NCBI RefSeq assembly: GCF_030067815.1
Contig: NZ_CP125968.1
Location: forward strand, 3,464,001 to 3,528,000
Source of the DNA: Sporosarcina thermotolerans
GTDB lineage: Bacteria; Bacillota; Bacilli; Bacillales_A; Planococcaceae
DNA length: 64,000 nt
Direction: 5' to 3'
This document shows positions 1-64,000 of this stretch, piece by piece. Position 1 is the first letter of the stretch, and each line of letters starts with the position of its first letter. The position numbers were made by a program, and so were the translations under genes. A model generated the notes under the pieces. It was not told where the DNA came from, ran no database searches, and saw only the letters and a list, made by a program, of their open reading frames with translations.

Positions 1-143
1 TTCGTCTCAAGTCCGTTAGCCACGGCCATATACCATTGTTCTGACAGTACTGGCTGATAAAAGACAACAGCGATGATTGATGTGACCGCAGCTACTATAT
101 ATAAAATCCCTATTATCAATCCATTCATTCTATCCTGTGTCAG
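1..143 (-). CDS. N-terminus of membrane protein, DUF4386-like (partial)
   Basis: Runs off the left edge. The reading frame gives a hydrophobic segment (IIGILYIVAAVTSIIAVVF) typical of the first membrane helix of DUF4386-type proteins. A strong Shine-Dalgarno (GAGGAGG at about 150-157, read on the minus strand) precedes the frame. The nearest ATG (126-128) is about 20 bases from it, so a non-ATG start near 143 is possible. Family assignment rests on about 40 residues only. Confidence 0.45.
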   Translation of the reverse strand, partial: MTQDRMNGLIIGILYIVAAVTSIIAVVFYQPVLSEQWYMAVANGLET

Positions 144-181
144 TATCTTAACCTCCTCTTATTTGGTGCCGGTACAGCAAG

Positions 182-698
182 CTATTGCCTCACATCTAAT
201 AGGTTTTTAATCTCTTTTACTTGTTCAATATGTCGCTGTTCATGCAAATAGATCTGTTCAATCCATTGATCAAGGGGCAAATCACCTAAAGCAGGATGTT
301 TAACTGATTTCTCCTTCAAAATGGATTGGTCTTCGATTCCATTAAGGAATATCATTAATTTCTTTCTCGATTCGTTTAACAAATCAATGATTTCTTGAAC
401 TTCAAATGGCTCTATTCCTGGTTCAACAATTTGGGGAGCTTTTATTTTCCTCGTTCTGTCCAAAATGAAAAGCTCGATTTTCTTGCGTTCTTTCGAAGAA
501 TTATCCTCCCCTTTTAATCCCCATGCAATAGCCTTTATAGTCGACTGTTCTACAAGCACTAAATGATGACAAACTTGTGAGATACTCCAACAATTCATAT
601 CAGGCTTACTATTAAATTGAGCATCGGTTAAGAATGCAATTTCCATTTCGAGGTTACTTCTCGTTTCATGCAAATGTTCAAAATACCGACTTATCCAT
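182..698 (-). pseudogene. DinB family protein, frameshifted near the 5' end
   Basis: The long frame (182-673) encodes a DinB/YfiT-type four-helix protein: a conserved WSISQVCHHLVLVE helix and a C-terminal EQIYLHEQRHIEQVKEI helix supply the His residues that bind metal in this family. The open frame starts only at a TTG. Upstream, ATG at 696-698 with a good ribosome site (AAGGGAG) begins MDKSVF and then goes out of frame at the four-base A run 680-683. Removing one base gives MDKSVFEHLHETRSN, a normal DinB start. I therefore place the start at 698 and read the frameshift as a homopolymer indel. Members are metal-dependent enzymes, often thiol transferases; the substrate is unknown. Confidence 0.75.
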
Positions 699-805
699 TA
701 GGTTTCTCCCTTTCTGAGACACTGCTTTTGTAGATTTCTTTTCTATATATGTTCTCTATGATGAATGTATTCTCCGAGGAGACCCGTTTGATTTAAAGGA
801 GATAA

Positions 806-845
806 ATAAAACACCCCAAAAGTTTTTAACTTTTAGAGTGCTCAC
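806..845. repeat. remnant resembling the terminal region of the IS3 element
   Basis: The stretch with acaccccaaaag...aacttttagagtg resembles the right end of the IS3-family element at 55220-55266 (acaccccgaaag...taacttttggggtg). It has no transposase next to it, so it may be a solo end left by excision or recombination. Similarity was judged by eye. Confidence 0.35.
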
Positions 846-874
846 GGATCCGTTCACAGAAATATCATTATTTA

Positions 875-921
875 TATGTAGTAAATTAACTGAATTCAAC
901 CACGCACAGGTACCTTTACAA
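875..921. repeat. family A repeat, right-end copy
   Basis: A ~47-bp copy of the TGTAGTGAATTAACTGAATTCA...GCACAGGTACCTTTACAA type. It is the right-hand third of the full-length element at 5565-5733. It abuts the stop of the zinc-ribbon gene. Confidence 0.7.
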
Positions 922-922
922 C

Positions 923-2818
923 TCAGTAATAATCCCCCAAATCCACACTATCGTCGACCGATTCCGCATGTAAAATGGAATAGTATTCAGAATCTGAGTC
1001 AATATATCGAACTATCCCTGTTGAATATTCACCAATTTCTTTGAACTGATTGTATTGTTGATGAACAATGTTTTGGAAAATCTCTTCCTGCACATCTTCA
1101 TCCCCCAAGGCGGTAATCAATGCGATATTTGCAGCCATACCTATTTCCACTTCAACAAACGACTCTTCCATATCCCCGCTGGATTTTCCATTTTCTGAAC
1201 GAACACCAATCCACCTTATTTCTTTATTGGGATTTAGTGTACCAATGAGCTGAATTCCTTTGTAAAGTTTGGTAAAGAAATATCCGTCTTGAAGTACCGT
1301 AAAGTCAAGTTCATCAATGGTATTTTCATTACTTAAAGCTGCCAACGTTTCATTATAGGATTGTACAAATAAATGACTGAATCCATCGAGATCTATATTT
1401 AAGGATGGAATGAATTCCTCGGTTAACTCCGTCTCCTCGACATACACTAATGCACTCCGTAAGAAGACTTCAAATCCGCCTTCGTGTTTATAAATACCAA
1501 TTACTTGATCTGAAGTTGCAAATTCAACGCCATCTTGAGTCCTTGTAAAATTAGGCCCAAGCATATTTATTAATTGTTCCACAATCATTTCATCAAGAAA
1601 GTCTACGTGTATAGCATCTAACAAAAAGTCCCTTTCGCCGTCATAATACGCTGTCATAGTCACATTTCCATCCAAATACCATGTATCCGTATTGTAGCCT
1701 TCATCGTCCGGATCTCCCAAAATTGATACGATGTCATCTTCCATCCCCAACGTTATCCCGTTTATATAGAACTGGTCATTACGTCGTTCGACATTTATAT
1801 CAAGCGCAACTTCATCCAAATAGATAACTGATTCAACTTCACTTTCCGCAAATTTCCATACTCCATTATCAAACTTAAACGTATGAACAATCGTTGTTTC
1901 ATTGTCACGGTAAGCTGACCCTTCAACCACTCTACTAATTTGGCGTAAACTTAGGATTACCTCATCCTGTTTGATGAAGATAAATTTCGGATCATACCAC
2001 TCATATTCCAAGTCGTATTCTGTAAACAACATCTCTACTAAATTTCGTGTTTCTTCATATATTTCATTTGCGTCATCCATATAGATCATAGTCATGTACA
2101 TTTCCAGATCCTCTTCTTCAAGGGCTTGAAAATTAAGGGCGATTAAGTCCAGTATCGACTGTTTAATTGTTTCCTCGGACTGCACCCCTTCGACATCGGA
2201 TATAGGAGTGATTGCAACGATTTCCTCGCGATCTATTATGTATTCCGTGAGGATGGTGCTGATAATCGCGTAAGAAATGACCACCGCAATGACTATCCAT
2301 ATTCCCTTTTGGCTTGTTCCACCCCTTTGTTTGATACGATCCATAACATTTCCATGTTTATTCGAATCAAGAATCCGCTTGATTTCGCTTTGAGCATAGT
2401 TTTTATACAAAAGGTTCCCACTTATTCCAAAGGCAACCCCCATTGCAATACCCAGTGAACTGTCGATTCTCAAACTATCAAAACCAAGGAAGGCCACGAT
2501 TACATCAATTAACAGAAACGCTCCAAACAATAAGAACACTGTTTTATACATTTTCCGATAGCCAAGCCAGAATGGTGGAAAAAGAGCAGCCGGCCAATTC
2601 CAAGAACGCATCTTGCCTGATTTCCATTTACCCAAATAGAAGTCACTCTTTCCACCTCCAACGAAACCTGCCAATAATTCCTCTTCATTGTAATTGGTAT
2701 GATTGTTTATCTCTTTAGCCGAGGATAAATCACCACTTTTCTCTTCCAATGAATTACCACACGCCCCACAAAAATTATCAGTTTCTTTAACTCCACTGCC
2801 ACACTGTTTGCAATACAT
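923..2818 (-). CDS. zinc-ribbon membrane protein with extracytoplasmic domains
   Basis: 631 residues. An N-terminal zinc ribbon (CKQCG...CGACG, residues 3-20) is followed by a WPAALFPPFWLGYRKMY block with hydrophobic helices (residues about 73-140) of the DUF2628 type. Another membrane helix (about 173-195) leads to a large external part. That part contains an NTF2-like domain (about 215-335), a segment with ITLGMEDDIVSILGDPD that resembles SmpA/DUF4309 repeats, and a third unassigned domain. The start ATG has a GGGGTGA ribosome site. Related proteins are envelope-stress or sensing proteins of unknown ligand. The gene stands alone; a family A repeat sits directly at its 3' end. Confidence 0.75.
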   Translation of the reverse strand: MYCKQCGSGVKETDNFCGACGNSLEEKSGDLSSAKEINNHTNYNEEELLAGFVGGGKSDFYLGKWKSGKMRSWNWPAALFPPFWLGYRKMYKTVFLLFGAFLLIDVIVAFLGFDSLRIDSSLGIAMGVAFGISGNLLYKNYAQSEIKRILDSNKHGNVMDRIKQRGGTSQKGIWIVIAVVISYAIISTILTEYIIDREEIVAITPISDVEGVQSEETIKQSILDLIALNFQALEEEDLEMYMTMIYMDDANEIYEETRNLVEMLFTEYDLEYEWYDPKFIFIKQDEVILSLRQISRVVEGSAYRDNETTIVHTFKFDNGVWKFAESEVESVIYLDEVALDINVERRNDQFYINGITLGMEDDIVSILGDPDDEGYNTDTWYLDGNVTMTAYYDGERDFLLDAIHVDFLDEMIVEQLINMLGPNFTRTQDGVEFATSDQVIGIYKHEGGFEVFLRSALVYVEETELTEEFIPSLNIDLDGFSHLFVQSYNETLAALSNENTIDELDFTVLQDGYFFTKLYKGIQLIGTLNPNKEIRWIGVRSENGKSSGDMEESFVEVEIGMAANIALITALGDEDVQEEIFQNIVHQQYNQFKEIGEYSTGIVRYIDSDSEYYSILHAESVDDSVDLGDYY

Positions 2819-2957
2819 TCAGTCACCCCACAGGATTATTCGTCACTAAAGTACCAACTTTTCCAATATAGTCATATGAATAATATACTATAGAAGCATC
2901 TGATATAAAATGACTACTTTTTATTACTTGGGTAATACCTGTGAACAGTGAACATAC

Positions 2958-2990
2958 AAAAAAAAGGAAAAGAGCTCAGATGCTCTTTCC
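2958..2990 (-). terminator. rho-independent terminator of the FMN reductase gene
   Basis: On the minus strand GGAAAGAGC-loop-GCTCTTTTCC is followed by eight T. It lies just downstream of the stop at 3003. Confidence 0.85.
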
Positions 2991-3002
2991 CTCTTAGAAA
3001 AC

Positions 3003-3563
3003 TTACTCCCGAATCGTCTTCAACGCTGTCGACCAAGCAACAACTTCATTCAACATCGTTTGAACAGTTTCTTCATGGAACGGTGCTGGGTTAAACGTTC
3101 TCATTTCTTCAAAATCAGTAAACAGACTTAATGCGGGATGCGTCCCTACCGTAGCGACTTTCGGTACTGTTAAAATCAGTCGTAAATTATTTGCTGCTGA
3201 GACTCCGAGAGTTGAACCATAACTTACAATACCTGCCGCTTTATTATTCCACTCAATATATAGGTAGTCGATCGCATCTTTCAACCCGGAAGTAATTGAT
3301 TTGTTATATTCAGGAGTGACAAATACAAACCCGTCAAGCTCACTGATTTTTTCTGACCAAACTCTTGCTTCGGGCGCTTGATAATCCTGTGACATAATTG
3401 CTGGAATCGGTTCATTGAATTTTGGTAAGTTGTAATCCTTAATATCCACCAACTCAAATTCAACGTCCGTTCTTCGATCTGCAATAGATTTCACCCATTC
3501 TGCAACTTGTAAATTCACCCGTGAATCACGAGTACTTCCTGTAATAATACCGATTTTAACCAT
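3003..3563 (-). CDS. NADPH-dependent FMN reductase / azoreductase family
   Basis: 186 residues with a flavodoxin-like fold. The N-terminal GSTRDSR loop binds the FMN phosphate, and TPEYNKSITSGLKDAIDYLY is the conserved flavin-binding block. Such enzymes reduce FMN, quinones or azo compounds in the cytoplasm. A longer open frame exists, but the ATG at 3563 follows GGGAGGAATGGGAA and matches the usual family start (MVKIGIITGSTR). Monocistronic, with its own terminator. The physiological substrate is unknown; proximity to an MhqR-type operator two genes away may hint at a role in quinone defence. Confidence 0.85.
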   Translation of the reverse strand: MVKIGIITGSTRDSRVNLQVAEWVKSIADRRTDVEFELVDIKDYNLPKFNEPIPAIMSQDYQAPEARVWSEKISELDGFVFVTPEYNKSITSGLKDAIDYLYIEWNNKAAGIVSYGSTLGVSAANNLRLILTVPKVATVGTHPALSLFTDFEEMRTFNPAPFHEETVQTMLNEVVAWSTALKTIRE

Positions 3564-3734
3564 TTCCCATTCCTCCCAATGATGTCTACTTTGATTTTTG
3601 CAAACTTGTTTGATTTGCTTTACAACTAAATTGTAGACCATGATTGACAGAGGAAAAACCAATAGAAAATTGATTTCGTTGCTTATACAACAGATTGAGG
3701 AAACTGTTTAAAAAGTAGTGGGGTAAATAAAATG

Positions 3735-3770
3735 CATAAAAATAAGGTCGGCTATGAAAAGCACCGACCT
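3735..3770 (-). terminator. terminator downstream of the SDR pair
   Basis: AGGTCGG and CCGACCT pair on the minus strand around a loop, followed by a T-rich stretch. It lies about 90 bases past the SDR stop at 3858. Confidence 0.6.
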
Positions 3771-3794
3771 CACAAATGATCTATTCTAATTTAT

Positions 3795-3842
3795 AATTGT
3801 AGCGAGTTAACTGTATTCAACCACACACAGGTACCTTTACAA
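3795..3842. repeat. family A repeat, right-end copy
   Basis: AATTGTAGCGAGTTAACTG...CACAGGTACCTTTACAA, the same right-end third as at 875. It sits between the SDR gene and its terminator. Confidence 0.7.
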
Positions 3843-3857
3843 TCCCCTGCACCCTAA

Positions 3858-4595
3858 TTACTGCGCAGTATACCCACCATCAACAGTAAGTACGTTCCCT
3901 GTCATGAATGAAGAATCATCCGAAGCCATGAACAATACTGCTTTTGCCATCTCTTCAGCTTGTCCAAGACGTTGCATTGGTGTCATAGATTTTAAAACAT
4001 CTTTGCTTTCTTCAGGAATGATAGGTGTGTCAATGAAACCAGGAGCCAATGCATTTACACGAATATTTTTCGTTGCATATTCCAATGCAAGTGAGCGCGT
4101 CAAGTTAATAACGCCACCTTTTGCAGCATTGTATGCAGCTGAGCCTGGTGATCCTACCCAACCATACATTGAAGCAGTGTTTACAATCGTTCCGCCACCC
4201 GATTTCAACATTTCACGGAGTGCTTCACGTGCGACTAAAAATACGCCGTCTAAGTCGACATTGACTGTATTGCGCCATTCAGAGTACTCCAATGTTTCAG
4301 TTGGATGAACGCGGCCGATACCTGCGTTGTTAAAGACGACATCGACTTTTCCGAACGCTTTGACGGCTTCTTTGAAGACGTTTTGTACATCTTCTTCACT
4401 TGTAATATTTGCTTTTACAAACAAAGCTTCCGCATTTTGTCCTTTTAGTTCCGCTTCAAAAGCTTTCCCTTTTTCTTCATTCAAGTCGACAAGTACAACT
4501 TTCGCGCCTTCTTTAACGAAAAGTTCAGCTGTCGCTGCACCAATTCCTGATGCCCCGCCTGTGATGACTGCTACTTTATCTTGTAGTTTTCCCAT
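3858..4595 (-). CDS. SDR family oxidoreductase
   Basis: 245 residues, a complete classical short-chain dehydrogenase. It has the TGGASGIG nucleotide-binding motif (residues 12-19), NNAGIG (about 90-95), catalytic Ser near NTASMYG, YNAAK (Tyr/Lys pair), and a C-terminal MTGNVLTVDGGY. An aspartate after the second beta strand (VDLNEEKG) favours NAD(H). It lies 25 bases downstream of a second SDR gene on the same strand, so both are probably co-transcribed from the promoter at 5395-5451. Substrate not predictable. Confidence 0.85.
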   Translation of the reverse strand: MGKLQDKVAVITGGASGIGAATAELFVKEGAKVVLVDLNEEKGKAFEAELKGQNAEALFVKANITSEEDVQNVFKEAVKAFGKVDVVFNNAGIGRVHPTETLEYSEWRNTVNVDLDGVFLVAREALREMLKSGGGTIVNTASMYGWVGSPGSAAYNAAKGGVINLTRSLALEYATKNIRVNALAPGFIDTPIIPEESKDVLKSMTPMQRLGQAEEMAKAVLFMASDDSSFMTGNVLTVDGGYTAQ

Positions 4596-4620
4596 GATGA
4601 CTACTTCCTCTCTTTTTGTA

Positions 4621-5360
4621 TTAAAGATCTGAAATCATACCGCCATCTACAACGAACTGAGAACCTGTCGAATAGCTGGAGTCATCTGATGCCAGGTAAA
4701 TGACAAGGTTTGAAACTTCCTCTGTTTTTGCACGACGACGTAAAGGAATGTCTTGTTCAAGTTTTTTAATGAACTCTGCGACATCACCTTGTTCAGCCAT
4801 TGGAGATTCAATTACACCCGGATGAACTGAGTTCACACGAATATTATATTGGCCAAGTTCTGCAGCAGCACCTTTTGTCATTCCCGTAACAGCATGTTTT
4901 GATGCACTGTAAGCAATTGCAGTTGGAGCACTGACTAATCCATCTACAGATGAAATGTTTACAATGGAACCAACGCCAGCTCTCTTCATTGATGGTAGAA
5001 CGGTCTTCATACCAAAGAATACCCCAAGCTCATCAATTTCAAATGTTAAACGGAAATCTTTTTCCGTCAATTCCTCTAAAGGTTTAAATATACCAATACC
5101 CGCATTATTCACTAATACTGTTATGTCTCCAAAAGCCTCTTCTGTTTTGTTCACGACTTCTTTCCAGTTGTCTTCTTTGGAAACATCTAATTTCAATGCG
5201 ATTGCATTCTCTCCAAGTTCATCAGCCAATTGTTGAGCTGCCTCTAAGTTAATATCTGTAATAGCTACTTCGCACCTTCTTCAACGAATTTCCGTGCATG
5301 CATTGCACCCATTCCTTGAGCTGCACCAGTAATAATGGCTACTTTGTCTTGTAATTTCAT
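4621..5360 (-). pseudogene. SDR family oxidoreductase, single-base frameshift
   Basis: Start ATG at 5358-5360 after a GGGAGG ribosome site gives MKLQDKVAIITGAAQGMGAMHARKF. It then hits a stop near 5268 where GAAGTAGCT should read GAAGGTAGCT. Restoring the missing G joins it to the long frame (NNAGIG, SSVDGL, YSASK, FVVDGGM). The repaired protein is about 246 residues, a classical SDR like its neighbour. First gene behind the MhqR-type operator, so probably induced by quinone-like electrophiles (inference). Confidence 0.8.
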
Positions 5361-5394
5361 ACGACATTGCCTCCCTATTATTTTAACTTAAGAC

Positions 5395-5451
5395 ATCTCG
5401 AATTCGAGATACCTTTAAATAAAGTATACCCCTATAACAATTTCAAGTCAA
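5395..5451 (-). promoter_or_regulatory. sigma-A promoter with MhqR-type operator
   Basis: On the minus strand TTGACT (5446-5451), a 17-base spacer and TATACT (5423-5428) form a near-consensus promoter. Just downstream lies the perfect 16-bp palindrome ATCTCGAATTCGAGAT (5395-5410). To my knowledge this matches the MhqR operator of Bacillus subtilis (ATCTcgaAtTCgAgAT), which represses quinone- and electrophile-responsive genes. The position over the transcription start fits repression of the SDR pair. Confidence 0.75.
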
Positions 5452-5564
5452 ACTAAAGAACTCGGAATAGTAGAGGTTGATGGGGTCCAAGAAGTGAAAT
5501 GCAACACAGATAAGAACCACCTCCTTTATTATGCGCTTCAATCGGGATATCAAACTTCAATTTT
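5452..5564. other. intergenic, possible degenerate coding fragment
   Basis: The plus strand reads roughly IVEVDGVQEVKCN, which recalls the C-terminal half of a heavy-metal-associated domain, but no start or metal site is present. The 3' part (caatcgggatatca) recurs at 7329, so repeat or duplication debris is likely. Confidence 0.2.
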
Positions 5565-5733
5565 GAAGGTACCTGTGCAAATTATGAAGGTACCTGTGCA
5601 AGAAACATTCATGATTATTCAACCAATTTGAATATAAATACATCATTATAAAACAAACCTCAACTCTACAAATTTATATTTATGTAATTGTAGTGAATAA
5701 ACTGAATCCAACCTTGCACAGGTACCTTTACAA
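5565..5733. mobile_element. family A element, full-length MITE-like copy
   Basis: About 169 bp bounded by GAAGGTACCTGTGCA on the left and TGCACAGGTACCTTTACAA on the right, an inverted repeat of about 14 bp. The left end is doubled with a 21-bp offset (5565 and 5586). The interior is AT-rich and non-coding. A second copy at 17424-17599 shares the ends, the doubled left end and much of the interior (AACATTCATGA, CAATTTGAATATA, AATTGTAGTGA). This is the structure of a MITE or REP-like element. Confidence 0.65.
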
Positions 5734-5756
5734 TGGGCTCCTTACAACCCAAAACA

Positions 5757-5784
5757 AAGACCAGCTATCACACACGCTGGCCTT
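5757..5784 (-). terminator. terminator of the 5861-7243 gene
   Basis: AAGGCCAGC and GCTGGTCTT pair on the minus strand, followed by TGTTTTG. It lies downstream of the repaired stop at 5861. Confidence 0.6.
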
Positions 5785-5808
5785 ACAATATTTCCACCTA
5801 CTATTATA

Positions 5809-5834
5809 CAATTGTAGTGAATATACTGAATCTC
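5809..5834. repeat. family A repeat, fragment
   Basis: Only the ATTGTAGTGAATATACTGAAT segment is present; the GGTACC end is missing. Confidence 0.5.
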
Positions 5835-5860
5835 ATTTAGGGACAGTCTCTTAGGCTTTA

Positions 5861-7243
5861 TCAATTCGAAAACTTTTTTGTTGTTGCCAAAGACCATTTA
5901 GGGTCATTTATGAACAGTTGAACCGTTTCCTGAATAGATTTGTATTCATGTTGTTTCCATTGGTTTGTAAAGCGCTCTTCCCAAACTTTTGGATCAGCAT
6001 TTATAAACTCATTTATTGCCAAAAGTGGATAAAAATCTTTTAGTGTTTGACAGTATTTCTGAGCATGGTGAACGAAACGGGAGAGAACTACGCTTGCATA
6101 CGGATAATCATCGATTCCTGGGGAGCATCTTCATTGAGCAGTGCTTGGATGATTAGACCCGCTCCATCATATAGTTCTTTTGAAATTGTTTCTTCGTATA
6201 GGGCTACGTCCAATTCACCTTTTACGGCACATGTATAAGCTAAATATTCGTTTCCAATGTTATTCTCACAGCCTTTTGTGAGTAGCCAATGTTTAATCTC
6301 TGGCGTTGTCGCGTCCAGTTGTTCAACCGCGTTGATTTTCCCCCATCCACGAACTGACTGTGCAAGTTGCCAAATTTGATCATTTGCCCGAATTGTACCA
6401 TTTTTCATGGCGAATATGACATATGACGTGAATTCCTCATGCAAACCTAATGTATATAAGAGCTCTTTATATTTTTCACAATTAGTACAACCAAGTATTG
6501 TGATTGCGAATTTCACAACCTCTCTATGTGCCGCATGATTAAGAAGCCAAATTGCCTCTTCCTGTACAAGGTTTTCGTCCAATTGAGCTTGCCTGAATTG
6601 AACAATAAATTCGTCGCCATAGCTCGCGATAGTGTCAAAGATAATTTTTTCGTATGTCGCTTTCCGCGTTTTGATCGTTGGATTTGATAATTGTTCTTCA
6701 AAAAGTTTCAGCAGTTTTTTCACGTAAAATGGGGTGGGTATGCCATCCGCGAAGTTATCGGCCAAACCTGCAGCCAATCGCGGTTGATTTTCATCATATA
6801 AGTATTCTTCATCCGGTAAACGTTCATCGATTATTTTATTATGCTCTTGAACTTGTTGCTGAATAAAGGGAACAATCTTTTCTTTATGATCCCATGGAAG
6901 AAATTCCAGCTTCAATGAGTCATCTAAGATCTTTTTGTTGTCGATTTTTACAATACAATTTAGCTGTACGTACCCACCAAGTTTAACGGAAACCTTATGC
7001 TTTTTTCCATCTTTCATTTCAAGTGTTCCCGATAATTTAGAATACGGAATAATATGGAGAGTATTGACTTTCGTTTATTCCGAGCCACTATCATCCCGTC
7101 AATGATCAGCAGCTCTTCTTTCATCTCGTTTCTAATTTCAATACGATGCCCTTTATAATCAAACTCCCACGATTTTCGTACTCTTTTTCTACATCTTTCA
7201 TCACGTTGCGCATTTCACGCTTAATTTCATCTTTAAATCCCAT
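5861..7243 (-). pseudogene. "limonene hydroxylase"-type protein of unknown function, three frameshifts
   Basis: ATG at 7243 with a strong AAGGAGGA site begins MGFKDEIKREMRNVMKDVEKEYENR. Three one-base shifts then break the frame: near 7171, near 7074 (AAA where AAAA is expected) and near 6115 (AA where AAA is expected). Repaired, it runs through WEFDYKGHRIEIRNEM, HIIPYSKLSGTLEMKDG and KHKVSVKLGGYVQLNC to a C-terminus at 5861. Bacillus homologues carry the legacy name limonene hydroxylase, which has weak experimental support as far as I recall. No cofactor motif is seen. The later part is rich in helical, HEAT-like segments. Function unknown. Confidence 0.6.
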
Positions 7244-7387
7244 GAAGTCCTCCTTAACTTTGGATGAATACTCACTCTCTTTTCTTTACTTCCCACTTAT
7301 TTATAATAGAGCTTTTTATAATTCTTGCAATCGGGATATCAATCTTCAATCATGCATATTATTACTATTCATAAGGAGGTGCCTTTA

Positions 7388-7651
7388 ATGAAGCAAATGA
7401 AATTTATGTATAAACATTACTTGTCCGAGCCTTTGTGGTTTAAAATCCTTACCTTAACTACTTTGCTTATTTCGATTATATTTAGCAGTTTTAACAATGG
7501 TTATTATCAATCCTGTGCCAAATTAGCCGCCGCAATCTTTTTTTGTACGTATGGATTCAAATTTCGGAATAACACAAAGGTTTCCGTCCTCTTCTTTGCT
7601 CTAATGATCTTATGTATTTATCTATCTTGGAATAGTTTGAAGCTCGCATGA
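7388..7651 (+). CDS. small membrane protein
   Basis: 87 residues. The ATG at 7388 follows ATAAGGAGGTGCCTTTA, better than the earlier in-frame starts. Three hydrophobic stretches (residues about 16-34, 40-58, 63-82) suggest three membrane helices with a short charged N-terminus (MKQMKFMYKHY). Not recognised. Monocistronic between a minus-strand gene and a family A repeat. Confidence 0.6.
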   Translation: MKQMKFMYKHYLSEPLWFKILTLTTLLISIIFSSFNNGYYQSCAKLAAAIFFCTYGFKFRNNTKVSVLFFALMILCIYLSWNSLKLA

Positions 7652-7674
7652 CTCTAAGAGAAAACAAATACATC

Positions 7675-7728
7675 TGTAGTGAATTAACTGAATACCCCTT
7701 GCCCAGGTACCTTTCATAGGTACCTTTA
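7675..7728. repeat. family A repeat, right-end copy with doubled end
   Basis: CTGTAGTGAATTAACTGAAT...CCCAGGTACCTTTCATAGGTACCTTTACTT. The GGTACCTTT end occurs twice. Confidence 0.65.
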
Positions 7729-7851
7729 CTTGTTTATATAGTTAATTAGAATTAAAAATAACTATTGACAAATATGTGAATATACCCAGTCTATTTTTTC
7801 AGAATTCAAACAGGTATACTATTACTGAACAATTTGGAAGGAGCTGGATTC

Positions 7852-9249
7852 ATGAAATTTTGTAAAAACTGTGGAAAGGAAATGAGTAATGAAGTTGTTT
7901 TTTGTACGAGCTGTGGACAGGGATTTGAAAATGAAGTTAGTACTCCTAATACTGTAGAACTACCCAAAGCAGTTACAAATCCACCATCGCCGCCAACTTC
8001 AAGAAAGCCAATGAGCAAAATGCAAAAGGCTCTCATCTTCATTATTGCCATTATCATTTTTGCATGCATTGTTGCTAACATAGTTTTAACAAACGTGTAT
8101 GATCCTATTAAAAAAATTGAGGCAATGAATATTGCCTATAATAACAAGGATAAAGACACGTTCTTTAATGCATTTCATTTTAAAGAAGGAACGGTTGCAA
8201 ATCCGCAAAATTTCTACGCTACGGTCAGTGAGTATGGGTGGATAAATCTACGTAATGACCTAACTAATGAAATCGAGAAAATTAAACGAAAAGAACATAC
8301 AGATATCATTTATAACGATGGTGAATTTATCAATGTACAAAAGAAACCTGTTTTGTTGGGATTATACAATGACATCGAATTTACAATCATTCCTGTCGAG
8401 GTTAGTGTGTGGGCACCATATGAGAATATGAAATTTAATTTCGGCGGCAAGGAAGTAATTAGTAAAGCGAATGAGGAACAGATAATTATTGGGAATTTCA
8501 TCCCAGGAACTTACGAATGGTCTTATGAATATGACGAGGGGATTATGCCATTGTCCGGAAAAGGGGCTTATTCACTACATAATTATTGGGACAATACAGA
8601 AATGGTTGATGTTGACTGGGATTTTAGGTACATAACATTGGAATCTGATTTGGAAGATGCAATTGTCTATGTTGGTGGTAAATCAACAGGCAAAAAGGTA
8701 AGTGAGTTATATTCCCTTTACCCGGCACAACTGAATCCAACTGTTGAGGTTTTCGCAGTGGCAAAGGATAAAGACGGCAATGAAGTGAAGTCAGATATTC
8801 TTACATTGGATAGTACCTATGTTTATTTACCTTTTGAACATTACCAAAGAGAACAAAGAATTGCCGAAAGGGAATGGGAAATTCAAGATCTATACAAAAG
8901 TTTCCGATCCGATTATTCAACTGCTATTTACTATACTAATTTCAGTTATATAGAAGACTATTTCATAGATGGAAGTAAAATAAAACAGGACTATGCAAAG
9001 TTTGTAACAGATCATGATGATATTGAAGGATACTACTATTATGAGTTCATTCTAAATGACATCACGGATATAAAAGTAATCTCAGAAACAGAATTCGAGC
9101 TTTATACTTTCGAGACATTTAATTTCCAGACGGATAACGAGAGTCTATATTATGAACGAAAAAAGAAATATGTCTTCTCTTATATAGATGACAAGTTTTA
9201 TATCACCGAGATAACAGATTTGGATACAAAAAAGACTAAAAATGAATAG
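7852..9249 (+). CDS. YvbJ/TcaA-like zinc-ribbon membrane protein
   Basis: 465 residues. The start at 7852 has a GGAAGGAG site 8 bases upstream and the usual MKFCKNCGKEM beginning. A zinc ribbon (CKNCG...CTSCG) is followed by a Pro-rich linker, one membrane helix (about residues 60-85) and a long external part. The external part has TcaA-type repeats (first around VYDPIKKIEAMNIAYNNKDKD, then KFNFGGKEV... and DLEDAIVYVGGKSTGKKVSE) and a C-terminal NTF2-like domain. In staphylococci TcaA affects glycopeptide susceptibility and cell-envelope stress; here the role is inferred. Followed by a second zinc-ribbon gene 15 bases downstream, so the two are probably one operon ending at 10022-10053. Confidence 0.8.
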   Translation: MKFCKNCGKEMSNEVVFCTSCGQGFENEVSTPNTVELPKAVTNPPSPPTSRKPMSKMQKALIFIIAIIIFACIVANIVLTNVYDPIKKIEAMNIAYNNKDKDTFFNAFHFKEGTVANPQNFYATVSEYGWINLRNDLTNEIEKIKRKEHTDIIYNDGEFINVQKKPVLLGLYNDIEFTIIPVEVSVWAPYENMKFNFGGKEVISKANEEQIIIGNFIPGTYEWSYEYDEGIMPLSGKGAYSLHNYWDNTEMVDVDWDFRYITLESDLEDAIVYVGGKSTGKKVSELYSLYPAQLNPTVEVFAVAKDKDGNEVKSDILTLDSTYVYLPFEHYQREQRIAEREWEIQDLYKSFRSDYSTAIYYTNFSYIEDYFIDGSKIKQDYAKFVTDHDDIEGYYYYEFILNDITDIKVISETEFELYTFETFNFQTDNESLYYERKKKYVFSYIDDKFYITEITDLDTKKTKNE

Positions 9250-9264
9250 TAAGGAGTGTTGGAA

Positions 9265-10013
9265 ATGAAAACTTGTACAGTTTGTGGAAATGCGCAAAGT
9301 GAAGGGAACTTTTGCGGAAAATGCGGTGGAAAGCTTGATGGTCAGGCGGGAGGACAGACAGCGGCTACAACTCAATCAGTCCAACCCGTTATAGAGAAGA
9401 GTGAACAATTAGAGAAAGTCAAAGAACAATCGAAAATGTATCTCAGTTATTTCGCCAAGCAATTGAAATCTCCATCTGTTCAATCAGATAGTAGAAACAG
9501 CCTTATTAGCATAGGGTTGTATATACTGCTTACAGTTTTGGCGGTATATATCTTGCTAAAAGGATTTTTAAGTAATCCCTATATTAGTTATATCGGACCG
9601 TCATTTTTCCAGATATTCTTCTATGCAACCATTTTCTTCCTCATATTAATTGGAGTCAACACTACGGCCGTTTTCTTGACGTCGAAATTTTTTTCGGAAA
9701 ACCTTAAGTTCTCTGAAGTACTAACTAAATTGGGGGCTACTTTGTTGTACCAATTGTCCTTTCGGTGCTTGGAATACTACTTGGACTGCTGAAATCCATA
9801 AATATTGCAACAATAAGCATCTATTTAGGCTTAATCATTGCATTCGGTCTGATCCCGGTATTTGTTCTTATCAGGGAACTTAGCCTTAAATCCAAGGGTA
9901 TTGATAGCTTCTATGCATATATGTTCTATTTGGTTCTGAATGTAATTTTTGGCGTTATCATTGGACTCCTTATCGCAGACTCCGCTATAGGAGAACTAAT
10001 GGATTACTTATAA
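9265..10013 (+). pseudogene. zinc-ribbon multi-spanning membrane protein, frameshifted
   Basis: ATG at 9265 (AAGGAG site 8 bases upstream) begins MKTCTVCGNAQSEGNFCGKCGGK, a zinc ribbon. After a linker come two membrane helices, and then the frame breaks at the G run 9733-9737. Adding one G gives KLGGYFVVPIVLSVLGILLGLLKS and continues to the stop at 10013 with three more helices. The repaired length is about 249 residues. It probably works with the preceding TcaA-like protein at the membrane; no enzymatic motif is visible. Confidence 0.7.
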
Positions 10014-10021
10014 GCAAATGT

Positions 10022-10053
10022 AAAAACCGCTCATTGCTTTGAGCGGTTTTTTT
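10022..10053 (+). terminator. rho-independent terminator
   Basis: AAACCGCTCA, a short loop, TGAGCGGTTT and seven T. It closes the two-gene zinc-ribbon operon. Confidence 0.9.
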
Positions 10054-10107
10054 ATTTCACATAAAGTTCGACAACTTCATAGCATCTTTCCTCAAATGAA
10101 TTATGTT

Positions 10108-10122
10108 TTACACAGGTACCCT
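10108..10122. repeat. family A repeat, solo end
   Basis: TACACAGGTACCCTG only, the GGTACC-containing end without the rest of the element. Confidence 0.4.
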
Positions 10123-10141
10123 GGTTGTGAATAGTTTTATA

Positions 10142-11368
10142 TCATTTCATGCTTAGTGTATTATCTCGCATTGTTCCGATATGTTTTCCATTTTTATCGT
10201 ACATTTCTATGGTTCCATTTACTGTGGACGTGGTGTATCCTAACTTCTGATTGTGAGTATCGAAAATATCATGGCCTCCTAATACATTTTTCTGCGTATT
10301 TAGTAGGGTTTGGTTTTCAGTATTGACGAGTGTTTCCCCACCGAACAGATTTGGCTGGGTGAATGCCATTTTTTGTCCAGATGTGCCGTATATATCTTGT
10401 CCACCAAATATATTAGAATGGGTTTTCATTTGGACAACCCCATCTTGCACGACATCAATTCCCGCGAAAATATTCGGATTAATTTGCACGAATCCATTGA
10501 GCATCGGCAATATTCCAGTAGGTACTTCATGTACCGGCTGGTTGACAATTGGATATTGGACTGGTTTAGGCTGGTCATTAAGATCAGTCTGTGTGTGTGC
10601 TCCAATTACAGAACGTACTTCAGCTGGCTGATATAGCACCGGTTCAGCAGGTGCCGTATGCCCTGTTAATGCCAACCTTGGTTCGACCGCACTTATGACA
10701 GGTTCTGTAGACACAATCTGTCCAACGGGCACTGGCCTAACTTCGTTTGCAATGATAACCGGCTCTCCGGCTGGTACTGCATTGGGTGCTGCTTCGAAGA
10801 ATACTTCTGGAGTAGGTAGATGCAATTTCAAAAATGGTAAGATGAATGCCAATATAACGAGCGGTACACTTCCCATGATTCCGAGTGCCATTTTCGTACT
10901 ATATCCATAGCCGTACACCCATTTTAGTCCAAAATGCAAAAATGCAGCACCGATAATAGAAACAATGAACGGTTCCATCGTATTCGAATAGAGGTAACTA
11001 TACGCTTGTGTACTGAAAAACAACGGAATGGACGAACCGTATAGAAGGAGCCCAAGAACGATCGGCCGCCAGTTATTTATGACATAACCGATTCTAAGAA
11101 TAAATAAAATGATCATTAATATAATAGCCAACGGAGCAAGAAATGGAAGGATAAATAATACGATACTTAACAAGGCAATGAAAATAAGCATCTTCCATAC
11201 CATATGAAGCGAGGTTACTAACAAAAACAAGATAAAACCACCTACCAAAAATATAGGGCTTTGATAGGATAATAAGACTAATAAAGCAAACCCCAATACA
11301 GCCCCTCTATGAAGACCTGATTTTGAGTGGGTGGATTTATAGGTTGATTCTGACATGACTGACGTCAT
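10142..11368 (-). CDS. membrane protein with repeated C-terminal motifs
   Basis: About 408 residues. The ATG at 11368 is preferred to the GTG at 11371 because of its spacing from TTGAGGTG. The first ~190 residues form five to six hydrophobic segments; then comes a Pro/Val/Glu-rich linker (about 195-290). The C-terminus (290-408) has at least three repeats with an N-(I/L/V)-(F/L)-GG-(Q/E/H) core: SNIFGGQDIY, PNLFGGETLV, KNVLGGHDIF, each followed by a Gln/Asn-rich spacer. This resembles a short beta-solenoid-like repeat and may be cytoplasmic or external. Family not recognised. Transcribed alone toward the terminator region of the zinc-ribbon operon. Confidence 0.6.
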   Translation of the reverse strand: MTSVMSESTYKSTHSKSGLHRGAVLGFALLVLLSYQSPIFLVGGFILFLLVTSLHMVWKMLIFIALLSIVLFILPFLAPLAIILMIILFILRIGYVINNWRPIVLGLLLYGSSIPLFFSTQAYSYLYSNTMEPFIVSIIGAAFLHFGLKWVYGYGYSTKMALGIMGSVPLVILAFILPFLKLHLPTPEVFFEAAPNAVPAGEPVIIANEVRPVPVGQIVSTEPVISAVEPRLALTGHTAPAEPVLYQPAEVRSVIGAHTQTDLNDQPKPVQYPIVNQPVHEVPTGILPMLNGFVQINPNIFAGIDVVQDGVVQMKTHSNIFGGQDIYGTSGQKMAFTQPNLFGGETLVNTENQTLLNTQKNVLGGHDIFDTHNQKLGYTTSTVNGTIEMYDKNGKHIGTMRDNTLSMK

Positions 11369-11443
11369 CACTACACCTCAATTTTATAGTTAATTAAGAC
11401 CATTCTATCATTTTTCATTTCCTTGGACAATCGTCTATTCTGT

Positions 11444-11472
11444 TTGAAGGTAACTGTGCAATTGTAGTGAAA
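11444..11472. repeat. family A repeat, rearranged copy
   Basis: GAAGGTAACTGTGCA is joined directly to ATTGTAGTGAAAT. The two pieces are normally more than 100 bp apart in the full element, so this is an internal-deletion derivative. Confidence 0.55.
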
Positions 11473-11482
11473 TAAAAAAGAT

Positions 11483-11530
11483 AAGGGTATCCACGTAAAA
11501 CAATTTTTAATGTTTTACGTGGATACCCTT
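11483..11530. terminator. long perfect hairpin, bidirectional terminator-like
   Basis: Arms at 11483-11502 and 11511-11530 (AAGGGTATCCACGTAAAACA and its complement) form a perfect 20-bp stem with an 8-base loop. An A run lies on the left and a T run on the right. It could stop transcription from either side. Confidence 0.7.
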
Positions 11531-11596
11531 TTTTGTGATGACGTGACTCTGTCTTTTATGCTGGTTTCATTGTGTAGTGAATCGATTATGTTCATA

Positions 11597-11827
11597 GAGT
11601 TCTCGTTTAGACCAAATGAGTTCTCATTCTTAATAGAAGAGTTCTCGATCTTGCGCAAAAAGTTCTCGTTTACACCAAACGAGTTCTCATTCTTGATAGA
11701 AGAGTTCTCATTCTTGCGCAAAGAGTTCTCGTTTACACCAAATGAGTTCTCATTCTTAATAGAAGAGTTCTCTTTTTTGCGTAAAGAGTTCTCGTTCTGG
11801 CGCAAAGAGTTCTCGTTTACTCCAAAA
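11597..11827. repeat. 21-bp tandem repeat array (GAGTTCTC core), 11 units
   Basis: GAGTTCTC (once AAGTTCTC) occurs at 11597, 11618, 11639, 11660, 11681, 11702, 11723, 11744, 11765, 11786 and 11807, exactly 21 bp apart. Three spacer types (gtttacaccaaac, attcttgatagaa, attcttgcgcaaa and variants) alternate, giving a 63-bp higher-order unit. Frames on both strands stay open because 21 is a multiple of 3 (minus strand: ENSxxxN heptads), but no ribosome site supports translation. The array lies just downstream of eda. Confidence 0.8.
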
Positions 11828-11840
11828 AGGGAACTTCACA

Positions 11841-12500
11841 TCAACTAACAGAATTTCGTGCTTCTGCTATTTTCGCAACATACTGGCGCGCCAAATCGGC
11901 AAGCTTGTCCCATTCGTTATTGGCGATGAAGTTTTTGTCTAAAAGGGAACCGCCGATTCCGGCAGCTACTGCGCCGGCTTTGATATATTCGCTGACGTTA
12001 TCGAGATTAATGCCACCAGTTGGCATCATTGGGATGTGGCCGAGTGGACCTCTAACATCTTTGATAAATTGGCTGCCTAATACGCTCGCTGGGAATACTT
12101 TTACTACGTCGGCACCCCATTCGTATGCTTGCAAAATTTCTGTAGGAGTGAATACTCCTGGAATAGCAATTTTTCCGTAACGGTTGGCAACAGCAATTGT
12201 TTCTTGACTTAGAGTAGGTGCGAAGATGAAATCTGCTCCGTGTTGAATGGCTAAATTTGCAGCATTTCCATCCAATACTGTTCCAGCACCGATAACGGCT
12301 TTGTCGCCAAATAATCGTTTTGCTTCTTTGATGGTTTGAAGTGCATTAGGGGAATCTAAGGTTACTTCTATCCCAGTAATGCCGCCTTCTACAAGTGCTT
12401 CGATTGCTTTGATGACTTTTTCTTCTTCAATTCGACGGACAACAGCGACTGCACCAGACTCCAATGTTTTACTTAGTAATTCCTGTTTCACGTTAACCAT
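11841..12500 (-). CDS. eda: KDPG/KHG aldolase
   Basis: 219 residues, the class I aldolase that cleaves 2-keto-3-deoxy-6-phosphogluconate to pyruvate and glyceraldehyde 3-phosphate (many also act on 4-hydroxy-2-oxoglutarate). The Schiff-base lysine is in DVVKVFPASVLG, with the upstream GIEVTL, GAGTVLD and FIFAPTLS motifs and PTGGINLDNV for phosphate binding. It begins 3 bases after kdgK ends and is the last gene of the operon. The pathway fits: KdgK makes KDPG and Eda splits it. Confidence 0.9.
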   Translation of the reverse strand: MVNVKQELLSKTLESGAVAVVRRIEEEKVIKAIEALVEGGITGIEVTLDSPNALQTIKEAKRLFGDKAVIGAGTVLDGNAANLAIQHGADFIFAPTLSQETIAVANRYGKIAIPGVFTPTEILQAYEWGADVVKVFPASVLGSQFIKDVRGPLGHIPMMPTGGINLDNVSEYIKAGAVAAGIGGSLLDKNFIANNEWDKLADLARQYVAKIAEARNSVS

Positions 12501-12503
12501 CTC

Positions 12504-13463
12504 CTATCTTAGTACATCTAAAATCTTGTTATGGAAGTTTTCCAATTCGCTTCTTTCTGGTAATCCCTCAATATCTCCTCTTGCGGTAACGACCATAGCG
12601 CCAACCTTCGCGCCGATTTCAACAGATTCCTGCAATGATTTATCTTCTAATAAACCTGTTAATAAACCTGCTGCAAAACCATCACCTGCACCGACCGGAT
12701 CGACTACACGCTCTACTTTAAAGCTTGGAACAGTGCCGGCCACTCCGTTTTTAGAAGCATAAAACGTCTCTTTTTCTCCATTTTTAATGACAATTTTAGA
12801 AACGCCCGCACTCAGGAAATACTCGGCGATTTCCTCATAGTCTCTCGTACCGACTAAATATTCCGCCTCGTCAATACCCGGCATGAAAAGATCCGCTTGT
12901 TTAGCAAGTTGTAATAGAATTTCTTTAGCGTTCTCTACATTAGCCATTAATTTGAAACGGAGATTCGGATCAAATGATAGGAATATATTATTCTTCTTAG
13001 CAAAATCCGCAACTGCTTGAGTGACTTCAAGACAACTTTCACTTAAGAAAGGTGTAATTCCTGAGATATGGATTATTTTAGCTTCCTTCAAATAATTCCA
13101 ATCGATATCCTCTTTTGTCAGTTGGCTTGCAGCTGAATTGCTGCGGTAGTAATACACTTGCGTTTTTTCAGGAGTGACTCGTTCTTTAATATAAAGTCCT
13201 GTTGGATAATCCTGATTGTACAGAACACGAGAGGTATCAACACCCTCCCCGCGAATAGAAGAAACGATGTACTTACCAAGCTCGTCATCTCCTACCTTAC
13301 TGATCCATCCAGAGGTATGACCAAGCCGTGCTACACCAATAGCCACATTGGATTCTGCTCCTCCTTGCTTTTTATTGAACCGAGGAACATATCTCAAGCG
13401 GCCTTCTTCTGCTGCTTCTAATACAACCATTGTTTCTCCAATTGTCACAAGTTCAGGAAACAT
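12504..13463 (-). CDS. kdgK: 2-keto-3-deoxygluconate kinase
   Basis: 319 residues, PfkB/ribokinase fold. N-terminal GGAESNVAIGVARLG (substrate binding) and C-terminal DPVGAGDGFAAGLLTGLL, with the catalytic Asp in GAGD, are clear. It phosphorylates 2-keto-3-deoxygluconate at O6. Lying between the TctA permease gene (20 bases) and eda (3 bases), it is part of one operon. Fructokinase-like alternatives are less likely given the aldolase partner. Confidence 0.88.
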   Translation of the reverse strand: MFPELVTIGETMVVLEAAEEGRLRYVPRFNKKQGGAESNVAIGVARLGHTSGWISKVGDDELGKYIVSSIRGEGVDTSRVLYNQDYPTGLYIKERVTPEKTQVYYYRSNSAASQLTKEDIDWNYLKEAKIIHISGITPFLSESCLEVTQAVADFAKKNNIFLSFDPNLRFKLMANVENAKEILLQLAKQADLFMPGIDEAEYLVGTRDYEEIAEYFLSAGVSKIVIKNGEKETFYASKNGVAGTVPSFKVERVVDPVGAGDGFAAGLLTGLLEDKSLQESVEIGAKVGAMVVTARGDIEGLPERSELENFHNKILDVLR

Positions 13464-13483
13464 GACGAATGACCTCCAAATAA

Positions 13484-14983
13484 TTACTTGCTCATTGCTT
13501 TTTTAGACTTAATTTTCCCCATTATTAGCGGCACTACCAGTGAAACGATCGCTAAAATGATAAATGTTAAAGAAATCGGTCTTTGCAGGAAAATCATATA
13601 GCTTCCTTCTGACATGACAAGTGCACGTCTCATTTCACTTTCTGCCATTGGACCAAGGATAAGTGCAAGGACAATTGGTGATGCAGGGAAACCAAACTTC
13701 TTCATAAAGTAACCGATAATACCCGCACCAAGCATTGTAAATACATCAAAGTAGTTGTTCGCAATTGCAAAAGATCCAACAACTGATAATACAATGATGA
13801 CAGGTGCAATTATATTTTTAGGCACCTTTAGGATTGTTGTAAATAGGCGGATACCAAGTAATCCAAAGATCAACATCAAAACGTTGGCCACTAACATACC
13901 ACTAAAAAGTGTATACACTAAATCGCCGCTTGTTTCGAATAATTGTGGTCCAGGTTGAATCCCTTGGACGACTAAAGCCCCTAACATGATCGCAGTAACG
14001 GCATCCCCAGGAATACCAAGCGTTAATAACGGTACAAATGCACCGCCTGTTAAAGCGTTACCTGCTGCTTCCGGTGCTGCAATCCCTTTCGGATTACCTT
14101 TACCAAACGTCTCTTTTTCTTCTTTCTTCGAAAAGCGCTTTGCTTCATTGTAAGCAACGAATGCTGCTATATCGGCTCCGGCACCAGGAATAATCCCGAT
14201 GAACGTTCCGATACCACTTGAACGAAGAATCGTTCCCCAAAGCTTCTTTAACTCATTCCACTTTGGAAGTGCGTAGCTTGCAATGATTTTTTTGAACCCT
14301 TGTCCACCCGTTAATTGTTCTTCCATAATGACAAGTGCTTCTGAAATTGCGAATAAACCAATCATAACTGGGATAAAGTTCAATCCGTTTAATAATGAAA
14401 TATTGTCATATGTAAAACGCGGGTAGCTTGTCATCGGGTCCATACCGACTGTACAAATGACAAGACCAAACACTCCGGAAATTAACCCTTTCAGGACGGA
14501 ACCTCCTGAAATACTCGAGATAATACTTAAACCGAAGAGGGCTAATCCGAACATTTCAGGCGCACTAAAATCCAATGCGATTTGTGCAAGCTGTGGAGAT
14601 ATGAAGATCAGCATGATTACACTAAATATTCCACCAGTACTTGCAGCAATAACGGAAATGCCTAAAGCCTTGCCCGCTTTTCCTTGTTTCGTAAATGGAT
14701 AACCGTCAAGAGCTGTTGCTGCGGATGCAGGTGTTCCTGGAGTGTTCAGCAAAATCGATGCAATCGAACCACCATAAACCCCTCCGAAGTAAACGCCTAC
14801 TAAAAGTAAGAGACCCGCGACTGGATCCATACCAAATGTTATCGGCAAGAAGAGGGCTACACCCATAGTTGCTGTCAAACCGGGTAAGGCACCAATGACG
14901 ATACCGGCGATAACCCCAAGCATAATTAAGATGAAAATACTAGGATGAAATACTTGGGCAAAACCATTCAGGAGTAAATCCAT
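13484..14983 (-). CDS. tctA: tripartite tricarboxylate transporter, large permease TctA
   Basis: 499 residues, about 11-12 membrane helices. TctA signatures are seen: GALPGLTATMGVALFLPITFGM near the N-terminus, YGGSIASILLNTPGTP, and IIPGAGADIAAFVAYNEAKRFSK. With TctB and the binding protein TctC it forms a secondary importer driven by an ion gradient. Known substrates are citrate and other carboxylates. Here the operon suggests a sugar acid that yields 2-keto-3-deoxygluconate (inference). 14 bases separate it from tctB. Confidence 0.9.
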   Translation of the reverse strand: MDLLLNGFAQVFHPSIFILIMLGVIAGIVIGALPGLTATMGVALFLPITFGMDPVAGLLLLVGVYFGGVYGGSIASILLNTPGTPASAATALDGYPFTKQGKAGKALGISVIAASTGGIFSVIMLIFISPQLAQIALDFSAPEMFGLALFGLSIISSISGGSVLKGLISGVFGLVICTVGMDPMTSYPRFTYDNISLLNGLNFIPVMIGLFAISEALVIMEEQLTGGQGFKKIIASYALPKWNELKKLWGTILRSSGIGTFIGIIPGAGADIAAFVAYNEAKRFSKKEEKETFGKGNPKGIAAPEAAGNALTGGAFVPLLTLGIPGDAVTAIMLGALVVQGIQPGPQLFETSGDLVYTLFSGMLVANVLMLIFGLLGIRLFTTILKVPKNIIAPVIIVLSVVGSFAIANNYFDVFTMLGAGIIGYFMKKFGFPASPIVLALILGPMAESEMRRALVMSEGSYMIFLQRPISLTFIILAIVSLVVPLIMGKIKSKKAMSK

Positions 14984-14997
14984 TTTTTAGACCTCCT

Positions 14998-15441
14998 TTA
15001 ATATAAAACTCCGTGTGGAATTGGAACATTCATGACATATTCAAAAAGAATCACAACGAGTACACTAAATACTATTGATACAGAAATTAGGACAACCCAT
15101 TTACGGATTCCCATTAACAGCATCCATACAAATGCTACAAGTACCGTTGAAACGAAAAATCCGAGAAAAGGCACTAAGATCACGTAAATAATTAATGAGA
15201 TAAACCCACCGATAAATTTAGGAACGTTGCTACGTTGTAAAGTGAAAATACCTTCAGCATCTTCTTCTTTTTTAAATGCTAAGAAAACTGATAAAATGCC
15301 AAGAATAGTCGCTGTTACCTTAGGGAAAAAGTCAGCTCCGGGGCCGATTGAATTTGATGGTGGGAATGCGTTTGCGGACAACCAAACGTAAATGGAAAAT
15401 AGAAGTAAACCAATACCGATGATCCGATTCGCCAGCGTCAT
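14998..15441 (-). CDS. tctB: tripartite tricarboxylate transporter, small subunit TctB
   Basis: 147 residues, four membrane helices. The N-terminal MTLANRIIGIGLLLFSIYVWLSA and the PPSNSIGPGADFFP segment are typical of TctB. The start at 15441 has GGAGGTGTCATC upstream; the longer open frame to 15486 lacks a good site. Small subunit of the TctABC importer, between tctC and tctA. Confidence 0.85.
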   Translation of the reverse strand: MTLANRIIGIGLLLFSIYVWLSANAFPPSNSIGPGADFFPKVTATILGILSVFLAFKKEEDAEGIFTLQRSNVPKFIGGFISLIIYVILVPFLGFFVSTVLVAFVWMLLMGIRKWVVLISVSIVFSVLVVILFEYVMNVPIPHGVLY

Positions 15442-15558
15442 GATGACACCTCCGATAATAAAGTTTGTGGTGTGAGAGCATCCCACGTGGGCTTACTAAA
15501 CTTATAAATGAATGTAGGAAAAGGCTAAACATCGTTAGCCTTTTACCAACTTATTTTA

Positions 15559-16545
15559 TTATTTTCCCAAGCCGATTGCGGGAATCAGGTCTGTAAACAA
15601 TTCATCTTGTGATTTAACTAAATTCAAGAAACCTTCTCCGTTTTCATAACGATGGCCTAAGTTTAATTTCTCAAGGGTAGCCTTGAATTCTTCACTTTGA
15701 ATCGTTGTAGCGAATTTTTCTTCCAACACTTTTACGATTTCGTCAGGAGTCTCTTTCGGTACAGCTATACCTCTCCATGTACCGATTGATAGATCAATAC
15801 CTTGTTCTTTAAGAGTTGGAACGTCAGACAACTTTTCTACTCTCTCGTCTGCCATTACAGCAAGAACCTTAAAATCGCCAGATTCTACATGAGTTTGAAC
15901 TTCAGCAGGACTTACTGATACAGCATCAATATGTCCACCTAAAAGAGCAGTTACTGCTGGAGCAGCCCCCTCAAATGGCACGTGGTTTAACGTAGTACCC
16001 GTTTCTTTTTCAAAAGCAGCTGCAGCGAGGTGCCAGATAGCGCCAGTTCCCGAGTTACCAACCTTTAATTTTTCTGTTTTTGCGGCTTCAATAAATTCTT
16101 CAATTGTATTCCAAGGAGCATCTGCGCGAACTGTAATAGCAGCTGGATCCTCATTCAAAAGGGAAACCAATTTGAAATCTTCATATGTAAATTGCGCTAA
16201 ACCTGTATGCGGTAATGTTAGTAATTCAACTGTTACCATTGATAGAGTATAACCATCAGCCTTTGCATTTGCACCATTTTGCATGCCTACGGCTCCACCA
16301 CCGCCTTCACGGTTAACGACTCCGATTGGTTGGCCTAAATCATCTTTAGCTAAATCTGCAAAAGATCGGGCAACTGTATCCGTACCACCACCTGCGGAGT
16401 AAGGAACGATTAACTCAAATTTCTTGTTAGGAAAGTCAGCGGACGATGAAGCACCTTTGTCCCCCTCTTTTGAACCACAAGCAGCTAATACTAAAACGAG
16501 AACAGTTAACATGGCCAATACGTTTAATCCCTTAAATTTCTTCAC
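15559..16545 (-). CDS. tctC: tripartite tricarboxylate transporter, substrate-binding lipoprotein TctC
   Basis: 328 residues. The signal peptide ends in a lipobox (VLAAC, Cys at residue 23). The Bug/TctC fold is shown by FELIVPYSAGGGTDTVAR, GGGAVGMQ, and ISVSPAEVQTHVESG. Bug proteins bind carboxylates through two water-mediated loops. GTG start with GAGGAGGATTTATT upstream. It precedes tctB, as usual, and lies just behind the IclR-type regulator gene. Confidence 0.88.
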   Translation of the reverse strand: MKKFKGLNVLAMLTVLVLVLAACGSKEGDKGASSSADFPNKKFELIVPYSAGGGTDTVARSFADLAKDDLGQPIGVVNREGGGGAVGMQNGANAKADGYTLSMVTVELLTLPHTGLAQFTYEDFKLVSLLNEDPAAITVRADAPWNTIEEFIEAAKTEKLKVGNSGTGAIWHLAAAAFEKETGTTLNHVPFEGAAPAVTALLGGHIDAVSVSPAEVQTHVESGDFKVLAVMADERVEKLSDVPTLKEQGIDLSIGTWRGIAVPKETPDEIVKVLEEKFATTIQSEEFKATLEKLNLGHRYENGEGFLNLVKSQDELFTDLIPAIGLGK

Positions 16546-16561
16546 AATAAATCCTCCTCAT

Positions 16562-17320
16562 TTATATGTTTTTTTGAAAACCCATTTTGATAGAAATCTC
16601 TTCAACGGTTTCAAGCAGTTTGGGAATTGTGCTCTTCAATATTTCATCAGTCATTCTATTTTCTGGACCCGTAACGCTGATTGCGTATTGAACCTCACCC
16701 GTATAGTCAAAGATAGGCGCCGCAACGCAACGGATTCCTAATTCATGCTCTTCATTATCATAGGAAAATCCTCTTTTTTTAATCGCATGAAGTTCCTTAA
16801 TTAGGTCCTCACCGTTAACAAAAGTATGTTCAGTAAACCTTTTGAAAGAAACTTGATCAATATATTCAAGAACCTCTTCTTCATTTCTATAAGCTAAAAT
16901 ACTTTTACCTACTGCTGTGCAATACAATGGAGCCCTTCTGCCAACTTGTGAATAAATTCGAATAGATGATTGGTTGTCCACTTTGTCTATGTAAACAACC
17001 TGTTGGTTATCAAGCATGACCAGATGAACAATCTCACCAGTATCCTTACTAAGCTTTTCGATAATCGGTTTAGCAATCTCAACAATATTTAAATGCTTAA
17101 CAACAAAATAATTCATTTCAATAAATTTCAAGCCCAAGCGATAAGTACTTTCTCTACCTACCTTCTGGACATACCCGTGCCTTTCTAATGAAAGCAAAAG
17201 CCGATGGGCAGTACTTTTTGCGACTTCCAAAGCATTCGCGACTTCAGTAACTCCCTGGCCACTCGGGTTCTCCTTTAGTAGTTCAAGTATGCGTAAAGCA
17301 CGATCAACGGACTGAACCAC
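16562..17320 (-). CDS. kdgR: IclR family transcriptional regulator (KdgR-like)
   Basis: 252 residues. The N-terminal winged helix (SVDRALRILELLKEN, EVANALEVAKSTAHRLLLSLERHGYV) is followed by the IclR effector domain (GIRCVAAPIFDYTGEVQYAISVTGP). GTG start after GGAGGAATAATACAG. First gene of the six-gene operon, so probably autoregulated through the palindrome at 17343-17363. The effector is probably 2-keto-3-deoxygluconate or its precursor by analogy with KdgR; the name is by context. Confidence 0.8.
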   Translation of the reverse strand: MVQSVDRALRILELLKENPSGQGVTEVANALEVAKSTAHRLLLSLERHGYVQKVGRESTYRLGLKFIEMNYFVVKHLNIVEIAKPIIEKLSKDTGEIVHLVMLDNQQVVYIDKVDNQSSIRIYSQVGRRAPLYCTAVGKSILAYRNEEEVLEYIDQVSFKRFTEHTFVNGEDLIKELHAIKKRGFSYDNEEHELGIRCVAAPIFDYTGEVQYAISVTGPENRMTDEILKSTIPKLLETVEEISIKMGFQKNI

Positions 17321-17342
17321 CTGTATTATTCCTCCTCTCTAT

Positions 17343-17412
17343 CTGTTCCGCATTACGGAACAGTGTTCCTTATTTCTAATCTAACTTTAATCTCCATTGA
17401 AAGCGTTGTCAA
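17343..17412 (-). promoter_or_regulatory. promoter, IclR-type operator and cre site of the kdgR-tct-kdgK-eda operon
   Basis: On the minus strand TTGACA (17407-17412), 17 bases, TAAAGT (17384-17389). The -35 overlaps TGAAAGCGTTGTCA (17398-17411, plus strand), a perfect match to the CcpA cre consensus TGWAANCGNTNWCA. Between promoter and start codon is CTGTTCCG-N5-CGGAACAG (17343-17363), the palindrome form seen at IclR-family operators, with an extra TGTTCC half-site. This predicts repression by the local IclR protein and by CcpA. Confidence 0.75.
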
Positions 17413-17423
17413 TATGTTTTTCT

Positions 17424-17599
17424 TGAAGGTGCCTGGTTCTTTTTGAGGGTACCTGTGCAGCAAACATTCATGACAATTCATACAATTTGAATATATATAC
17501 ATTTTTTCAACACAAACCTTGAATCTATACAATTCTCATTTATATTTATGCAATTGTAGTGAGTTAACTGAATTCATTCTCGCACAGGTACCTTTACAA
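17424..17599. mobile_element. family A element, second full-length copy
   Basis: Ends GAAGGTGCC (17424) / GAGGGTACCTGTGCA (17445) and CGCACAGGTACCTTTACAA (17581-17599). The interior parallels the copy at 5565-5733, including the 21-bp offset of the two left ends. A further solo end (TTGCACAGGTAC) follows near 17613. It sits between the kdgR promoter and the SLH gene. Confidence 0.65.
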
Positions 17600-17721
17600 A
17601 AGAAATTCAATATTGCACAGGTACTCAAACGATGTGTCGGTAGTTTGACAACATTCCACTTTTTACCTACTATTAGGTGTAGCCAAAATAGTAAAAATAC
17701 AGTAAATAAGGAGAGATTTGG

Positions 17722-19249
17722 ATGTGTAAAAAGGCGCTGATATGCTGCATTCTTGCCCTACTATTTTCCTCAACACTTTTTTCACCTTTTCAAGTGCATG
17801 CACAAGGACAAGCCCAGAGTGAGACAACATGTTCTTATCAAGCGCTAAAAGATGAGATTACAAGATTACAGACTAAAGTAATACCGGAATTGCTTGGGGA
17901 ATTAGATGAAAGTGGCGGCTTAACGTGGCCAAAAACAATTAGTCTACAATCGGTCATGAATATGTTTGATCAGGGAAATGGTACAAAGGCTAAATTGGCT
18001 GATGCTAATGAAAAGCTATTTGGTAACTTAAAAGAATTAGGTACTTGTGTTAATAAAAAGAATAAAGAGCAATTCGAAGACTATTTATCCTTCGTGGCCA
18101 AAAGTCATAACTCAATCATTGATAATCTGAAAGATTTTTATAAGAAAAACGCGGATGACTCAATGTTAGTAAAAGTGAATGCAGAGTTTAAGGCGTTAGG
18201 TACTCAATTTGTAAATATGCAAACGGGTAACTATTTTTTATTTCTTAAAGAAGAAGACGAATTGAAATCTTTAACCTATGCAGTAGATACCTTTTTTGCG
18301 CAAGTTAGCACTGCTGAGGATCTAAAAAAAATCTTTGTAGAGAAGAAGCCGATCGATCTTTCCATAATTCCTAGGGCACTCCTTATAAAATCGATTGAAA
18401 ATGAATTTAGCGGATACTTTTCCTCCTATATATCCAGCAAAGAACTTTCTAACGAGCTTGCAAACGAGTTAGCCACAATTATCGTAGAGTACAATTTTGA
18501 AGAATATGGAAGTGTTATCACCTCAGTTATCAGGGTTAGAGAATTAATACTCATGGACATCATGCCCAATCTTTACCGCACATCCAATTCGAAAAGTATG
18601 ATTACTAAAACAAGCAAACAAGCATTATTTGCTAAACAAGCGAATTACTTATTTAATGATCAATCCGAAATCTTAGCCAGGCATATTCTTGCCTATACGG
18701 AATCCTCAGCTAACCCGGATAAAGAATTCAAGGACGTTGCTACTAATTTCTGGGCAGCAAAGGAAATTGGTTTCCTTGCAAACTTAGGAATAATTAACGG
18801 ATTCGAAGGTGGGGATTTCAAGCCGGATGCAGAAGTGACAAAAGCCCAAGCTGCGATGATGTTAGTAAGAGCGTTAAAGTTAGACGTTTCAAACCGTCCC
18901 GATCCCAAATATAGCGATCTACCGAAATCTCATAGGGCCTATAAGGAAGTTGCAGCGTTAGTAGATGAAGGAATAGTAAGTGGCGGATCTAAATTCAATC
19001 CGGATGCAACTTTGCTACGTTCCGAAATGGCAATGATGCTTCAAAAGGCGTATAAACTTAAAGGACATTCGGGAATTGAATTTTCGGACGTGCCCAAAAA
19101 ACACATTGCCTATAGTCACATTCAAGCTTTGGCAGCTAATAAAATAACTGTCGGTGTAGGCAAGGGAGCTTTCGATCCCAACGGTAAGTTTGAACAGAGC
19201 TCAGTTCTCTGTATTTATGGCTAGAGTACTGAGTGATGAATTCCGTTAA
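17722..19249 (+). pseudogene. S-layer homology domain protein, frameshifted at the end
   Basis: A signal peptide (residues 1-29, ending QVHAQG) precedes a helical domain of about 300 residues that I do not recognise. Then come three SLH domains: FKDVATNFWAAKEIGFLANLGIINGF, YSDLPKSHRAYKEVAALVDEGIVSG, and FSDVPKKHIAYSHIQALAANKI. The frame shifts near 19195 inside the third SLH; dropping one base restores QFSVFMARVLSDEFR and the stop at 19249. SLH domains anchor proteins to pyruvylated cell-wall polymer. ATG after AAGGAGAGATTTGG. Confidence 0.8.
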
Positions 19250-19299
19250 ATTTGAGAACAAGTATTGATATAAAGGTTGATTTTGAGAGGGGTAACCAT

Positions 19300-20255
19300 A
19301 TGATAAAAAGTATTACGAGTAATTATCCTGTAGTAAAGTTCACAGTTTTCATTCTTACCATTCTACTGGCCGGTTGCTCGCTAAGTTCTCCCGAACCTCA
19401 GGATGAACAAAGCATAAAATTGCAAATCGAAGAAAGACTCAAGCAAGAGTTCGGTGCAGACACAGAAATTACTGTCCAAGAACTCACTAACCGAGAAACA
19501 GATGGCAATTCCGATACTGTAGAAGTGAGCGTACTGATTGATGAACAAGTCGAGGGACTAAGTTTTGGTGTAAATCTTCAAGATAGACCTCCTTTGCGAA
19601 TGGATTCCGTTTACCGGGAGAATTTTTGTATGAGGATAAACAATGGAGATTGACAGACTTATTAAAAGTCAATGATAGTAGTGTCACCCCAAAAGAAGGA
19701 ATAAACGCTTCAGCTCTTGTACACCCTCCAGGGAAAGTATACGTTGAAGGTGCGCCAAAGGTAAGAACTTGGAAAAATGAAATGGTTGAAGAAAATTTGG
19801 ATCTTGAAAATGGAATTCATACTATATTCATTTATAAAGAAGCCGAAAATAGGATGTTAGAGGAAAGCGGTACAGTTAAATATACTTTCATATTTAACAA
19901 AGATACGAGTAAATGGGAACAGACGGAAGAAGTTAGGATGGATGATTGGAAACGTACATATGATATTGCTGGAAGTTGGACTTACAAGACTACCTCCGCC
20001 GATGGTTATTATGTTACTGTAAAATTACATGTTTCGGAAGTTGACCAAAACGGTCAAATTACTATTCGAATAGATTCCAATCAGATCAATGCCTCTATTT
20101 TGTCTGGATTGGATGTAAAAAACTCATGGACAGCCGAGGTATCACAAGACAATCCTTTCACATTCATCTCGGATGAGACTACTTATGCTTTGACAATACC
20201 TGATGAAGGACAAACCAATGTCCTTAAACTTGGCGATTCTATTTTCCGAAGATAA
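19300..20255 (+). pseudogene. lipoprotein of unknown function, frameshifted
   Basis: ATG at 19300 (GAGAGGGG site) starts a lipoprotein signal with lipobox LLAGC. The N-terminal part (to about residue 100) has an EERLKQEFGADTEITVQEL segment. The frame shifts near 19600; the other frame reads GFRLPGEFLYEDKQWRLTDL and continues to 20255. The C-terminal region is rich in beta strands (TYDIAGSWTYKTTSADGYYVTVKLHVSEVDQ), a lipocalin-like look but not assigned. It follows the SLH gene by 50 bases and may share its operon. Confidence 0.6.
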
Positions 20256-20306
20256 CCATACGGTGTTAGGTCCCGCAGTTATTACTATAACTTTGGAGGG
20301 TTCACG

Positions 20307-20768
20307 ATGGGCATTAATAAAGTTACATTAATGGAAGCGTATATGATTGAAACAATCCGAAGCAATGGCATTTCAATTCAGGAATTGTTGACCCAACTTG
20401 AGCAAGGGAATAAAAGGGCTTGGGAATCCATTAACCCAAATTATAATTACGATGATTTAATCGTACTTTACAATCAAGATAAAAGTGCATTCAAATCAAT
20501 CCTTACGGATGGATATAAAGTGAAATTCATTACCATAAGAGGGCTACAAGCGCTTTTGGAAATGAAATTCAAAAAAACGGCTGGAGAAGATTACATTTCG
20601 ACAGATAAGGGCATGGAACATTTAACAGTTACAGAAAAAGAATTAACAATGCTGAATCAGCTTCTCTCAAAAAACTGGACAATTGAAGAATTACCTACAG
20701 ATATAGACAATGATCAACTAAAAGAAATTAGCATACAACTTGCCAACTTGCCTAAAGTGATGAATTGA
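20307..20768 (+). CDS. uncharacterised 153-residue protein, paralogue of 49269-49721
   Basis: Starts MGINKVTLMEAYMIETIRSNG after TTTGGAGGGTTCACG. Small, helical and charged; FITIRGLQALLEMKFKK-TAGEDYISTDKGMEHL looks like a possible winged-helix segment, but I cannot assign a family. Nearly identical to the protein at 49269-49721, including about 20 bases upstream, so a recent duplication. It is followed by its own hairpin terminator and a minus-strand GNAT gene; a GNAT paralogue also lies beyond the second copy. Confidence 0.6.
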   Translation: MGINKVTLMEAYMIETIRSNGISIQELLTQLEQGNKRAWESINPNYNYDDLIVLYNQDKSAFKSILTDGYKVKFITIRGLQALLEMKFKKTAGEDYISTDKGMEHLTVTEKELTMLNQLLSKNWTIEELPTDIDNDQLKEISIQLANLPKVMN

Positions 20769-20775
20769 AATGGAT

Positions 20776-20812
20776 AAGCAGTTTCCTGTCAAAGGGAAAC
20801 TGCTTTCATTTT
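20776..20812 (+). terminator. terminator of the 20307 gene
   Basis: AAGCAGTTTCC, loop TGTCAAA, GGGAAACTGCTTT, then T-rich. The second gene copy keeps only the left arm (49741-49755), where the duplication appears to break off. Confidence 0.75.
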
Positions 20813-20906
20813 GAAATTCGTGTTATAAGGTCCGGAAAACAGCTTTCTAAAAATAAATTTCCTCATGTTATATCAATGAGAACCTAAGACACTCAGACTC
20901 TTAAAA

Positions 20907-21469
20907 TCAGATATGTTTCACCATATGATGGAATGGTTCGCCGATGATTGTCCAGGGAGAGACAATTTCGTAGCCGAGTCGTTTGTAAAGTCGGATTGCT
21001 GAATCTTTTTGAGTTTCGACATTTAAGGCTAATTGTGTGTACCCTTTTCGCTTTGCAAGCTCTTCTACGAAAGTGAATAATTGAGTTCCGATTCCTTTGC
21101 CACGGAAAGTTGGATCGATACAAACTGTGTCGATATACAATTCACCTAATAATGATTCTGCATCGATTTCTGGAGTTGGAACACCTTTTCCATCAGCCAA
21201 TTCGTCAAATTACGATCAAGGTCAGGGGCATCTTCCCCTGGATACAAGACGATAACGCCCACCATGTCGTCGTTTATCTCCGCAATATATGTATACAGAT
21301 AGGAGTGCCGGTTGTCGGTTCGCATGAATAGCTCGCGCAATCTTTCTGTGACAATTTCTTCTTCGGTTGCTCCTGTTAGCCGATTGGCGATGTCACCAAT
21401 TGCGTCGATAATTAGCGGGACGGCTTTATCCGCATCTGTCGGTTGTGCGGGTCTAATTTGGATACTCAA
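20907..21469 (-). pseudogene. GNAT family N-acetyltransferase, frameshifted (copy 1)
   Basis: TTG start at 21469 behind an AAAGGAGAT site, as in the intact paralogue at 55891-56454. The first part (IRPAQPTDADKAVPLIIDAIGDIANRL) and the second part (YIDTVCIDPTFRGKGIGTQLFTFVEELAKRKGY, the acetyl-CoA loop RGKGIG) are in different frames. Adding one A to the four-base run 21186-21189 joins them as MEKGVPTPEIDAES. Substrate unknown. Confidence 0.75.
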
Positions 21470-21835
21470 TTATAAAATCTCCTTTTAGTCATTGTTCCTT
21501 TTATTATATCAAAAAAACAATCCAAGTTTGGAGTTCATTACTGTACTTCGTGTCATCTGACAGCAAGTATTAGTTTGAAGTAGACTAACCGCCATACAAC
21601 AGAAGGACCAAACTGTTGAGTATAGACTTAACAGCAAAAGAAGATGATATATAGCCTAATTGCCTTAATGAAGTAAATTCGAATGACGTATAACTTTTAC
21701 CTACAGGTGTATGCTTACCCAACAGTCAGCTGACACATTAAAGCCCCAAACCATCATAATGAGAAATAAAGAGACATATATTTTTTTCTAACGGGTTCGG
21801 AACGTGGGGAGAAAACATTAAATAACATACCAACT

Positions 21836-21867
21836 GGGGACTCAATTCGCATATGAATTGGTGTCCC
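21836..21867 (+). terminator. hairpin terminator inside the 1.1-kb element
   Basis: GGGGACTCAATTC, loop GCATAT, GAATTGGTGTCCC, then TGTTTTCGTT. It would block read-through entering from the left end. Confidence 0.65.
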
Positions 21868-22019
21868 TGTTTTCGTTGTTATATCAACCTTATGACACGT
21901 AATGTGAATGAATTGGTACAGCTTTTAGCATAATAATTCACAACATCACATAAATTTATGTGGCATTGGGATTGCAGTGCTAATTGCGCTGTTAAAACAC
22001 CTGTTAATTTATTGAAGGG

Positions 22020-22159
22020 AAATCGTATAAAAACGAATTTCAAAGTATTGAAACTACTGAAGGGAAAAGAGTTTTTTATGGTAAAATAGATTACAGTTAA
22101 ATTGATTATTCAACAAACGGAGCCTATTATGAAATTCGTGAGGTGACAAGGATGTTATG
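22020..22159 (+). pseudogene. decayed coding fragment
   Basis: The frame reads SIETTEGKRVFYGKIDYS, an in-frame TAA, then IDYSTNGAYYEIREVTRML and a stop that overlaps the ATG of the next lipoprotein gene. This suggests the 3' end of a truncated gene formerly coupled to the lipoprotein gene. Family unknown. Confidence 0.35.
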
Positions 22160-22539
22160 ATTAAAAAAACATTTATATATTTAGTAATTACAAATTTATT
22201 ACTTTTAGCTGGATGCGCAGGAGCGTCTGACTATGATATAGATTTGCCAGGTAGTATGTCTGTTGTTAGGACATCGGCGTATAATATAACAATTGCTCCA
22301 AAATTTGAAGAGGGTCATTGGGGGCTAATATCGTTCCTTCTGAAGTCGTAGAGGTCGGTTGGAATGAGGAATATATCGTTGCGAAGCAAATTGATAATGG
22401 AAAGAATTATTTCTGGATAATCCAAGTCGATAATTGGGAAGTGACGGGTCCTCTAAATCAATCAGATTTTAATAAGCAAAAGTATGATTTTATCAAAGAT
22501 ATTAAATTGATTGAGGTAGATGGTTTGGACAAGAATTAA
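22157..22539 (+). pseudogene. small lipoprotein, DUF3997-like, frameshifted
   Basis: Signal peptide with lipobox LLAGC (Cys about residue 20), then YDIDLPGSMSVVRTSAYNITIAP. The frame breaks at the five-base G run 22320-22324; adding one G gives GHWGANIVPSEVVEVGWNEEYIVAKQ and leads to 22539. The mature part of about 105 residues resembles DUF3997 proteins (tentative). It is the only near-complete gene of the 1.1-kb element and so its possible cargo. Confidence 0.55.
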
Positions 22540-22590
22540 TTGAAATGAAATTCAAGCAATCGGGCGCTTTAATGGAATAACACACTTTAA

Positions 22591-22717
22591 GTTGATTGGA
22601 GTGGAAGGCGGCGACTCCTGCGGGATTAAGCGCGAATGGTGAGACCCCGCAGGAGCGAAGCGACGAGGAGGCTCACCCGCGCCCCGCGGAAAGCGTCCGC
22701 CTGGAACGGAAATCAAC
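22591..22717. repeat. GC-rich structured repeat common in Bacillales
   Basis: About 127 bp starting GTTGATTGGAGTGGAAGGCGG and ending CCGCCTGGAACGGAAATCAAC, with ends complementary and GACTCCTGCGGGA / CCCGCAGGAGCGAAG inside. Much more GC-rich than its surroundings. I recognise this as a dispersed element in many Bacillales genomes, of unknown function. It would fold into a long branched hairpin. Confidence 0.7.
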
Positions 22718-22767
22718 GGTTTCGAAGCTGTATCACTAGCTTAATACGAAACCTTATTGAAAAAGTA

Positions 22768-22812
22768 AAGCAAGCAAAAACACGCATACTGTGCGTTTTT
22801 GCTTGCTTTTTC
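22768..22812. terminator. hairpin terminator
   Basis: AAGCAAGCAAAAAC and GTTTTTGCTTGCTT arms with a small bulge, flanked by A and T runs, so it may work in both directions. Located inside the right part of the 1.1-kb element. Confidence 0.7.
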
Positions 22813-22980
22813 TATCGTCAATTCGTGTCTAAAACATTATGCGAAAATGTTTGTTATTTGACTTGTTAATGACGGTTTTCTCCCCATCAACCGAACCCGT
22901 TAATTTTTTTCACTGGTCACTTCACCCGGATTTCTATTTAGTAATTTTATTTATTAGGGAAGTACCAAGCACTCTATATG

Positions 22981-23635
22981 CTATTCCCCCGCTAACGCAA
23001 CTATTGCATTCGCACTGACTTCTGGACCTGTCAAAATTGGAATTTCTCCTCTTTCATATGTATCAAGTGCACGTGCCATAGAATACTGGGCTAGTAGAAT
23101 AACATCACAAGAATTAGATAACCTATTAATCTCTGCATGAATCAATTCATTATGTTCCGTTTGATTTCCTTTCTGTAATGCTTGGAACCTCTTTGATGAC
23201 AACCGTTTCCACTTCTATTGTTTTCCCTTGCTCTTTTGCAGTTTCATAAAGTAAATTCGTCGTAGTTGGGCCTGCCTTTTCCACAGTTGCAATCACACCA
23301 ATCTTCCCACCGAATTTCACTGCTTCATTTAACATGCTTTCATCTGAACTTAATATAGGTACTTTGAATAAATGCTTAAATCCAGGAACGTATGGAGAAA
23401 AGGAAGAGCATGTCAGTAAAATGGCATCCGCACCTGCTTCCTCTGCTTTGGATGCAATATCTATTAATCTACGAGTCATACTATGTGTTATTTGATTGGT
23501 TTCATTTAATTCCCAAATTAGTCCCTCATCCATCACGTTTATTAAATCTACTTCTGGATGAAGTGTTCGAAATGCGTGTAATATTGGTTCGACGGAATTC
23601 ATTGTAGCATGCACAAGGCCAATCTTCTTACTCAT
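22981..23635 (-). pseudogene. Asp/Glu racemase family protein, frameshifted
   Basis: N-terminal KKIGLVHATMNSVEPILHAFRTLHP and LLTCSSFSPYV carry the first conserved Cys of the family. The second Cys region lies in the other frame (SNSCDVILLAQYSMARAL). The shift is near 23187 (GAGGTTCC). Repaired length is about 217 residues, close to the intact relative at 27216-27869. It is the last gene of the four-carbon acid-sugar cluster, 55 bases after the aldolase gene. Such proteins may racemise or isomerise hydroxy acids; activity unknown. Confidence 0.7.
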
Positions 23636-23689
23636 TCAATTCCCTCCTAAAATAACAATTATTTATTGGTAAACTTTTTAACTAATTCA

Positions 23690-24274
23690 TTACAATCTAT
23701 TTCGTAACTCCCAAGCTATCTGTGCACTCTCTTCCAATTCTTCTAATGCAAAAAAGGCTTCCAGGATACTCTTACCTGGTGCAACGGGACCATGTTGTGC
23801 CAAGAGCCACCCATCACTTGTGTTTACACGTTTGTCAAACTCATGAAATAATTCTTTACTTCCTGGTTTTTCATAAGGAACAAGTCCAACTGTGCCTAAC
23901 TTCATTTTCAAGTATGGGGTGTGATCTGGAATACAATCTTCCTCATCTAAACCAGGAACAAAACTCCAAAGTACACTGTACGTACTATGTACATGAACGA
24001 CAGCTTCAACATCAGGCTTTGCTTTAAATATTGCTAAATGCATCGGCAATTCTTTACTAGGTTTTAATTCATTAAACGGATTGCCTTCCAAATCAATTAC
24101 AGCAAACTCATCTCGTTTCAGGGTGCCGAAACATGTTCCAGTAGCTGTAATATAAATTTTATCCTCATGCTTGAAGCTTAGATTAGCAATACTGCCACTT
24201 GCCTTTCCACGATTAAAGAGGCTGTGGGCGACCCAAATTGCATCATCAAACTTTTCATCTAATGTTTTATTCAA
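23690..24274 (-). CDS. otnC: class II aldolase/adducin family, OtnC-like decarboxylase
   Basis: 194 residues. Metal-binding His residues are visible in VVHVHSTYSVLW, with AQHGPVAPGKSILEAF near the C-terminus supplying the third His. In the DUF1537-linked pathways of four-carbon acid sugars, this family (OtnC) decarboxylates 3-oxo-tetronate 4-phosphate to dihydroxyacetone phosphate. Neighbours encode the matching kinase (17 bases upstream) and dehydrogenase, so I assign the same role; a fuculose-phosphate-type aldolase remains possible. Confidence 0.75.
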   Translation of the reverse strand: MNKTLDEKFDDAIWVAHSLFNRGKASGSIANLSFKHEDKIYITATGTCFGTLKRDEFAVIDLEGNPFNELKPSKELPMHLAIFKAKPDVEAVVHVHSTYSVLWSFVPGLDEEDCIPDHTPYLKMKLGTVGLVPYEKPGSKELFHEFDKRVNTSDGWLLAQHGPVAPGKSILEAFFALEELEESAQIAWELRNRL

Positions 24275-24291
24275 TGTAACCCTACTTTCTA

Positions 24292-25524
24292 TTATGTTCT
24301 TGACAATGCCTGTAAGAAAAAGTCTGTATCTCCAAAGTTTCCACTCTTTAATACAAGTCTGATGCTAGTATCCTGTGTAGGAATCATAATAGGAACTCCA
24401 GGTGCAATACTTTCTCCAATATGATAACTGGTAAAGCCTAGTCTTTTTGTTACGGCGCCACTTGTTTCCCCACCAGCAACAATTATGCGATGATAACCTG
24501 CTTCTGCAGCAAGTGCAGCTAGTTCTGCCGTTGTTTTTTCTAACAACTCAGCAACCTCTTCTTTTCCTTGCTCTTGGATTAGTTTCACATTTTCTGGTGT
24601 ATCACTACTATAGACTAAGATTGATTCATCTGTGTTTTTAATGACATTCCAAATCTTTTCAACCGACTCCTCACCAGATAACAATTTCATTGGATCAATG
24701 AAGTAGCTTTCTCCTCCAGATTGTGAATAGGCTTCAATCTGTTTTCGGGTTGTTTCACTACAACTCCCCGATAAGAGTATAACCTTCGAATTAGAACGTC
24801 CAAATTCATCCGTTTCTACATTTTGTTGATACATTTTAGCAAGGGGTTCTGCCAACCCACTGCCTCCGGTAAGTAGTATCAGATTGCCAAATAACTGAAC
24901 GATTTGTTCCGCATCTTCTTCCTTTTCAAAATCTGGAATGATATAAAAAGGAGAAGAAGCGTTTTCTTGTTGAACCTTTACGATAAATTCCTCTGCCTCT
25001 TCCTTTGTTAGCCCTTTCGGTAATTTCATGCTAGTGAACTTACTTTGCGGTTCCATTATACGTGCTAAATCATAATCCCACATTGGTGTTAACGGGTGAT
25101 CTTTCATCGAACTTTCATGTAAAGGAACACCGTGGACATATAAACAGCCATTTTTTACAGTACGTCCATTCACAGGAAGAGCTGGGCAAAGAATCGTATA
25201 AGGCGCATCTAATTCTTCCATCACTGCATCACTAATTGGTCCAATATTTCCCTCAGGAGTGGAATCGAACGTCGAACAATATTTTACATAAAACTGCTGT
25301 GCCCCCTGTTCTTTCAACCATTTGATGGCATCCAGAGAAACCTTTACAGCTTCTTGTGTATCCTGTGTACGGGTTTTTAAGGCGATTACACAAACATCTA
25401 CTTCTGGAATAGTTTGGTCACTAGGCACTCCATTGAATAAAACCGTTCGAAGTCCGCCTTTAACAAAAAAAGATGCTATGTCACTACCACCTGTAAAATC
25501 GTCTGCAATACAACCAAAAATCAC
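24292..25524 (-). CDS. otnK: four-carbon acid sugar kinase (DUF1537 family), OtnK-like
   Basis: 410 residues. N-terminal CIADDFTGGSDIASFF and KYCSTFDSTPEGNIGP, and C-terminal VAGGETSGAVTKRLG are hallmarks of DUF1537 kinases. These phosphorylate threonate, erythronate or 3-oxo-tetronate at C4. With the class II aldolase downstream and the threonate dehydrogenase upstream, 3-oxo-tetronate kinase activity is likeliest. GTG start after AAGGGGGAATAACTA. Confidence 0.85.
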   Translation of the reverse strand: MIFGCIADDFTGGSDIASFFVKGGLRTVLFNGVPSDQTIPEVDVCVIALKTRTQDTQEAVKVSLDAIKWLKEQGAQQFYVKYCSTFDSTPEGNIGPISDAVMEELDAPYTILCPALPVNGRTVKNGCLYVHGVPLHESSMKDHPLTPMWDYDLARIMEPQSKFTSMKLPKGLTKEEAEEFIVKVQQENASSPFYIIPDFEKEEDAEQIVQLFGNLILLTGGSGLAEPLAKMYQQNVETDEFGRSNSKVILLSGSCSETTRKQIEAYSQSGGESYFIDPMKLLSGEESVEKIWNVIKNTDESILVYSSDTPENVKLIQEQGKEEVAELLEKTTAELAALAAEAGYHRIIVAGGETSGAVTKRLGFTSYHIGESIAPGVPIMIPTQDTSIRLVLKSGNFGDTDFFLQALSRT

Positions 25525-25594
25525 TAGTTATTCCCCCTTACGACATAATTCACTAATTCCTATAGAACGCATTATTTTTTGAAAATTGATTAAC

Positions 25595-25636
25595 AACAAA
25601 AGTAATGGGAATATTGCTCAGCCCATTACTTTTGTT
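25595..25636 (-). terminator. hairpin between the dehydrogenase and kinase genes
   Basis: AACAAAAGTAATGGG and CCCATTACTTTTGTT pair perfectly around a 12-base loop. On the minus strand it follows the dehydrogenase stop at 25641 and is trailed by GTTAATC; it may attenuate transcription into the kinase gene. Confidence 0.7.
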
Positions 25637-25640
25637 TTGT

Positions 25641-26545
25641 TTATTTAAATCCTTCTTTACGAACTTTAACATCAAGCATGTCTTCATAGAATTTGATCAT
25701 TCCTTGCTTATAATCATCACGATGTCCACTTTGTAGTGCTAATTGGTAGGATTGCATGGTTCCATTTAATGTTGGTAGTGGAATCTCAGATTTAATTAAT
25801 ACTTCATACATACTTTCCATATCTTTGTACGCTCTACCTAGTGAAAATCCATGTTCAAAGTTTCCTTCTAATACTTTAGGAATTAATGTTTTCGATGCAA
25901 AGCTTGATCCAGTAGCTGTCATTAATACATCACCTAATTTTTCTGCATCTAATCCAAGTTTCACACCAACTGGTAATAGTTCACTAAAGCTTGCAACACA
26001 AATATTTAATGCACAGTTATTAATCATTTTCGTTAACTGTCCAGCCCCATTTTCACCCATATAAAGAACTTGGGTGCCCATTCGATCCAGCATAGGCTTT
26101 ATCGTATGGAATACTTCTTCATTACCACCACACATAATGCTTAGTGTTCCATCTAAAGCTTTTGCTTGTTGACCAGAAATAGGGCAATCCAGGAATTCAA
26201 TTCCCTCTGACTTACATGCTTCTGCAATTTCTACCGCACCTAAATAACTAATCGTACTGAAGTCAACAATTGTTTGACCTGGCTTCAAATGGTTAAGTAG
26301 TCCATTTTCTCCTAAAACAACCGATTTTACGATTTCTAAGTTTGGTAGACATAAGAAGATATAATCACTGTCTGTTGTATCTACAATATTGTTGATGTTT
26401 TCAGCCCTCTTTCTTTGAACTGTTCTAGAGAGGCTTCATTTGCATCACACGCAAGAAACTCATAGAGTCCTTCTGCTTCACCATTCCCAAGATTTAATGC
26501 CATCCCTGCACCCATTACACCTAATCCAATATAGCTTACCTTCAT
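25641..26545 (-). pseudogene. ltnD: L-threonate dehydrogenase-like (beta-hydroxyacid dehydrogenase), frameshifted
   Basis: Start MKVSYIGLGVMGAGMALNL at 26545 (Rossmann GLGVMG). The frame breaks near 26390, where AA should be AAA. The repaired sequence runs STNIVDTTDSDYIFLCLPN into the main frame with FLDCPISGQQAKALDGTLSIMCGG and the catalytic-lysine block GAGQLTKMINN. About 301 residues, the size of LtnD/3-hydroxyisobutyrate dehydrogenases. It oxidises the C2 hydroxyl of threonate to give the substrate of the neighbouring kinase (by context). Confidence 0.78.
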
Positions 26546-26641
26546 TATCAATCTCTCCTTGTTAGACATATCTTTTTATTTTAATTACCATTTATATATT
26601 TTTTTAGTACACTATTTAACTATGTTATTACCTCTATAGCT

Positions 26642-27035
26642 TTAATCCAGTAATATTTCAATCTTGCTTACTAGTAGACAATACAGCCATTCATACATTG
26701 CTAGTTCACTATTATTTTGAAGATGAGACTCCATTAGCATTTTTGCATTATGAGAATCTCTATTGGCAATTGCATTCGCTATCATTTCATGGTAATGAAC
26801 TGCCTTTTCAATCATGTCTGGGCGTCTCGTATAAGCACGCATTCTTTTTAATTCTATTTGTAAATTGTCATATACTATTAAGGCATATTCATTATGTGTT
26901 GCCTCTACAATTTGCCACATCGTATTTTGCAGCTAATTCATTCATGGTTGGTAGCCTAGAGCCAATTTTCCATTCTTCACTTTTAATCTTATTTTCCATT
27001 ATTTCTAAAAGCTCGTGGTATTGAATCTTAGACAT
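26642..27035 (-). pseudogene. GntR family regulator with internal deletion
   Basis: ATG at 27035 (GGAGGAATTTA site) gives the GntR winged-helix start MSKIQYHELLEIMENKIKSE-EWKIGSRLPTMNELAAKYDV. This jumps, with a frame change near 26920, into the C-terminal part of the effector domain (QIVEATHNEYALIVYDNL...YHEMIANAIANRD). A normal GntR/FCD protein has about 220-240 residues; only about 135 are here, so roughly 100 residues around the wing and first FCD helices are gone. Unlike most other breaks in this window, this looks like real loss. It probably once controlled the threonate genes. Confidence 0.65.
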
Positions 27036-27060
27036 TAAATTCCTCCATAATATGGTACCT

Positions 27061-27085
27061 TACAAATTCATCTGATGAATTTGTA
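27061..27085. promoter_or_regulatory. perfect 25-bp palindrome, probable GntR operator
   Basis: Left arm TACAAATTCATC, one central T, and a perfect complementary right arm. It lies 26 bases upstream of the GntR start and overlaps the region after TTGACC of a possible minus-strand promoter. The usual reading is autoregulation by the (now deleted) GntR protein. Confidence 0.6.
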
Positions 27086-27215
27086 CTTATTGGGTCAAGT
27101 ATATCTACGAGATACACCTGACCACTGATACACATTATTTTAAGTATTCGTTATCTCCATAAATGGAATAGTTTTTTGGGTTAGTATAATGAAATTATTT
27201 TTTCGACTTCATCTA

Positions 27216-27869
27216 TTAAATAGTTGTTAACTCTAAGATTGTTTTTACGGCTTCGTTCGGACTAGTTAAAACAGGAAGTCCTATTTTTTCTGTTTGCTCT
27301 TTTGCAGATGCCTGTGTAATTTGCGCTAGAACGATGACCTCACAGCCTCTATTTTTTAATTGCTCTGCTGCAAGAGCATTCAAACGATTATGTTCTTCTA
27401 CATTCCCAGCTTTCAGTTTTGTCATTGCCTCTGTATTTATTTCTGTCTCTACCTCAATTTCCTTACCGAATTCTTTGGCTATTTTTTCCAATTGGGCTTT
27501 TGTAGCTGGACCAGATGGTGCATTCGTTGCAACAACACCTATCTTCTTATAGTCTTTAACAGCTTTTTCTAACATAGGCCCATCCACCGCTAATATCGGA
27601 ACCTTTATGAATGGCTTAACAGTATCAACAACAGGTGTTAAAACAGTACATGCTACAATAATGGCATCAACATTTGCTTCTTGTGCCGTAGTAGCCATAT
27701 TGACAAAATCTCGAAATATTTTATCATCAATACCTTTGATTTGATTGGCATAGTATTGAAGATGTTCATCAACAAAATTGAGAACGGTTACATCAGGAGC
27801 CAGTTCTTTAAAAGCATCATTTAATGGTGGCACCGCATTACATGTTGCATGGATAATACCAATTTTCAA
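27216..27869 (-). CDS. Asp/Glu racemase family protein
   Basis: 217 residues, intact. Conserved Cys residues in IIVACTVLTPVV and in KNRGCEVIVLAQI, with the N-terminal HATCNAVPPLNDAF. Same architecture as the broken protein at 22981-23635 but clearly divergent (KIGIIHAT versus KKIGLVHAT). It lies between the TRAP transporter genes and the GntR gene. Possibly a racemase or isomerase that lets both stereoisomers of the imported acid enter the pathway (inference). Confidence 0.75.
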   Translation of the reverse strand: MKIGIIHATCNAVPPLNDAFKELAPDVTVLNFVDEHLQYYANQIKGIDDKIFRDFVNMATTAQEANVDAIIVACTVLTPVVDTVKPFIKVPILAVDGPMLEKAVKDYKKIGVVATNAPSGPATKAQLEKIAKEFGKEIEVETEINTEAMTKLKAGNVEEHNRLNALAAEQLKNRGCEVIVLAQITQASAKEQTEKIGLPVLTSPNEAVKTILELTTI

Positions 27870-28017
27870 TTTGTTCTCTCCTTATATAACTTAATAGAAA
27901 AGTAGATAAACTTATTTCCCAAAAAATGAAAAACATAGAATCTATACTTTTACTCCACTTGTTTTCTTTGAGAATATTCCTTCCTTATCGATATCAATCA
28001 TGTATTAAGCATGGTTA

Positions 28018-29298
28018 TCACTGAAGTGAAGGAATCCAAGTAGACATAGCAGGTACGTATGTGATTATTACAAGGTCAACAAGTAAAACAAATAAAAAGA
28101 TCAATACAGGCGGTATGATTTCCGCTAACCGTATTCTAGCAATCTGACAGGCAACGAACAGATTAACTGCTAATGGAGGGGTAATCATCCCAATAGCAAA
28201 GTTCACAGTCATAATAATACCGAAATGAACCGGGTCAACCCCAAATTGCATAGCAACTGGAACTAAAATAGGAGCCAAAATAATAATAGCCGCAAGCGCT
28301 TCCATAAACATACCAGTGATGAGTATCATGATATTCACAATAATCAGGAATACAATAGCACTCTCAGTGATGTTTAACATAAAATCAGCTATCATATGGG
28401 GCACGCGATTAATAGTCAAAATATGTCCAAAAACGGTAGAAAACGCTACAATTAATAATATAATTCCCGATGTAATAGCGGACTCAGCAAAAATATTCAT
28501 TAATTTTTTGAACGTTAACTCTTTGTGTACGACAAAACCAATAAAAATACCGTAAACAACAGCCACTACTGCTGCCTCTGTAGGTGTGAAATAACCGGAA
28601 TAAATTCCCCCAAGAATAATTAAAGGCATGATAAGAGTCCATATCGCACTCTTAAAGGTAAGCCATGCTTGTCTCAACCATTGTCCCTTGGCTATACCTT
28701 CACCTTCATCATATCCTTTTCTTTTAACCACAATAATGACAGTCGCTAGCATCGATAAAGCAACAAAGATGCCAGGGAGAATTCCAGCTAAAAACAAATC
28801 CCCAATGGACACGTTAGCTGCTAGGCCATACATAATCAGGGCAAGCGATGGTGGTAGAATAACACCAAGTTCCCCCGAGGATGCTATTACCGCAGCCGCA
28901 AATGGTTTGGGGTATCCTTTTTTGGTCATATTAGGTATAGTTATCGAACCAATTGCTGCTGTAGTAGCTGCTGATGATCCAGACATGGTAGAAAAAAACA
29001 TGGTACCTAATACAGTGGCAGCTGCGATCCCGCCCTTAAACCACCCAACAAGTACATTAGCAAAACTCATTAATCGCTTGGCTATACCTCCTCCTTGCAT
29101 AATATTTCCTGCTAAAATAAAGAATGGAACGGCCATTAGAGAAAAGCTATTTATACCTGAAAATGCTCTTTGGACAACGATTCCTAGAGGCACTCCTCCT
29201 ATTTCTAAAACAAGCAAGGATGAAAATCCAAGAGCCACAGCAATCGGGGCACTAATTAAAATTAATACACCCATAAAAATAAATAAGTATACTATCAT
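28018..29298 (-). CDS. dctM: TRAP transporter large permease DctM
   Basis: 426 residues, about 12 membrane helices. Signatures include VPFFILAGNIMQGGGIAKRL, GELGVILPPSLALIMYG and the C-terminal NFAIGMITPPLAVNLFVACQIA. With DctQ (22 bases upstream) and DctP it forms a sodium-dependent importer for organic acids. The neighbouring catabolic genes suggest a C4 sugar acid. Confidence 0.9.
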   Translation of the reverse strand: MIVYLFIFMGVLILISAPIAVALGFSSLLVLEIGGVPLGIVVQRAFSGINSFSLMAVPFFILAGNIMQGGGIAKRLMSFANVLVGWFKGGIAAATVLGTMFFSTMSGSSAATTAAIGSITIPNMTKKGYPKPFAAAVIASSGELGVILPPSLALIMYGLAANVSIGDLFLAGILPGIFVALSMLATVIIVVKRKGYDEGEGIAKGQWLRQAWLTFKSAIWTLIMPLIILGGIYSGYFTPTEAAVVAVVYGIFIGFVVHKELTFKKLMNIFAESAITSGIILLIVAFSTVFGHILTINRVPHMIADFMLNITESAIVFLIIVNIMILITGMFMEALAAIIILAPILVPVAMQFGVDPVHFGIIMTVNFAIGMITPPLAVNLFVACQIARIRLAEIIPPVLIFLFVLLVDLVIITYVPAMSTWIPSLQ

Positions 29299-29320
29299 CT
29301 TTGAAGCCTCCTACTAACGC

Positions 29321-29869
29321 TTAATTTTCTTTTATATCATCTAAATATTTTTCTTCGTCAACAGTAGACAAATAGCGAATGTCTTTTTTAGTTACATGGG
29401 CTTCAATGAATAAAGCAATTATATTCAGTATCATTACAAATGATCCGACTGGAATTGCTAAATAGGTTACCGCCATAGGAATTCTCATAACAGGAGACAT
29501 CTGCCCCATTCCTTGTATGACATATTGATAGCCTAAGATAAATAAAAACATAAAGAAGGAAGCGGTCAATAGTAAGGAAACAACTTTTATTGTTTTTCCT
29601 ATAGCCCCAGGAAGTGCATTTACAAAAGGATCCACTTGAATCATACTATCTCTACGCATGGCTAAAGCCCCTCCAAGAAAAACAGCCCATATCATAAGGT
29701 ATCTTGAGAGTTCTTCTGTCCAAGGTACAGAAATATTAAGATCAAAACTTGTAAAAACAAATCGTACTATTACCTGTAAAGCTATAAAAACAGTCATCAG
29801 TAAAAATGCTATTGCTACTAACACTTCAAAAAACTTATTTATTCTGTCTATCCACTTTAAAAAAAACAT
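29321..29869 (-). CDS. dctQ: TRAP transporter small permease DctQ
   Basis: 182 residues, four membrane helices. SVPWTEELSRYLMIWAVFLGGALAMRRDS is the diagnostic DctQ motif. Small membrane subunit that pairs with DctM. Read from AAGGAGGTAAAAAT. Confidence 0.9.
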   Translation of the reverse strand: MFFLKWIDRINKFFEVLVAIAFLLMTVFIALQVIVRFVFTSFDLNISVPWTEELSRYLMIWAVFLGGALAMRRDSMIQVDPFVNALPGAIGKTIKVVSLLLTASFFMFLFILGYQYVIQGMGQMSPVMRIPMAVTYLAIPVGSFVMILNIIALFIEAHVTKKDIRYLSTVDEEKYLDDIKEN

Positions 29870-30014
29870 ATTTTTACCTCCTTATTCAAATTTTCAAAAC
29901 CCAATTTGAATCATTGATATTTCGTCAAAAAGTTATCACTTTCATGAATCTATATAATCCGAGCTATAGACAATATAGTCTTATTTATTTAGTAGATAAC
30001 TAATGGAAACAATA

Positions 30015-30041
30015 TGGAATCCCGATACCAACCGAGATTCC
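30015..30041 (-). terminator. hairpin between dctP and dctQ
   Basis: TGGAATC and GATTCCA arms around a CG-rich centre, 38 bases after the dctP stop. No strong T run follows, so it is more likely an mRNA-stabilising or attenuating hairpin that favours excess binding protein. Confidence 0.5.
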
Positions 30042-30078
30042 ACATAATTTTACAACCTTACCATTAATTATTAGTAGG

Positions 30079-31113
30079 TTATTTTAAATTTTCCTTTTCC
30101 TTTTGGAAGGTATCAAACAATTTTTGTCCATTCGGAATGCTTCCTATAATTTTCGATTGTACGCCTTTCGTTGCTTCTTTTAACGAATCTAAATCTGGCT
30201 CTACAACTTCTATACCTTTTGCTTTCATTTCTTCTAAGTATTGTGCTCTCTGTCTCTTAAATTCTTCCGGTGCAAAATCTGAAGCTTCATTAAAAGCTTC
30301 CTGAACGATAGTTTGTTGCTCGGGAGTTAATCCATCCCAAACATCTTTTGACATGATAGCAACAATAGCAATATAGTTCATTTGAGTTAGACTGAAGTAA
30401 TCAGATACTTCCATGAACTTATCCATTACAAATTGGTCAGCAGAAGTATCTCCTCCATCAATCACTCCTTGCTGTAAAGAAGTATACAATTCAGAGTAAG
30501 CCATTGGTGTTGGCTGGGCCTTTACTGCCTTATATGTTTCAACATAACCCGGAGCCTCAATAATACGAATCTTAAGCCCAGCTAAATCTTTTGCTGTATG
30601 AATAGGTTTATTTGCAAAGACGTTTCTATCTACAGTTTCGGAATATCCTAATCCAATTAGACCTTTTTCAGGAAGCAATTCTAACAGTTGAGTTCCCGCA
30701 TCAGATCTTAATACTTGATTTGCTTCATCCAAACTGTCAAATAGAAATGGTAAATCAATAATTCCAAATTCCGGTGCAAGATTTGCAAGAGTTGATGATG
30801 ATGTAAAAACAATGTCCTGATTTCCGGATTGCGCAGCTTCTTGCATTTGTACTTCCCCACCTAGTTGTGATTGAGGGAAAATATTGATTGTCATTTTACC
30901 GTCAGATTTTTCTTCTAATGCCTCTTTAAATTTGTGTAATATTTCATCTCTAGCACTACCTGGTGATAGCGTATGACCTGCATTGAATTCGATAACTTTA
31001 TCTCCGTCAGAAGACTTTGAAGCTTTTGTGTCTCCACAACCAGCAAGAATTACTCCTAAAGTAAGTATTGAAATTAATAAAAATAGTATTTTTTTATTTA
31101 ACATGTCTTGCAC
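30079..31113 (-). CDS. dctP: TRAP transporter substrate-binding protein DctP
   Basis: 344 residues. The lipoprotein signal has lipobox ILAGC. The DctP fold shows in AGHTLSPGSARDEILHKFKEALEEKSDGK, the GLKIRIIEAPGYVETYKAVKAQP-type ligand-arginine block and VIDGGDTSADQFVMDKFMEV. Binds the acid outside the membrane and delivers it to DctQM. First gene of the transporter set. Confidence 0.9.
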   Translation of the reverse strand: MQDMLNKKILFLLISILTLGVILAGCGDTKASKSSDGDKVIEFNAGHTLSPGSARDEILHKFKEALEEKSDGKMTINIFPQSQLGGEVQMQEAAQSGNQDIVFTSSSTLANLAPEFGIIDLPFLFDSLDEANQVLRSDAGTQLLELLPEKGLIGLGYSETVDRNVFANKPIHTAKDLAGLKIRIIEAPGYVETYKAVKAQPTPMAYSELYTSLQQGVIDGGDTSADQFVMDKFMEVSDYFSLTQMNYIAIVAIMSKDVWDGLTPEQQTIVQEAFNEASDFAPEEFKRQRAQYLEEMKAKGIEVVEPDLDSLKEATKGVQSKIIGSIPNGQKLFDTFQKEKENLK

Positions 31114-31215
31114 CCCTTATTAGTAGTTTCATATAATTTTTTTAAAAAAAGTTAACTTAGCGTCTTATCGTATTACTGTCCCTTGGATCCAAGTTTATTG
31201 GATTTATTCAAGCGC

Positions 31216-32028
31216 CTATAGTTCAACCTCATCAAAGTGTACTTCAACATTCGCATCCATTTTTGGTGGTCGAAGTTGTGAGGTAAGCCCCCCGTCAACA
31301 ACTAGTACATGCCCTGTAATATAGGAAGCTTCTGGTGAAGCCAAGAAATGAACAGCTTGACCTACATCTTGTGGGGTCCCTAACCTCCCTAGTGGGATTA
31401 CATCTGCAGGAGATGTTTCTTCCCCGACAGAAGTACGGCTTTCAACTTCCATAGCTCCTGGCATCACAGCATTAACACGGATTTTTCGTGGAGCAAGGTC
31501 AAGTGCCATTGCTCGAGTAGCAGCCTCAATCGCACCCTTTGTTGCATCATAAGCTACGCGGTTTCGATGAGCTTTTGTTGCCCCTCCTGAACTCATATTA
31601 ATAATTACTCCTCCATCGCCTTGGCGAACCATGGATTTGGCAGCCTCCTGACTGCAGTAGTAAAGGCCATAGAGATGCACTTTCATAAGGTTATCCCACA
31701 TTACATAGTCCGTTTTAAGAAAGTGTCGTTCCGAATTAGGCCCGTGGGCGATGCCCGCATTGTTAACTAGTACATCAACGCCACCATGGAACTGATGAGA
31801 TTGCTCAAATAGATTTTTCACATCATCAATAGACGACACATCGGTATATACGAAGAGTGCATTTCCTCCTAAGTCGTTGATCTCTCTCGCGCATCTCTCA
31901 CCGGCATCCGAGTCTACATCAGCAATGACTACTGAGGCACCTGACTTAGCGAAAGCTAGTGAAATACCCCGTCCAAGTCCCTTTGAGCCACCTGTTACGA
32001 TAACCCGTTGCTTTTGTCTGTTACTCAA
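31216..32028 (-). CDS. SDR family oxidoreductase
   Basis: 270 residues. TGGSKGLGRG, NNAGIAHG, Ser in NMSSGGATKAHRN, YDATK and ITGHVLVVDGGL mark a classical SDR; VIADVDSD favours NAD(H). TTG start after GGAGTGTGAATTCAA. Lies 65 bases beyond the repaired metallo-hydrolase and 100 bases before dctP, so it may link the LacI-controlled block to the TRAP genes. Probably oxidises or reduces a hydroxyl of the imported acid. Confidence 0.8.
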   Translation of the reverse strand: MSNRQKQRVIVTGGSKGLGRGISLAFAKSGASVVIADVDSDAGERCAREINDLGGNALFVYTDVSSIDDVKNLFEQSHQFHGGVDVLVNNAGIAHGPNSERHFLKTDYVMWDNLMKVHLYGLYYCSQEAAKSMVRQGDGGVIINMSSGGATKAHRNRVAYDATKGAIEAATRAMALDLAPRKIRVNAVMPGAMEVESRTSVGEETSPADVIPLGRLGTPQDVGQAVHFLASPEASYITGHVLVVDGGLTSQLRPPKMDANVEVHFDEVEL

Positions 32029-32092
32029 TTGAATTCACACTCCATTTTCTTCTGTAATTAATGTGTTTGGTTAGGTTTTTATTTAAAGTCTA

Positions 32093-32874
32093 TTAATCTA
32101 CCAATTTGACGTCGGTGAGATCTTCCAGATTATCAGAAAACCAACATTGCAATTCAGCTTCTCTTTTTTGAAGATATACTGGCTTCCCATCAACAAGTTT
32201 CATAGGAATATCGTGCCCAGGTACCATGATGTTGTCTTTCTTCTTCTCCATAAATTCCATAAATAATCAATGGAATCCAGGCTATCTGATAGACTTAATG
32301 TCATATCTACATTGCGGGATAAAAGTTCTGCCCTATTTTTTGCTGCATCCCCACTGAAAATTATATCGAAATCACCATTGTCTACACTGTAAGCTAAATG
32401 CCCCGGTGTATGGCCCTTCGTTTGATGAGCAACAATTCCTGGAACAATTTCTTCTAAATGGCCAACTAACCTTTTTTGCGGAGAACGATCTAATTCCTTA
32501 ATATATAGTTCTGGCACATCTGAATGTCCGGTTGGTTCGTTTAATGCCCAATTCATATCCACTTCACCCACAACAATAGTGGCATTAGGGAACAAATTCC
32601 AGTTCACACTATGATCCCAATGAGTATGGGTCAACAAAACCATCGTTATGTCATTTGGCGTTAATCCTTTTTCATGAAGTTTTTGAAATAGAAGTTTCCT
32701 GACACCAAAACTACCAACATCAATAATGATATTTTGGTCATTCTGGGACAACAGGGCTATCGAACTCCAACCAAGTCCTCCATGGGTTGGGGACTTACCA
32801 GGAAACCCTTGGACAAATATGTCGTACTCAAACAATATTATCCCTACTTTCACTTTAGTATTAATAATTCTCAT
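32093..32874 (-). pseudogene. MBL-fold metallo-hydrolase, frameshifted near the end
   Basis: The metal motif THTHWDHSVNW (HxHxDH) and GHTPGHLAYSV, FSGDAAKNR mark a metallo-beta-lactamase-fold hydrolase. The frame breaks at 32257; one added G gives DYLWEFMEKKKDNIMVPGHDIPMKL and a stop at 32093. An in-frame ATG at 32892 is also possible; neither start has a strong ribosome site. May act as a lactonase or thioesterase on a pathway intermediate (inference). Confidence 0.65.
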
Positions 32875-32934
32875 GTAGCAACAAACTTCCATTTTCGATA
32901 CACACCAATGTTACGTAGGATCAACTCAATTTTA

Positions 32935-32950
32935 TTGAAATCGTTTTCAA
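32935..32950. promoter_or_regulatory. LacI-type operator (TTGAAATCGTTTTCAA)
   Basis: 16-bp near-palindrome upstream of the metallo-hydrolase gene. It matches the sites at 34068, 38857 and 38932, and also fits the loose cre consensus, so CcpA is an alternative binder. Confidence 0.55.
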
Positions 32951-32983
32951 TATACTCAATAGAAGATGAGCACCAAATATATT

Positions 32984-33969
32984 TTATTTCCCTTGGTGTG
33001 TAAGTACTTCACGATTTATTAGTGATGGTGGAACCTCCCCATTCAACCCCATGATCAAATTTTTCACTGCCAGCTTCGCCATTTGATATCTTGTATCCCT
33101 AGTTGCTGAGCCGACGTGAGGGAGTGTAACAACATTGTCTAAACTTAATAGGGGACTGTCTTTTGAAATTGGCTCTTTCTCATAGACATCAAGCCCTGCC
33201 GCTAAAATTTCTTTGTTTTTTAATGAAGAAATTAATGCTTGTTCATCTACTACCTCACCACGGGAGCCATTGATAAATATTGCTGATTTTTTCATTAAGT
33301 TAAATTCCGACTCTCCAATAAGTTTATAGGTTGAATCAGATAGTGGTACCAATACTATACAAAATCAGATTCTCCAAGAAGATGATTTAGTGATACATTT
33401 TTTGCGTGTAGTTTTTCATCAGCAAAAGCATTGTTTGAACGATTATTGTAAAGTATATCCATTTTAAATCCATAGTGGGCAATTTCAGCTACCGCTGTCC
33501 CGATTCTTCCCATTCCAATAATCCCCAAGGTTTTGTGATGAACATCTACTCCAAATAATTCTTCACCAATATTTTTCTCATTCCATTGTCCAGACCTTAC
33601 ATAATTATGTAGCTCAGGAATTCGTCTAGCTGTAGATAATATTAATCCAAACATAGTATCGGCAACCGTATCTGTTAATACATCAGGTGTATTTGTTGCC
33701 ATAATCCCACGTTCAGCAAGGGCATTTAAATCTAAATTGTCATACCCCGCCGAAATGTTAGTTACTATTTTTAAATTCGGTGCTTTTTTTAGTAAAGTAC
33801 GGTCTATACTTAACTTGTTACCTATTAACCCCTCTGCACTTTCTAAATCCTTATAAAACTCAGGGGTCATTTCAGAAGCAAACAAATGATACTTCACTTC
33901 AAATTGTTCTTTTAAGATTTGTAAAAGATCATCTGCTATTGCTCTATATAAAATAACCTTTTTTTTCAT
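32984..33969 (-). pseudogene. D-isomer-specific 2-hydroxyacid dehydrogenase, frameshifted
   Basis: N-terminal VTNISAGYDNLDLNAL, then the Rossmann GIIGMGRIGTAVAEIA. The frame breaks at about 33354 (GTATAG for GTAATAG) and continues with VPLSDSTYKLIGE, FINGSRGEVVDEQAL, GLDVYEKEP and LPHVGSATRDTRYQMA. Catalytic Arg (NGSRGEVVDE), Glu and His are present in the repaired sequence of about 328 residues. Typical of glyoxylate/hydroxypyruvate reductases or lactate-type dehydrogenases. Confidence 0.78.
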
Positions 33970-33993
33970 AGTTCCCTCCTAACCCCTTAGATA

Positions 33994-34083
33994 GTAAGCG
34001 TTTTCAAGTCTTGTAAAAAAAGAGAGTAAGGTTACCTACTGCATATACCCTCTAAACTAATCGCCCTTTGAAATCGATTTCAA
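33994..34083. promoter_or_regulatory. LacI-type operator pair upstream of the hydroxyacid dehydrogenase
   Basis: A perfect palindrome TTGAAATCGATTTCAA at 34068-34083 and a weaker copy at 33994-34007 (complement TTGAAAACGCTTAC) flank the presumed promoter. Confidence 0.55.
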
Positions 34084-34330
34084 TCCTGGTAAAAAAAATA
34101 AGTAACAGAGTACAGAAGTTATATTACTTCAATAATTACTTGTAAATCCAAAGGGCATTTCTTTGTGATACTGCATTTAGTAAATATTAAATGTTGAAAT
34201 TATATTACCTAAATGGAATATTTTGATACCCAGAATATACATCATATGAATTATTAAGTCAACTGATGTTTTAAATTTTTAGATTTCTATCACCAATAAA
34301 AGGTTGTTTAGCAGTCTATTATTCTTACTT
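34084..34330. other. AT-rich intergenic region
   Basis: No coding frame or clear hairpin seen. Between the aldehyde dehydrogenase stop and the operator pair; presumably promoter-distal spacer. Confidence 0.4.
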
Positions 34331-35753
34331 TTAAGATGAGAATGAAATAAATTTTATCTCCGTCATTTCTTCCGTAGAATATTTTATACCTTCTTTACCT
34401 GTACCACTATTTTTCACACCGCCATATGGCATATGATCCACTCTAAAAGTAGGTACATCATTTACATTAATACCACCGGATTCAATTTCTTTTACTGCTT
34501 TTAGTGCCGTTTGGATAGAATCTGTAAAAATACCAGCCTGTAGCCCGTATTGGGAGTTGTTTGCATCTTTAATCGCCTCATCAATATCTTTAAATTTATT
34601 AACAAACACAACTGGAGCAAATGCCTCTAATGTACATAAAGATACATGATGGGGTACATTTGTTAAAATAGTAGGCGAGAGTATAGTTTCATTGAATAAA
34701 TCGCCACCCAAAACCTTTGTTGCTCCTTCACTTTCTGCTTCTTCAATCCATTCCTGTATTCTTGTAATTTCATTTGGATGAATTAAAGCTGAAATATCTG
34801 TGCCTTCATTTAACGGATCTCCGATTTTCAATGTTTGTGCTACTTGGGTAAACTTTTCTAAGAAGGCATCGTATATATCTTCATGAACATAAATTCGTTG
34901 AACAGAGATACATACTTGTCCAGAATAAGCAAATGATCCCATAACACATTTGTTGACCGCTCTATCTAAATCTTGAACTTTATCAATAATAACGGGTGAA
35001 TTGGAACCTAATTCTAATGTAACCCGTTTTAATCCTGCTAATTTCTTAATTCTCTGTCCGACTTCTAAACTACCTGTAAAGGTTACCATCTTAACTCTTT
35101 CATCTGTTACTAGTAAATCCCCTATAACTGCCCCACTACCTGTAATGACATTAAGTACACCCTTCGGTAATCCAGCTTTTTCGAATAACTCAGCAATAAA
35201 CAAAGAGCTTAATGGTGTTTGACTAGCTGGTTTTAAAACAATTGTATTCCCTGCTGCAATGGCAGGACCAAGTTTATGTGCAGCTAAATTATAAGGAAAA
35301 TTAAATGGCGTAATTGCTGCAATAACCCCTAATGGTTCTCTAACGGTAAATCCAAATTTTTCTTCAGAACCGATAGCCGCATCCATTGGAATAGTTTCTC
35401 CATATAGTCTCTTGGCCTCTTCTGAAGCAAATCGATATGTCTGTACTGTTCTACCAATTTCTGCCCTTGCAGCTTTAATAGGCTTGGCATTTTCTAAACA
35501 CTAGTATTCTAACAGCTTCCTCAAGATTCTCTTCTAATAGAGTGGCTACTCGTAATAGGATATCAGCTCTTTCATGGGCAGGCATAGTTCTCATCACATG
35601 TACATTTTCACTCGCAGCACGAATAGCCTCTTCCACGTGAGTCTTGTCTGCTAATGGTACTTCAGCGATAACTTCTTGACTATAAGGGGAGCGCAACTCA
35701 TAATATTCACTTGTCTCCACCCAGTTGCCACCAATATATAGCTTTTTTTTCAT
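34331..35753 (-). pseudogene. NAD(P)-dependent aldehyde dehydrogenase, frameshifted
   Basis: ATG at 35753 after AGGGAGGATGAAATAG gives MKKKLYIGGNWVETSEYYEL. The frame shifts near 35503, and the repaired run VLENAKPIKAARAEIGRTVQ enters the main frame. Motifs: ITPFNFPYNLAAHKLGPAIAAGN, FTGSLEVGQRI, catalytic Glu in VTLELGSNSP and Cys in YSGQVCISVQR, C-terminal MPYGGVKNSGTGKEG. Repaired length is about 474 residues. 15 bases after the alcohol dehydrogenase gene, so an alcohol-to-acid oxidation pair. Confidence 0.8.
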
Positions 35754-35768
35754 CTATTTCATCCTCCC

Positions 35769-36975
35769 TTAGTTTAATGTTCCATCATAAGCATTTTGGT
35801 AAATCTCATGAATAGACTCCATGTTTAATTTAAACGGTGTATTGTCCAGTAAACGACTCACTTTCGATGCTTCAATTGCTAGATTCCTAAGATCATCTTC
35901 AACCACATGTAATTCTTTTAAGCTTTTTGGTAGATTTAAAGCTTCTAATAACCCGTACAGATAATCAACAACGGCATTTTGCGCTTGATGTGGCTCATCT
36001 CTAAAGTCTCCTAAATGTAAGAAGTCTGCAATTTGTACCATTTCATCGATACATGTTTTTCCTGTTACGTTAAATACATAAGGTAGCAACAATGCATTTG
36101 CTACTCCATGAGCAATGTTATACTTTCCACCAAGTGGATAAGCCAAAGCATGAACTGCACCAACCCCTGCATTAGCAAGCGATACTCCCGCTAAGAAACT
36201 AACCCAACTCATTTCCTCTCTTGCATCTAGGTCACTTCCATTAAAAACAACTTTAGAAATATTTTTGGAGAATCGTTTCATCGCAGCTTCAGCATACATT
36301 TTCGTTAAAGGAGTAGCTTTCTTAGAAACATAAGATTCAATGGCATGTGTAAAGGCATCTACTCCCGATGCAGCACTTACCATTGGCGGACAACTTACAG
36401 TTAGTACCGGGTCTATAATTGCAATATCAGGCAAATAATATGGACTTACAATCCCCCTTTTTACATCATTTTTATGGTCCCCAAATATGGCATTCATGGT
36501 AACTTCTGACCCTGTACCTGAAGTCGTAGGAACTAAAATACAGGTTACCCCTTTTGCTTCAGGAACCGCTTCTCCAGCTAAGATCTTCTCAACAATAATA
36601 GGCTCCTTATTAACTAATGCTGCAGAGGCTTTGGCGACATCTAATGCACTGCCACCACCTAGTCCAATCACAAGATCACCATGATGTTTCTGTATGAAAT
36701 CAATGGCTTCTTGAACAATTTCAAAATCTGGTTCACCAACAATATTTGTGAATTCTTCAATTGGGATATTATGAATACTTAACTCATTAATAACCTCTTC
36801 AACTACTCCAGCATTCTTTAAACCCTTATCACTTACAAAAATAATTTTGGTAGGATTTAGATTTCTAATATCTTCATGAATCGAAAAAAAAAGAATTGCG
36901 ACCAATTTTTACATTTTCAGGCATTCTAAAATCGTGAGTTTTTGCTACTGTTTTATAATTTAATGCTCCTATCAT
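35769..36975 (-). pseudogene. iron-containing alcohol dehydrogenase, frameshifted in a nine-base T run
   Basis: Start ATG at 36975 (GGAGTG site) gives MIGALNYKTVAKTHDFRMP-ENVKIGRNS. The shift is in the A9/T9 run 36884-36892, after which SIHEDIRNLNPTKIIFVSDKGL continues. GLGGGSALDVAKA, VPTTSGTGSEVTMNA, and the metal ligands Asp/His in GVDAFTHAIESY and GVGAVHALAYPLGGKYNIAHG are conserved. About 400 residues. It oxidises or reduces a small alcohol/aldehyde; substrate unknown. Confidence 0.82.
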
Positions 36976-37005
36976 TGTCATCACTCCTATTAATCTAATT
37001 TTGGA

Positions 37006-37776
37006 TTACCAAACTGTCCATCCACCATCAACCATTACTGTATGACCTGTTACCATATCAGAAGACGATGAAGATAGATAAATTACAGCTCCGAATAAAT
37101 CTTCTATTTTCCCTAATCTCCCCAGTGGAATTCTGTTTAAAACTTCTTCTAGGAACGCCTTGTCTTCAAACATCGGTTTTGTCATTGGAGTCTCTATAAA
37201 TGTCGGTGCAATCGAATTCACATTGATATTATATTTTGACCATTCGATTGCTAAACTTTTAGTAAGTTGTAATAATCCACCTTTACTGGAACTATAAGCA
37301 GCTCGTTTATAATAACCGACAAAGGCCATCTGCGAAGACATATTGATGATTTTACCCTCATTATTTGGAATCATATATTTAGCTACTGTTTTACATAGAA
37401 AGAAAACACTTTTCAGATTAATGTCTAATACTTTATCCCAGTCTTCCTCCGTTACTTCTAAAGCAGGTTTAGGAATATTAATACCAGCATTATTTACTAA
37501 TATATCGATTTTCCCGAAATGCGTATGGATTTTTTTTATTTTATCTTCCATCTCATTAATATTTAGTAAGTCCATTGGAACACTGAGTGCTTTTCTTCCA
37601 TGTTTCTCGATTTCACGAGCAACTTCATTTAAATCCTCTTCATTTCTAGCAATCAAAGCTATGTCTGCTCCAGCTTTAGCTAAAGATATGGCTACCTCTT
37701 TACCTATACCTCTACTCGAACCAGTGACAATGGCAACTTTACCATTTAATCCAAATAGTTCTGTAAGAAATTCCAT
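37006..37776 (-). CDS. SDR family oxidoreductase
   Basis: 256 residues, intact classical SDR: TGSSRGIGKEVAISL, NNAGINIP, Ser in NMSSQMAFVGYY, YSSSK, MVTGHTVMVDGGW. Similar in length and motifs to gluconate 5-dehydrogenase-like SDRs. 31 bases before the alcohol dehydrogenase start and 58 after the LacI gene; part of the LacI-controlled operon. Confidence 0.82.
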   Translation of the reverse strand: MEFLTELFGLNGKVAIVTGSSRGIGKEVAISLAKAGADIALIARNEEDLNEVAREIEKHGRKALSVPMDLLNINEMEDKIKKIHTHFGKIDILVNNAGINIPKPALEVTEEDWDKVLDINLKSVFFLCKTVAKYMIPNNEGKIINMSSQMAFVGYYKRAAYSSSKGGLLQLTKSLAIEWSKYNINVNSIAPTFIETPMTKPMFEDKAFLEEVLNRIPLGRLGKIEDLFGAVIYLSSSSSDMVTGHTVMVDGGWTVW

Positions 37777-37834
37777 TCTCCACTTTCCTTTCTTTCTTGT
37801 TTACTCATTTCACAAAAACTAATAAACCAGTTTG

Positions 37835-38833
37835 TTAGGTTGTTTTTCTAGTGATCAACTTGGGCGATATTACCACATCTTCAGGAGTCTCTTTTAGATT
37901 CTTTTCAATCAAAAGTATCAATGTATTCAATGCTAATTCCGCCATTTTACTTTTCTGCTGAGAGATTGTTGTTAATCCAATATAGGGATTACTAGAAACC
38001 TGGATATTATCGAAACCTATTACAGCAACATCATTTGGAACCCTGAAATTATTCTTTTCGATAGCATCTAAAACTGTAATAGCAATCTGATCCGTTGAAG
38101 CAACAATTGCTGTCGGTCTATCTGGTTTACTAAGAATTCTTGTTACAAAATTTTGGATATAATCATTTGTGGGTTTTCCTTTTAAGATCAATTCTTCATC
38201 GATGGTTAGACCGAATTCGTTTATAGATTCATAATATCCTAAGTAGCGATCGTAATAAGTAGAGTATTCAAATGGTCCTCCAATAAATGCTATCCTGGAA
38301 TGACCCTTTTGAATTAGGTGACTAATGGTCATTTTAGAACCTTTTTTATTATCCATCGTGACAGAGAAAAAATTTGATTTCTCTGGTTTTCGATTAAAAT
38401 ACACTACTGGAATACTCTCACCTACTAATTCCTCAAAGTTCTGATCGTACCTACTCACTGAACCAACAATGATACCTGATAAATTTCTACTCAATAAAAA
38501 CTTCAACGTTTTCTTTAAGTCTTCTTCTCCACTAGTGTCATAGATAAGAATTTCATAACCTAATTGCCTAGCTTTCAATATGATTACCTTGGAAGTTTCT
38601 GAGAAAAAGGGATTTGAAATATCGTCAACTACTAAGCCAATTGTCTTTGATTTGTTTGTTATCAAACTTCTGGCAATCTCATTAGGCTCAAAATTAAGTT
38701 CCTTAATTGCTTCTTCTACCTTTTGTCTTTTGTCTGGCTTAATATGGAGATAATTATTAAGGACCCGTGAAACAGTTGAAGGCGAAACCCCTGCATACTT
38801 CGCTACGTCCTTGATTGTCACTTTATTTTTCAT
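37835..38833 (-). CDS. LacI family transcriptional regulator
   Basis: 332 residues from the ATG at 38833 (MKNKVTIKDVAKYAGVSPST). The earlier in-frame TTG at 38872 lacks a ribosome site and would put an operator inside the gene. The helix-turn-helix VTIKDVAKYAGVSPSTVSRVLNN and hinge are followed by the periplasmic-binding-type effector domain (GLVVDDISNPFFSE...VAVIGFDNIQ). Two operator-like palindromes lie just upstream. Probably represses the dehydrogenase block until a sugar-acid inducer binds. Confidence 0.85.
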   Translation of the reverse strand: MKNKVTIKDVAKYAGVSPSTVSRVLNNYLHIKPDKRQKVEEAIKELNFEPNEIARSLITNKSKTIGLVVDDISNPFFSETSKVIILKARQLGYEILIYDTSGEEDLKKTLKFLLSRNLSGIIVGSVSRYDQNFEELVGESIPVVYFNRKPEKSNFFSVTMDNKKGSKMTISHLIQKGHSRIAFIGGPFEYSTYYDRYLGYYESINEFGLTIDEELILKGKPTNDYIQNFVTRILSKPDRPTAIVASTDQIAITVLDAIEKNNFRVPNDVAVIGFDNIQVSSNPYIGLTTISQQKSKMAELALNTLILLIEKNLKETPEDVVISPKLITRKTT

Positions 38834-38856
38834 TTGTTGGATATATTCCTCCTTCT

Positions 38857-38947
38857 TTGAAAACGATTTCAATTATTTTTGTAAAAAAAATAATATAATA
38901 GCTCCTGATTTCCACTTTATTATCTCTCACATTGAAAACGATTTCAA
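38857..38947. promoter_or_regulatory. two LacI-type operators upstream of the LacI gene
   Basis: TTGAAAACGATTTCAA occurs twice, at 38857-38872 and 38932-38947, 75 bp apart. Spacing near seven helical turns would allow looping. Same site type as at 32935 and 34068. Confidence 0.65.
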
Positions 38948-39546
38948 TAATATTTGTATAAAAAATCTTCAAATGAATAGGTTCGCTGTTTGAAGATTAT
39001 TGCTACCTCCTAATTTTCCCTTATGACATATCCCACGCCCAGCGGCCCTTCTACAACATTTAATGCGACAACTTCTGAATTATTTACTATGTATTCATCC
39101 CAAATACAGGAATTAAATAAAAAGGATTCCAATTATAGCACGAAGCCGATTGCACCTGTGTTTAACGATTTATTACGCTTTTGTTACTTTATCTTGGGAA
39201 CCCCCTTTCTTATATGGATAGTAATAGCACGTATTTGTTGTTTATTGTACATGTGCGTTCAGCATTTAGCAATCTTAGTGGGATAATTCTATAATCTTTC
39301 ATTTTTAAATGTGTTAATAAAAATTATTGGGAGGCAGAAATAAAAAAAGCCTATGGATCAATTGAATTAGGGGCATAAAGCAAACGAACATCACTTTTTT
39401 TATTATTTCCATCCTATCAACGGTGGAATTGAAGCTAATATTTATGTCGTTTTGCCGGTTCATACCTATGACTATTTTTAGCAAAACAGCGACCCATTCC
39501 CTCTTAAAAAGGAAATAAATCGCTGTTTTCATTCGACTTTATTTAC
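38948..39546. other. gene-poor region with a possible coding remnant
   Basis: On the minus strand about 39020-39100 reads WDEYIVNNSEVVALNVVEG followed by PLGVGYVIREN and a stop. This looks like the C-terminus of a lost gene, with an upstream in-frame stop. The rest is AT-rich, with the repeat at 39398-39470 and no convincing gene. Confidence 0.3.
39398..39470. repeat. ~72-bp dispersed repeat (family C), copy 1
   Basis: Starts TTTATTATTTCCATCCTAT and includes GGAATTGAAGCTAATAT and GTCGTTTTGCCGGTTC. A near-identical copy lies at 55750-55820. Confidence 0.65.
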
Positions 39547-41099
39547 TCACTTCACCGTCACATCATCCAACATATAAACACCCGACGGATGGATCCAGAA
39601 TCCTTGAACATTTTTCCCGATTGCTGAGATATATTCACTATTCCTAAAGAAAATCATCGGTGCGTCGTTCATTTCTATTTCTTGTGCTTCTGCGTAAATG
39701 GCGAGGCGTTTTTCAGGATCTGTTTCTTGGCGTCCTTTGTTGATCAGATCATCGACCTTAGGGTTGCTGTAAAATGCGCGGTTCCCTGTATTGCCATGGG
39801 CAGCGGAATGGAACAGGAAGTATTGGTTGTAATCCGCGTCGCCGGTCATGTTGGACCAGCCTAAGATGAACATGTCGTGTTCCCCTTTTCCAGTGCCTTC
39901 GAGGTAGGCGCCCCATTCCACAACTTTAATCTCAAGGTCTATGCCAAGCCCTTTCAGTTGGGACTGGACGACTTCTGCGACGTCCATTCTTGCTTTGTTG
40001 TCGTTTGTCCAGATTGTTGTTTTGAATCCATCTTTATAGCCTGCTTCGGCCATCAATGCTTTTGCTTTTTCAAGGTCGTATGAATAGCCTTTCAGCTTGT
40101 CATTGAATCCCCAAATGGCTGGTCCCATTGTTGAGGTGGCCAATGTGCCGACGTTATTATAGACGCCTGAAATGATTGATTCCGTGTCGATGGCGTAGCT
40201 GATTGCCTGTCTCACTTTGACATTGTTGAATGGTTCCTTATTTAAGTTGAATCCGATATAGTCATTGCCTAATGAGTCACTTCGAACTAACTTCATCGAA
40301 TCGCTATTCGTGATACGGTCAACTTCTGTCACTGGAACCGGGTCTGCAATGTGGGCCTCCCCGTTTCAACCATTGCCACTCGCGTTGAATCTTCCGGAAT
40401 CACTTTAAATGTAATTGTTTTTAGTCCCGATTGTTTGCCCCAGTACTTATCGAATTGTTCTAACTTAATCTCTTGTCCGATTTTCCAGTTTGCCAATTTG
40501 TATGGTCCTGTACCAACTGGATTTTGCGCGATTTCTTTTCCTGAGTCAATTGCAGTTGGACTGATAATTCCTGAAGCGTAATGCGATAGGTTCGCCAACA
40601 ATGGAGCATACGGATATTCAGTTATTAACTGTACTTTATGGTCGTTAATCACTTTAACTTCCGTAATCATTTCAAAAAGATTTGCGCGTGCGGATGCTGT
40701 CTTTTCATCTAATACACGTTCAATCGTTCGTTTTACAGCTTCTGCAGTAAAATCTGTGCCATCATGGAATTTAACATTTTCCCTAAGTGTAAATTCCCAA
40801 GTTAAATCGTCAAGTTTCTCCCATGATGTTGCTAACAATGGCTGAATTTCCATGTTTTTATCTTGATAGACAAGTCCTTCATAGATTCTTCCATGGTAAA
40901 TATTTGCTGAAGGGATGTCCGTCCCCAAATGTGGGTCTAACTTCGTTGCGTCCGATAAAGTCGCGACAATCAGATCCTTTGTTTCGCTGGACTTTCCGCC
41001 GCCTTCGCTTTTGCCTGTGTCACCCGCATTTCCACTCATACATGCGCTTAACACCAATACAAGCCCGATAATTATGACAAGCAAACTATTCTTTTTCAA
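39547..41099 (-). pseudogene. peptide ABC transporter substrate-binding lipoprotein, frameshifted
   Basis: The lipoprotein signal has lipobox VLSAC. The solute-binding family 5 pattern is clear: DPHLGTDIPSANIYHGRIYEGLVYQD, WEFTLRENVKFHDGTDFTAE, NPVGTGPYKLANW. The frame breaks at the four-base C run 40359-40362 (one base missing), and the rest (VTEVDRITNSDSMKLVRS, YDLEKAKALMAEAGYKDGF) follows. Repaired length about 517 residues. It overlaps the peptidase stop by 4 bases and is divergent from the permease/ATPase genes. Dipeptide or glutathione-like substrates are plausible. Confidence 0.82.
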
Positions 41100-42177
41100 T
41101 GAACTTCCTCCCTTACATTGATAATTTGCAAATCTTTAGTGGAAGTTGTTAAATTTCGATACCCATCTTCCGTAATGACGAGTAGATCTTCAATACGCAC
41201 GCCACCCCAGCCCGGAATATAAATTCCTGGTTCTACTGTAATGACCATGCCCGGTTGTAAAATCGTTTGATCGGTTAAGCGTAGGGCCGGACTTTCATGG
41301 ATAAATAAGCCTAATGAATGCCCTAAACTATGGCCAAAATTAGGACCGTACCCTGCGTCCGCAATGATACTTCGTCCAACATCGTCAACATCGCAGCATC
41401 TTACGCCTGGACCAATGATTTTCAAGCTTTCTTCCTGGGCTTTCCTAACAATCGAATAGATTTTTAGTTGCTTTTCAGTTGGAGGTCCCAATACAACTGT
41501 ACGGGTAAAATCCGAAATGTACCCGTTAACGATTGCCCCATAATCCATTTTGAGAAAGTCCCTACTTCGAGTACTCTGTCGGTTGCCTGTCCATGGGGCA
41601 AACTGGCACGAGGACCCGAGGCGATCACGTGATTTGCCTTAATTCCTTCCGCCCCCGCTTTTTTCATGAATAATTCAAGCTCAAGCCCGATTTCTTTCTC
41701 TGTTTTTCCTGGTTCGATGAAGGTCAAAATATGTGCAAACGCCTGATCGCAAATTTCAATTCCTTTTGCGATACTTTCGATTTCTTCCTCGTCCTTAATC
41801 GAACGAATTGCATTTGTAACTTCACTGCAATCTACAAATTCAATTTGCGGGAGCCTTTCTTTCAGCTCCAAATAGATTTCGACAGGTACAGCGCCAAATT
41901 CGAGCCCCACCACTCCACGCTTCAGATGTGAAAATTGATCGCAAACTAGCTCTACCATGTTTTGTTGATGTTGCAATACGTCAAAGTCTGAAGCTTGGGC
42001 CTTGGCTTGGTCTACATAGCGAAAATCTGTAATCAGTTTTTGACTACCCGATTGGATAACTAACATCCCCGCCGTCCCACGATACTTTGAAAAGTAGTAT
42101 CTGTTCTCTGGTGAATAAATGATTACCCCTTGCCACTCTCTACCTATCAACCTATCCGTCAATTTAGAGACGCTCAT
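41096..42177 (-). pseudogene. M24 family Xaa-Pro peptidase, frameshifted
   Basis: N-terminal creatinase-like domain, then MDYGAIVNGYISDFTRTVVLG (first Asp ligands), NFGHSLGHSLGLFIHESPAL (His ligand), and VITVEPGIYIPGWGGVRIEDLL (Glu ligands). The frame shifts at the C run 41560-41562; one extra G restores VGDFLKMDYG. About 360 residues. Probably trims Xaa-Pro peptides brought in by the adjacent ABC transporter, in the cytoplasm. Confidence 0.82.
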
Positions 42178-42358
42178 TCATCTTTACCAACCCCTTTTCT
42201 CTTATTTCTACCTCAATTATAGAAAAATATCAGATGGCATGTTTATAAAATATTGTTCATTGTTTACTGGATTTTTACCATTTCGCAATATTCAATTAAA
42301 TATTCATCGGATTTTTGTTAAGGTAAGTTTATCGAAATTAAAGCCAAGGAGTGATCAA

Positions 42359-43248
42359 ATGAAATCGCCAATTGGGATAACGTTAACTGAAAAAGAAGCC
42401 AAAATAAAACCAGACAAGGGAGCGACCATTTTAAGAAGACTGCTCGCCAATAAAATGTCTTTATTTGGTGGCATCGTCGTACTTTTGTACATTCTCATTG
42501 CACTATTTGCGCCAGTCATTGCCCCCTACGACCCATATGAGGTCATGCTTCAAGATAAGCTAAAACCGCCTTCATTTGAACATTTCATGGGAACCGACGA
42601 CAAAGGGCGGGATGTTTTCACCAGAATTCTTTATGGCGCAAGAATTTCGTTAGGGGTCGGCTTTCTTTCTGTTTTTATCGGAGCATTTTTCGGAATTATT
42701 TTAGGCCTGATCTCAGGTTACTACGGCAAAATGATTGACACGGTCATCATGCGATTTGTCGATGTTCTATTAGCGTTTCCAGGGCTATTGTTGGCGTTGG
42801 CAATCGTAAGTGCCTTAGGACCAAACCTCATTAATGTCGTTATTGCAGTCGGAATCTTTTCCATCCCTACGTTCGCAAGGATTGTGAGAGGCTCTACGCT
42901 AGACATCAAAAAAAGCGAATACATCGATGCGGTAAAAGTATTAGGGGCTCATGATTCAACAATCATTTTTAGACATATACTGCCGAACATTCTCAGTCCG
43001 ATTATCGTACAAGGGACGTTGCGATTAGCTACCTCTATCCTTTCGGTTGCCGGGCTTTCATTTTTAGGAATGGGAGCGCAGCCACCTTCACCCGAATGGG
43101 GGCAATGTTAAGCAAAGGGCGGGATTTCATCATGACAGCACCACACCTCGCGCTCTACCCCGGCATGGCAATCGCAATCATCGTATTGGCATTCAATATT
43201 TTTGGCGATGGCCTACGAGATGTGTTGGATCCTAAAATGAAACGATAA
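42359..43248 (+). pseudogene. peptide ABC transporter permease (OppC/DppC type), frameshifted
   Basis: The start at 42359 has AAGGAG 7 bases upstream; the open frame extends further up without a site. Membrane helices and the EAA loop region ([24 protein letters not shown]) are typical of DppC. At the G run 43098-43102 one base is missing; repair gives [20 protein letters not shown] and the stop at 43248. About 297 residues. The order permease C then B is the reverse of the common dppBC order. Confidence 0.82.
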
Positions 43249-43260
43249 GGAGGGGATTGT

Positions 43261-44180
43261 ATGATCATATTTATCTTAAGAAGGTTCATCCAAATCATTC
43301 CAGTACTTTTGGGCGTCAGCCTCGTTGTATTTCTCATTATGCAAATGGTACCGGGTGATCCTGCGCTCTTAATTGCAGGCGAAGGGGCCAGTGATGAGAA
43401 AATCAATAGTATTCGCAGCGAACTTGGATTGGATCGGTCCGTCATCGTCCAATACGTCGACTATGTTGGCAAGATCGTACAGGGGGATTTGGGCATTTCC
43501 CTTCGCACGGGCAGACCCGTATTGGAGGAAATCTTAGTACGGCTGCCTATAACAATCGAATTGGCATTTTGGAGTATATTAATCACGATCATCCTTGGGA
43601 TTTTCATCGGCATCACGGCAGCGAATAAACAAAACTCCTTCATCGACTTGGGGCTCATGATCATTGCACTGATTGGCGTTTCCCTTCCAAGTTTTTGGCT
43701 CGGACTTCTCTTAATCATTTATTTCTCTGTCGGGTTTGGATGGTTTCCGGTCGCTGGATGGGGGACATTCAAGCATGTCGTATTGCCGTCAATTGCGCTT
43801 GGAATCGGTGGCGCAGCAATTGTAGCGAGGATGACACGTTCCAGTATGTTGGACGTTTTAAACCAAGATTATATCCGAACGGCGAAGGCCAAAGGGGTTA
43901 AGCGGAGCATTATTATTTATAAACATGCGCTAAAAAATGCACTTATTCCAGTCGTCACAGTCGTAGGGTTGCAATTCGGGGCATTGTTAGGGGAACTGTC
44001 CTCATCGAATCAGTATTTGCCATAAACGGAGTCGGCCGTCTCATCATTGACGCCATCCGGTCACGTGATATTCCGTTAGTGCAAGGGACGATTTTATTTG
44101 TTTCCGTTATTTTCGTCTTAGTCAATTTAGTCGTCGACATTTCCTATCGGATGCTCAATAAAAAGGTTGATTTGAATTAA
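43261..44180 (+). pseudogene. peptide ABC transporter permease (OppB/DppB type), frameshifted
   Basis: Starts 12 bases after dppC-like gene, behind GGAGGGG. IILRRFIQIIPVLLGVSLVVF-type N-terminus, GDPALLIAGEGAS, and the EAA loop DYIRTAKAKGVKRSIIIYKHALKNALIP. One G is missing in 43990-43993; repair gives GTVLIESVFAINGVGRLIIDAIRSRD and the stop at 44180. About 307 residues. Confidence 0.83.
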
Positions 44181-44199
44181 TCAAAAAGGAGGTAGGGCA

Positions 44200-45221
44200 A
44201 TGGGTAACGAGATCGTTTTGCAAGTACGGAACTTGAAAACACATTTCTTTTCGGGTTCGCAAGTTATAAAAGCGGTAGATGGAGTGGATTTTGACTTACG
44301 GAAGGGACAAACGATCGGAATCGTCGGGGAGTCTGGAAGTGGAAAAAGCGTAACTTCCCTGTCCATCATGCGCCTTGTAGATCCAACTGCCGGAAAAGTT
44401 GTGGACGGACAAATATTGCTGCACGGAGATGACCTCCTTCAAAAGTCCGAAGAAAGCATGCGGAAAATCCGGGGGAATAAAATCTCAATGATCTTCCAAG
44501 AACCAATGACATCACTCAATCCTGTTTTTTCAGTAGGTGAACAAATCGCTGAAGCATACCGGATTCACGAAAAACTCCCTCGGAAACAAGCATGGGCAAA
44601 AGCAATTGAAATGCTAAAATTAGTCGGCATCCCTTCACCCGAAAAACGGGCAAAACAAGAGCCGCACGAATTAAGTGGAGGCATGAGGCAACGAGTATGA
44701 TTGCGATGGCAATTGCTTGTAATCCCGAACTACTCATTGCCGATGAGCCTACGACAGCTCTTGATGTAACGATTCAAGCACAAATTTTATCTTTACTAAA
44801 AGAATTACAGAATAATCTTGGATTGGCTGTCATGCTCATCACCCATGATTTAGGGGTTGTAGCGGAAACTTGTGATGAAGTTGTTGTCATGTATTGTGGA
44901 CAAGTTGTGGAGCATACAGACGTCGACACATTGTTCAATAATCCAAAGCATCCTTATACACAAGGCTTACTGAAAAGCATCCCAACGATCCACGAAGACG
45001 TGGACGAGCTGGAAACGATTTTAGGTACGGTACCAAGTCCGACAGACCTTCCCGTTGGGTGTAATTTTGCACCACGTTGCCCTTTCGCGAAAGAACTATG
45101 CATACAGGAAGCACCGCCTTTACTAGTGGAAAATGACGATAAAATAAGATGTTGGATGTATTCGGACAGATATGATCATTCATCACGTGAGGAGGCTATG
45201 AAAATTGACATACCTGTATGA
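44200..45221 (+). pseudogene. peptide ABC transporter ATP-binding protein (DppD type), frameshifted
   Basis: Walker A GESGSGKSVTS, signature LSGGMRQRV at the point where the frame breaks (about 44695), then MIAMAIACNPELLIADEPTTALD (Walker B) and the C-terminal oligopeptide domain with GCNFAPRCPFAKELC. One base missing. Repaired about 341 residues. Ribosome site AAGGAGGTAGGGCA. It powers import with the next ATPase. Confidence 0.84.
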
Positions 45222-46200
45222 TGAAGACAACGTCCTTCTTGAAGTAAACAACTTAAAACAATACTTCCCCATAAAAGGGGGCATATTCGGAAGAACCGTC
45301 AATCATGTAAAAGCCGTGGATGGCATTAGCTTTAAAATCAACGAGGGTGAAACAGTAAGCCTTGTCGGGGAATCCGGGTGTGGGAAATCAACGACAGGCC
45401 GGTCGATTTTACGGTTGGAGATGGCTACAGATGGAGAAGTACTGTTCCGAAATTCAAATTTGTTACGAAAAAGTAAAAAAGAGATGCGTCTCATTCGAAA
45501 AGATATACAAGCCATTTTCCAAGATCCATACGCCTCACTAAATCCGAGACAAAAAATTGGGGAAACACTTGAGGAAGCAATGAGGCTTTTAAATGTTGTT
45601 CCGAAGAATGAACGAAAAGAGAGAGCAATCGAATTATTGGAGCAAGTAGGGATGCGAAAAGAACATATTGACCGGTATCCACATGAATTTAGCGGCGGAC
45701 AACGCCAGCGAATTGGAATTGCACGTGCGTTGGCAGTTGAACCAAAATTAATCATTTGTGACGAAGCAGTTTCTGCCTTGGATGTTTCTGTACAGGCCCA
45801 AGTATTAAATTTGCTTAAACATCTGCAAAAAGTTTACGGTCTTACGTATTTATTCATCTCGCATGATTTGGCCGTTGTTCGCCATATATCGGACAGAATA
45901 ATTGTCATGTACCTTGGAAAAATTGTTGAAACCGCATCTAAAAAAACGTTATTCGACAAACCCAATCATCCGTATACAAGGGCTTTACTGTCAGCAATCC
46001 CTGAAACAAATCGGGCATTAAAACGGGAGCGCATCATTCTTCAAGGAGATATTCCCTCCCCTATCGACCCGCCTACAGGTTGCCGCTTTCAAACAAGGTG
46101 CCCATTTGCACAGGAAATTTGTAGAACTACGGAACCACCTTTACTCGAAATCGCTACCGACCACCAATCCGCATGCCATTTTAGTTCGGACTTCATGTAA
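45205..46200 (+). CDS. peptide ABC transporter ATP-binding protein (DppF type)
   Basis: 331 residues. Walker A GESGCGKSTTG, signature FSGGQRQRIGIARALA, Walker B LIICDEAVSALD, and C-terminal GCRFQTRCPFAQEIC (cysteines that bind an iron-sulphur cluster in some members). The frame opens at a TTG overlapping the previous gene by 17 bases. An ATG with GAGGAGG just upstream (45198) would be in frame if two A were missing from the AAAA run, so the start is uncertain. Last gene of the transporter operon. Confidence 0.86.
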   Translation: MTYLYDEDNVLLEVNNLKQYFPIKGGIFGRTVNHVKAVDGISFKINEGETVSLVGESGCGKSTTGRSILRLEMATDGEVLFRNSNLLRKSKKEMRLIRKDIQAIFQDPYASLNPRQKIGETLEEAMRLLNVVPKNERKERAIELLEQVGMRKEHIDRYPHEFSGGQRQRIGIARALAVEPKLIICDEAVSALDVSVQAQVLNLLKHLQKVYGLTYLFISHDLAVVRHISDRIIVMYLGKIVETASKKTLFDKPNHPYTRALLSAIPETNRALKRERIILQGDIPSPIDPPTGCRFQTRCPFAQEICRTTEPPLLEIATDHQSACHFSSDFM

Positions 46201-46218
46201 AATCGACTATCATTTTTA

Positions 46219-46250
46219 AGGGCAAAGATATTCATCTTTGCTCTTTTTTT
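46219..46250 (+). terminator. terminator of the peptide transporter operon
   Basis: GGGCAAAGAT, loop ATTC, ATCTTTGCTC and seven T, 20 bases after the ATPase stop. Confidence 0.88.
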
Positions 46251-46359
46251 ATTTCGAATTATGCTATACTACTTTAAAGGTTCTAAACAATCAAACTATT
46301 ACTATCTACCCACTATGTTTTTACTATACTTACCTAGCATTTGAAAGGATGAGCAAAAA

Positions 46360-47106
46360 ATGATCATTTCATCCGAAACCTTTTCATTTCTTTCCATTAT
46401 GTCCGTTTTCGTTACAATGGCGGCATTGCTCCTATTGCTAATGGTCATCTCCTTCGAGAAACAAATCTCGGACCTATCCCATGAAAAAAGGGAAATGGAA
46501 CTGACAAATTCACTGCAGCAAAGTACTTATATGCAGTTGAATCAGCAAATACACCCTCATTTTCTTTTCAATACGATTTCCTTATTAATCGGTTTAGCCC
46601 GCTTAAACCGCCTTGATACGCTCATCAAGTCATTGGAATCACTTTCACTATTATTGAAATTCAAGTATCAGAATAAAGATCCACTCATCCCTTTACATAG
46701 CGAAATTGAATATACAAAATCCTATTTACGAATACAAGGTTTACGCTTTTCCAATCGCTTAACGATTGAATGGTCAATTGATGCAAGCACATTGGATTAC
46801 TTAATACCCCCGTATCTCATTCAAACATTGACAGAGAACGCGTTCAAACATGGATTGGAGAAGAAAGTAGGACAACTTTTGTTACAACTTGAAACCAAAA
46901 ATGAGAACGACCATTTCTCTATTACGATAACGGATAATGGGTTAGGGTTTGAACATCTCAGTCTCGAAAAAGCTATGGAGAATGGACATGGCTTACTTAA
47001 CTTGAAACAACGTTTGGACTTGCTTTTTACGAACAGCTTAATGGAATTGGTAAAGGGAAGAAGCGGGGAGACATCTATTCGAATCCAAATTCCGAAGTCT
47101 CACTAA
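46360..47106 (+). CDS. LytS/YehU-type sensor histidine kinase
   Basis: 248 residues. A single N-terminal membrane helix (about 8-30), a short coiled linker, then the His_kinase domain with phosphoacceptor His in NQQIHPHFLFNTISLL. The ATPase domain has TENAFKHGLEKK (N box) and ITDNGLGF (G1) and NGHGLLNLKQRL (G2). No separate sensor domain, so it may sense through the membrane or a partner, perhaps the membrane protein encoded two genes on. Forms a system with the response regulator 8 bases downstream. Confidence 0.87.
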   Translation: MIISSETFSFLSIMSVFVTMAALLLLLMVISFEKQISDLSHEKREMELTNSLQQSTYMQLNQQIHPHFLFNTISLLIGLARLNRLDTLIKSLESLSLLLKFKYQNKDPLIPLHSEIEYTKSYLRIQGLRFSNRLTIEWSIDASTLDYLIPPYLIQTLTENAFKHGLEKKVGQLLLQLETKNENDHFSITITDNGLGFEHLSLEKAMENGHGLLNLKQRLDLLFTNSLMELVKGRSGETSIRIQIPKSH

Positions 47107-47114
47107 GAAAGGAA

Positions 47115-47827
47115 TTGACGGCATTGAATATATTATGCGTGGATGATGAACCGATTGTCATCGAACAATTGGAGTTTATATTAAAACCTGCTTTTCCGTC
47201 TTGGAATCTTTTTTTAGCAAATGACAGTATACAAGCAAAGTCCTTTATGAACTCAACCTATTTACATTTGGCGTTTTTAGATATTGAAATGCCGGGTAAA
47301 TCCGGGTTGGAACTTGCCAAAGATATTATCTCTAAACAACCTCATACGCAAGTGGTCATTTTATCCGCTCACCAAGACTTTTCCTTTGCACAAAAAGCCA
47401 TTCAAATTGGCGTTAAAGAATATTTAACGAAGCCCATTATCGAATCTGAACTAATAGACGTTGTTTTAAAGTTAACGCCCGACACCTTTTTAAGGAACTA
47501 CTCCCGTGTTGTGAATGCAGCCATTACGTACATCCAAGAAAATTACAGGAGTCGAATCTCGTTAAATGATATTGCCGAAGGGATCCATGTAAGCCCCTCG
47601 TATTTAAGCCGGAAGTTCAGTGATGAGGCTAGACGTCCATTATGAATTACTTGAATGATTATCGAATTGAAAAGGCGAAATATCTATTGACATCAACAAA
47701 TGAAAATATCTCTGAAATCGCGGAACAAATCGGATTCAACAGTTTGCATTACTTTTCAACACAGTTTAAAAAGAAGGAACAGATAACCCCAAAACAATTC
47801 AGAGAGATGACGCTTTATGCAAACTAG
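47115..47827 (+). pseudogene. response regulator with AraC-type DNA-binding domain, frameshifted
   Basis: Receiver domain: LCVDDEP, phosphoacceptor Asp in LAFLDIEMPGKSGLEL, Lys in YLTKPI. AraC helix-turn-helix: IQENYRSRISLNDIAEGIHVSPSYLSRKF. The frame breaks near 47638 (TT for TTT); repair gives PFMNYLNDYRIEKAKYLL and FNSLHYFSTQFKKKEQITPKQFR. About 237 residues. The TTG at 47124 is an alternative start with better spacing from AAAGGA. Likely target: the adjacent transporter gene or the peptide operon. Confidence 0.82.
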
Positions 47828-49061
47828 ATATTTGTCTTTCGGTATGGGATTGTTAGCGATATCTATTGTATCTAGGTGGGCGTTGGGCAATGCCATTTTT
47901 ACCGCCCCATCAAGCTTCATTCCCTATGGTATAGTTGGCCCAATTAGTTTCTCGATTGCGGTTGTATTAGCATTTACACTATTAGTTCCTATTATTTTGA
48001 TTGTCCGCGAAAATCATTTCAACCACTCCTTTAATTATATTTTGGAATTGAAATTGTCTACGAGTGCCCGCAGGCTATTTAACATTGTCTTATTTGTCGG
48101 CACACTTGCAAGTTTAGTCATTCTTTCATATTCCGCAGCAATTGTACTTTATGTATTCAATATCCCTTTTCCAATTGGTTGTGGATTCTTCCTATTAGCC
48201 GGTTTTTCAAGCCACTTTCTTATCCGATTGGGCTACACAGAAAAAATTGATACGATTAAGGTTGGCTTGTTGTTTCTTACCATTATTATGCTGTTAGTTA
48301 ACGGATACTTTATTAAAGGAACAGAATCAGTTTATCAAGGCGTTCGCCTTTATCATCCATATATCATTTATATGGGTAAAAGTATGTTACCAACATTAAT
48401 CGTCTCTTTTATGCTTGCCATTTTGGGTCATCTACTCTCGGATCGAAAAACATGGGATATTCTTTTATTCAGTGATAAAAAAAAGTTAAAAATCGGGCTA
48501 TTCACTAGCGGAATTATTTTAAGTACGATTCCGCTTTCCTTTACAATGATTACACTATCTGCCATTCAAAACAGAAAGTTCGACACAACCATTACGATGT
48601 TCACAGGAATATTTACCAACTACGATAATGAAGTCATTCGTATTATGTTGACTTTGATATTTTTATTCCTATTTTTACTATCCCTCTCAAGTCAAGTAAC
48701 GACACTTTTCAAGATTGCATCTGATCTTCAGGCAAAGGCAACGTACATAAAGGAAGCCATCGCGATTTTAGTCATTATCGGAGTCCCGTTTACGTTGCAT
48801 TTAACCCAAATTACTCTATTGGAGTTATTTTTCGTCTTCGGAACCTTTTTTGCAGCGGTTGCGCCCGTAATACTATTGGTCTTTTTATCGAAAATAAAAA
48901 TTGGAGTGCCTCCATTTATCATTGCCGGTTGCATGGCGGTATTCGGGTGGATTCTTATGGGCCTTGGACACGCGCCACTGCATATTTTAGTTTGTTTTGT
49001 TGGTACGGTGATTGTCGTGGGGGATGGTATTTGGTTGGATGGAGAAAGAGGGGCTGCCTAA
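47817..49061 (+). CDS. multi-spanning membrane transporter-like protein
   Basis: 414 residues, about 12 hydrophobic helices, with almost no soluble domains. The N-terminal GMGLLAISIVSRWALGNAIFTAPSS carries a broken-helix look (GNAIFTAP) seen in APC and sodium:solute symporter folds. Family not firmly recognised. Its ATG overlaps the response regulator stop by 11 bases, so the three genes form one operon. Either the regulated transporter or the sensing partner of the kinase. Confidence 0.65.
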   Translation: MQTRYLSFGMGLLAISIVSRWALGNAIFTAPSSFIPYGIVGPISFSIAVVLAFTLLVPIILIVRENHFNHSFNYILELKLSTSARRLFNIVLFVGTLASLVILSYSAAIVLYVFNIPFPIGCGFFLLAGFSSHFLIRLGYTEKIDTIKVGLLFLTIIMLLVNGYFIKGTESVYQGVRLYHPYIIYMGKSMLPTLIVSFMLAILGHLLSDRKTWDILLFSDKKKLKIGLFTSGIILSTIPLSFTMITLSAIQNRKFDTTITMFTGIFTNYDNEVIRIMLTLIFLFLFLLSLSSQVTTLFKIASDLQAKATYIKEAIAILVIIGVPFTLHLTQITLLELFFVFGTFFAAVAPVILLVFLSKIKIGVPPFIIAGCMAVFGWILMGLGHAPLHILVCFVGTVIVVGDGIWLDGERGAA

Positions 49062-49073
49062 AAAGTTAAAAAC

Positions 49074-49120
49074 GGCACCAGGTTTTGGAACAGTTCCGAA
49101 TTCAATGAGAACATGGTATC
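49074..49120. repeat. family B hairpin repeat, copy 1
   Basis: GGCACCAGGTTTT...AGAACATGGTATC around a CCGAATTCAATG centre. 13 bases after the transporter stop; leftmost copy of the cluster. Confidence 0.8.
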
Positions 49121-49268
49121 CTAAATCCATGGAAGAACAAAACGAGACAGATAAATACCGATTACAACAATCTGAGTTTGTAGAGATTTCAAAAGGGCAC
49201 TGAGTGGCAATGCCTGTAAAATCGTTTTTGAGAGGCGCACCAATTACATTAACACTGGAGGGTTCACG

Positions 49269-49721
49269 ATGGGCATTAATAAAGTTACATTAATGGAAGC
49301 GTATATGATTGAAACAATCCGAAGCAATGGCATTTCAAATCAGGAATTGTTGACCCAACTTGAGAAAGAGAATAAAAGTGCTTGGGAATCCATCAATAAG
49401 AATTATAATTATGATGATTTAATCGCACTTTACAATCAAGATAAAAGTGCATTCAAATCTATTCTTACGGATGGATATAAAGTTAAATTCATTACCATAA
49501 GAGGGCTACAATCCCTTTTGGAAATGAAATTCAAAAAAATAGCTGAAGAAGATTATACTTTGACAGACAAGGGCATGGAACAGTTAAAAGTTACAAAAAC
49601 AGAATTAACAACGCTGAATCAGATTCTCTCAAAAAACTGGACCATTGAAGAATCACCTACAGATTTAGGAAATGATCAACTAAAAGAAATTAGCATACAA
49701 CTTGCATACTCACTCGCCTAA
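49269..49721 (+). CDS. uncharacterised 150-residue protein, paralogue of 20307-20768
   Basis: Same start MGINKVTLMEAYMIETIRSNG and the same GGAGGGTTCACG upstream as at 20307. Roughly 85 percent identical by eye, with a changed C-terminus (LAYSLA). Similarity of the two loci continues about 35 bases past the stop into the left arm of the terminator and then ends at a family A fragment. Function unknown. Confidence 0.6.
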   Translation: MGINKVTLMEAYMIETIRSNGISNQELLTQLEKENKSAWESINKNYNYDDLIALYNQDKSAFKSILTDGYKVKFITIRGLQSLLEMKFKKIAEEDYTLTDKGMEQLKVTKTELTTLNQILSKNWTIEESPTDLGNDQLKEISIQLAYSLA

Positions 49722-49761
49722 AGTGATGTGTTGAATGGAAAAGCAGTTTCCTGTCGTTTTT

Positions 49762-49828
49762 AAAGGTGCCTGTGTAGGAAAGAAAAAAGGTTCTAAAACA
49801 ATTCCGAATTCAATGAGAGCCTGGTACC
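49762..49828. repeat. family A fragment followed by family B copy 2 (left end truncated)
   Basis: AAAGGTGCCTGTGTAGG (49762-49778) is an A-type end. From 49788 AGGTTCT...AATTCCGAATTCAATGAGAGCCTGGTACC is a B copy lacking the left GGTACC. Confidence 0.65.
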
Positions 49829-49836
49829 CAAAAACT

Positions 49837-49876
49837 AACCCAACCCTTAATTTTTAAATTAAAGGTTGGGTTTTTT
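49837..49876. terminator. hairpin terminator
   Basis: AACCCAACC...TTAATTT pairs with AAATTAAAGGTTGGGTT, followed by six T. It serves the plus-strand gene at 49269. Confidence 0.75.
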
Positions 49877-50071
49877 AGATGATGATTATTGATAAGAATG
49901 ATTTTTTAAACCAAGAATATCCCTTGCTTCATCAAAGGTATTCATCCATTTCTTCTTTTCCGCAAAAGATATTGTCGGTTGTTGCCCATGATTATATGGT
50001 AATCGCCCTCGCATGCCAATTTCTATTCATTTTTTTATCCATGTTCAACTTGTGACTAACTTTACCTAAAT

Positions 50072-50607
50072 TTAATTTAATCGTTCGATACCAGTAATTT
50101 TCCACTTTCCCTCTATTTTGGATAAAGTGTATTTGGTTTTTTTTACTCCACCATTTTCGTAAGTAGCATGTGTAAGAACTGTTGCCTTGTTCCCATCTCT
50201 CTCTCTTCGGAAATAATTGTAAATGAATCAATCTCATATCTAATTTCATTTCGTGTATAGTATCTTGCATTTCTTAGTGTAACTTCAATCGAACTAATAT
50301 CTGCATCAACACTCAAGTACTTCATTGCTTCCCCAGTATTTGATACACGCGCATACTTCATGTATTTTCCAACTGCATTAGATGGCGTATTATTTAAATA
50401 AAAAGCTATAATAAAAACACCAAACACAATAAGCAAAACATAAAGTAATTTGCGCTTTTCTTGTTTCAATAATCTGGACTTTGTTTTCGGCTTAGTTTTT
50501 GAATCATTAATGTCTGTTATTACTTTAATTGGTTTACCACAATTACCACAAAAATTCGAGTTAGCAATTACTTCTTCTCCGCAATTAGTGCAATAGGTTG
50601 TTATCAT
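50072..50607 (-). pseudogene. zinc-ribbon membrane protein, frameshifted
   Basis: Zinc ribbon CTNCGEEVIANSNFCGNCG, a basic linker and one membrane helix (about residues 53-70), then a DUF4878-like external domain (AVGKYMKYARVSNTGEAMKYLSVD). The frame breaks near 50196 in a GA repeat; the other frame reads ERDGNKATVLTHATYENGGV and ends KWKITGIERLN at 50072. About 178 residues. Resembles the zinc-ribbon proteins at 923 and 7852 in design; ligand unknown. Confidence 0.6.
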
Positions 50608-51012
50608 AATAGTCTCCCAAACTCATATTAATTAGTTTAATAATAGGTACTATCTTCACATACATCCCCTTCCATGACCAGACAATTTATGACAACGACT
50701 CAGTACGATTTTTAACTGCTTATGTACGAATTATTAGTATCGGTGCTTGTGCATGCCAATTTAACACCAGTATTTATAAAATAAACCAACCGCTGTGGTG
50801 CGAGAGGTCGGTGCTAATTACTTGCCCTTACTCGATTTACAAATACTGAAACTCACCGACTATCCATCCGTTAACAGTATTTAAAAGGATGATTTTCTAT
50901 TTGAACCTCATAATCAGATCCTTCAAAGCTAATCAGGGTTGTCTGGTAATAAACCCATCATCAACTATAGAATAGACGGGTAACCCCCCCGGATTCTTCA
51001 TAAATTGGAAAA
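50608..51012. other. intergenic, no gene seen
   Basis: About 400 bases without a supported reading frame. No strong hairpin beyond the family B copy that follows. Confidence 0.4.
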
Positions 51013-51058
51013 GGTACCAGGTTCTAAAACAATTCCGAATTCAATGAGAACCTGGTAC
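51013..51058. repeat. family B hairpin repeat, copy 3
   Basis: GGTACCAGGTTCT...AGAACCTGGTAC with a nearly complete 13-bp stem, 9 bases from the next gene's stop. Confidence 0.85.
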
Positions 51059-51067
51059 TTGACACTA

Positions 51068-52061
51068 TTATTTATCGTTCCATAGAATATCCACGTAGGC
51101 GCCGTCCACTTCCGGAACGGTAATTCGCTCTCCTAATATGGATCCGTATGTTCTCAATCCTTTAACTGTTCCCCATAAAAAAATGATATCATCTTCGAGT
51201 ATTCTTTTATCTTTTTCGGTCATCGTGTAATTTACTAAAATAGTATCATCCCAAATACCATATCCTACATCCGTTACGTTTAATAGAAGGGTAAGTTTTT
51301 TTCCATCCTCTAAATTTTGCATAACCTTGGCATGTAACAACACTTTTGTTCCTATAAAAGAGTCAGGATCTCTTGCCAATTCGATATAATCTATTTCTAC
51401 AGCCGATGTTTTAAATTTCTCTTCGGCTAAAGCAGCGTTTTCTGCAGCTTCTTTCTTCGCTTGAGCTTCTTTTTCTGCTTTTTCTACTGCTGCTTTTTTA
51501 GCTTGGGCTTCTTTTTCGGCCTTTTCATTTGCTTTCGCATTTTCTGCAGCTTCTTTTTCTTCTCGCTTCGCCTTTTCTTTGGCCTCTTTCTTAGCCTTTT
51601 CTTCTGCTTCCTTCCTAACTTTGGATTCAGCCTTCTCCTTTTCTGTTACTGCTTCTTCAGCCTTTTCTTTTGCTTTCGCGTTTTCTGCGGCTTCTTTTTC
51701 TTCTTGCTTTGCCTTTTCTTTGGCTTCTTTCTTAGCCTTTTCCTTGGCTTCTTTTTCCGCTTTCTCTTCAGCCTCTTTCTTAGCTTTCTCTTCCTTCTTG
51801 GCTTTTTGTTCTGCCTGAGCAGCTGCCACCTCACTTGGTGTTGGGTCAGGAAGCGAAGCTCCATAGGTACCTAAGGAGACCATGAATACAATGAAAAATA
51901 CAAAAGACGATACCCCATAGTAAAGGAAGACCTTTCCTCGAGTTTTCTTTTTCTTGACTGCCCCAATACAAAACCAACTTCGGTTTAACAAGTCCTACTA
52001 TATTCATAACGAATGACACACACCATAGTAGGAAAAATATGAAAAATAATGCCAATGCCAT
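51068..52061 (-). pseudogene. membrane protein with Lys/Glu-rich coiled coil and OB-like C-terminus, frameshifted
   Basis: N-terminal MALALFFIFFLLWCVSFVMNI at 52061 starts a first helix; near 51960 one extra base moves the frame into KKKTRGKVFLYYGVSSFVFF-type second helix. Residues about 90-215 are a long coiled coil of Ala/Glu/Lys heptads (KAKKEAKEKAK). The C-terminus (VEIDYIELARDPDSFIGTKV...LHAKVMQNL...ILVNYT) looks like an OB fold of the tRNA_anti-like type. Such architecture occurs in Bacilli without known function. The internal repeats of the coiled coil may vary in length. Confidence 0.6.
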
Positions 52062-52293
52062 ATGCCGTTCCCCTATCTTCCAATAATTATAAAGTCTACC
52101 AGTTAAATTCTAATACTTTATCAGATAATAAGCTACAAAGTTATACAAACTAAAATATTTAAATTTCTTCATAACTTCTTTTATGTAATTAACTAATAGA
52201 AACACTATACATCTTGAAAAATAAGGATAGGTCCAACATATAAAATGAGCCACGCGATTTCCAATTATCAGGGAAGATAAAAGGATAATCGAC

Positions 52294-52399
52294 ATGGCTC
52301 AAAACAATCGTATAAAATATTAAAAAGTGGTTGAAGGACGATCACAAAGAGGTATTGCATCTAATCCGGGAATGTCAAGAAACGCTGTCCGGAAACACC
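52294..52399 (+). pseudogene. IS21-type IstA N-terminal remnant
   Basis: Reads MAQNNRIKY, stop, KVVEGRSQRGIASNPGMSRN-AVRKHL. This matches the helix-turn-helix start of IS21 IstA (repeat of -REIAR-GISRNTVRKYL). Only about 35 codons remain and it abuts the 3' end of the sigma-factor gene, so the insertion may have replaced that gene's C-terminus. Confidence 0.6.
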
Positions 52400-52409
52400 T
52401 AAATTTAAA

Positions 52410-52887
52410 CTACTTAATAGTTATCGTGAAACTTGTTTTTTTATCATCCTCAATAATATCCCGATATATCAAACCACTATATTCAATTTCAACACCTGTT
52501 CTTTCCCTACTCATTATCAACAGCCATTGCAACAATTTCCTATCATCTTCAGTTAACGATTCAACCGCATATCGAAGACGTTCACTTCCCCTTTGTCTCC
52601 TGCGTCATCTACCTCGATTAATTTTGTCAAAATCTCATCCTCAATTGGCATGAAACGCTGCTCAAAGCGGTTTGCCCTCTTCATTTCATCCATCATCGCA
52701 CCCGGATGTACCGATAAGCGAACGGTGCGAAATCCCCTTTTTCATATTCAAATCGTTCCCACGCAAGCCAGAGAGCCACCCTACCTGTTTGCCGGAATTG
52801 CTCATAATCGCGATAAATATTCAATTGACGCATACATGCAAAAATCATTGTTTCATACTTAACTAACACGTCTTCAAAATTCAACAC
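52410..52887 (-). pseudogene. sigma-70 family RNA polymerase sigma factor, frameshifted and possibly truncated
   Basis: GTG start at 52887. Region 2 is clear: MIFACMRQLNIYRDYEQFRQTGRVALWLAWERF and FAPFAYRYIRG. Two one-base losses in G runs (about 52703 and 52595) break the frame; repaired it continues AMMDEMKRANRFEQRFMPIE and SERLRYAVESLTEDDRKLLQWL. The C-terminus then differs from a usual region 4 and stops next to IS21 debris. Resembles YvrI-like sigma factors; divergent from comK. Confidence 0.6.
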
Positions 52888-53137
52888 TTGGTTGACCTTT
52901 CCGATCGTGCACGATTCAGTTTATTCCCGGGTAATTTCATCATAGAGGGAACGAACTATAGACACCAATGCGCATTTATGACGTTTGGCTTACTATACAT
53001 GGCATATGAGTAGGAGAAAGATGACCTTTTGTAGTCAATTTTTAAAACAAATATGTTTTTTCGTTATTTTTAGACTATTATTTTAAGAAACAATGATATA
53101 AAATAGAATGTGAAGTGATTATAAAGGAGGATATTGC

Positions 53138-53659
53138 ATGAAGGACGAAATTTCTCTATTCATTAGTCGAACTTTAGCTTTGAAATCTGTTCATTCAGGA
53201 AAGTACTTTTCCAAAATTATTACAATGGACGGAATCTACTTTTCAACACTAAAACCTATCGATTTACTGAACAAAGCATGCCTACGTCATCACTCATCAA
53301 AAGCCGGGCGAAAGGAGGCAGCCAAGGAACTTCTAAAGTACCGTCAGAAAACGCCATTTCTTATCTCTGATGAAGTGGGTGTGTTTCCAACGAATGGTTC
53401 AAAAAATCCCGATTGCATCTGGATTTTCAGTCACTTCTTCGATGCAAAACGACTGGACAGTAAGAACACATTACTTACCTTTAACAATGAAATTACCATT
53501 AACGTACCGGTATCTCTTTACACAGTCACTAAACAGAAAACGCGTCTACATACGCTACTCAGCCATGTTCAATATTCCAAAAACCAATACATATCCGAAC
53601 AGTCTTTGTTCGGCGTGAAGGAAGAACACACAAAATATGATACCGAATCCACCGATTAA
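53138..53659 (+). CDS. comK: ComK family competence transcription factor
   Basis: 173 residues. The ComK core is clear: ACLRHHSSKAGRKEAAKELLKYRQKTPFLISDE (ComK: RSCRFFGSSYAGRKAGTYEV), VGVFPTNGSKNPDCIWIFSHFF, and FNNEITINVPVSLYT. In B. subtilis ComK activates DNA-uptake genes by binding AT-rich A4-N5-T4 boxes. Good ribosome site AAGGAGGATATTGC. An AT palindrome AAAACAAATATGTTTT (53046-53061) upstream is a candidate autoregulatory site, though its spacing is not the textbook one. Intact. Confidence 0.85.
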   Translation: MKDEISLFISRTLALKSVHSGKYFSKIITMDGIYFSTLKPIDLLNKACLRHHSSKAGRKEAAKELLKYRQKTPFLISDEVGVFPTNGSKNPDCIWIFSHFFDAKRLDSKNTLLTFNNEITINVPVSLYTVTKQKTRLHTLLSHVQYSKNQYISEQSLFGVKEEHTKYDTESTD

Positions 53660-53773
53660 ACATTACATCATGATTTGAGGAGATTACAAAAGTAGTTAAA
53701 CACAGATCATATGAGACCCCAATTCTTTCTTCTCCGACAACAAAAATACCCAACATCAAGTAATTACAGATAT

Positions 53774-53789
53774 AAAAAAGGCATTACAG
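53774..53789. terminator. left arm of a terminator split by the IS3 element
   Basis: AAAAAAGGCATTACAG here pairs with CTGTAATGCCTTTTT at 55286-55300. Together they make a normal terminator hairpin, now separated by 1.5 kb. Confidence 0.55.
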
Positions 53790-53820
53790 TGATGTGACCC
53801 CTAAAAGTTAGAGTTTTATA

Positions 53821-54642
53821 TTACGCAGCTAATTGGCTGGTGTGAAGACGGTATTGAACCGGACTCATACCAGCCAGTTTCTGTTTGATCCGTTTGTTGT
53901 TGTAATACTGAATGTAAGCCTCGATATCACGTTTAAGTTCCTCGTATGTGCGCAGTGGTTCGCCATAATACATCTCCTGCTTAAGTAATCCAAAGAAATT
54001 TTCCATTGGGGCGTTATCCAGACAGTTTCCCTTCCGAGACATGCTCTGGAACACTTTATGTGTTTTTAAGGTCGCAACCCATTTTCCGTGCTGATAGTGC
54101 CAGCCTTGATCTGAATGGATGGTAGTCCGATATTTTGCGTTCTTTACGATTTCAAGGGCTTCCTCCAAAGGTTTCATCACAAAGTCGAGCGTCGGACGCA
54201 TACCGATGCCAAACGAAAGAATCTCCCCATTATACATATCCATCATTGGACTAAGATAGAGTTTTAGGCCATCTGAACACTTGAATTCTGTAATATCCGT
54301 AGTCAGCTTCTGATACGGGATTGTAGTCTTGAAACGGCGGTGAATACGGTTTTTCGCCACTTTGCCGATATTTCCCTTGTACGAACTGTAGCGACGAGAT
54401 TTTCTGGTGAACTTACTGCCTTTTAATCCTAACTTTCGCATAATGCGCTGCACCTTTTTATGATTGACTATGATACCACGATTCTTCAATTCAAGTTGAA
54501 TCCTGCGATATCCATAGTTTTCATTGTTCTTATCAAAAATGGTTTGAATCGTTTCCTCCAACTCTTCGTTGGGATTCTCCCGTTTCATTTGTTTTACATG
54601 ATAGTGATAAGATGACTCAGGAATTCCGACAATTAGAAGCAC
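53821..54642 (-). CDS. IS3-family transposase OrfB (DDE integrase)
   Basis: 273 residues from the listed start. The integrase core is intact: first Asp in TTDITEFKCSDGLKLYL, second Asp in IHSDQGWHYQH, Glu in NAPMENFFGLLKQEMYYG. The HTH_21-type N-terminus (EETIQTIFDKNNENYGYRRIQLELKNRG) is present. The frame is open upstream of the start and overlaps the end of OrfA in the -1 frame, so OrfAB is probably made by ribosomal slippage, as is usual in IS3. Confidence 0.88.
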   Translation of the reverse strand: MLLIVGIPESSYHYHVKQMKRENPNEELEETIQTIFDKNNENYGYRRIQLELKNRGIIVNHKKVQRIMRKLGLKGSKFTRKSRRYSSYKGNIGKVAKNRIHRRFKTTIPYQKLTTDITEFKCSDGLKLYLSPMMDMYNGEILSFGIGMRPTLDFVMKPLEEALEIVKNAKYRTTIHSDQGWHYQHGKWVATLKTHKVFQSMSRKGNCLDNAPMENFFGLLKQEMYYGEPLRTYEELKRDIEAYIQYYNNKRIKQKLAGMSPVQYRLHTSQLAA

Positions 54643-54647
54643 ATCCT

Positions 54648-55217
54648 TCAGTGTGAATTCTTCTTTGAGTTCGAATGATAACGCTGCTTGTGCTTTTCGA
54701 GATAGCCGTCCGGATCCATCTGAAAAGCTCGCAACTTTTTTAGGTATTCCACCTCCAAACGGAGGAGTTCATTTTCCCGTTCTAGTTTCTGTTCACGCGT
54801 CATTTCATTCTCTTGTGTTGGCTTCTGGTTCTTCTTAACATTCTTCGCTTTATCAGACATGACCGGCCGTCCTTTCGGATTGTCCAGGGCTTCCGCACCG
54901 CCATTGAGGAATTTCTTCTTCCAAACAGCGACCATCGGAGTGTTCGTCAATCCGAAGTGAAGAGCGGTATCTGCCAGTGAAGCGCCTGTCCTTTTCATAA
55001 AGTTTAATACATCCAACTTGAATTGAACAGAATAAATCGCGTCCCTTTTCTTACGAACCAATCCCTCCATACCAAACTTCTTATATGCGTTTACCCAATC
55101 CCTAACCTGTCTATTTGACTTTACACCATGTTTTTTCGCCAATCTCTCATATCCAATTGTTCCTTCGAGATATTCCCGCACCACCATCGCCTTAAAATCA
55201 TCTGTATATTTAACCAT
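54648..55217 (-). CDS. IS3-family transposase OrfA (helix-turn-helix)
   Basis: 189 residues. Two helix-turn-helix units (YLEGTIGYERLAKKHGVKSNRQVRDWV and FMKRTGASLADTALHFGLTN), then a coiled segment rich in Glu (EMTREQKLERENELLRLEVEYLKKL) used for dimerisation. The length fits IS150-group OrfA. It binds the element ends. Confidence 0.85.
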   Translation of the reverse strand: MVKYTDDFKAMVVREYLEGTIGYERLAKKHGVKSNRQVRDWVNAYKKFGMEGLVRKKRDAIYSVQFKLDVLNFMKRTGASLADTALHFGLTNTPMVAVWKKKFLNGGAEALDNPKGRPVMSDKAKNVKKNQKPTQENEMTREQKLERENELLRLEVEYLKKLRAFQMDPDGYLEKHKQRYHSNSKKNSH

Positions 55218-55531
55218 AATAAAACACCCCGAAAGTTAGATTTTTGACTCTAACTTTTGGGGTGCACTTCACAGTCCACGTATGTCTGTAATGCCTTTTT
55301 ACGTTATAATTCTCCAATAAATCAACTTTCTAATAACAAATTTCCTCACACTGTAACGGTCAAGTAGAATTGATCAATTTTCCACAATTAGCTTGACCAC
55401 CCTTTAGGTAAATAGGGTCTGTCTATATTTCATACGATGACTTGGATCGGACAGTATTAGATTACTTCGCTTCGATGGAGATGCCTGTCTAAAATGGCAG
55501 TAGTAAACATATATGGATTTGGTACTCGAAA
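55218..55531. other. right end of IS3 and non-coding sequence
   Basis: After the IS end come the right arm of the split terminator (55286-55300) and a stretch resembling 20830-20860 (CTTTCTAA-AA-AAATTTCCTCA). This supports shared origin of the flanks of the two GNAT genes. No gene seen. Confidence 0.45.
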
Positions 55532-55582
55532 TTCTTGAGCGCAAGACCATTTTCTTGAGCGTGGATAACGTGTTCTTGAGCG
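55532..55582. repeat. short tandem repeat (TTCTTGAGCG, 20-21 bp period)
   Basis: TTCTTGAGCG begins at 55532, 55552 and 55573. Period and style recall the 21-bp array at 11597-11827, but the core differs. Confidence 0.55.
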
Positions 55583-55590
55583 CGGATAAG

Positions 55591-55636
55591 TGTACCAAGT
55601 TCCCAAACACTCCGAATTCAATGAGAACTCTGGTAC
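55591..55636. repeat. family B hairpin repeat, copy 4
   Basis: TGTACCAAGTTCC...CCGAATTCAATGAGAACTCTGGTAC, diverged. Confidence 0.7.
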
Positions 55637-55749
55637 TCATAGGTATATGGGGGTGCAAAATTGAGATTTAAGATGATTGAGGAAGCTACAGGGAGATCAA
55701 TGCAACGGTGAGCCGGCAATCAGGACACTGGTAAAACTTAAATTCAAAA

Positions 55750-55820
55750 GTTTTATTATTTCCATCCTATAAACAGTGGAATTGAAGCTAATATCTATGT
55801 CGTTTTGCCGGTTCGTACCT
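55750..55820. repeat. family C dispersed repeat, copy 2
   Basis: Near-identical to 39398-39470 (TATTTCCATCCTATAAAC, GAATTGAAGCTAATATC, TCGTTTTGCCGGTTC). A degenerate family B copy follows at 55840-55876. Confidence 0.65.
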
Positions 55821-55890
55821 ACTGAATATTGATAGTGAATGGTCCCAGGTTCAAGGAGAACCTCGAATTCATTGAGTGCATAAGACCCAA

Positions 55891-56454
55891 TCAGATATGT
55901 TTCACCATATGATGGAATGGTTCGCCGATGATTGTCCAGGGAGAAACAATTTCGTAGCCAAGTCGTTTGTAAAGCCGGATTGCTGGATCTTTTTGTGTTT
56001 CGACATTTAAGGCTAATCGGGTGTAACCTTGCTGCTTCGCAAGTTCTTCTACGAAAATGAATAATTGAGTTCCGATTCCTTTGCCACGAAAAGTTGGAGA
56101 GATACAAACGGTGTCGATATACAATTCCCCCGGTAATGATTCTGCATCGATTTCAGGATTTAGGGCACCTTTTTCCATCAGCCAATTCGTCAAATTACGA
56201 TCAAGGACAGGAGCATCATCACCTGGATACAAGACGATAATGCCCACCATGTCTGCGTTAATCTCCGCAATATATGTATACAGATAGGAGTGCCGGTTGT
56301 CATTTCGCATGAATAGCTCACGTAATCTATCTGTAACCATTTCTACCTCAGTTGCCCCTGTTAGCCGATTGGCGATGTCACCAATTGCATCGACAATTAG
56401 CGGGACGACTTTATCCGCATCTGTCGGTAAGGCGGGTCTAATTTGGATACTCAA
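55891..56454 (-). CDS. GNAT family N-acetyltransferase (copy 2, intact)
   Basis: About 187 residues from the TTG at 56454, 9 bases after AAAGGAG; the upstream TTG at 56460 is less well spaced. N-terminal SIQIRPALPTDADKVVPLIV, beta-strand YTYIAEINADMVGIIVLYPG, acetyl-CoA loop FRGKGIGTQLFIFVEELA, and C-terminal LYKRLGYEIVSPWTI. Closely related to the broken copy at 20907-21469. Substrate unknown. Confidence 0.82.
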   Translation of the reverse strand: MSIQIRPALPTDADKVVPLIVDAIGDIANRLTGATEVEMVTDRLRELFMRNDNRHSYLYTYIAEINADMVGIIVLYPGDDAPVLDRNLTNWLMEKGALNPEIDAESLPGELYIDTVCISPTFRGKGIGTQLFIFVEELAKQQGYTRLALNVETQKDPAIRLYKRLGYEIVSPWTIIGEPFHHMVKHI

Positions 56455-56493
56455 TTTCAAAATCTCCTTTTGGTCATTTGTCCTTTTACTATA

Positions 56494-56528
56494 TCAAAAA
56501 AACAACCCAATGTTTTACGCATTGGGTC
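56494..56528 (-). terminator. terminator upstream of the GNAT gene
   Basis: ACCCAATG and CATTGGGT arms, followed on the minus strand by TGTTTTTTT. It would stop transcripts from the YfbU gene to the right. Confidence 0.75.
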
Positions 56529-56569
56529 GTTTCTTAAATACCGATGCTGCTATAACGTTTCTATAAAAC

Positions 56570-56609
56570 GGTTCTAAGGCAATTCCGAACTCAGTGAGAG
56601 CCTGGTACC
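56570..56609. repeat. family B hairpin repeat, copy 6
   Basis: GGTTCTAAGGCAATTCCG...GAGAGCCTGGTACC; the left GGTACC is lost. Confidence 0.7.
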
Positions 56610-56638
56610 GAAATCATATCCCAATGGCAAGATTCATT

Positions 56639-57157
56639 TTATCGTTCTTCCACAATACGGATTATTTCATCACGATTTAATTCTTGTTTTCTGTTTACTG
56701 TAGTCCAGGCGGACAGCATGCGTCTATAGGAATCCAACATTGGTATGAAGCTATTGAAAAAAGCCCACTCCTCGCCATATTTTAATTCTTCGAATCTGTT
56801 CAAATCCATAATGAAATAATGAGTGTAAGATAATCTTTTACTTTCTTCCTCATCATTCTCACTGAAACCATTAAATTTTATTGATTCCATAGTTATTCCA
56901 CTTTTATCCTCTAACTTTTCAAATGAGTAGGTTAGTGCGCGGTACATGCTAAGTATGTCCAATACTTCCCGGCACTCATCTTCGGTCAATTCAACTGGGC
57001 TTAAACTTTCAAATGCACCGTTATAATGAAGGCTATACCCTTCCTCTAAAGCTTTTCGATTTAATTCGTAGTTCTTTTTCTCTTTTGGATAAAGCCCCTC
57101 TAAAATTTTAAATTGATTCGACAGCATTAATCTTTCAAATTTCGTCAATTTCATCAT
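56639..57157 (-). CDS. YfbU family protein
   Basis: About 172 residues from the ATG at 57157 (GGGAG 5 bases upstream). LTKFERLMLSNQFKILEGLYP and DECREVLDILSMYRALTYSF match the N-terminal and central parts of E. coli YfbU, and SYRRMLSAWTTVNRKQELNRDEI the end. YfbU has an alpha-helical fold and no settled function. Monocistronic between two family B repeats. Confidence 0.8.
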   Translation of the reverse strand: MMKLTKFERLMLSNQFKILEGLYPKEKKNYELNRKALEEGYSLHYNGAFESLSPVELTEDECREVLDILSMYRALTYSFEKLEDKSGITMESIKFNGFSENDEEESKRLSYTHYFIMDLNRFEELKYGEEWAFFNSFIPMLDSYRRMLSAWTTVNRKQELNRDEIIRIVEER

Positions 57158-57359
57158 TTTCACTCCCTATCTGATATACTTCGCCAAAAAAGGTGAAAAT
57201 CCTCCTGCATACTATGGTGCAAATGACTAACCCGGATTAGAACTTAAACTCCATCCTCATTATCAATAGCCCACTATCTGGTGCATCTTTTGTTTCCGAA
57301 TACCCCATAAACGTAAGTGTTCCTCTGATATTTGTTCCCTTTAGGGTTACGTTGTGAAA

Positions 57360-57406
57360 GGTACCAGGTTCTGGAGCAATTCCGAATTCAATGAGAACAT
57401 GGTACC
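57360..57406. repeat. family B hairpin repeat, copy 7
   Basis: GGTACCAGGTTCT...AGAACATGGTACC, stem 13 bp with one mismatch. Confidence 0.85.
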
Positions 57407-57451
57407 GAAATTCCGGGAAGTAAAATTACTGCAAAATCGATCGTGGTTATT

Positions 57452-57682
57452 CTATAAATTATATTTCTTCATCAACGCTTCAGCCTCTTTTATTCCTGCA
57501 TCCGTCAAATAGACGGATTTGGAGCGCTTGCTTCTACGTAACCAATCTTCCTCGGACAATGCATCCATCGCGTAAAAAGGATAGCCTTTCCAGCTCCTTC
57601 TCAACCCATCCGGATATTCATCCTCTTCCCATGATGTCAAATAAAGCAGCAATAATGTCAATTCCTTAATCTTTTTCTCCAT
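57452..57682 (-). CDS. DUF6429-like small protein (copy 1)
   Basis: 76 residues: KIKELTLLLLYLTSWEEDE, RRSWKGYPFYAMDALSEEDWL, RSKSVYLTDAGIKEAEALMKKY. The Tyr-Leu-Thr-x-x-Gly-Ile-x-x-Ala pattern is a small winged helix; similar proteins are listed as DUF6429. About 90 percent identical to 58554-58799. Ribosome site AAAGGGG. Possibly DNA-binding; function unknown. Confidence 0.7.
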   Translation of the reverse strand: MEKKIKELTLLLLYLTSWEEDEYPDGLRRSWKGYPFYAMDALSEEDWLRRSKRSKSVYLTDAGIKEAEALMKKYNL

Positions 57683-57696
57683 AAAATTAGCCCCTT

Positions 57697-57939
57697 TCAG
57701 TAATCCCTTGGTAAAAAAATGGTACCAGGGTCCAGAACAATTCGGAGTTCAATGAGAATCTGGTACCGACAATCTGCTGATTCAAAAAGAGTAGCTGTTT
57801 CATCGAAGCCACGGGTTACCCGTCCTTCTAAAACATCCAACTTTCTATTTACTTCTGAAAGTTGCTTTTTCACATCTGCAAAACCCTTTTCCATGTTATT
57901 TTTCATCATTGTTAAGAAATCCATCAGTTCTTTGTCCAT
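57697..57939 (-). CDS. small coiled-coil protein whose C-terminus comes from a family B repeat
   Basis: ATG at 57939 after AGGGGTGATTCGG. Residues 1-55 (MDKELMDFLTMMKNNMEKGF, KKQLSEVNRKLDVLEGRV) form a short coiled coil common in small Bacilli proteins. The last ~24 residues (ILIELRIVLDPGTIFLPRD) are encoded by the family B copy at 57721-57767 read in the minus direction. The repeat seems to have inserted into the 3' part and supplied a new end. Confidence 0.55.
   Translation of the reverse strand: MDKELMDFLTMMKNNMEKGFADVKKQLSEVNRKLDVLEGRVTRGFDETATLFESADCRYQILIELRIVLDPGTIFLPRDY
57721..57767. repeat. family B hairpin repeat, copy 8
   Basis: GGTACCAGGGTCC...AGAATCTGGTACC; inside the 3' end of the gene at 57697. 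Confidence 0.8.
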
Positions 57940-58019
57940 CCGAATCACCCCTATTAGGGTAAGTATAAATTTTTTTAAAAAGAAAGAAAGAAGCACTGGA
58001 TTTAAGCTGATGTTTTTTA

Positions 58020-58107
58020 AAGTAACAGGTTCCGGAACGATTCCGAATTCAATAAAAAAAGGTGCCAGGTTCTGGAACAATTCCGAATTCAATGAGAACC
58101 TGGTACC
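58020..58107. repeat. family B hairpin repeats, tandem partial and full copies (9a, 9b)
   Basis: 58020-58052 carries AGTAACAGGTTCCGGAACGATTCC..., missing its right arm. 58061-58107 is a full copy GGTGCCAGGTTCT...AGAACCTGGTACC in the same orientation. Confidence 0.8.
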
Positions 58108-58119
58108 GAAATTATTTCC

Positions 58120-58518
58120 ATGGTATCTTTTACAAAACGCAGCACATTTAAAGTCGACTTAGATTATCGTAAAATCGCATCTAACGAAATTATTGTTTAT
58201 GACATCGAGTTATCAGAGTTTATCCATCGGAAAGTCTCGGTGTTGAAAATTCATCATAAAGAACCTCTGCTCTCTGAAAGTGACATTTTAACAATTTTCA
58301 ACGCCTTTTCAAAAGGAAATATTACTGATCCAAAAGCGAGAGAGGATCATAACCGTCTATTAATTACACATGTTTCAGAAAAAAAGACTATCACAAGCTC
58401 TACTTGTTTAGTTTGTAATAAACCTGTTTCAGATAAGGTTAAAGCGTATTGTTTATCAAACGATAGATTCAAAGGGAAGATCTATTGTTATGACCATCAG
58501 AAGATAGTTCAGAAATAA
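58120..58518 (+). pseudogene. C-terminal remnant resembling a NERD-type nuclease-related protein
   Basis: 132 residues that begin right after the family B copy 9b. DILTIFNAFSKGNITDPKAREDH followed by a CLVCNKPVSDKVKAYCLSN-type zinc-binding pair resembles the C-terminal part of NERD-domain proteins. The catalytic N-terminal domain is absent, and no good ribosome site is seen, so I read it as a truncated gene. Assignment tentative. Confidence 0.45.
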
Positions 58519-58525
58519 AAAAAAC

Positions 58526-58572
58526 GGTACCAGGTTCTAAATCAATTCCGAATTCAATGAGAACCTGGTATC
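58526..58572. repeat. family B hairpin repeat, copy 10
   Basis: GGTACCAGGTTCT...AGAACCTGGTATC; overlaps the 3' end of the next gene, changing its last residues. Confidence 0.85.
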
Positions 58573-58799
58573 AAATTATATTTCTTCATCAACGCTTCAG
58601 CCTCTTTTATTCCTGTATCCGTCAAATAGACGGATTTGGAGCGCTTGCTTCCTCGTAACCAATCTTCCTCGGACAATGCATCCAACGCGTCAAAAGGATA
58701 GCCTTTCCAGCTCCTTCTCATCCCATCGGGAAATTCATCCTCTTCCCATGATGTCAAATAAAGCAGCAATAATGTCAATTCCTTGATTTGTTTATCCAT
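58554..58799 (-). CDS. DUF6429-like small protein (copy 2)
   Basis: 81 residues, nearly the same as 57452-57682 (KQIKELTLLLLYLTSWEEDE, RSKSVYLTDTGIKEAEALMKKY) and with the same ribosome site. The last residues (IPGSH) are read into the family B repeat. The pair arose by local duplication; the NERD-like remnant lies between. Confidence 0.7.
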   Translation of the reverse strand: MDKQIKELTLLLLYLTSWEEDEFPDGMRRSWKGYPFDALDALSEEDWLRGSKRSKSVYLTDTGIKEAEALMKKYNLIPGSH

Positions 58800-58868
58800 A
58801 AAAATAGCCCCTTTCAGTAATCTCTTGGCGGGTGGTTAGACATATGAGGGAGGCCGAGTGAACTGTAC

Positions 58869-58914
58869 CATACCAGGTTCTGGAACAATTTAGAATTCAA
58901 TGAGAACCTGGTAC
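58869..58914. repeat. family B hairpin repeat, copy 11
   Basis: ATACCAGGTTCTGG...AGAACCTGGTAC. Confidence 0.8.
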
Positions 58915-58971
58915 TTGAAATTATGTCGGGTCCATTTAAAAAAGAGGCAGCAATGAGGCTGAATTATAAAA

Positions 58972-59018
58972 GGTACCAGGTTCCGGAACAATTCCGAGTC
59001 CAATGAGAACCTGGTACC
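58972..59018. repeat. family B hairpin repeat, copy 12
   Basis: GGTACCAGGTTCC...AGAACCTGGTACC, 57 bases from copy 11 and in the same orientation. Confidence 0.85.
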
Positions 59019-59480
59019 CTAAATGATGTTCGAATTTTTTCATCGAGTCGTAAGGCTAACTTTTTTTCTCAAGAGAGACGGATGTTTTTGTATCATGGCA
59101 GGTAGTCGTCGAGTAGAGTCGGACCCTGCTGGAAGTTCAGGTTTGGAAGTTCCTCCAACAGTTTCTGTAGTTAGGCATAAAAATCAATACCGTGGATTTT
59201 ATCCGTTTCGGAGGTCTTCAAAATGAAATAGTATTGCGGCAAATATGATAAGTATAAAATCCGTGACAATAACAATAACTTGGAGACTTATTGGACGTCC
59301 CCTCTACTACTTTATAAACTTTTTCAATGCCCTTAGTAAGGCGTCTTTTTTTCTTCGTGCAGTTGACCCATACTTGCGAGGTGTATTTTATCAATAGACT
59401 TTCAATTGACTGCGACTTAAAGATGATTGCCCTTTAATGCTTACCGTCCTTGAATAAACTGAAAAAAAGGAGGTGTAAAA
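59019..59480. other. intergenic, possible short coding remnant and terminator
   Basis: 59100-59220 reads GSRRVESDPAGSSGLEVPPT then VSVVRHKNQYRGFYPFRRSS in one frame, which may be a fragment of an unknown gene. A weak hairpin with a T run (about 59328-59352) may be a terminator. A likely sporulation promoter for the next gene should lie near 59400, but I cannot define it. Confidence 0.3.
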
Positions 59481-60092
59481 ATGTGTAGCAATAATCATAT
59501 AAATTGCGGTTGTTTAAAATTTAATAAAAAAGGCACACTTGGGCCTTTTGAAGCGATTGACGTAGAAAATATTCCCGCACCAACAGTTAACACAGGTTCA
59601 TTACCCATGATCCCATTCGCTTCCGGCGTTACAGGGGTTTTTTTAACAACAACCGCTGCAGGAGTGAGTGGCGAGTTATATGAGATAGGATTTGGTAACT
59701 CGAATTTTACATTGGCCCTTCCAGACGGTGATATTCCCTCAAATCTAATAACAGAAGCTTTTTCTGTAACACGAGCAGGTAGTATTACAGCGATTTCTGC
59801 AGCCTTCACTACAGTGTCAATTTTCGTGCCGCTTGCAGGAACAGTTACAGTTAGAGCACAAGTTTACCGTGCAGCTAAAGGTAGTAATGTATTCACCCCA
59901 ACAAACGCATTTGTTGATATAGTCCCAATAGCTATGGGAACTATTGCTAGAGCACTTAAGATCGTTACTCCACCAGTCCTAGTGGAAGCTGGTGATCTAT
60001 TAGTAATGGTGTTCTCGGCTAGCGCAACAGGAGCTGGTGATTTAACCAATAGTTTTTTTGGTAGTGCAAGTGCGGGTATCACTTTAGAATAG
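59481..60092 (+). CDS. exosporium glycoprotein BclB-related protein
   Basis: 203 residues. An N-terminal leader-like part with Cys and GPFEAIDVENIPAPTV is followed by a beta-rich domain: LPMIPFASGVTGVFLTTTAAG, YEIGFGNSNF, AFSVTRAGSITAISAAFTT, VRAQVYRAAKGSNVFTPTN, LLVMVFSASATG. This is the C-terminal domain of BclB-type exosporium proteins (TNF-like trimer fold), without the collagen-like repeats. Excellent ribosome site AAAGGAGGTGTAAAA. Supports a spore-forming host; probably on the spore surface. Confidence 0.8.
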   Translation: MCSNNHINCGCLKFNKKGTLGPFEAIDVENIPAPTVNTGSLPMIPFASGVTGVFLTTTAAGVSGELYEIGFGNSNFTLALPDGDIPSNLITEAFSVTRAGSITAISAAFTTVSIFVPLAGTVTVRAQVYRAAKGSNVFTPTNAFVDIVPIAMGTIARALKIVTPPVLVEAGDLLVMVFSASATGAGDLTNSFFGSASAGITLE

Positions 60093-60235
60093 TTATTCGA
60101 TACGAATTCAATGCTAATGATCTTTTGTCAAGAATGTGTTCACAGTGAACGGTACCCACTGGTGTTGCGTGGAATACAAAGACTTCCATTTATTACTTTT
60201 TTTACCATATTGGTCTTCGAACTAAAATTAAAAAA

Positions 60236-61580
60236 GGGAACAGGAGCCTAAGCTAAACCAGTTCCCATTTTTTTACTATTTTATTGGTTGTTGTTTCTTG
60301 TTCTTTTCTAATGCCTTTTTCTTCTTCTTTTTCAATGAAATGGTCTTTATCTATTGGGCTGGCAATTGCAACGTCTCCATATTGAAGTAATTTTTCCTTT
60401 GTTTTAGGCACTTTCTGACGCCCTTTACTCTTCCTTTTCTTTCGATTTAGGTAGCTTAAAATCTTTCTTATCGATTTGAAAAGATACGGTTTTAAATTAC
60501 TGAAAAGGGTCCAAAGGGTCCTTTTCGGCAAATGGATAAGCCGCATAATTTCAGTCAATGCGACTGTAATTAACGCAATATACATTTGGTTCCAGATGCC
60601 TATAGGCGATTTGCTGAATAGATGATCTATCTTAACATGTTGCTTCAACCACTTGAAGAAAAGCTCGATATAACAACGGTTTCTATAGGCTTCCATGATT
60701 TCTTCCTCAGACAAATCCAAACGATTTGTTAGAAGATGAAAGTGTGTTCCTTTGTCATCAACGAACTCGATATATCGAAGAGGCTCTTCCCTAGTCAAGA
60801 TGGATACCAATTCATTTCTCAACACGTTTTCCTGGGTTGGTGCGTAGGATTTCAAAGTTTCCATACTGAAATTCTTCCCTGCACGAACAAGGAAATGAAC
60901 TTTCCTTTCCATCCATCCGCCCATCTTCGTTTTGTGCGCATAGCCACGATCCATGATGTATAAAGCGCCATCCGCATCAATAATGTGGTTTACTGCATCT
61001 GAGTCCGCTACATTTCCTGTGGATGGAATCATTTTTTCGGGATAAACGCTATTGGCTGATGCCACAACGATCCGGACATGTAACTTGATTCCGGCGGAAT
61101 CTTTGGAAACTGCAGTCCAACTTAATGCATCTGAAGGCAGTTTCACATAGGTACCATCGATGATACGAATTGGTCCGACATTCGCATTTAAACCTTTGGT
61201 ATCGCCCTTTATCCGCCAAAATAGTACAGCCAAACGAGAGAAAAGTTCCACTAAATGTGCTGTATTTAATTGAATAAGTCGCCGACTAATTTGGGAGTGA
61301 CTAATGAAATCCGTTTCAATTTCTTTTTGGAATTCTGGCTCTGCTTGAATCCCAGCCTCAATTTGGCGGTGGCTTTTCCACTGCGCAACATTTGCCATGA
61401 TAAAGACTTTCACAATCGAGAAATCAGTAATCTTTTTTGCATCGTAGTTCATTATCGGACATGCTAAAATATTTTCGGGTAAATTTGATAATAGTTGACG
61501 AAAGACTAAATTCTGGTTTACACTTTTCATGAGAGTGCTCCTTTTGATAGTGTAGGGAACTGATTTAGTCGTCGTTTCCT
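60236..61580 (-). mobile_element. IS4-family insertion sequence
   Basis: One transposase gene flanked by related ends containing CAGTTCCC (60259-60267 and, inverted, 61554-61562). The left end can also form a GGGAAC/GTTCCC terminator hairpin. Borders approximate; target duplication not identified. Confidence 0.6.
60253..61530 (-). CDS. IS4-family transposase
   Basis: 425 residues from the ATG at 61530 (AAGGAGCACTCTC); the longer frame upstream lacks a site. DDE core: Asp in IRIIDGTYVKLP, Asp in LYIMDRGYAHKTK, and the Y-(2)R-(3)E-(6)K motif in YRNRCYIELFFKWLKQH. An N-terminal DUF4372-like part (FRQLLSNLPENI) is present. Complete and possibly active. Confidence 0.88.
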   Translation of the reverse strand: MKSVNQNLVFRQLLSNLPENILACPIMNYDAKKITDFSIVKVFIMANVAQWKSHRQIEAGIQAEPEFQKEIETDFISHSQISRRLIQLNTAHLVELFSRLAVLFWRIKGDTKGLNANVGPIRIIDGTYVKLPSDALSWTAVSKDSAGIKLHVRIVVASANSVYPEKMIPSTGNVADSDAVNHIIDADGALYIMDRGYAHKTKMGGWMERKVHFLVRAGKNFSMETLKSYAPTQENVLRNELVSILTREEPLRYIEFVDDKGTHFHLLTNRLDLSEEEIMEAYRNRCYIELFFKWLKQHVKIDHLFSKSPIGIWNQMYIALITVALTEIMRLIHLPKRTLWTLFSNLKPYLFKSIRKILSYLNRKKRKSKGRQKVPKTKEKLLQYGDVAIASPIDKDHFIEKEEEKGIRKEQETTTNKIVKKWELV

Positions 61581-61678
61581 TACCTACATTAGGAGCTTTT
61601 TTGTTTTTCTGCAAGTTTTCAATTTCAAGTTATTATGCTATTTTACTATTTTTTACAGCTATGCAACGCCAGTGAACG

Positions 61679-61723
61679 GTACCAGGTTCTGGAACAATTC
61701 AGAATTCAATGAGAACCTAGCAC
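61679..61723. repeat. family B hairpin repeat, copy 13
   Basis: GGTACCAGGTTCT...AGAACCTAGCAC, next to the IS4 right end; a further GGTACC trace follows at about 61753. Confidence 0.8.
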
Positions 61724-61810
61724 TTGAAATTCATTCTAAGTTTACTAAGAGCCCGGTACCCAACAAAAAAGCCCTTTCAGCACACAAAGGACTCCCAAGC
61801 CATAAAATAA

Positions 61811-62137
61811 TTATGCTTTTTCTCGATGATTATTTTCATCAAACTTTATCTTTCCGGCCAATTTTTCTTTAGACAAGATCTTAGATAAATTTTCAATTAC
61901 ACCTATGTTAATACCTTGCTTGTAAAAATTGTCCGGGTCGAGGTCAAGTTCTTCTGGCCAGCTAACTGTTTCAAGCTCCGGGTCAACAAACACCTGTTTA
62001 AAGAACTCAGAGTCCTTAAGTTTTTCCAGTATACCTTTCATATGAGGCTTAATATCAACAATTTTCTGTTCTTCGTTGTCAAAGGTGATATATAGCCAGC
62101 CGTCAGGAAGTGGTTTTACCGATTTGACTAAAACCAT
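61811..62137 (-). CDS. DUF2442 domain protein
   Basis: 108 residues. VKSVKPLPDGWLYITFDNEEQKIVDIKP and FKQVFVDPELETVSWPEELDLDPDNFYKQG are the DUF2442 pattern. Such proteins are commonly encoded next to DUF4160 proteins and are thought to be the antitoxin-like or DNA-binding partner. It lies 87 bases after the DUF4160 gene. Confidence 0.82.
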   Translation of the reverse strand: MVLVKSVKPLPDGWLYITFDNEEQKIVDIKPHMKGILEKLKDSEFFKQVFVDPELETVSWPEELDLDPDNFYKQGINIGVIENLSKILSKEKLAGKIKFDENNHREKA

Positions 62138-62224
62138 TTTAACACCTCCTCAGTAGAGTGGTGGAATTTTGTTGGGTGCTTTCCCATCACGGCAATCGTT
62201 CCACCCTTTCATAATATCATCTCG

Positions 62225-62419
62225 CTATTTTTCCAGCCACTTTATCACATCTTTTTCCTTACTTGAAGGTAGTGGGCTATCCCCCTTTAGGTATTGCCCA
62301 GTTGCAATTTCAATTCTCGTTTTATACTCCCCAACAATATGAAAATGTGGCGGGTCATGATCGTTGTAATATAGCACTATTATAATGCCACCAAATTTAC
62401 TTATTCTAGGCAACAACAT
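62225..62419 (-). CDS. DUF4160 domain protein
   Basis: 64 residues from the ATG at 62419 (AGAAGGTGGTGT upstream), the usual family start MLLPRISKFGGIIIVLYYND-HDPPHFHI. The HxxPHFH metal-like cluster is complete. Predicted toxin-like partner of DUF2442. The longer frame upstream overlaps the RAYT gene and is not needed. Confidence 0.8.
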   Translation of the reverse strand: MLLPRISKFGGIIIVLYYNDHDPPHFHIVGEYKTRIEIATGQYLKGDSPLPSSKEKDVIKWLEK

Positions 62420-62447
62420 ACACCACCTTCTAGTATATGACAAAAAT

Positions 62448-63025
62448 TCAGCGAGACTCTGACAACTCCTCCCCCCTTTCCCTACAATACCTCGCATACT
62501 CCCTCCCCGTCTTTTCCCAACCAACAGGCAATAAGGACGGCAATAACTTCAGATCCAAAAACGCATGGGGGCTTTTCTGTTCATAAAAATAATATTGATA
62601 AGATGAGTAGCGATATTGTTCCATCGAATCAACCATCGGCTCTTTCGTTTCAATCGGGTTCCTATGTATATACGATCCAACATTCAATAAACCAATTGGA
62701 TCGACAATCTCTTTTGAGTAATACCTGTTTTGATAGATTTGACCAACATAGTTGTATTTTTTACGGTAATAGTCACTGTACCGACGATTAAGACGCATCA
62801 TGATTTTCCCAAGTGGAACGATAGGTGAACGCATCAGCAAGTGGACGTGGTTGGACATGATACAATACGCATACAATTCGAATGGGTATTTGCTATTTAC
62901 AAAGTTCAGGTTCCTAAAATATTCATACATATCTCGTTCAGTATTGAATATGTTCTGTCGATTGTTGCCCGGACAATGATGTGATAAAAGCCGTTCGGAT
63001 GCCAATCCCTCTTCTTATTAGCCAC
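62448..63025 (-). pseudogene. REP-associated tyrosine transposase (RAYT, Y1_Tnp), one-base frameshift
   Basis: HUH-type single-strand transposase. YCIMSNHVHLLMRSPIVPLGKIMMRLNRRYSDYY contains the HVH metal motif; the catalytic Tyr is expected in IYQNRYYSKEIVD, followed by GSYIHRNPIETK. The N-terminus is in another frame: a GTG at 63025 gives MANKKRDWHPNGFYHIIVR, and one G missing from the C run 62968-62970 separates it from GNNRQNIFNTERDMYEYFRNL. About 192 residues when repaired. The GTG overlaps the end of a ComM remnant and has no clear ribosome site. Sits among family B hairpins at 61679 and 63485. Confidence 0.8.
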
Positions 63026-63179
63026 CAACAACCATCAATATCCGGTCCTTCGATTCTTTCATCGGAGCATCCGGCAATCCGATAATAACACAAGCCTCTT
63101 TCTCATCCCGTACATTCGCCTCCACCATCACTCTATGCCCTTTCATCCCCTCCAGCCCAACGCTCAATACATAGCCCAC
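63018..63179 (-). pseudogene. ComM/YifB N-terminal remnant
   Basis: About 53 residues: YVLSVGLEGMKGHRVMVEANV and CVIIGLPDAPMKESKDRIL are the start of ComM/YifB Mg-chelatase-like ATPases (usual IVGLPDASVKESKERV). It should run to about 500 residues but stops where the RAYT gene begins. GTG start after GGGGTGAGGTT. Confidence 0.65.
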
Positions 63180-63209
63180 AACCTCACCCCATATCTTTTC
63201 CCACACCAT

Positions 63210-63421
63210 ACAGTAAACTGACTTTTACGTAAACTTTCTAAAAAGGAGAATAATGAGGATTTGAGGGGTTTTGGGGAATAATTATTTATATCGACAGATT
63301 CAAAATTAACGACAAATCCAATAAACATGCGGTTTATTGAATTAAATGAGGGTTATGCAAAATTTCTTTTTTGGGTAGAAGGTTTTTTGTATTTTTCCAT
63401 ATTCATTCTGAACTTAGCATC
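63210..63421. other. intergenic
   Basis: AT-rich, with a small hairpin CAATAAAC/GTTTATTG near 63318-63338. No supported gene. Confidence 0.4.
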
Positions 63422-63464
63422 AAAAAAAGATTCCATAAGCGTAATTCGCCCCGGAATCTTTTTC
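63422..63464. terminator. hairpin terminator
   Basis: AAAAAAGATTCC and GGAATCTTTTT arms with an 18-base loop; A and T runs make it usable from both sides. Confidence 0.65.
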
Positions 63465-63484
63465 ATATTAAAAACGGTAAAAAC

Positions 63485-63531
63485 GGCACCGTATTATGGA
63501 GCAATTCGGAATTCAGCGAGAACCTGGTATC
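63485..63531. repeat. family B hairpin repeat, copy 14
   Basis: GGCACCGTATTAT...AATTCGGAATTCAGCGAGAACCTGGTATC, diverged left arm; rightmost copy. Confidence 0.7.
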
Positions 63532-63591
63532 CTAAATTCCTTTAGAAACATAAGACAACCATTAGCTTGAATAGAATGATAGGAAAGCGAT

Positions 63592-63795
63592 ATGTATGAA
63601 CAAATGTATTTACTTATCTTATATTATTTTTTATCAAGCGGCGAGATTGAGAATATGAAAATATTGACTGTCGAGATACGGGACAAATATGAGGTTTACT
63701 TTAAGGACAGATACGATGATGGTTATAAAACATCAATTTCAGAAAGGATTGGATCTCTTTTTGATTATCTTAAAGGTGAAGGGGGGCTAATTTAA
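63592..63795 (+). CDS. small hypothetical protein
   Basis: 67 residues, MYEQMYLLILYYFLSSGEIE then KYEVYFKDRYDDGYKTSIS. Modest ribosome site (ATAGGAAAGCGAT). Not recognised; may be a remnant. Confidence 0.4.
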   Translation: MYEQMYLLILYYFLSSGEIENMKILTVEIRDKYEVYFKDRYDDGYKTSISERIGSLFDYLKGEGGLI

Positions 63796-63887
63796 GAAGT
63801 TGGGCAGAAAGGATTTTAGGGTACTATTTATTTAGAAGTTCTGTCGCTCTATGTTTGGAAAGATAGCTTAGAGAGGATATGATAAAA

Positions 63888-64000
63888 ATGGATCTATTGA
63901 TTTTCATTATTGGTGCTACTGGTGAGTTTATACCACAAACGTATACACAGTTTTCTATTGTGTTTAAGATATTATGGCAGAAGGTTCTATGTTCCTTTAG
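63888..64000 (+). CDS. N-terminus of hypothetical protein (runs off the window)
   Basis: ATG at 63888 after GAGAGGATATGATAAAA opens MDLLIFIIGATGEFIPQTYT and stays open to the window end. Too short to assign. Confidence 0.4.
   Translation, partial: MDLLIFIIGATGEFIPQTYTQFSIVFKILWQKVLCSF

What the first reader, a model, noticed from the sequence alone, without database searches (positions are those of the whole stretch)
49074..63531. Cluster of ~15 REPIN-like hairpins (family B) around a RAYT transposase
A ~47-bp palindromic unit recurs about 15 times in 14.5 kb: left arm GGTACCAGGTTCT, centre with AATTCCGAATTCAATG, right arm AGAACCTGGTACC (a 13-bp stem in the best copies). I saw no copy between 18 and 49 kb. 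A Y1/HUH transposase of the RAYT type lies inside the cluster at 62448-63025, between copies 13 and 14. REPIN-RAYT pairs are known mainly from proteobacteria; a Bacillales version with this sequence is not known to me. Arm pairs with conserved ends and a variable centre are what HUH-mobilised hairpins look like.
Basis: partly seen in the sequence, partly recalled or inferred. Interest (0 to 1): 0.78.

Follow-up and report, generated by a model that had tools for sequence, protein, structure and literature searches.

The report
Fork-oriented hairpins joining shuffled DNA
A short hairpin repeated about sixty times in a bacterial genome (probably a Sporosarcina) nearly always points the same way relative to DNA replication and often sits where pieces of DNA have been rejoined, which suggests that single-stranded DNA moving at replication forks helps to shuffle genes in these bacteria.

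Summary
The cluster is real: 14 units in 49070-63536 (13 full, 1 cut), with a RAYT-class Y1 transposase at 62448-63005 between the last two. They are not REPINs: each is one asymmetric hairpin unit of about 60 nt, with 13-bp arms, a conserved 21-nt loop and no GT[AG]G foot. I counted 60 units here and 36 in Sporosarcina highlanderae. New: (1) all 76 units of at least 40 bits in these two genomes share one orientation relative to GC skew/replication; in congeners 30 of 33 agree, 5 are unclear, and 6 units of a G012 sub-family do not follow. (2) Units lie at joints: 22 of 192 unit edges fall within 5 bp of a homologous block end (control mean 1.7, max 6), and 0 of 62 testable units is a clean insertion. 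The nearest RAYT is open in S. highlanderae, behind a comM/YifB gene; the window's RAYT is interrupted and its comM cut. Copy number does not track RAYT (p = 1.0); it is higher with comM (rank p = 0.007; presence p = 0.28). Best reading: TIRYT/RAYT-type ends moved as single-stranded DNA; whether enzyme or recombination made the joints is open.

The parts
49070..49125 (+). hairpin unit, 70.4 bits
49778..49833 (+). hairpin unit, left arm degraded, 74.5 bits
51009..51064 (+). hairpin unit, 78.6 bits
55587..55642 (+). hairpin unit, 57.8 bits; right edge lies 3 bp from a block end
56559..56614 (+). hairpin unit, left arm degraded, 55.1 bits
57356..57411 (+). hairpin unit, 79.7 bits; left edge lies 2 bp from a block end
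57717..57772 (+). hairpin unit, 70.2 bits
58017..58056 (+). truncated unit, lacks the 3' arm
58057..58112 (+). hairpin unit, 81.1 bits
58522..58577 (+). hairpin unit, 75.4 bits
58865..58920 (+). hairpin unit, 70.6 bits
58968..59023 (+). hairpin unit, 78.6 bits
61674..61729 (+). hairpin unit, 74.2 bits, no longer folds well
63481..63536 (+). hairpin unit, 62.4 bits, no longer folds; probably shared with S. highlanderae (G061 C11:60037)
62448..63005 (-). RAYT-class Y1/HUH transposase (NHVH, YIHRNP); frame interrupted near codons 21-23 relative to the open S. highlanderae copy
63036..63179 (-). first 48 codons of a comM/YifB-type AAA+ ATPase gene; no other part was found in the window
62225..62524 (-). 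DUF4160 / DhiT-like protein; lies in the block shared with S. highlanderae
61811..62137 (-). DUF2442 protein, neighbour of the DUF4160 gene

Best explanation
The hairpins are the mobile-end repeats (TIR/REP-like) of a RAYT-class HUH transposase that in this genus is often encoded behind a ComM/YifB-type helicase. The enzyme acts on folded single-stranded DNA, most plausibly the lagging-strand template, so units take a fixed orientation relative to the fork. Units do not land cleanly but are joined to, and move with, adjacent DNA. The result is oriented, integron-like arrays of shuffled segments with hairpins at many of the joints. Shown: the repeat family, its near-fixed orientation relative to replication (inferred from GC skew and dnaA), its enrichment at joints, and the comM-RAYT pairing. 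Inferred: that the RAYT moves the units, that the intermediate is single-stranded, and that ComM takes part.
For: Orientation: 76 of 76 units of at least 40 bits in two genomes, in 10 fetched segments; 18 of 20 weaker ones. All 38 main-family units of at least 40 bits that one search listed for congeners: 30 agree, 3 disagree, 5 lie where skew is near zero. Replication arms: dnaA at 0.488 Mb and, in 20 sampled stretches, skew changing sign between 0.4 and 0.6 and between 2.2 and 2.4 Mb. Neighbouring genes point both ways: 5' side 30 same / 46 opposite, 3' side 25 / 51. Joints: 22 of 192 edges within 5 bp of a homologous block end, intergenic control mean 1.68, max 6 of 300; 0 of 62 clean, 0 of 10. 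95 of 102 homologous blocks keep orientation relative to local skew. RAYT link: G032; both-sided hairpin families at RAYTs of G022 and G047. comM-RAYT pair. In 14 chosen units of several sub-families 95% of stem cells pair, 10 cells changed on both sides against 4.6 shuffled.
Against: Copy number does not track RAYT presence (12 of 20 unit-bearing and 9 of 16 unit-free congeners have one). The RAYT is interrupted in the window genome and decayed in G032, so movement may be past. Six G012 units of another stem sub-family are all on + at positive skew (three of them at only 0.026), against the main rule; counted in, 30 of 36 agree. comM occurs without a RAYT match in G006 and, broken, in G002, and with RAYT but without these units in G008, G021 and G022; comM presence alone does not predict unit presence (p = 0.28). 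Only 38 of 408 block ends lie at a unit. The covariation rests on two stem pairs, and the number of pairs with double changes is not above shuffles (3 against 2.4). The window's RAYT is not itself closely flanked by inverted units. No movement was observed; units within an array may not be independent events.
Confidence: 0.5

Rival explanations
1. The RAYT inserted single hairpins in one orientation long ago. Since then ordinary homologous recombination between these 60-bp direct repeats has deleted, duplicated and re-inserted the DNA between them, so the joints are recombination scars and not transposition products.
For: The units in an array are direct repeats; the RAYT is interrupted; the shuffling keeps orientation, as recombination between equally oriented repeats would; many units are decayed.
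Against: Units differ by several positions over 60 bp, little for homologous recombination. In 22 of 24 units with a homologous flank the other genome has no unit at that point, and no clean, unrecombined insertion is left among 62.
Confidence: 0.37
2. Integron-like gene cassette arrays: the hairpins are attC-like sites used by a tyrosine recombinase.
For: Uniform orientation, arrays of small genes, segment shuffling with block ends at hairpins.
Against: None of the 6 tyrosine-recombinase matches in the genome lies in an array. The consensus has GTT followed by C, so no GTTRRRY box (attC box recalled, not from a call). Units lie at several separate regions on both replication arms.
Confidence: 0.03
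3. Passive structural elements (terminators, nucleoid or fork-related signals) kept in one orientation by selection.
For: Near-fixed orientation relative to replication, mostly outside ORFs (6 of 76 inside).
Against: Copies decay and lose the fold, lie largely in variable regions, and have no match at E 0.001 in 16 of 36 congeners.
Confidence: 0.07

Closest known systems
TIRYT / TIRtron (Di Nocera and co-workers 2013, PMC3733652, passages read; Quentin and co-workers 2018 subclass 2.1, PMC6006769, sections 12 and 17 and passages read)
   Same: Y1/HUH enzyme with NHVH and Y---NP, flanked by inverted terminal repeats, some self-complementary, that can form moderately abundant families.
   Different: Here the repeats are GGTACC-ended hairpins without the GGGGWSAS motif (the G047 relative has it), in Bacillota. 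Fixed orientation relative to replication, place at joints and the comM partner do not appear in the passages read.
REP / REPIN-RAYT (Nunvar 2010 PMC2817692; Bertels and Rainey 2011 PMC3116915; passages read)
   Same: Short palindromes dispersed with a RAYT gene; inverted pair around the RAYT in G032.
   Different: No GT[AG]G foot, no inverted doublets, uniform orientation. PMC3116915 mentions REP tandem arrays of opposite orientation on the two sides of the SBW25 genome, the nearest earlier hint seen.
IS200/IS605 (IS608, ISDra2)
   Same: Single-strand transposition into the lagging-strand template (PMC6006769, passages).
   Different: No autonomous element here; hairpin units alone, with other DNA joined to them.
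Chromosomal integron (features recalled)
   Same: Oriented arrays of shuffled small segments with hairpins between them.
   Different: No integrase in the arrays, no attC box in the consensus, arrays at several places.

Membership tests
REPIN | Two REPs in inverted orientation, each with its own hairpin | tested here: not met
   One hairpin per unit, and units in an array point the same way
REP (GTAG type) | GT[AG]G tetranucleotide at the foot of the hairpin | tested here: not met
   1 of 66 units has GTAG just before the unit start; TAGT is commonest, 9 of 66
RAYT / TnpAREP | PF01797 Y1 domain with HUH and Y---NP | tested here: met
   46.3 bits over cut-off 23; NHVH and YIHRNP in the sequence
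RAYT (NCBIfam NF047646 equivalog) | Score over the curated cut-off of 80 | tested here: not met
   61.7 bits in the window, 68.4 in S. highlanderae
RAYT / TIRYT | Gene flanked by cognate repeats in inverted orientation | tested here: inconclusive
   Met in G032. For other families met in G022 and G047 of 14 loci scanned; of 4 loci G022 and G032's second RAYT show it, G012 weakly, G021 not. Not met around the window's copy, where both neighbours are +
TIRYT | GGGGWSAS motif in the terminal repeats (some, not all) | tested here: not met
   GGTACC ends here; met in G047 (GGGGTCAG)
MITE | Clean insertion (with target duplication) | tested here: not met
   0 of 62 and 0 of 10 clean empty sites; target duplications were not looked for
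Integron | Integrase gene beside the array | tested here: not met
   6 PF00589 matches, none in 1.43-1.62 or 3.51-3.55 Mb
RAYT | Cuts its repeat as single-stranded DNA | not testable with these tools
   needs biochemistry

The most novel reading that the evidence does not exclude
A two-protein single-strand DNA shuttle: a RAYT-class HUH nuclease with a ComM-type branch-migration helicase moves hairpin-bounded gene segments as single-stranded DNA into the lagging-strand template. It builds oriented, integron-like arrays on both replication arms without a site-specific recombinase.
Probability: 0.22. Interest if true: 0.88.

Novelty: new variant of a known kind. Interest (0 to 1): 0.67.

Why it matters
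What RAYTs and their repeats do is largely open. An asymmetric unit makes the inserted strand readable, which a symmetric REPIN does not allow, and here it reads one way relative to replication in 76 of 76 strong units of two genomes. That makes lagging-strand, single-stranded mobility of REP-like repeats testable from sequence alone. The link to shuffled segments and to a ComM-type helicase suggests a route to gene mixing that is neither an integron nor a classical transposon.

Tried and rejected
REPIN reading: rejected on structure and orientation. Integron: no integrase in the arrays. An IS605 TnpA remnant plus TnpB inside cluster B and two IS200 copies were considered as drivers; no link to the units was found, and their ends were not compared. 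The ends of the IS3 and IS4 elements in the window were not compared with the units either. Rfam at gathering threshold: no match in the window. Tracking of copy number with any RAYT: no association; that count missed a RAYT remnant in G004 seen later. comM linkage on a RAYT tree: scattered, 7 changes, not one clade, and not more clustered than shuffles (100 of 500 as low), fitting repeated loss but not showing it. The threshold of 4 copies was chosen after seeing the counts; the rank test does not use it. Paper searches listed nothing that describes this, but most subscription papers are not held, and PMC3971601 (orientation of bacterial transposable elements) was not held. The ComM role in branch migration is from the start of the abstract of PMC11612176 in a search listing.
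Full report
What is there. The window holds 14 copies of a short palindromic unit on the + strand, 13 full and one cut. The core matches 12 times with up to 3 mismatches and 0 times in 100 shuffles. Across 40 aligned copies conservation covers about 60 positions and then stops on both sides. The arms are GGTACCAGGTTCT and AGAACCTGGTACC; the 21-nt loop is asymmetric and itself conserved. Of six units folded, four fold well as single strands and two decayed ones do not.

Where the copies are. The genome is one 3.66-Mb contig. I count 60 units here (47 at 40 bits or more) and 36 in S. highlanderae (29 at 40 bits or more), found by whole-genome searches and then read in the stretches fetched. Both genomes have two large clusters plus isolated units. 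Of 36 other genomes of the genus, 20 have at least one match at E 0.001, and 0 of 24 from other genera, with filters that lose some weak matches.

Orientation. dnaA lies at 0.488 Mb; in 20 sampled stretches GC skew changes sign near there and between 2.2 and 2.4 Mb, a few stretches being near zero or contrary. Units at 1.08-1.62 Mb are on the - strand and units at 2.40-3.55 Mb on the + strand, with two weak exceptions, 1439273 and 1580568. Against local skew 76 of 76 units of at least 40 bits in the two genomes agree, and 18 of 20 weaker ones. For congeners I tested every unit of at least 40 bits that one search lists: of 38 main-family units 30 agree, 3 disagree and 5 lie where skew is under 0.03. 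The exceptions are G002 L082:6460, G006 L163 (C15:77857) and the unit upstream of the decayed RAYT in G032. Six G012 units of another stem sub-family, set apart, are all on + at positive skew, three of them at 0.026; counted by the model's strand they would make it 30 of 36 with 8 unclear. The model's strand is less certain for them, since both strands score nearly alike. Neighbouring genes point both ways. Units in one array may share origins; by segment the majority agrees in 7 of 7 segments here and 5 of 5 in S. highlanderae, two of these (1.08 Mb; G061 C1) resting on weak units.

Joints. After masking units, 102 homologous blocks of at least 80 bp between the two genomes were compared; 95 keep orientation relative to local skew, though some are plain synteny. 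Unit edges lie within 5 bp of a block end in 22 of 192 cases, intergenic control mean 1.68 and maximum 6 of 300; within 15 bp in 27 of 192, control mean 4.84 and maximum 13. The converse is modest: 38 of 408 block ends lie at a unit, so most breaks in these scrambled regions have another or unknown cause. Of 96 units, 62 have a homologous flank reaching the unit in the sequences held, 50 on one side and 12 on both; none is a clean insertion. That set holds parts of genomes only. For 10 isolated units, seven whole relatives gave no contiguous empty site. One unit, window 63481, is probably shared with S. highlanderae. At 2.397 Mb the unit ends at 2397457 and synteny with S. highlanderae begins at 2397459. 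At 1.08 Mb an 809-bp segment lies 10 bp from a weak unit (31.6 bits) and in another order in S. highlanderae; in G031 it lies 5 kb from the same neighbour as in S. highlanderae, but the rest of that region was not fetched.

The enzyme. The window's transposase is a RAYT-class Y1 protein, 94% identical to an open 194-aa copy in S. highlanderae and interrupted near its start. In S. highlanderae the gene overlaps the end of a comM/YifB-type gene (TIGR00368, 405.5 bits over 362.4); in the window 48 codons of that gene were found. In the 36 congeners 13 comM loci score over the Pfam cut-off: ten lie beside a RAYT match, one (G004) beside a RAYT remnant, two (G002, G006) have none. Hairpin families on both sides of a RAYT were seen for G022 and G047 among 14 loci, more weakly for G032's second RAYT and G012, and not for G021. 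Copy number does not track RAYT presence (21 with, 15 without; p = 1.0 and 0.99) but is higher with comM (11 with, 25 without; rank p = 0.007; presence alone p = 0.28). These are matches, some counted on both strands, and shared ancestry is not corrected for.

Reading. A strand-locked orientation is what a single-strand HUH mechanism on the lagging-strand template would leave; that mechanism is documented for IS608 and ISDra2 in the passages read of PMC6006769 and is inference here. In 14 units that I chose from several sub-families the stem keeps pairing, with double changes at three pairs, nine of ten such cells at two of them; within the main family most changes are one-sided decay. The joints could come from the enzyme moving flanking DNA or from later recombination between repeats; the data do not decide, and the two readings share the first step. 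ComM as a helper is suggested by gene order only.

Known kinds. The protein and its flanking hairpins fit the TIRYT/RAYT class; the units are neither GTAG REPs nor REPINs. The orientation rule, the joints and the comM pairing were not met in the passages read. The mended congener counts (30 of 33 in place of 24 of 26) did not change my odds; I lowered interest by 0.01 for the G012 units.

Noticed in passing
window 61811-62524: DUF2442 plus DUF4160 (DhiT-like) pair between a hairpin unit and the RAYT; in S. highlanderae the DUF2442 frame runs into a hairpin unit (L036:988-1308).
   Followed up: partly
window 57456-57711 and 58573-58828: Duplicated 256-bp segment, 95% identical; each copy starts within 50 bp of the end of a hairpin unit. 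By eye a further relative follows the unit at 3528362.
   Followed up: no
L006:1521-1564 and L006:15211-15254: A different palindrome, AGGAAAGGAGA..TCTCCTTTCCT, present twice in the same array; nature unknown.
   Followed up: no
own 1070735-1070884 and 1071900-1072034 (L108), and L135: A separate interspersed repeat of about 150 bp, at least five copies in one G031 stretch.
   Followed up: no
L081:6477, L078:4752: Units whose outer flanks look reversed relative to the loop, as if the loop had been inverted between the arms (by eye).
   Followed up: no
L097 just after the unit at 1085961: Tandem run of an AACTTCCCATAGAAG-like motif (by eye).
   Followed up: no
L003:1501-3006: IS605-type element with a broken TnpA and an open 386-aa frame that reads like TnpB, inside cluster B.
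   Followed up: partly
left of the unit at 3194340 (L014:11341): Homologous in six of seven relatives up to 5 bp before the unit; by eye a cut flagellin gene, not searched.
   Followed up: partly
window 22615-22655: CTCCTGCGGG..CCCGCAGGAG palindrome, possibly another repeat family.
   Followed up: no
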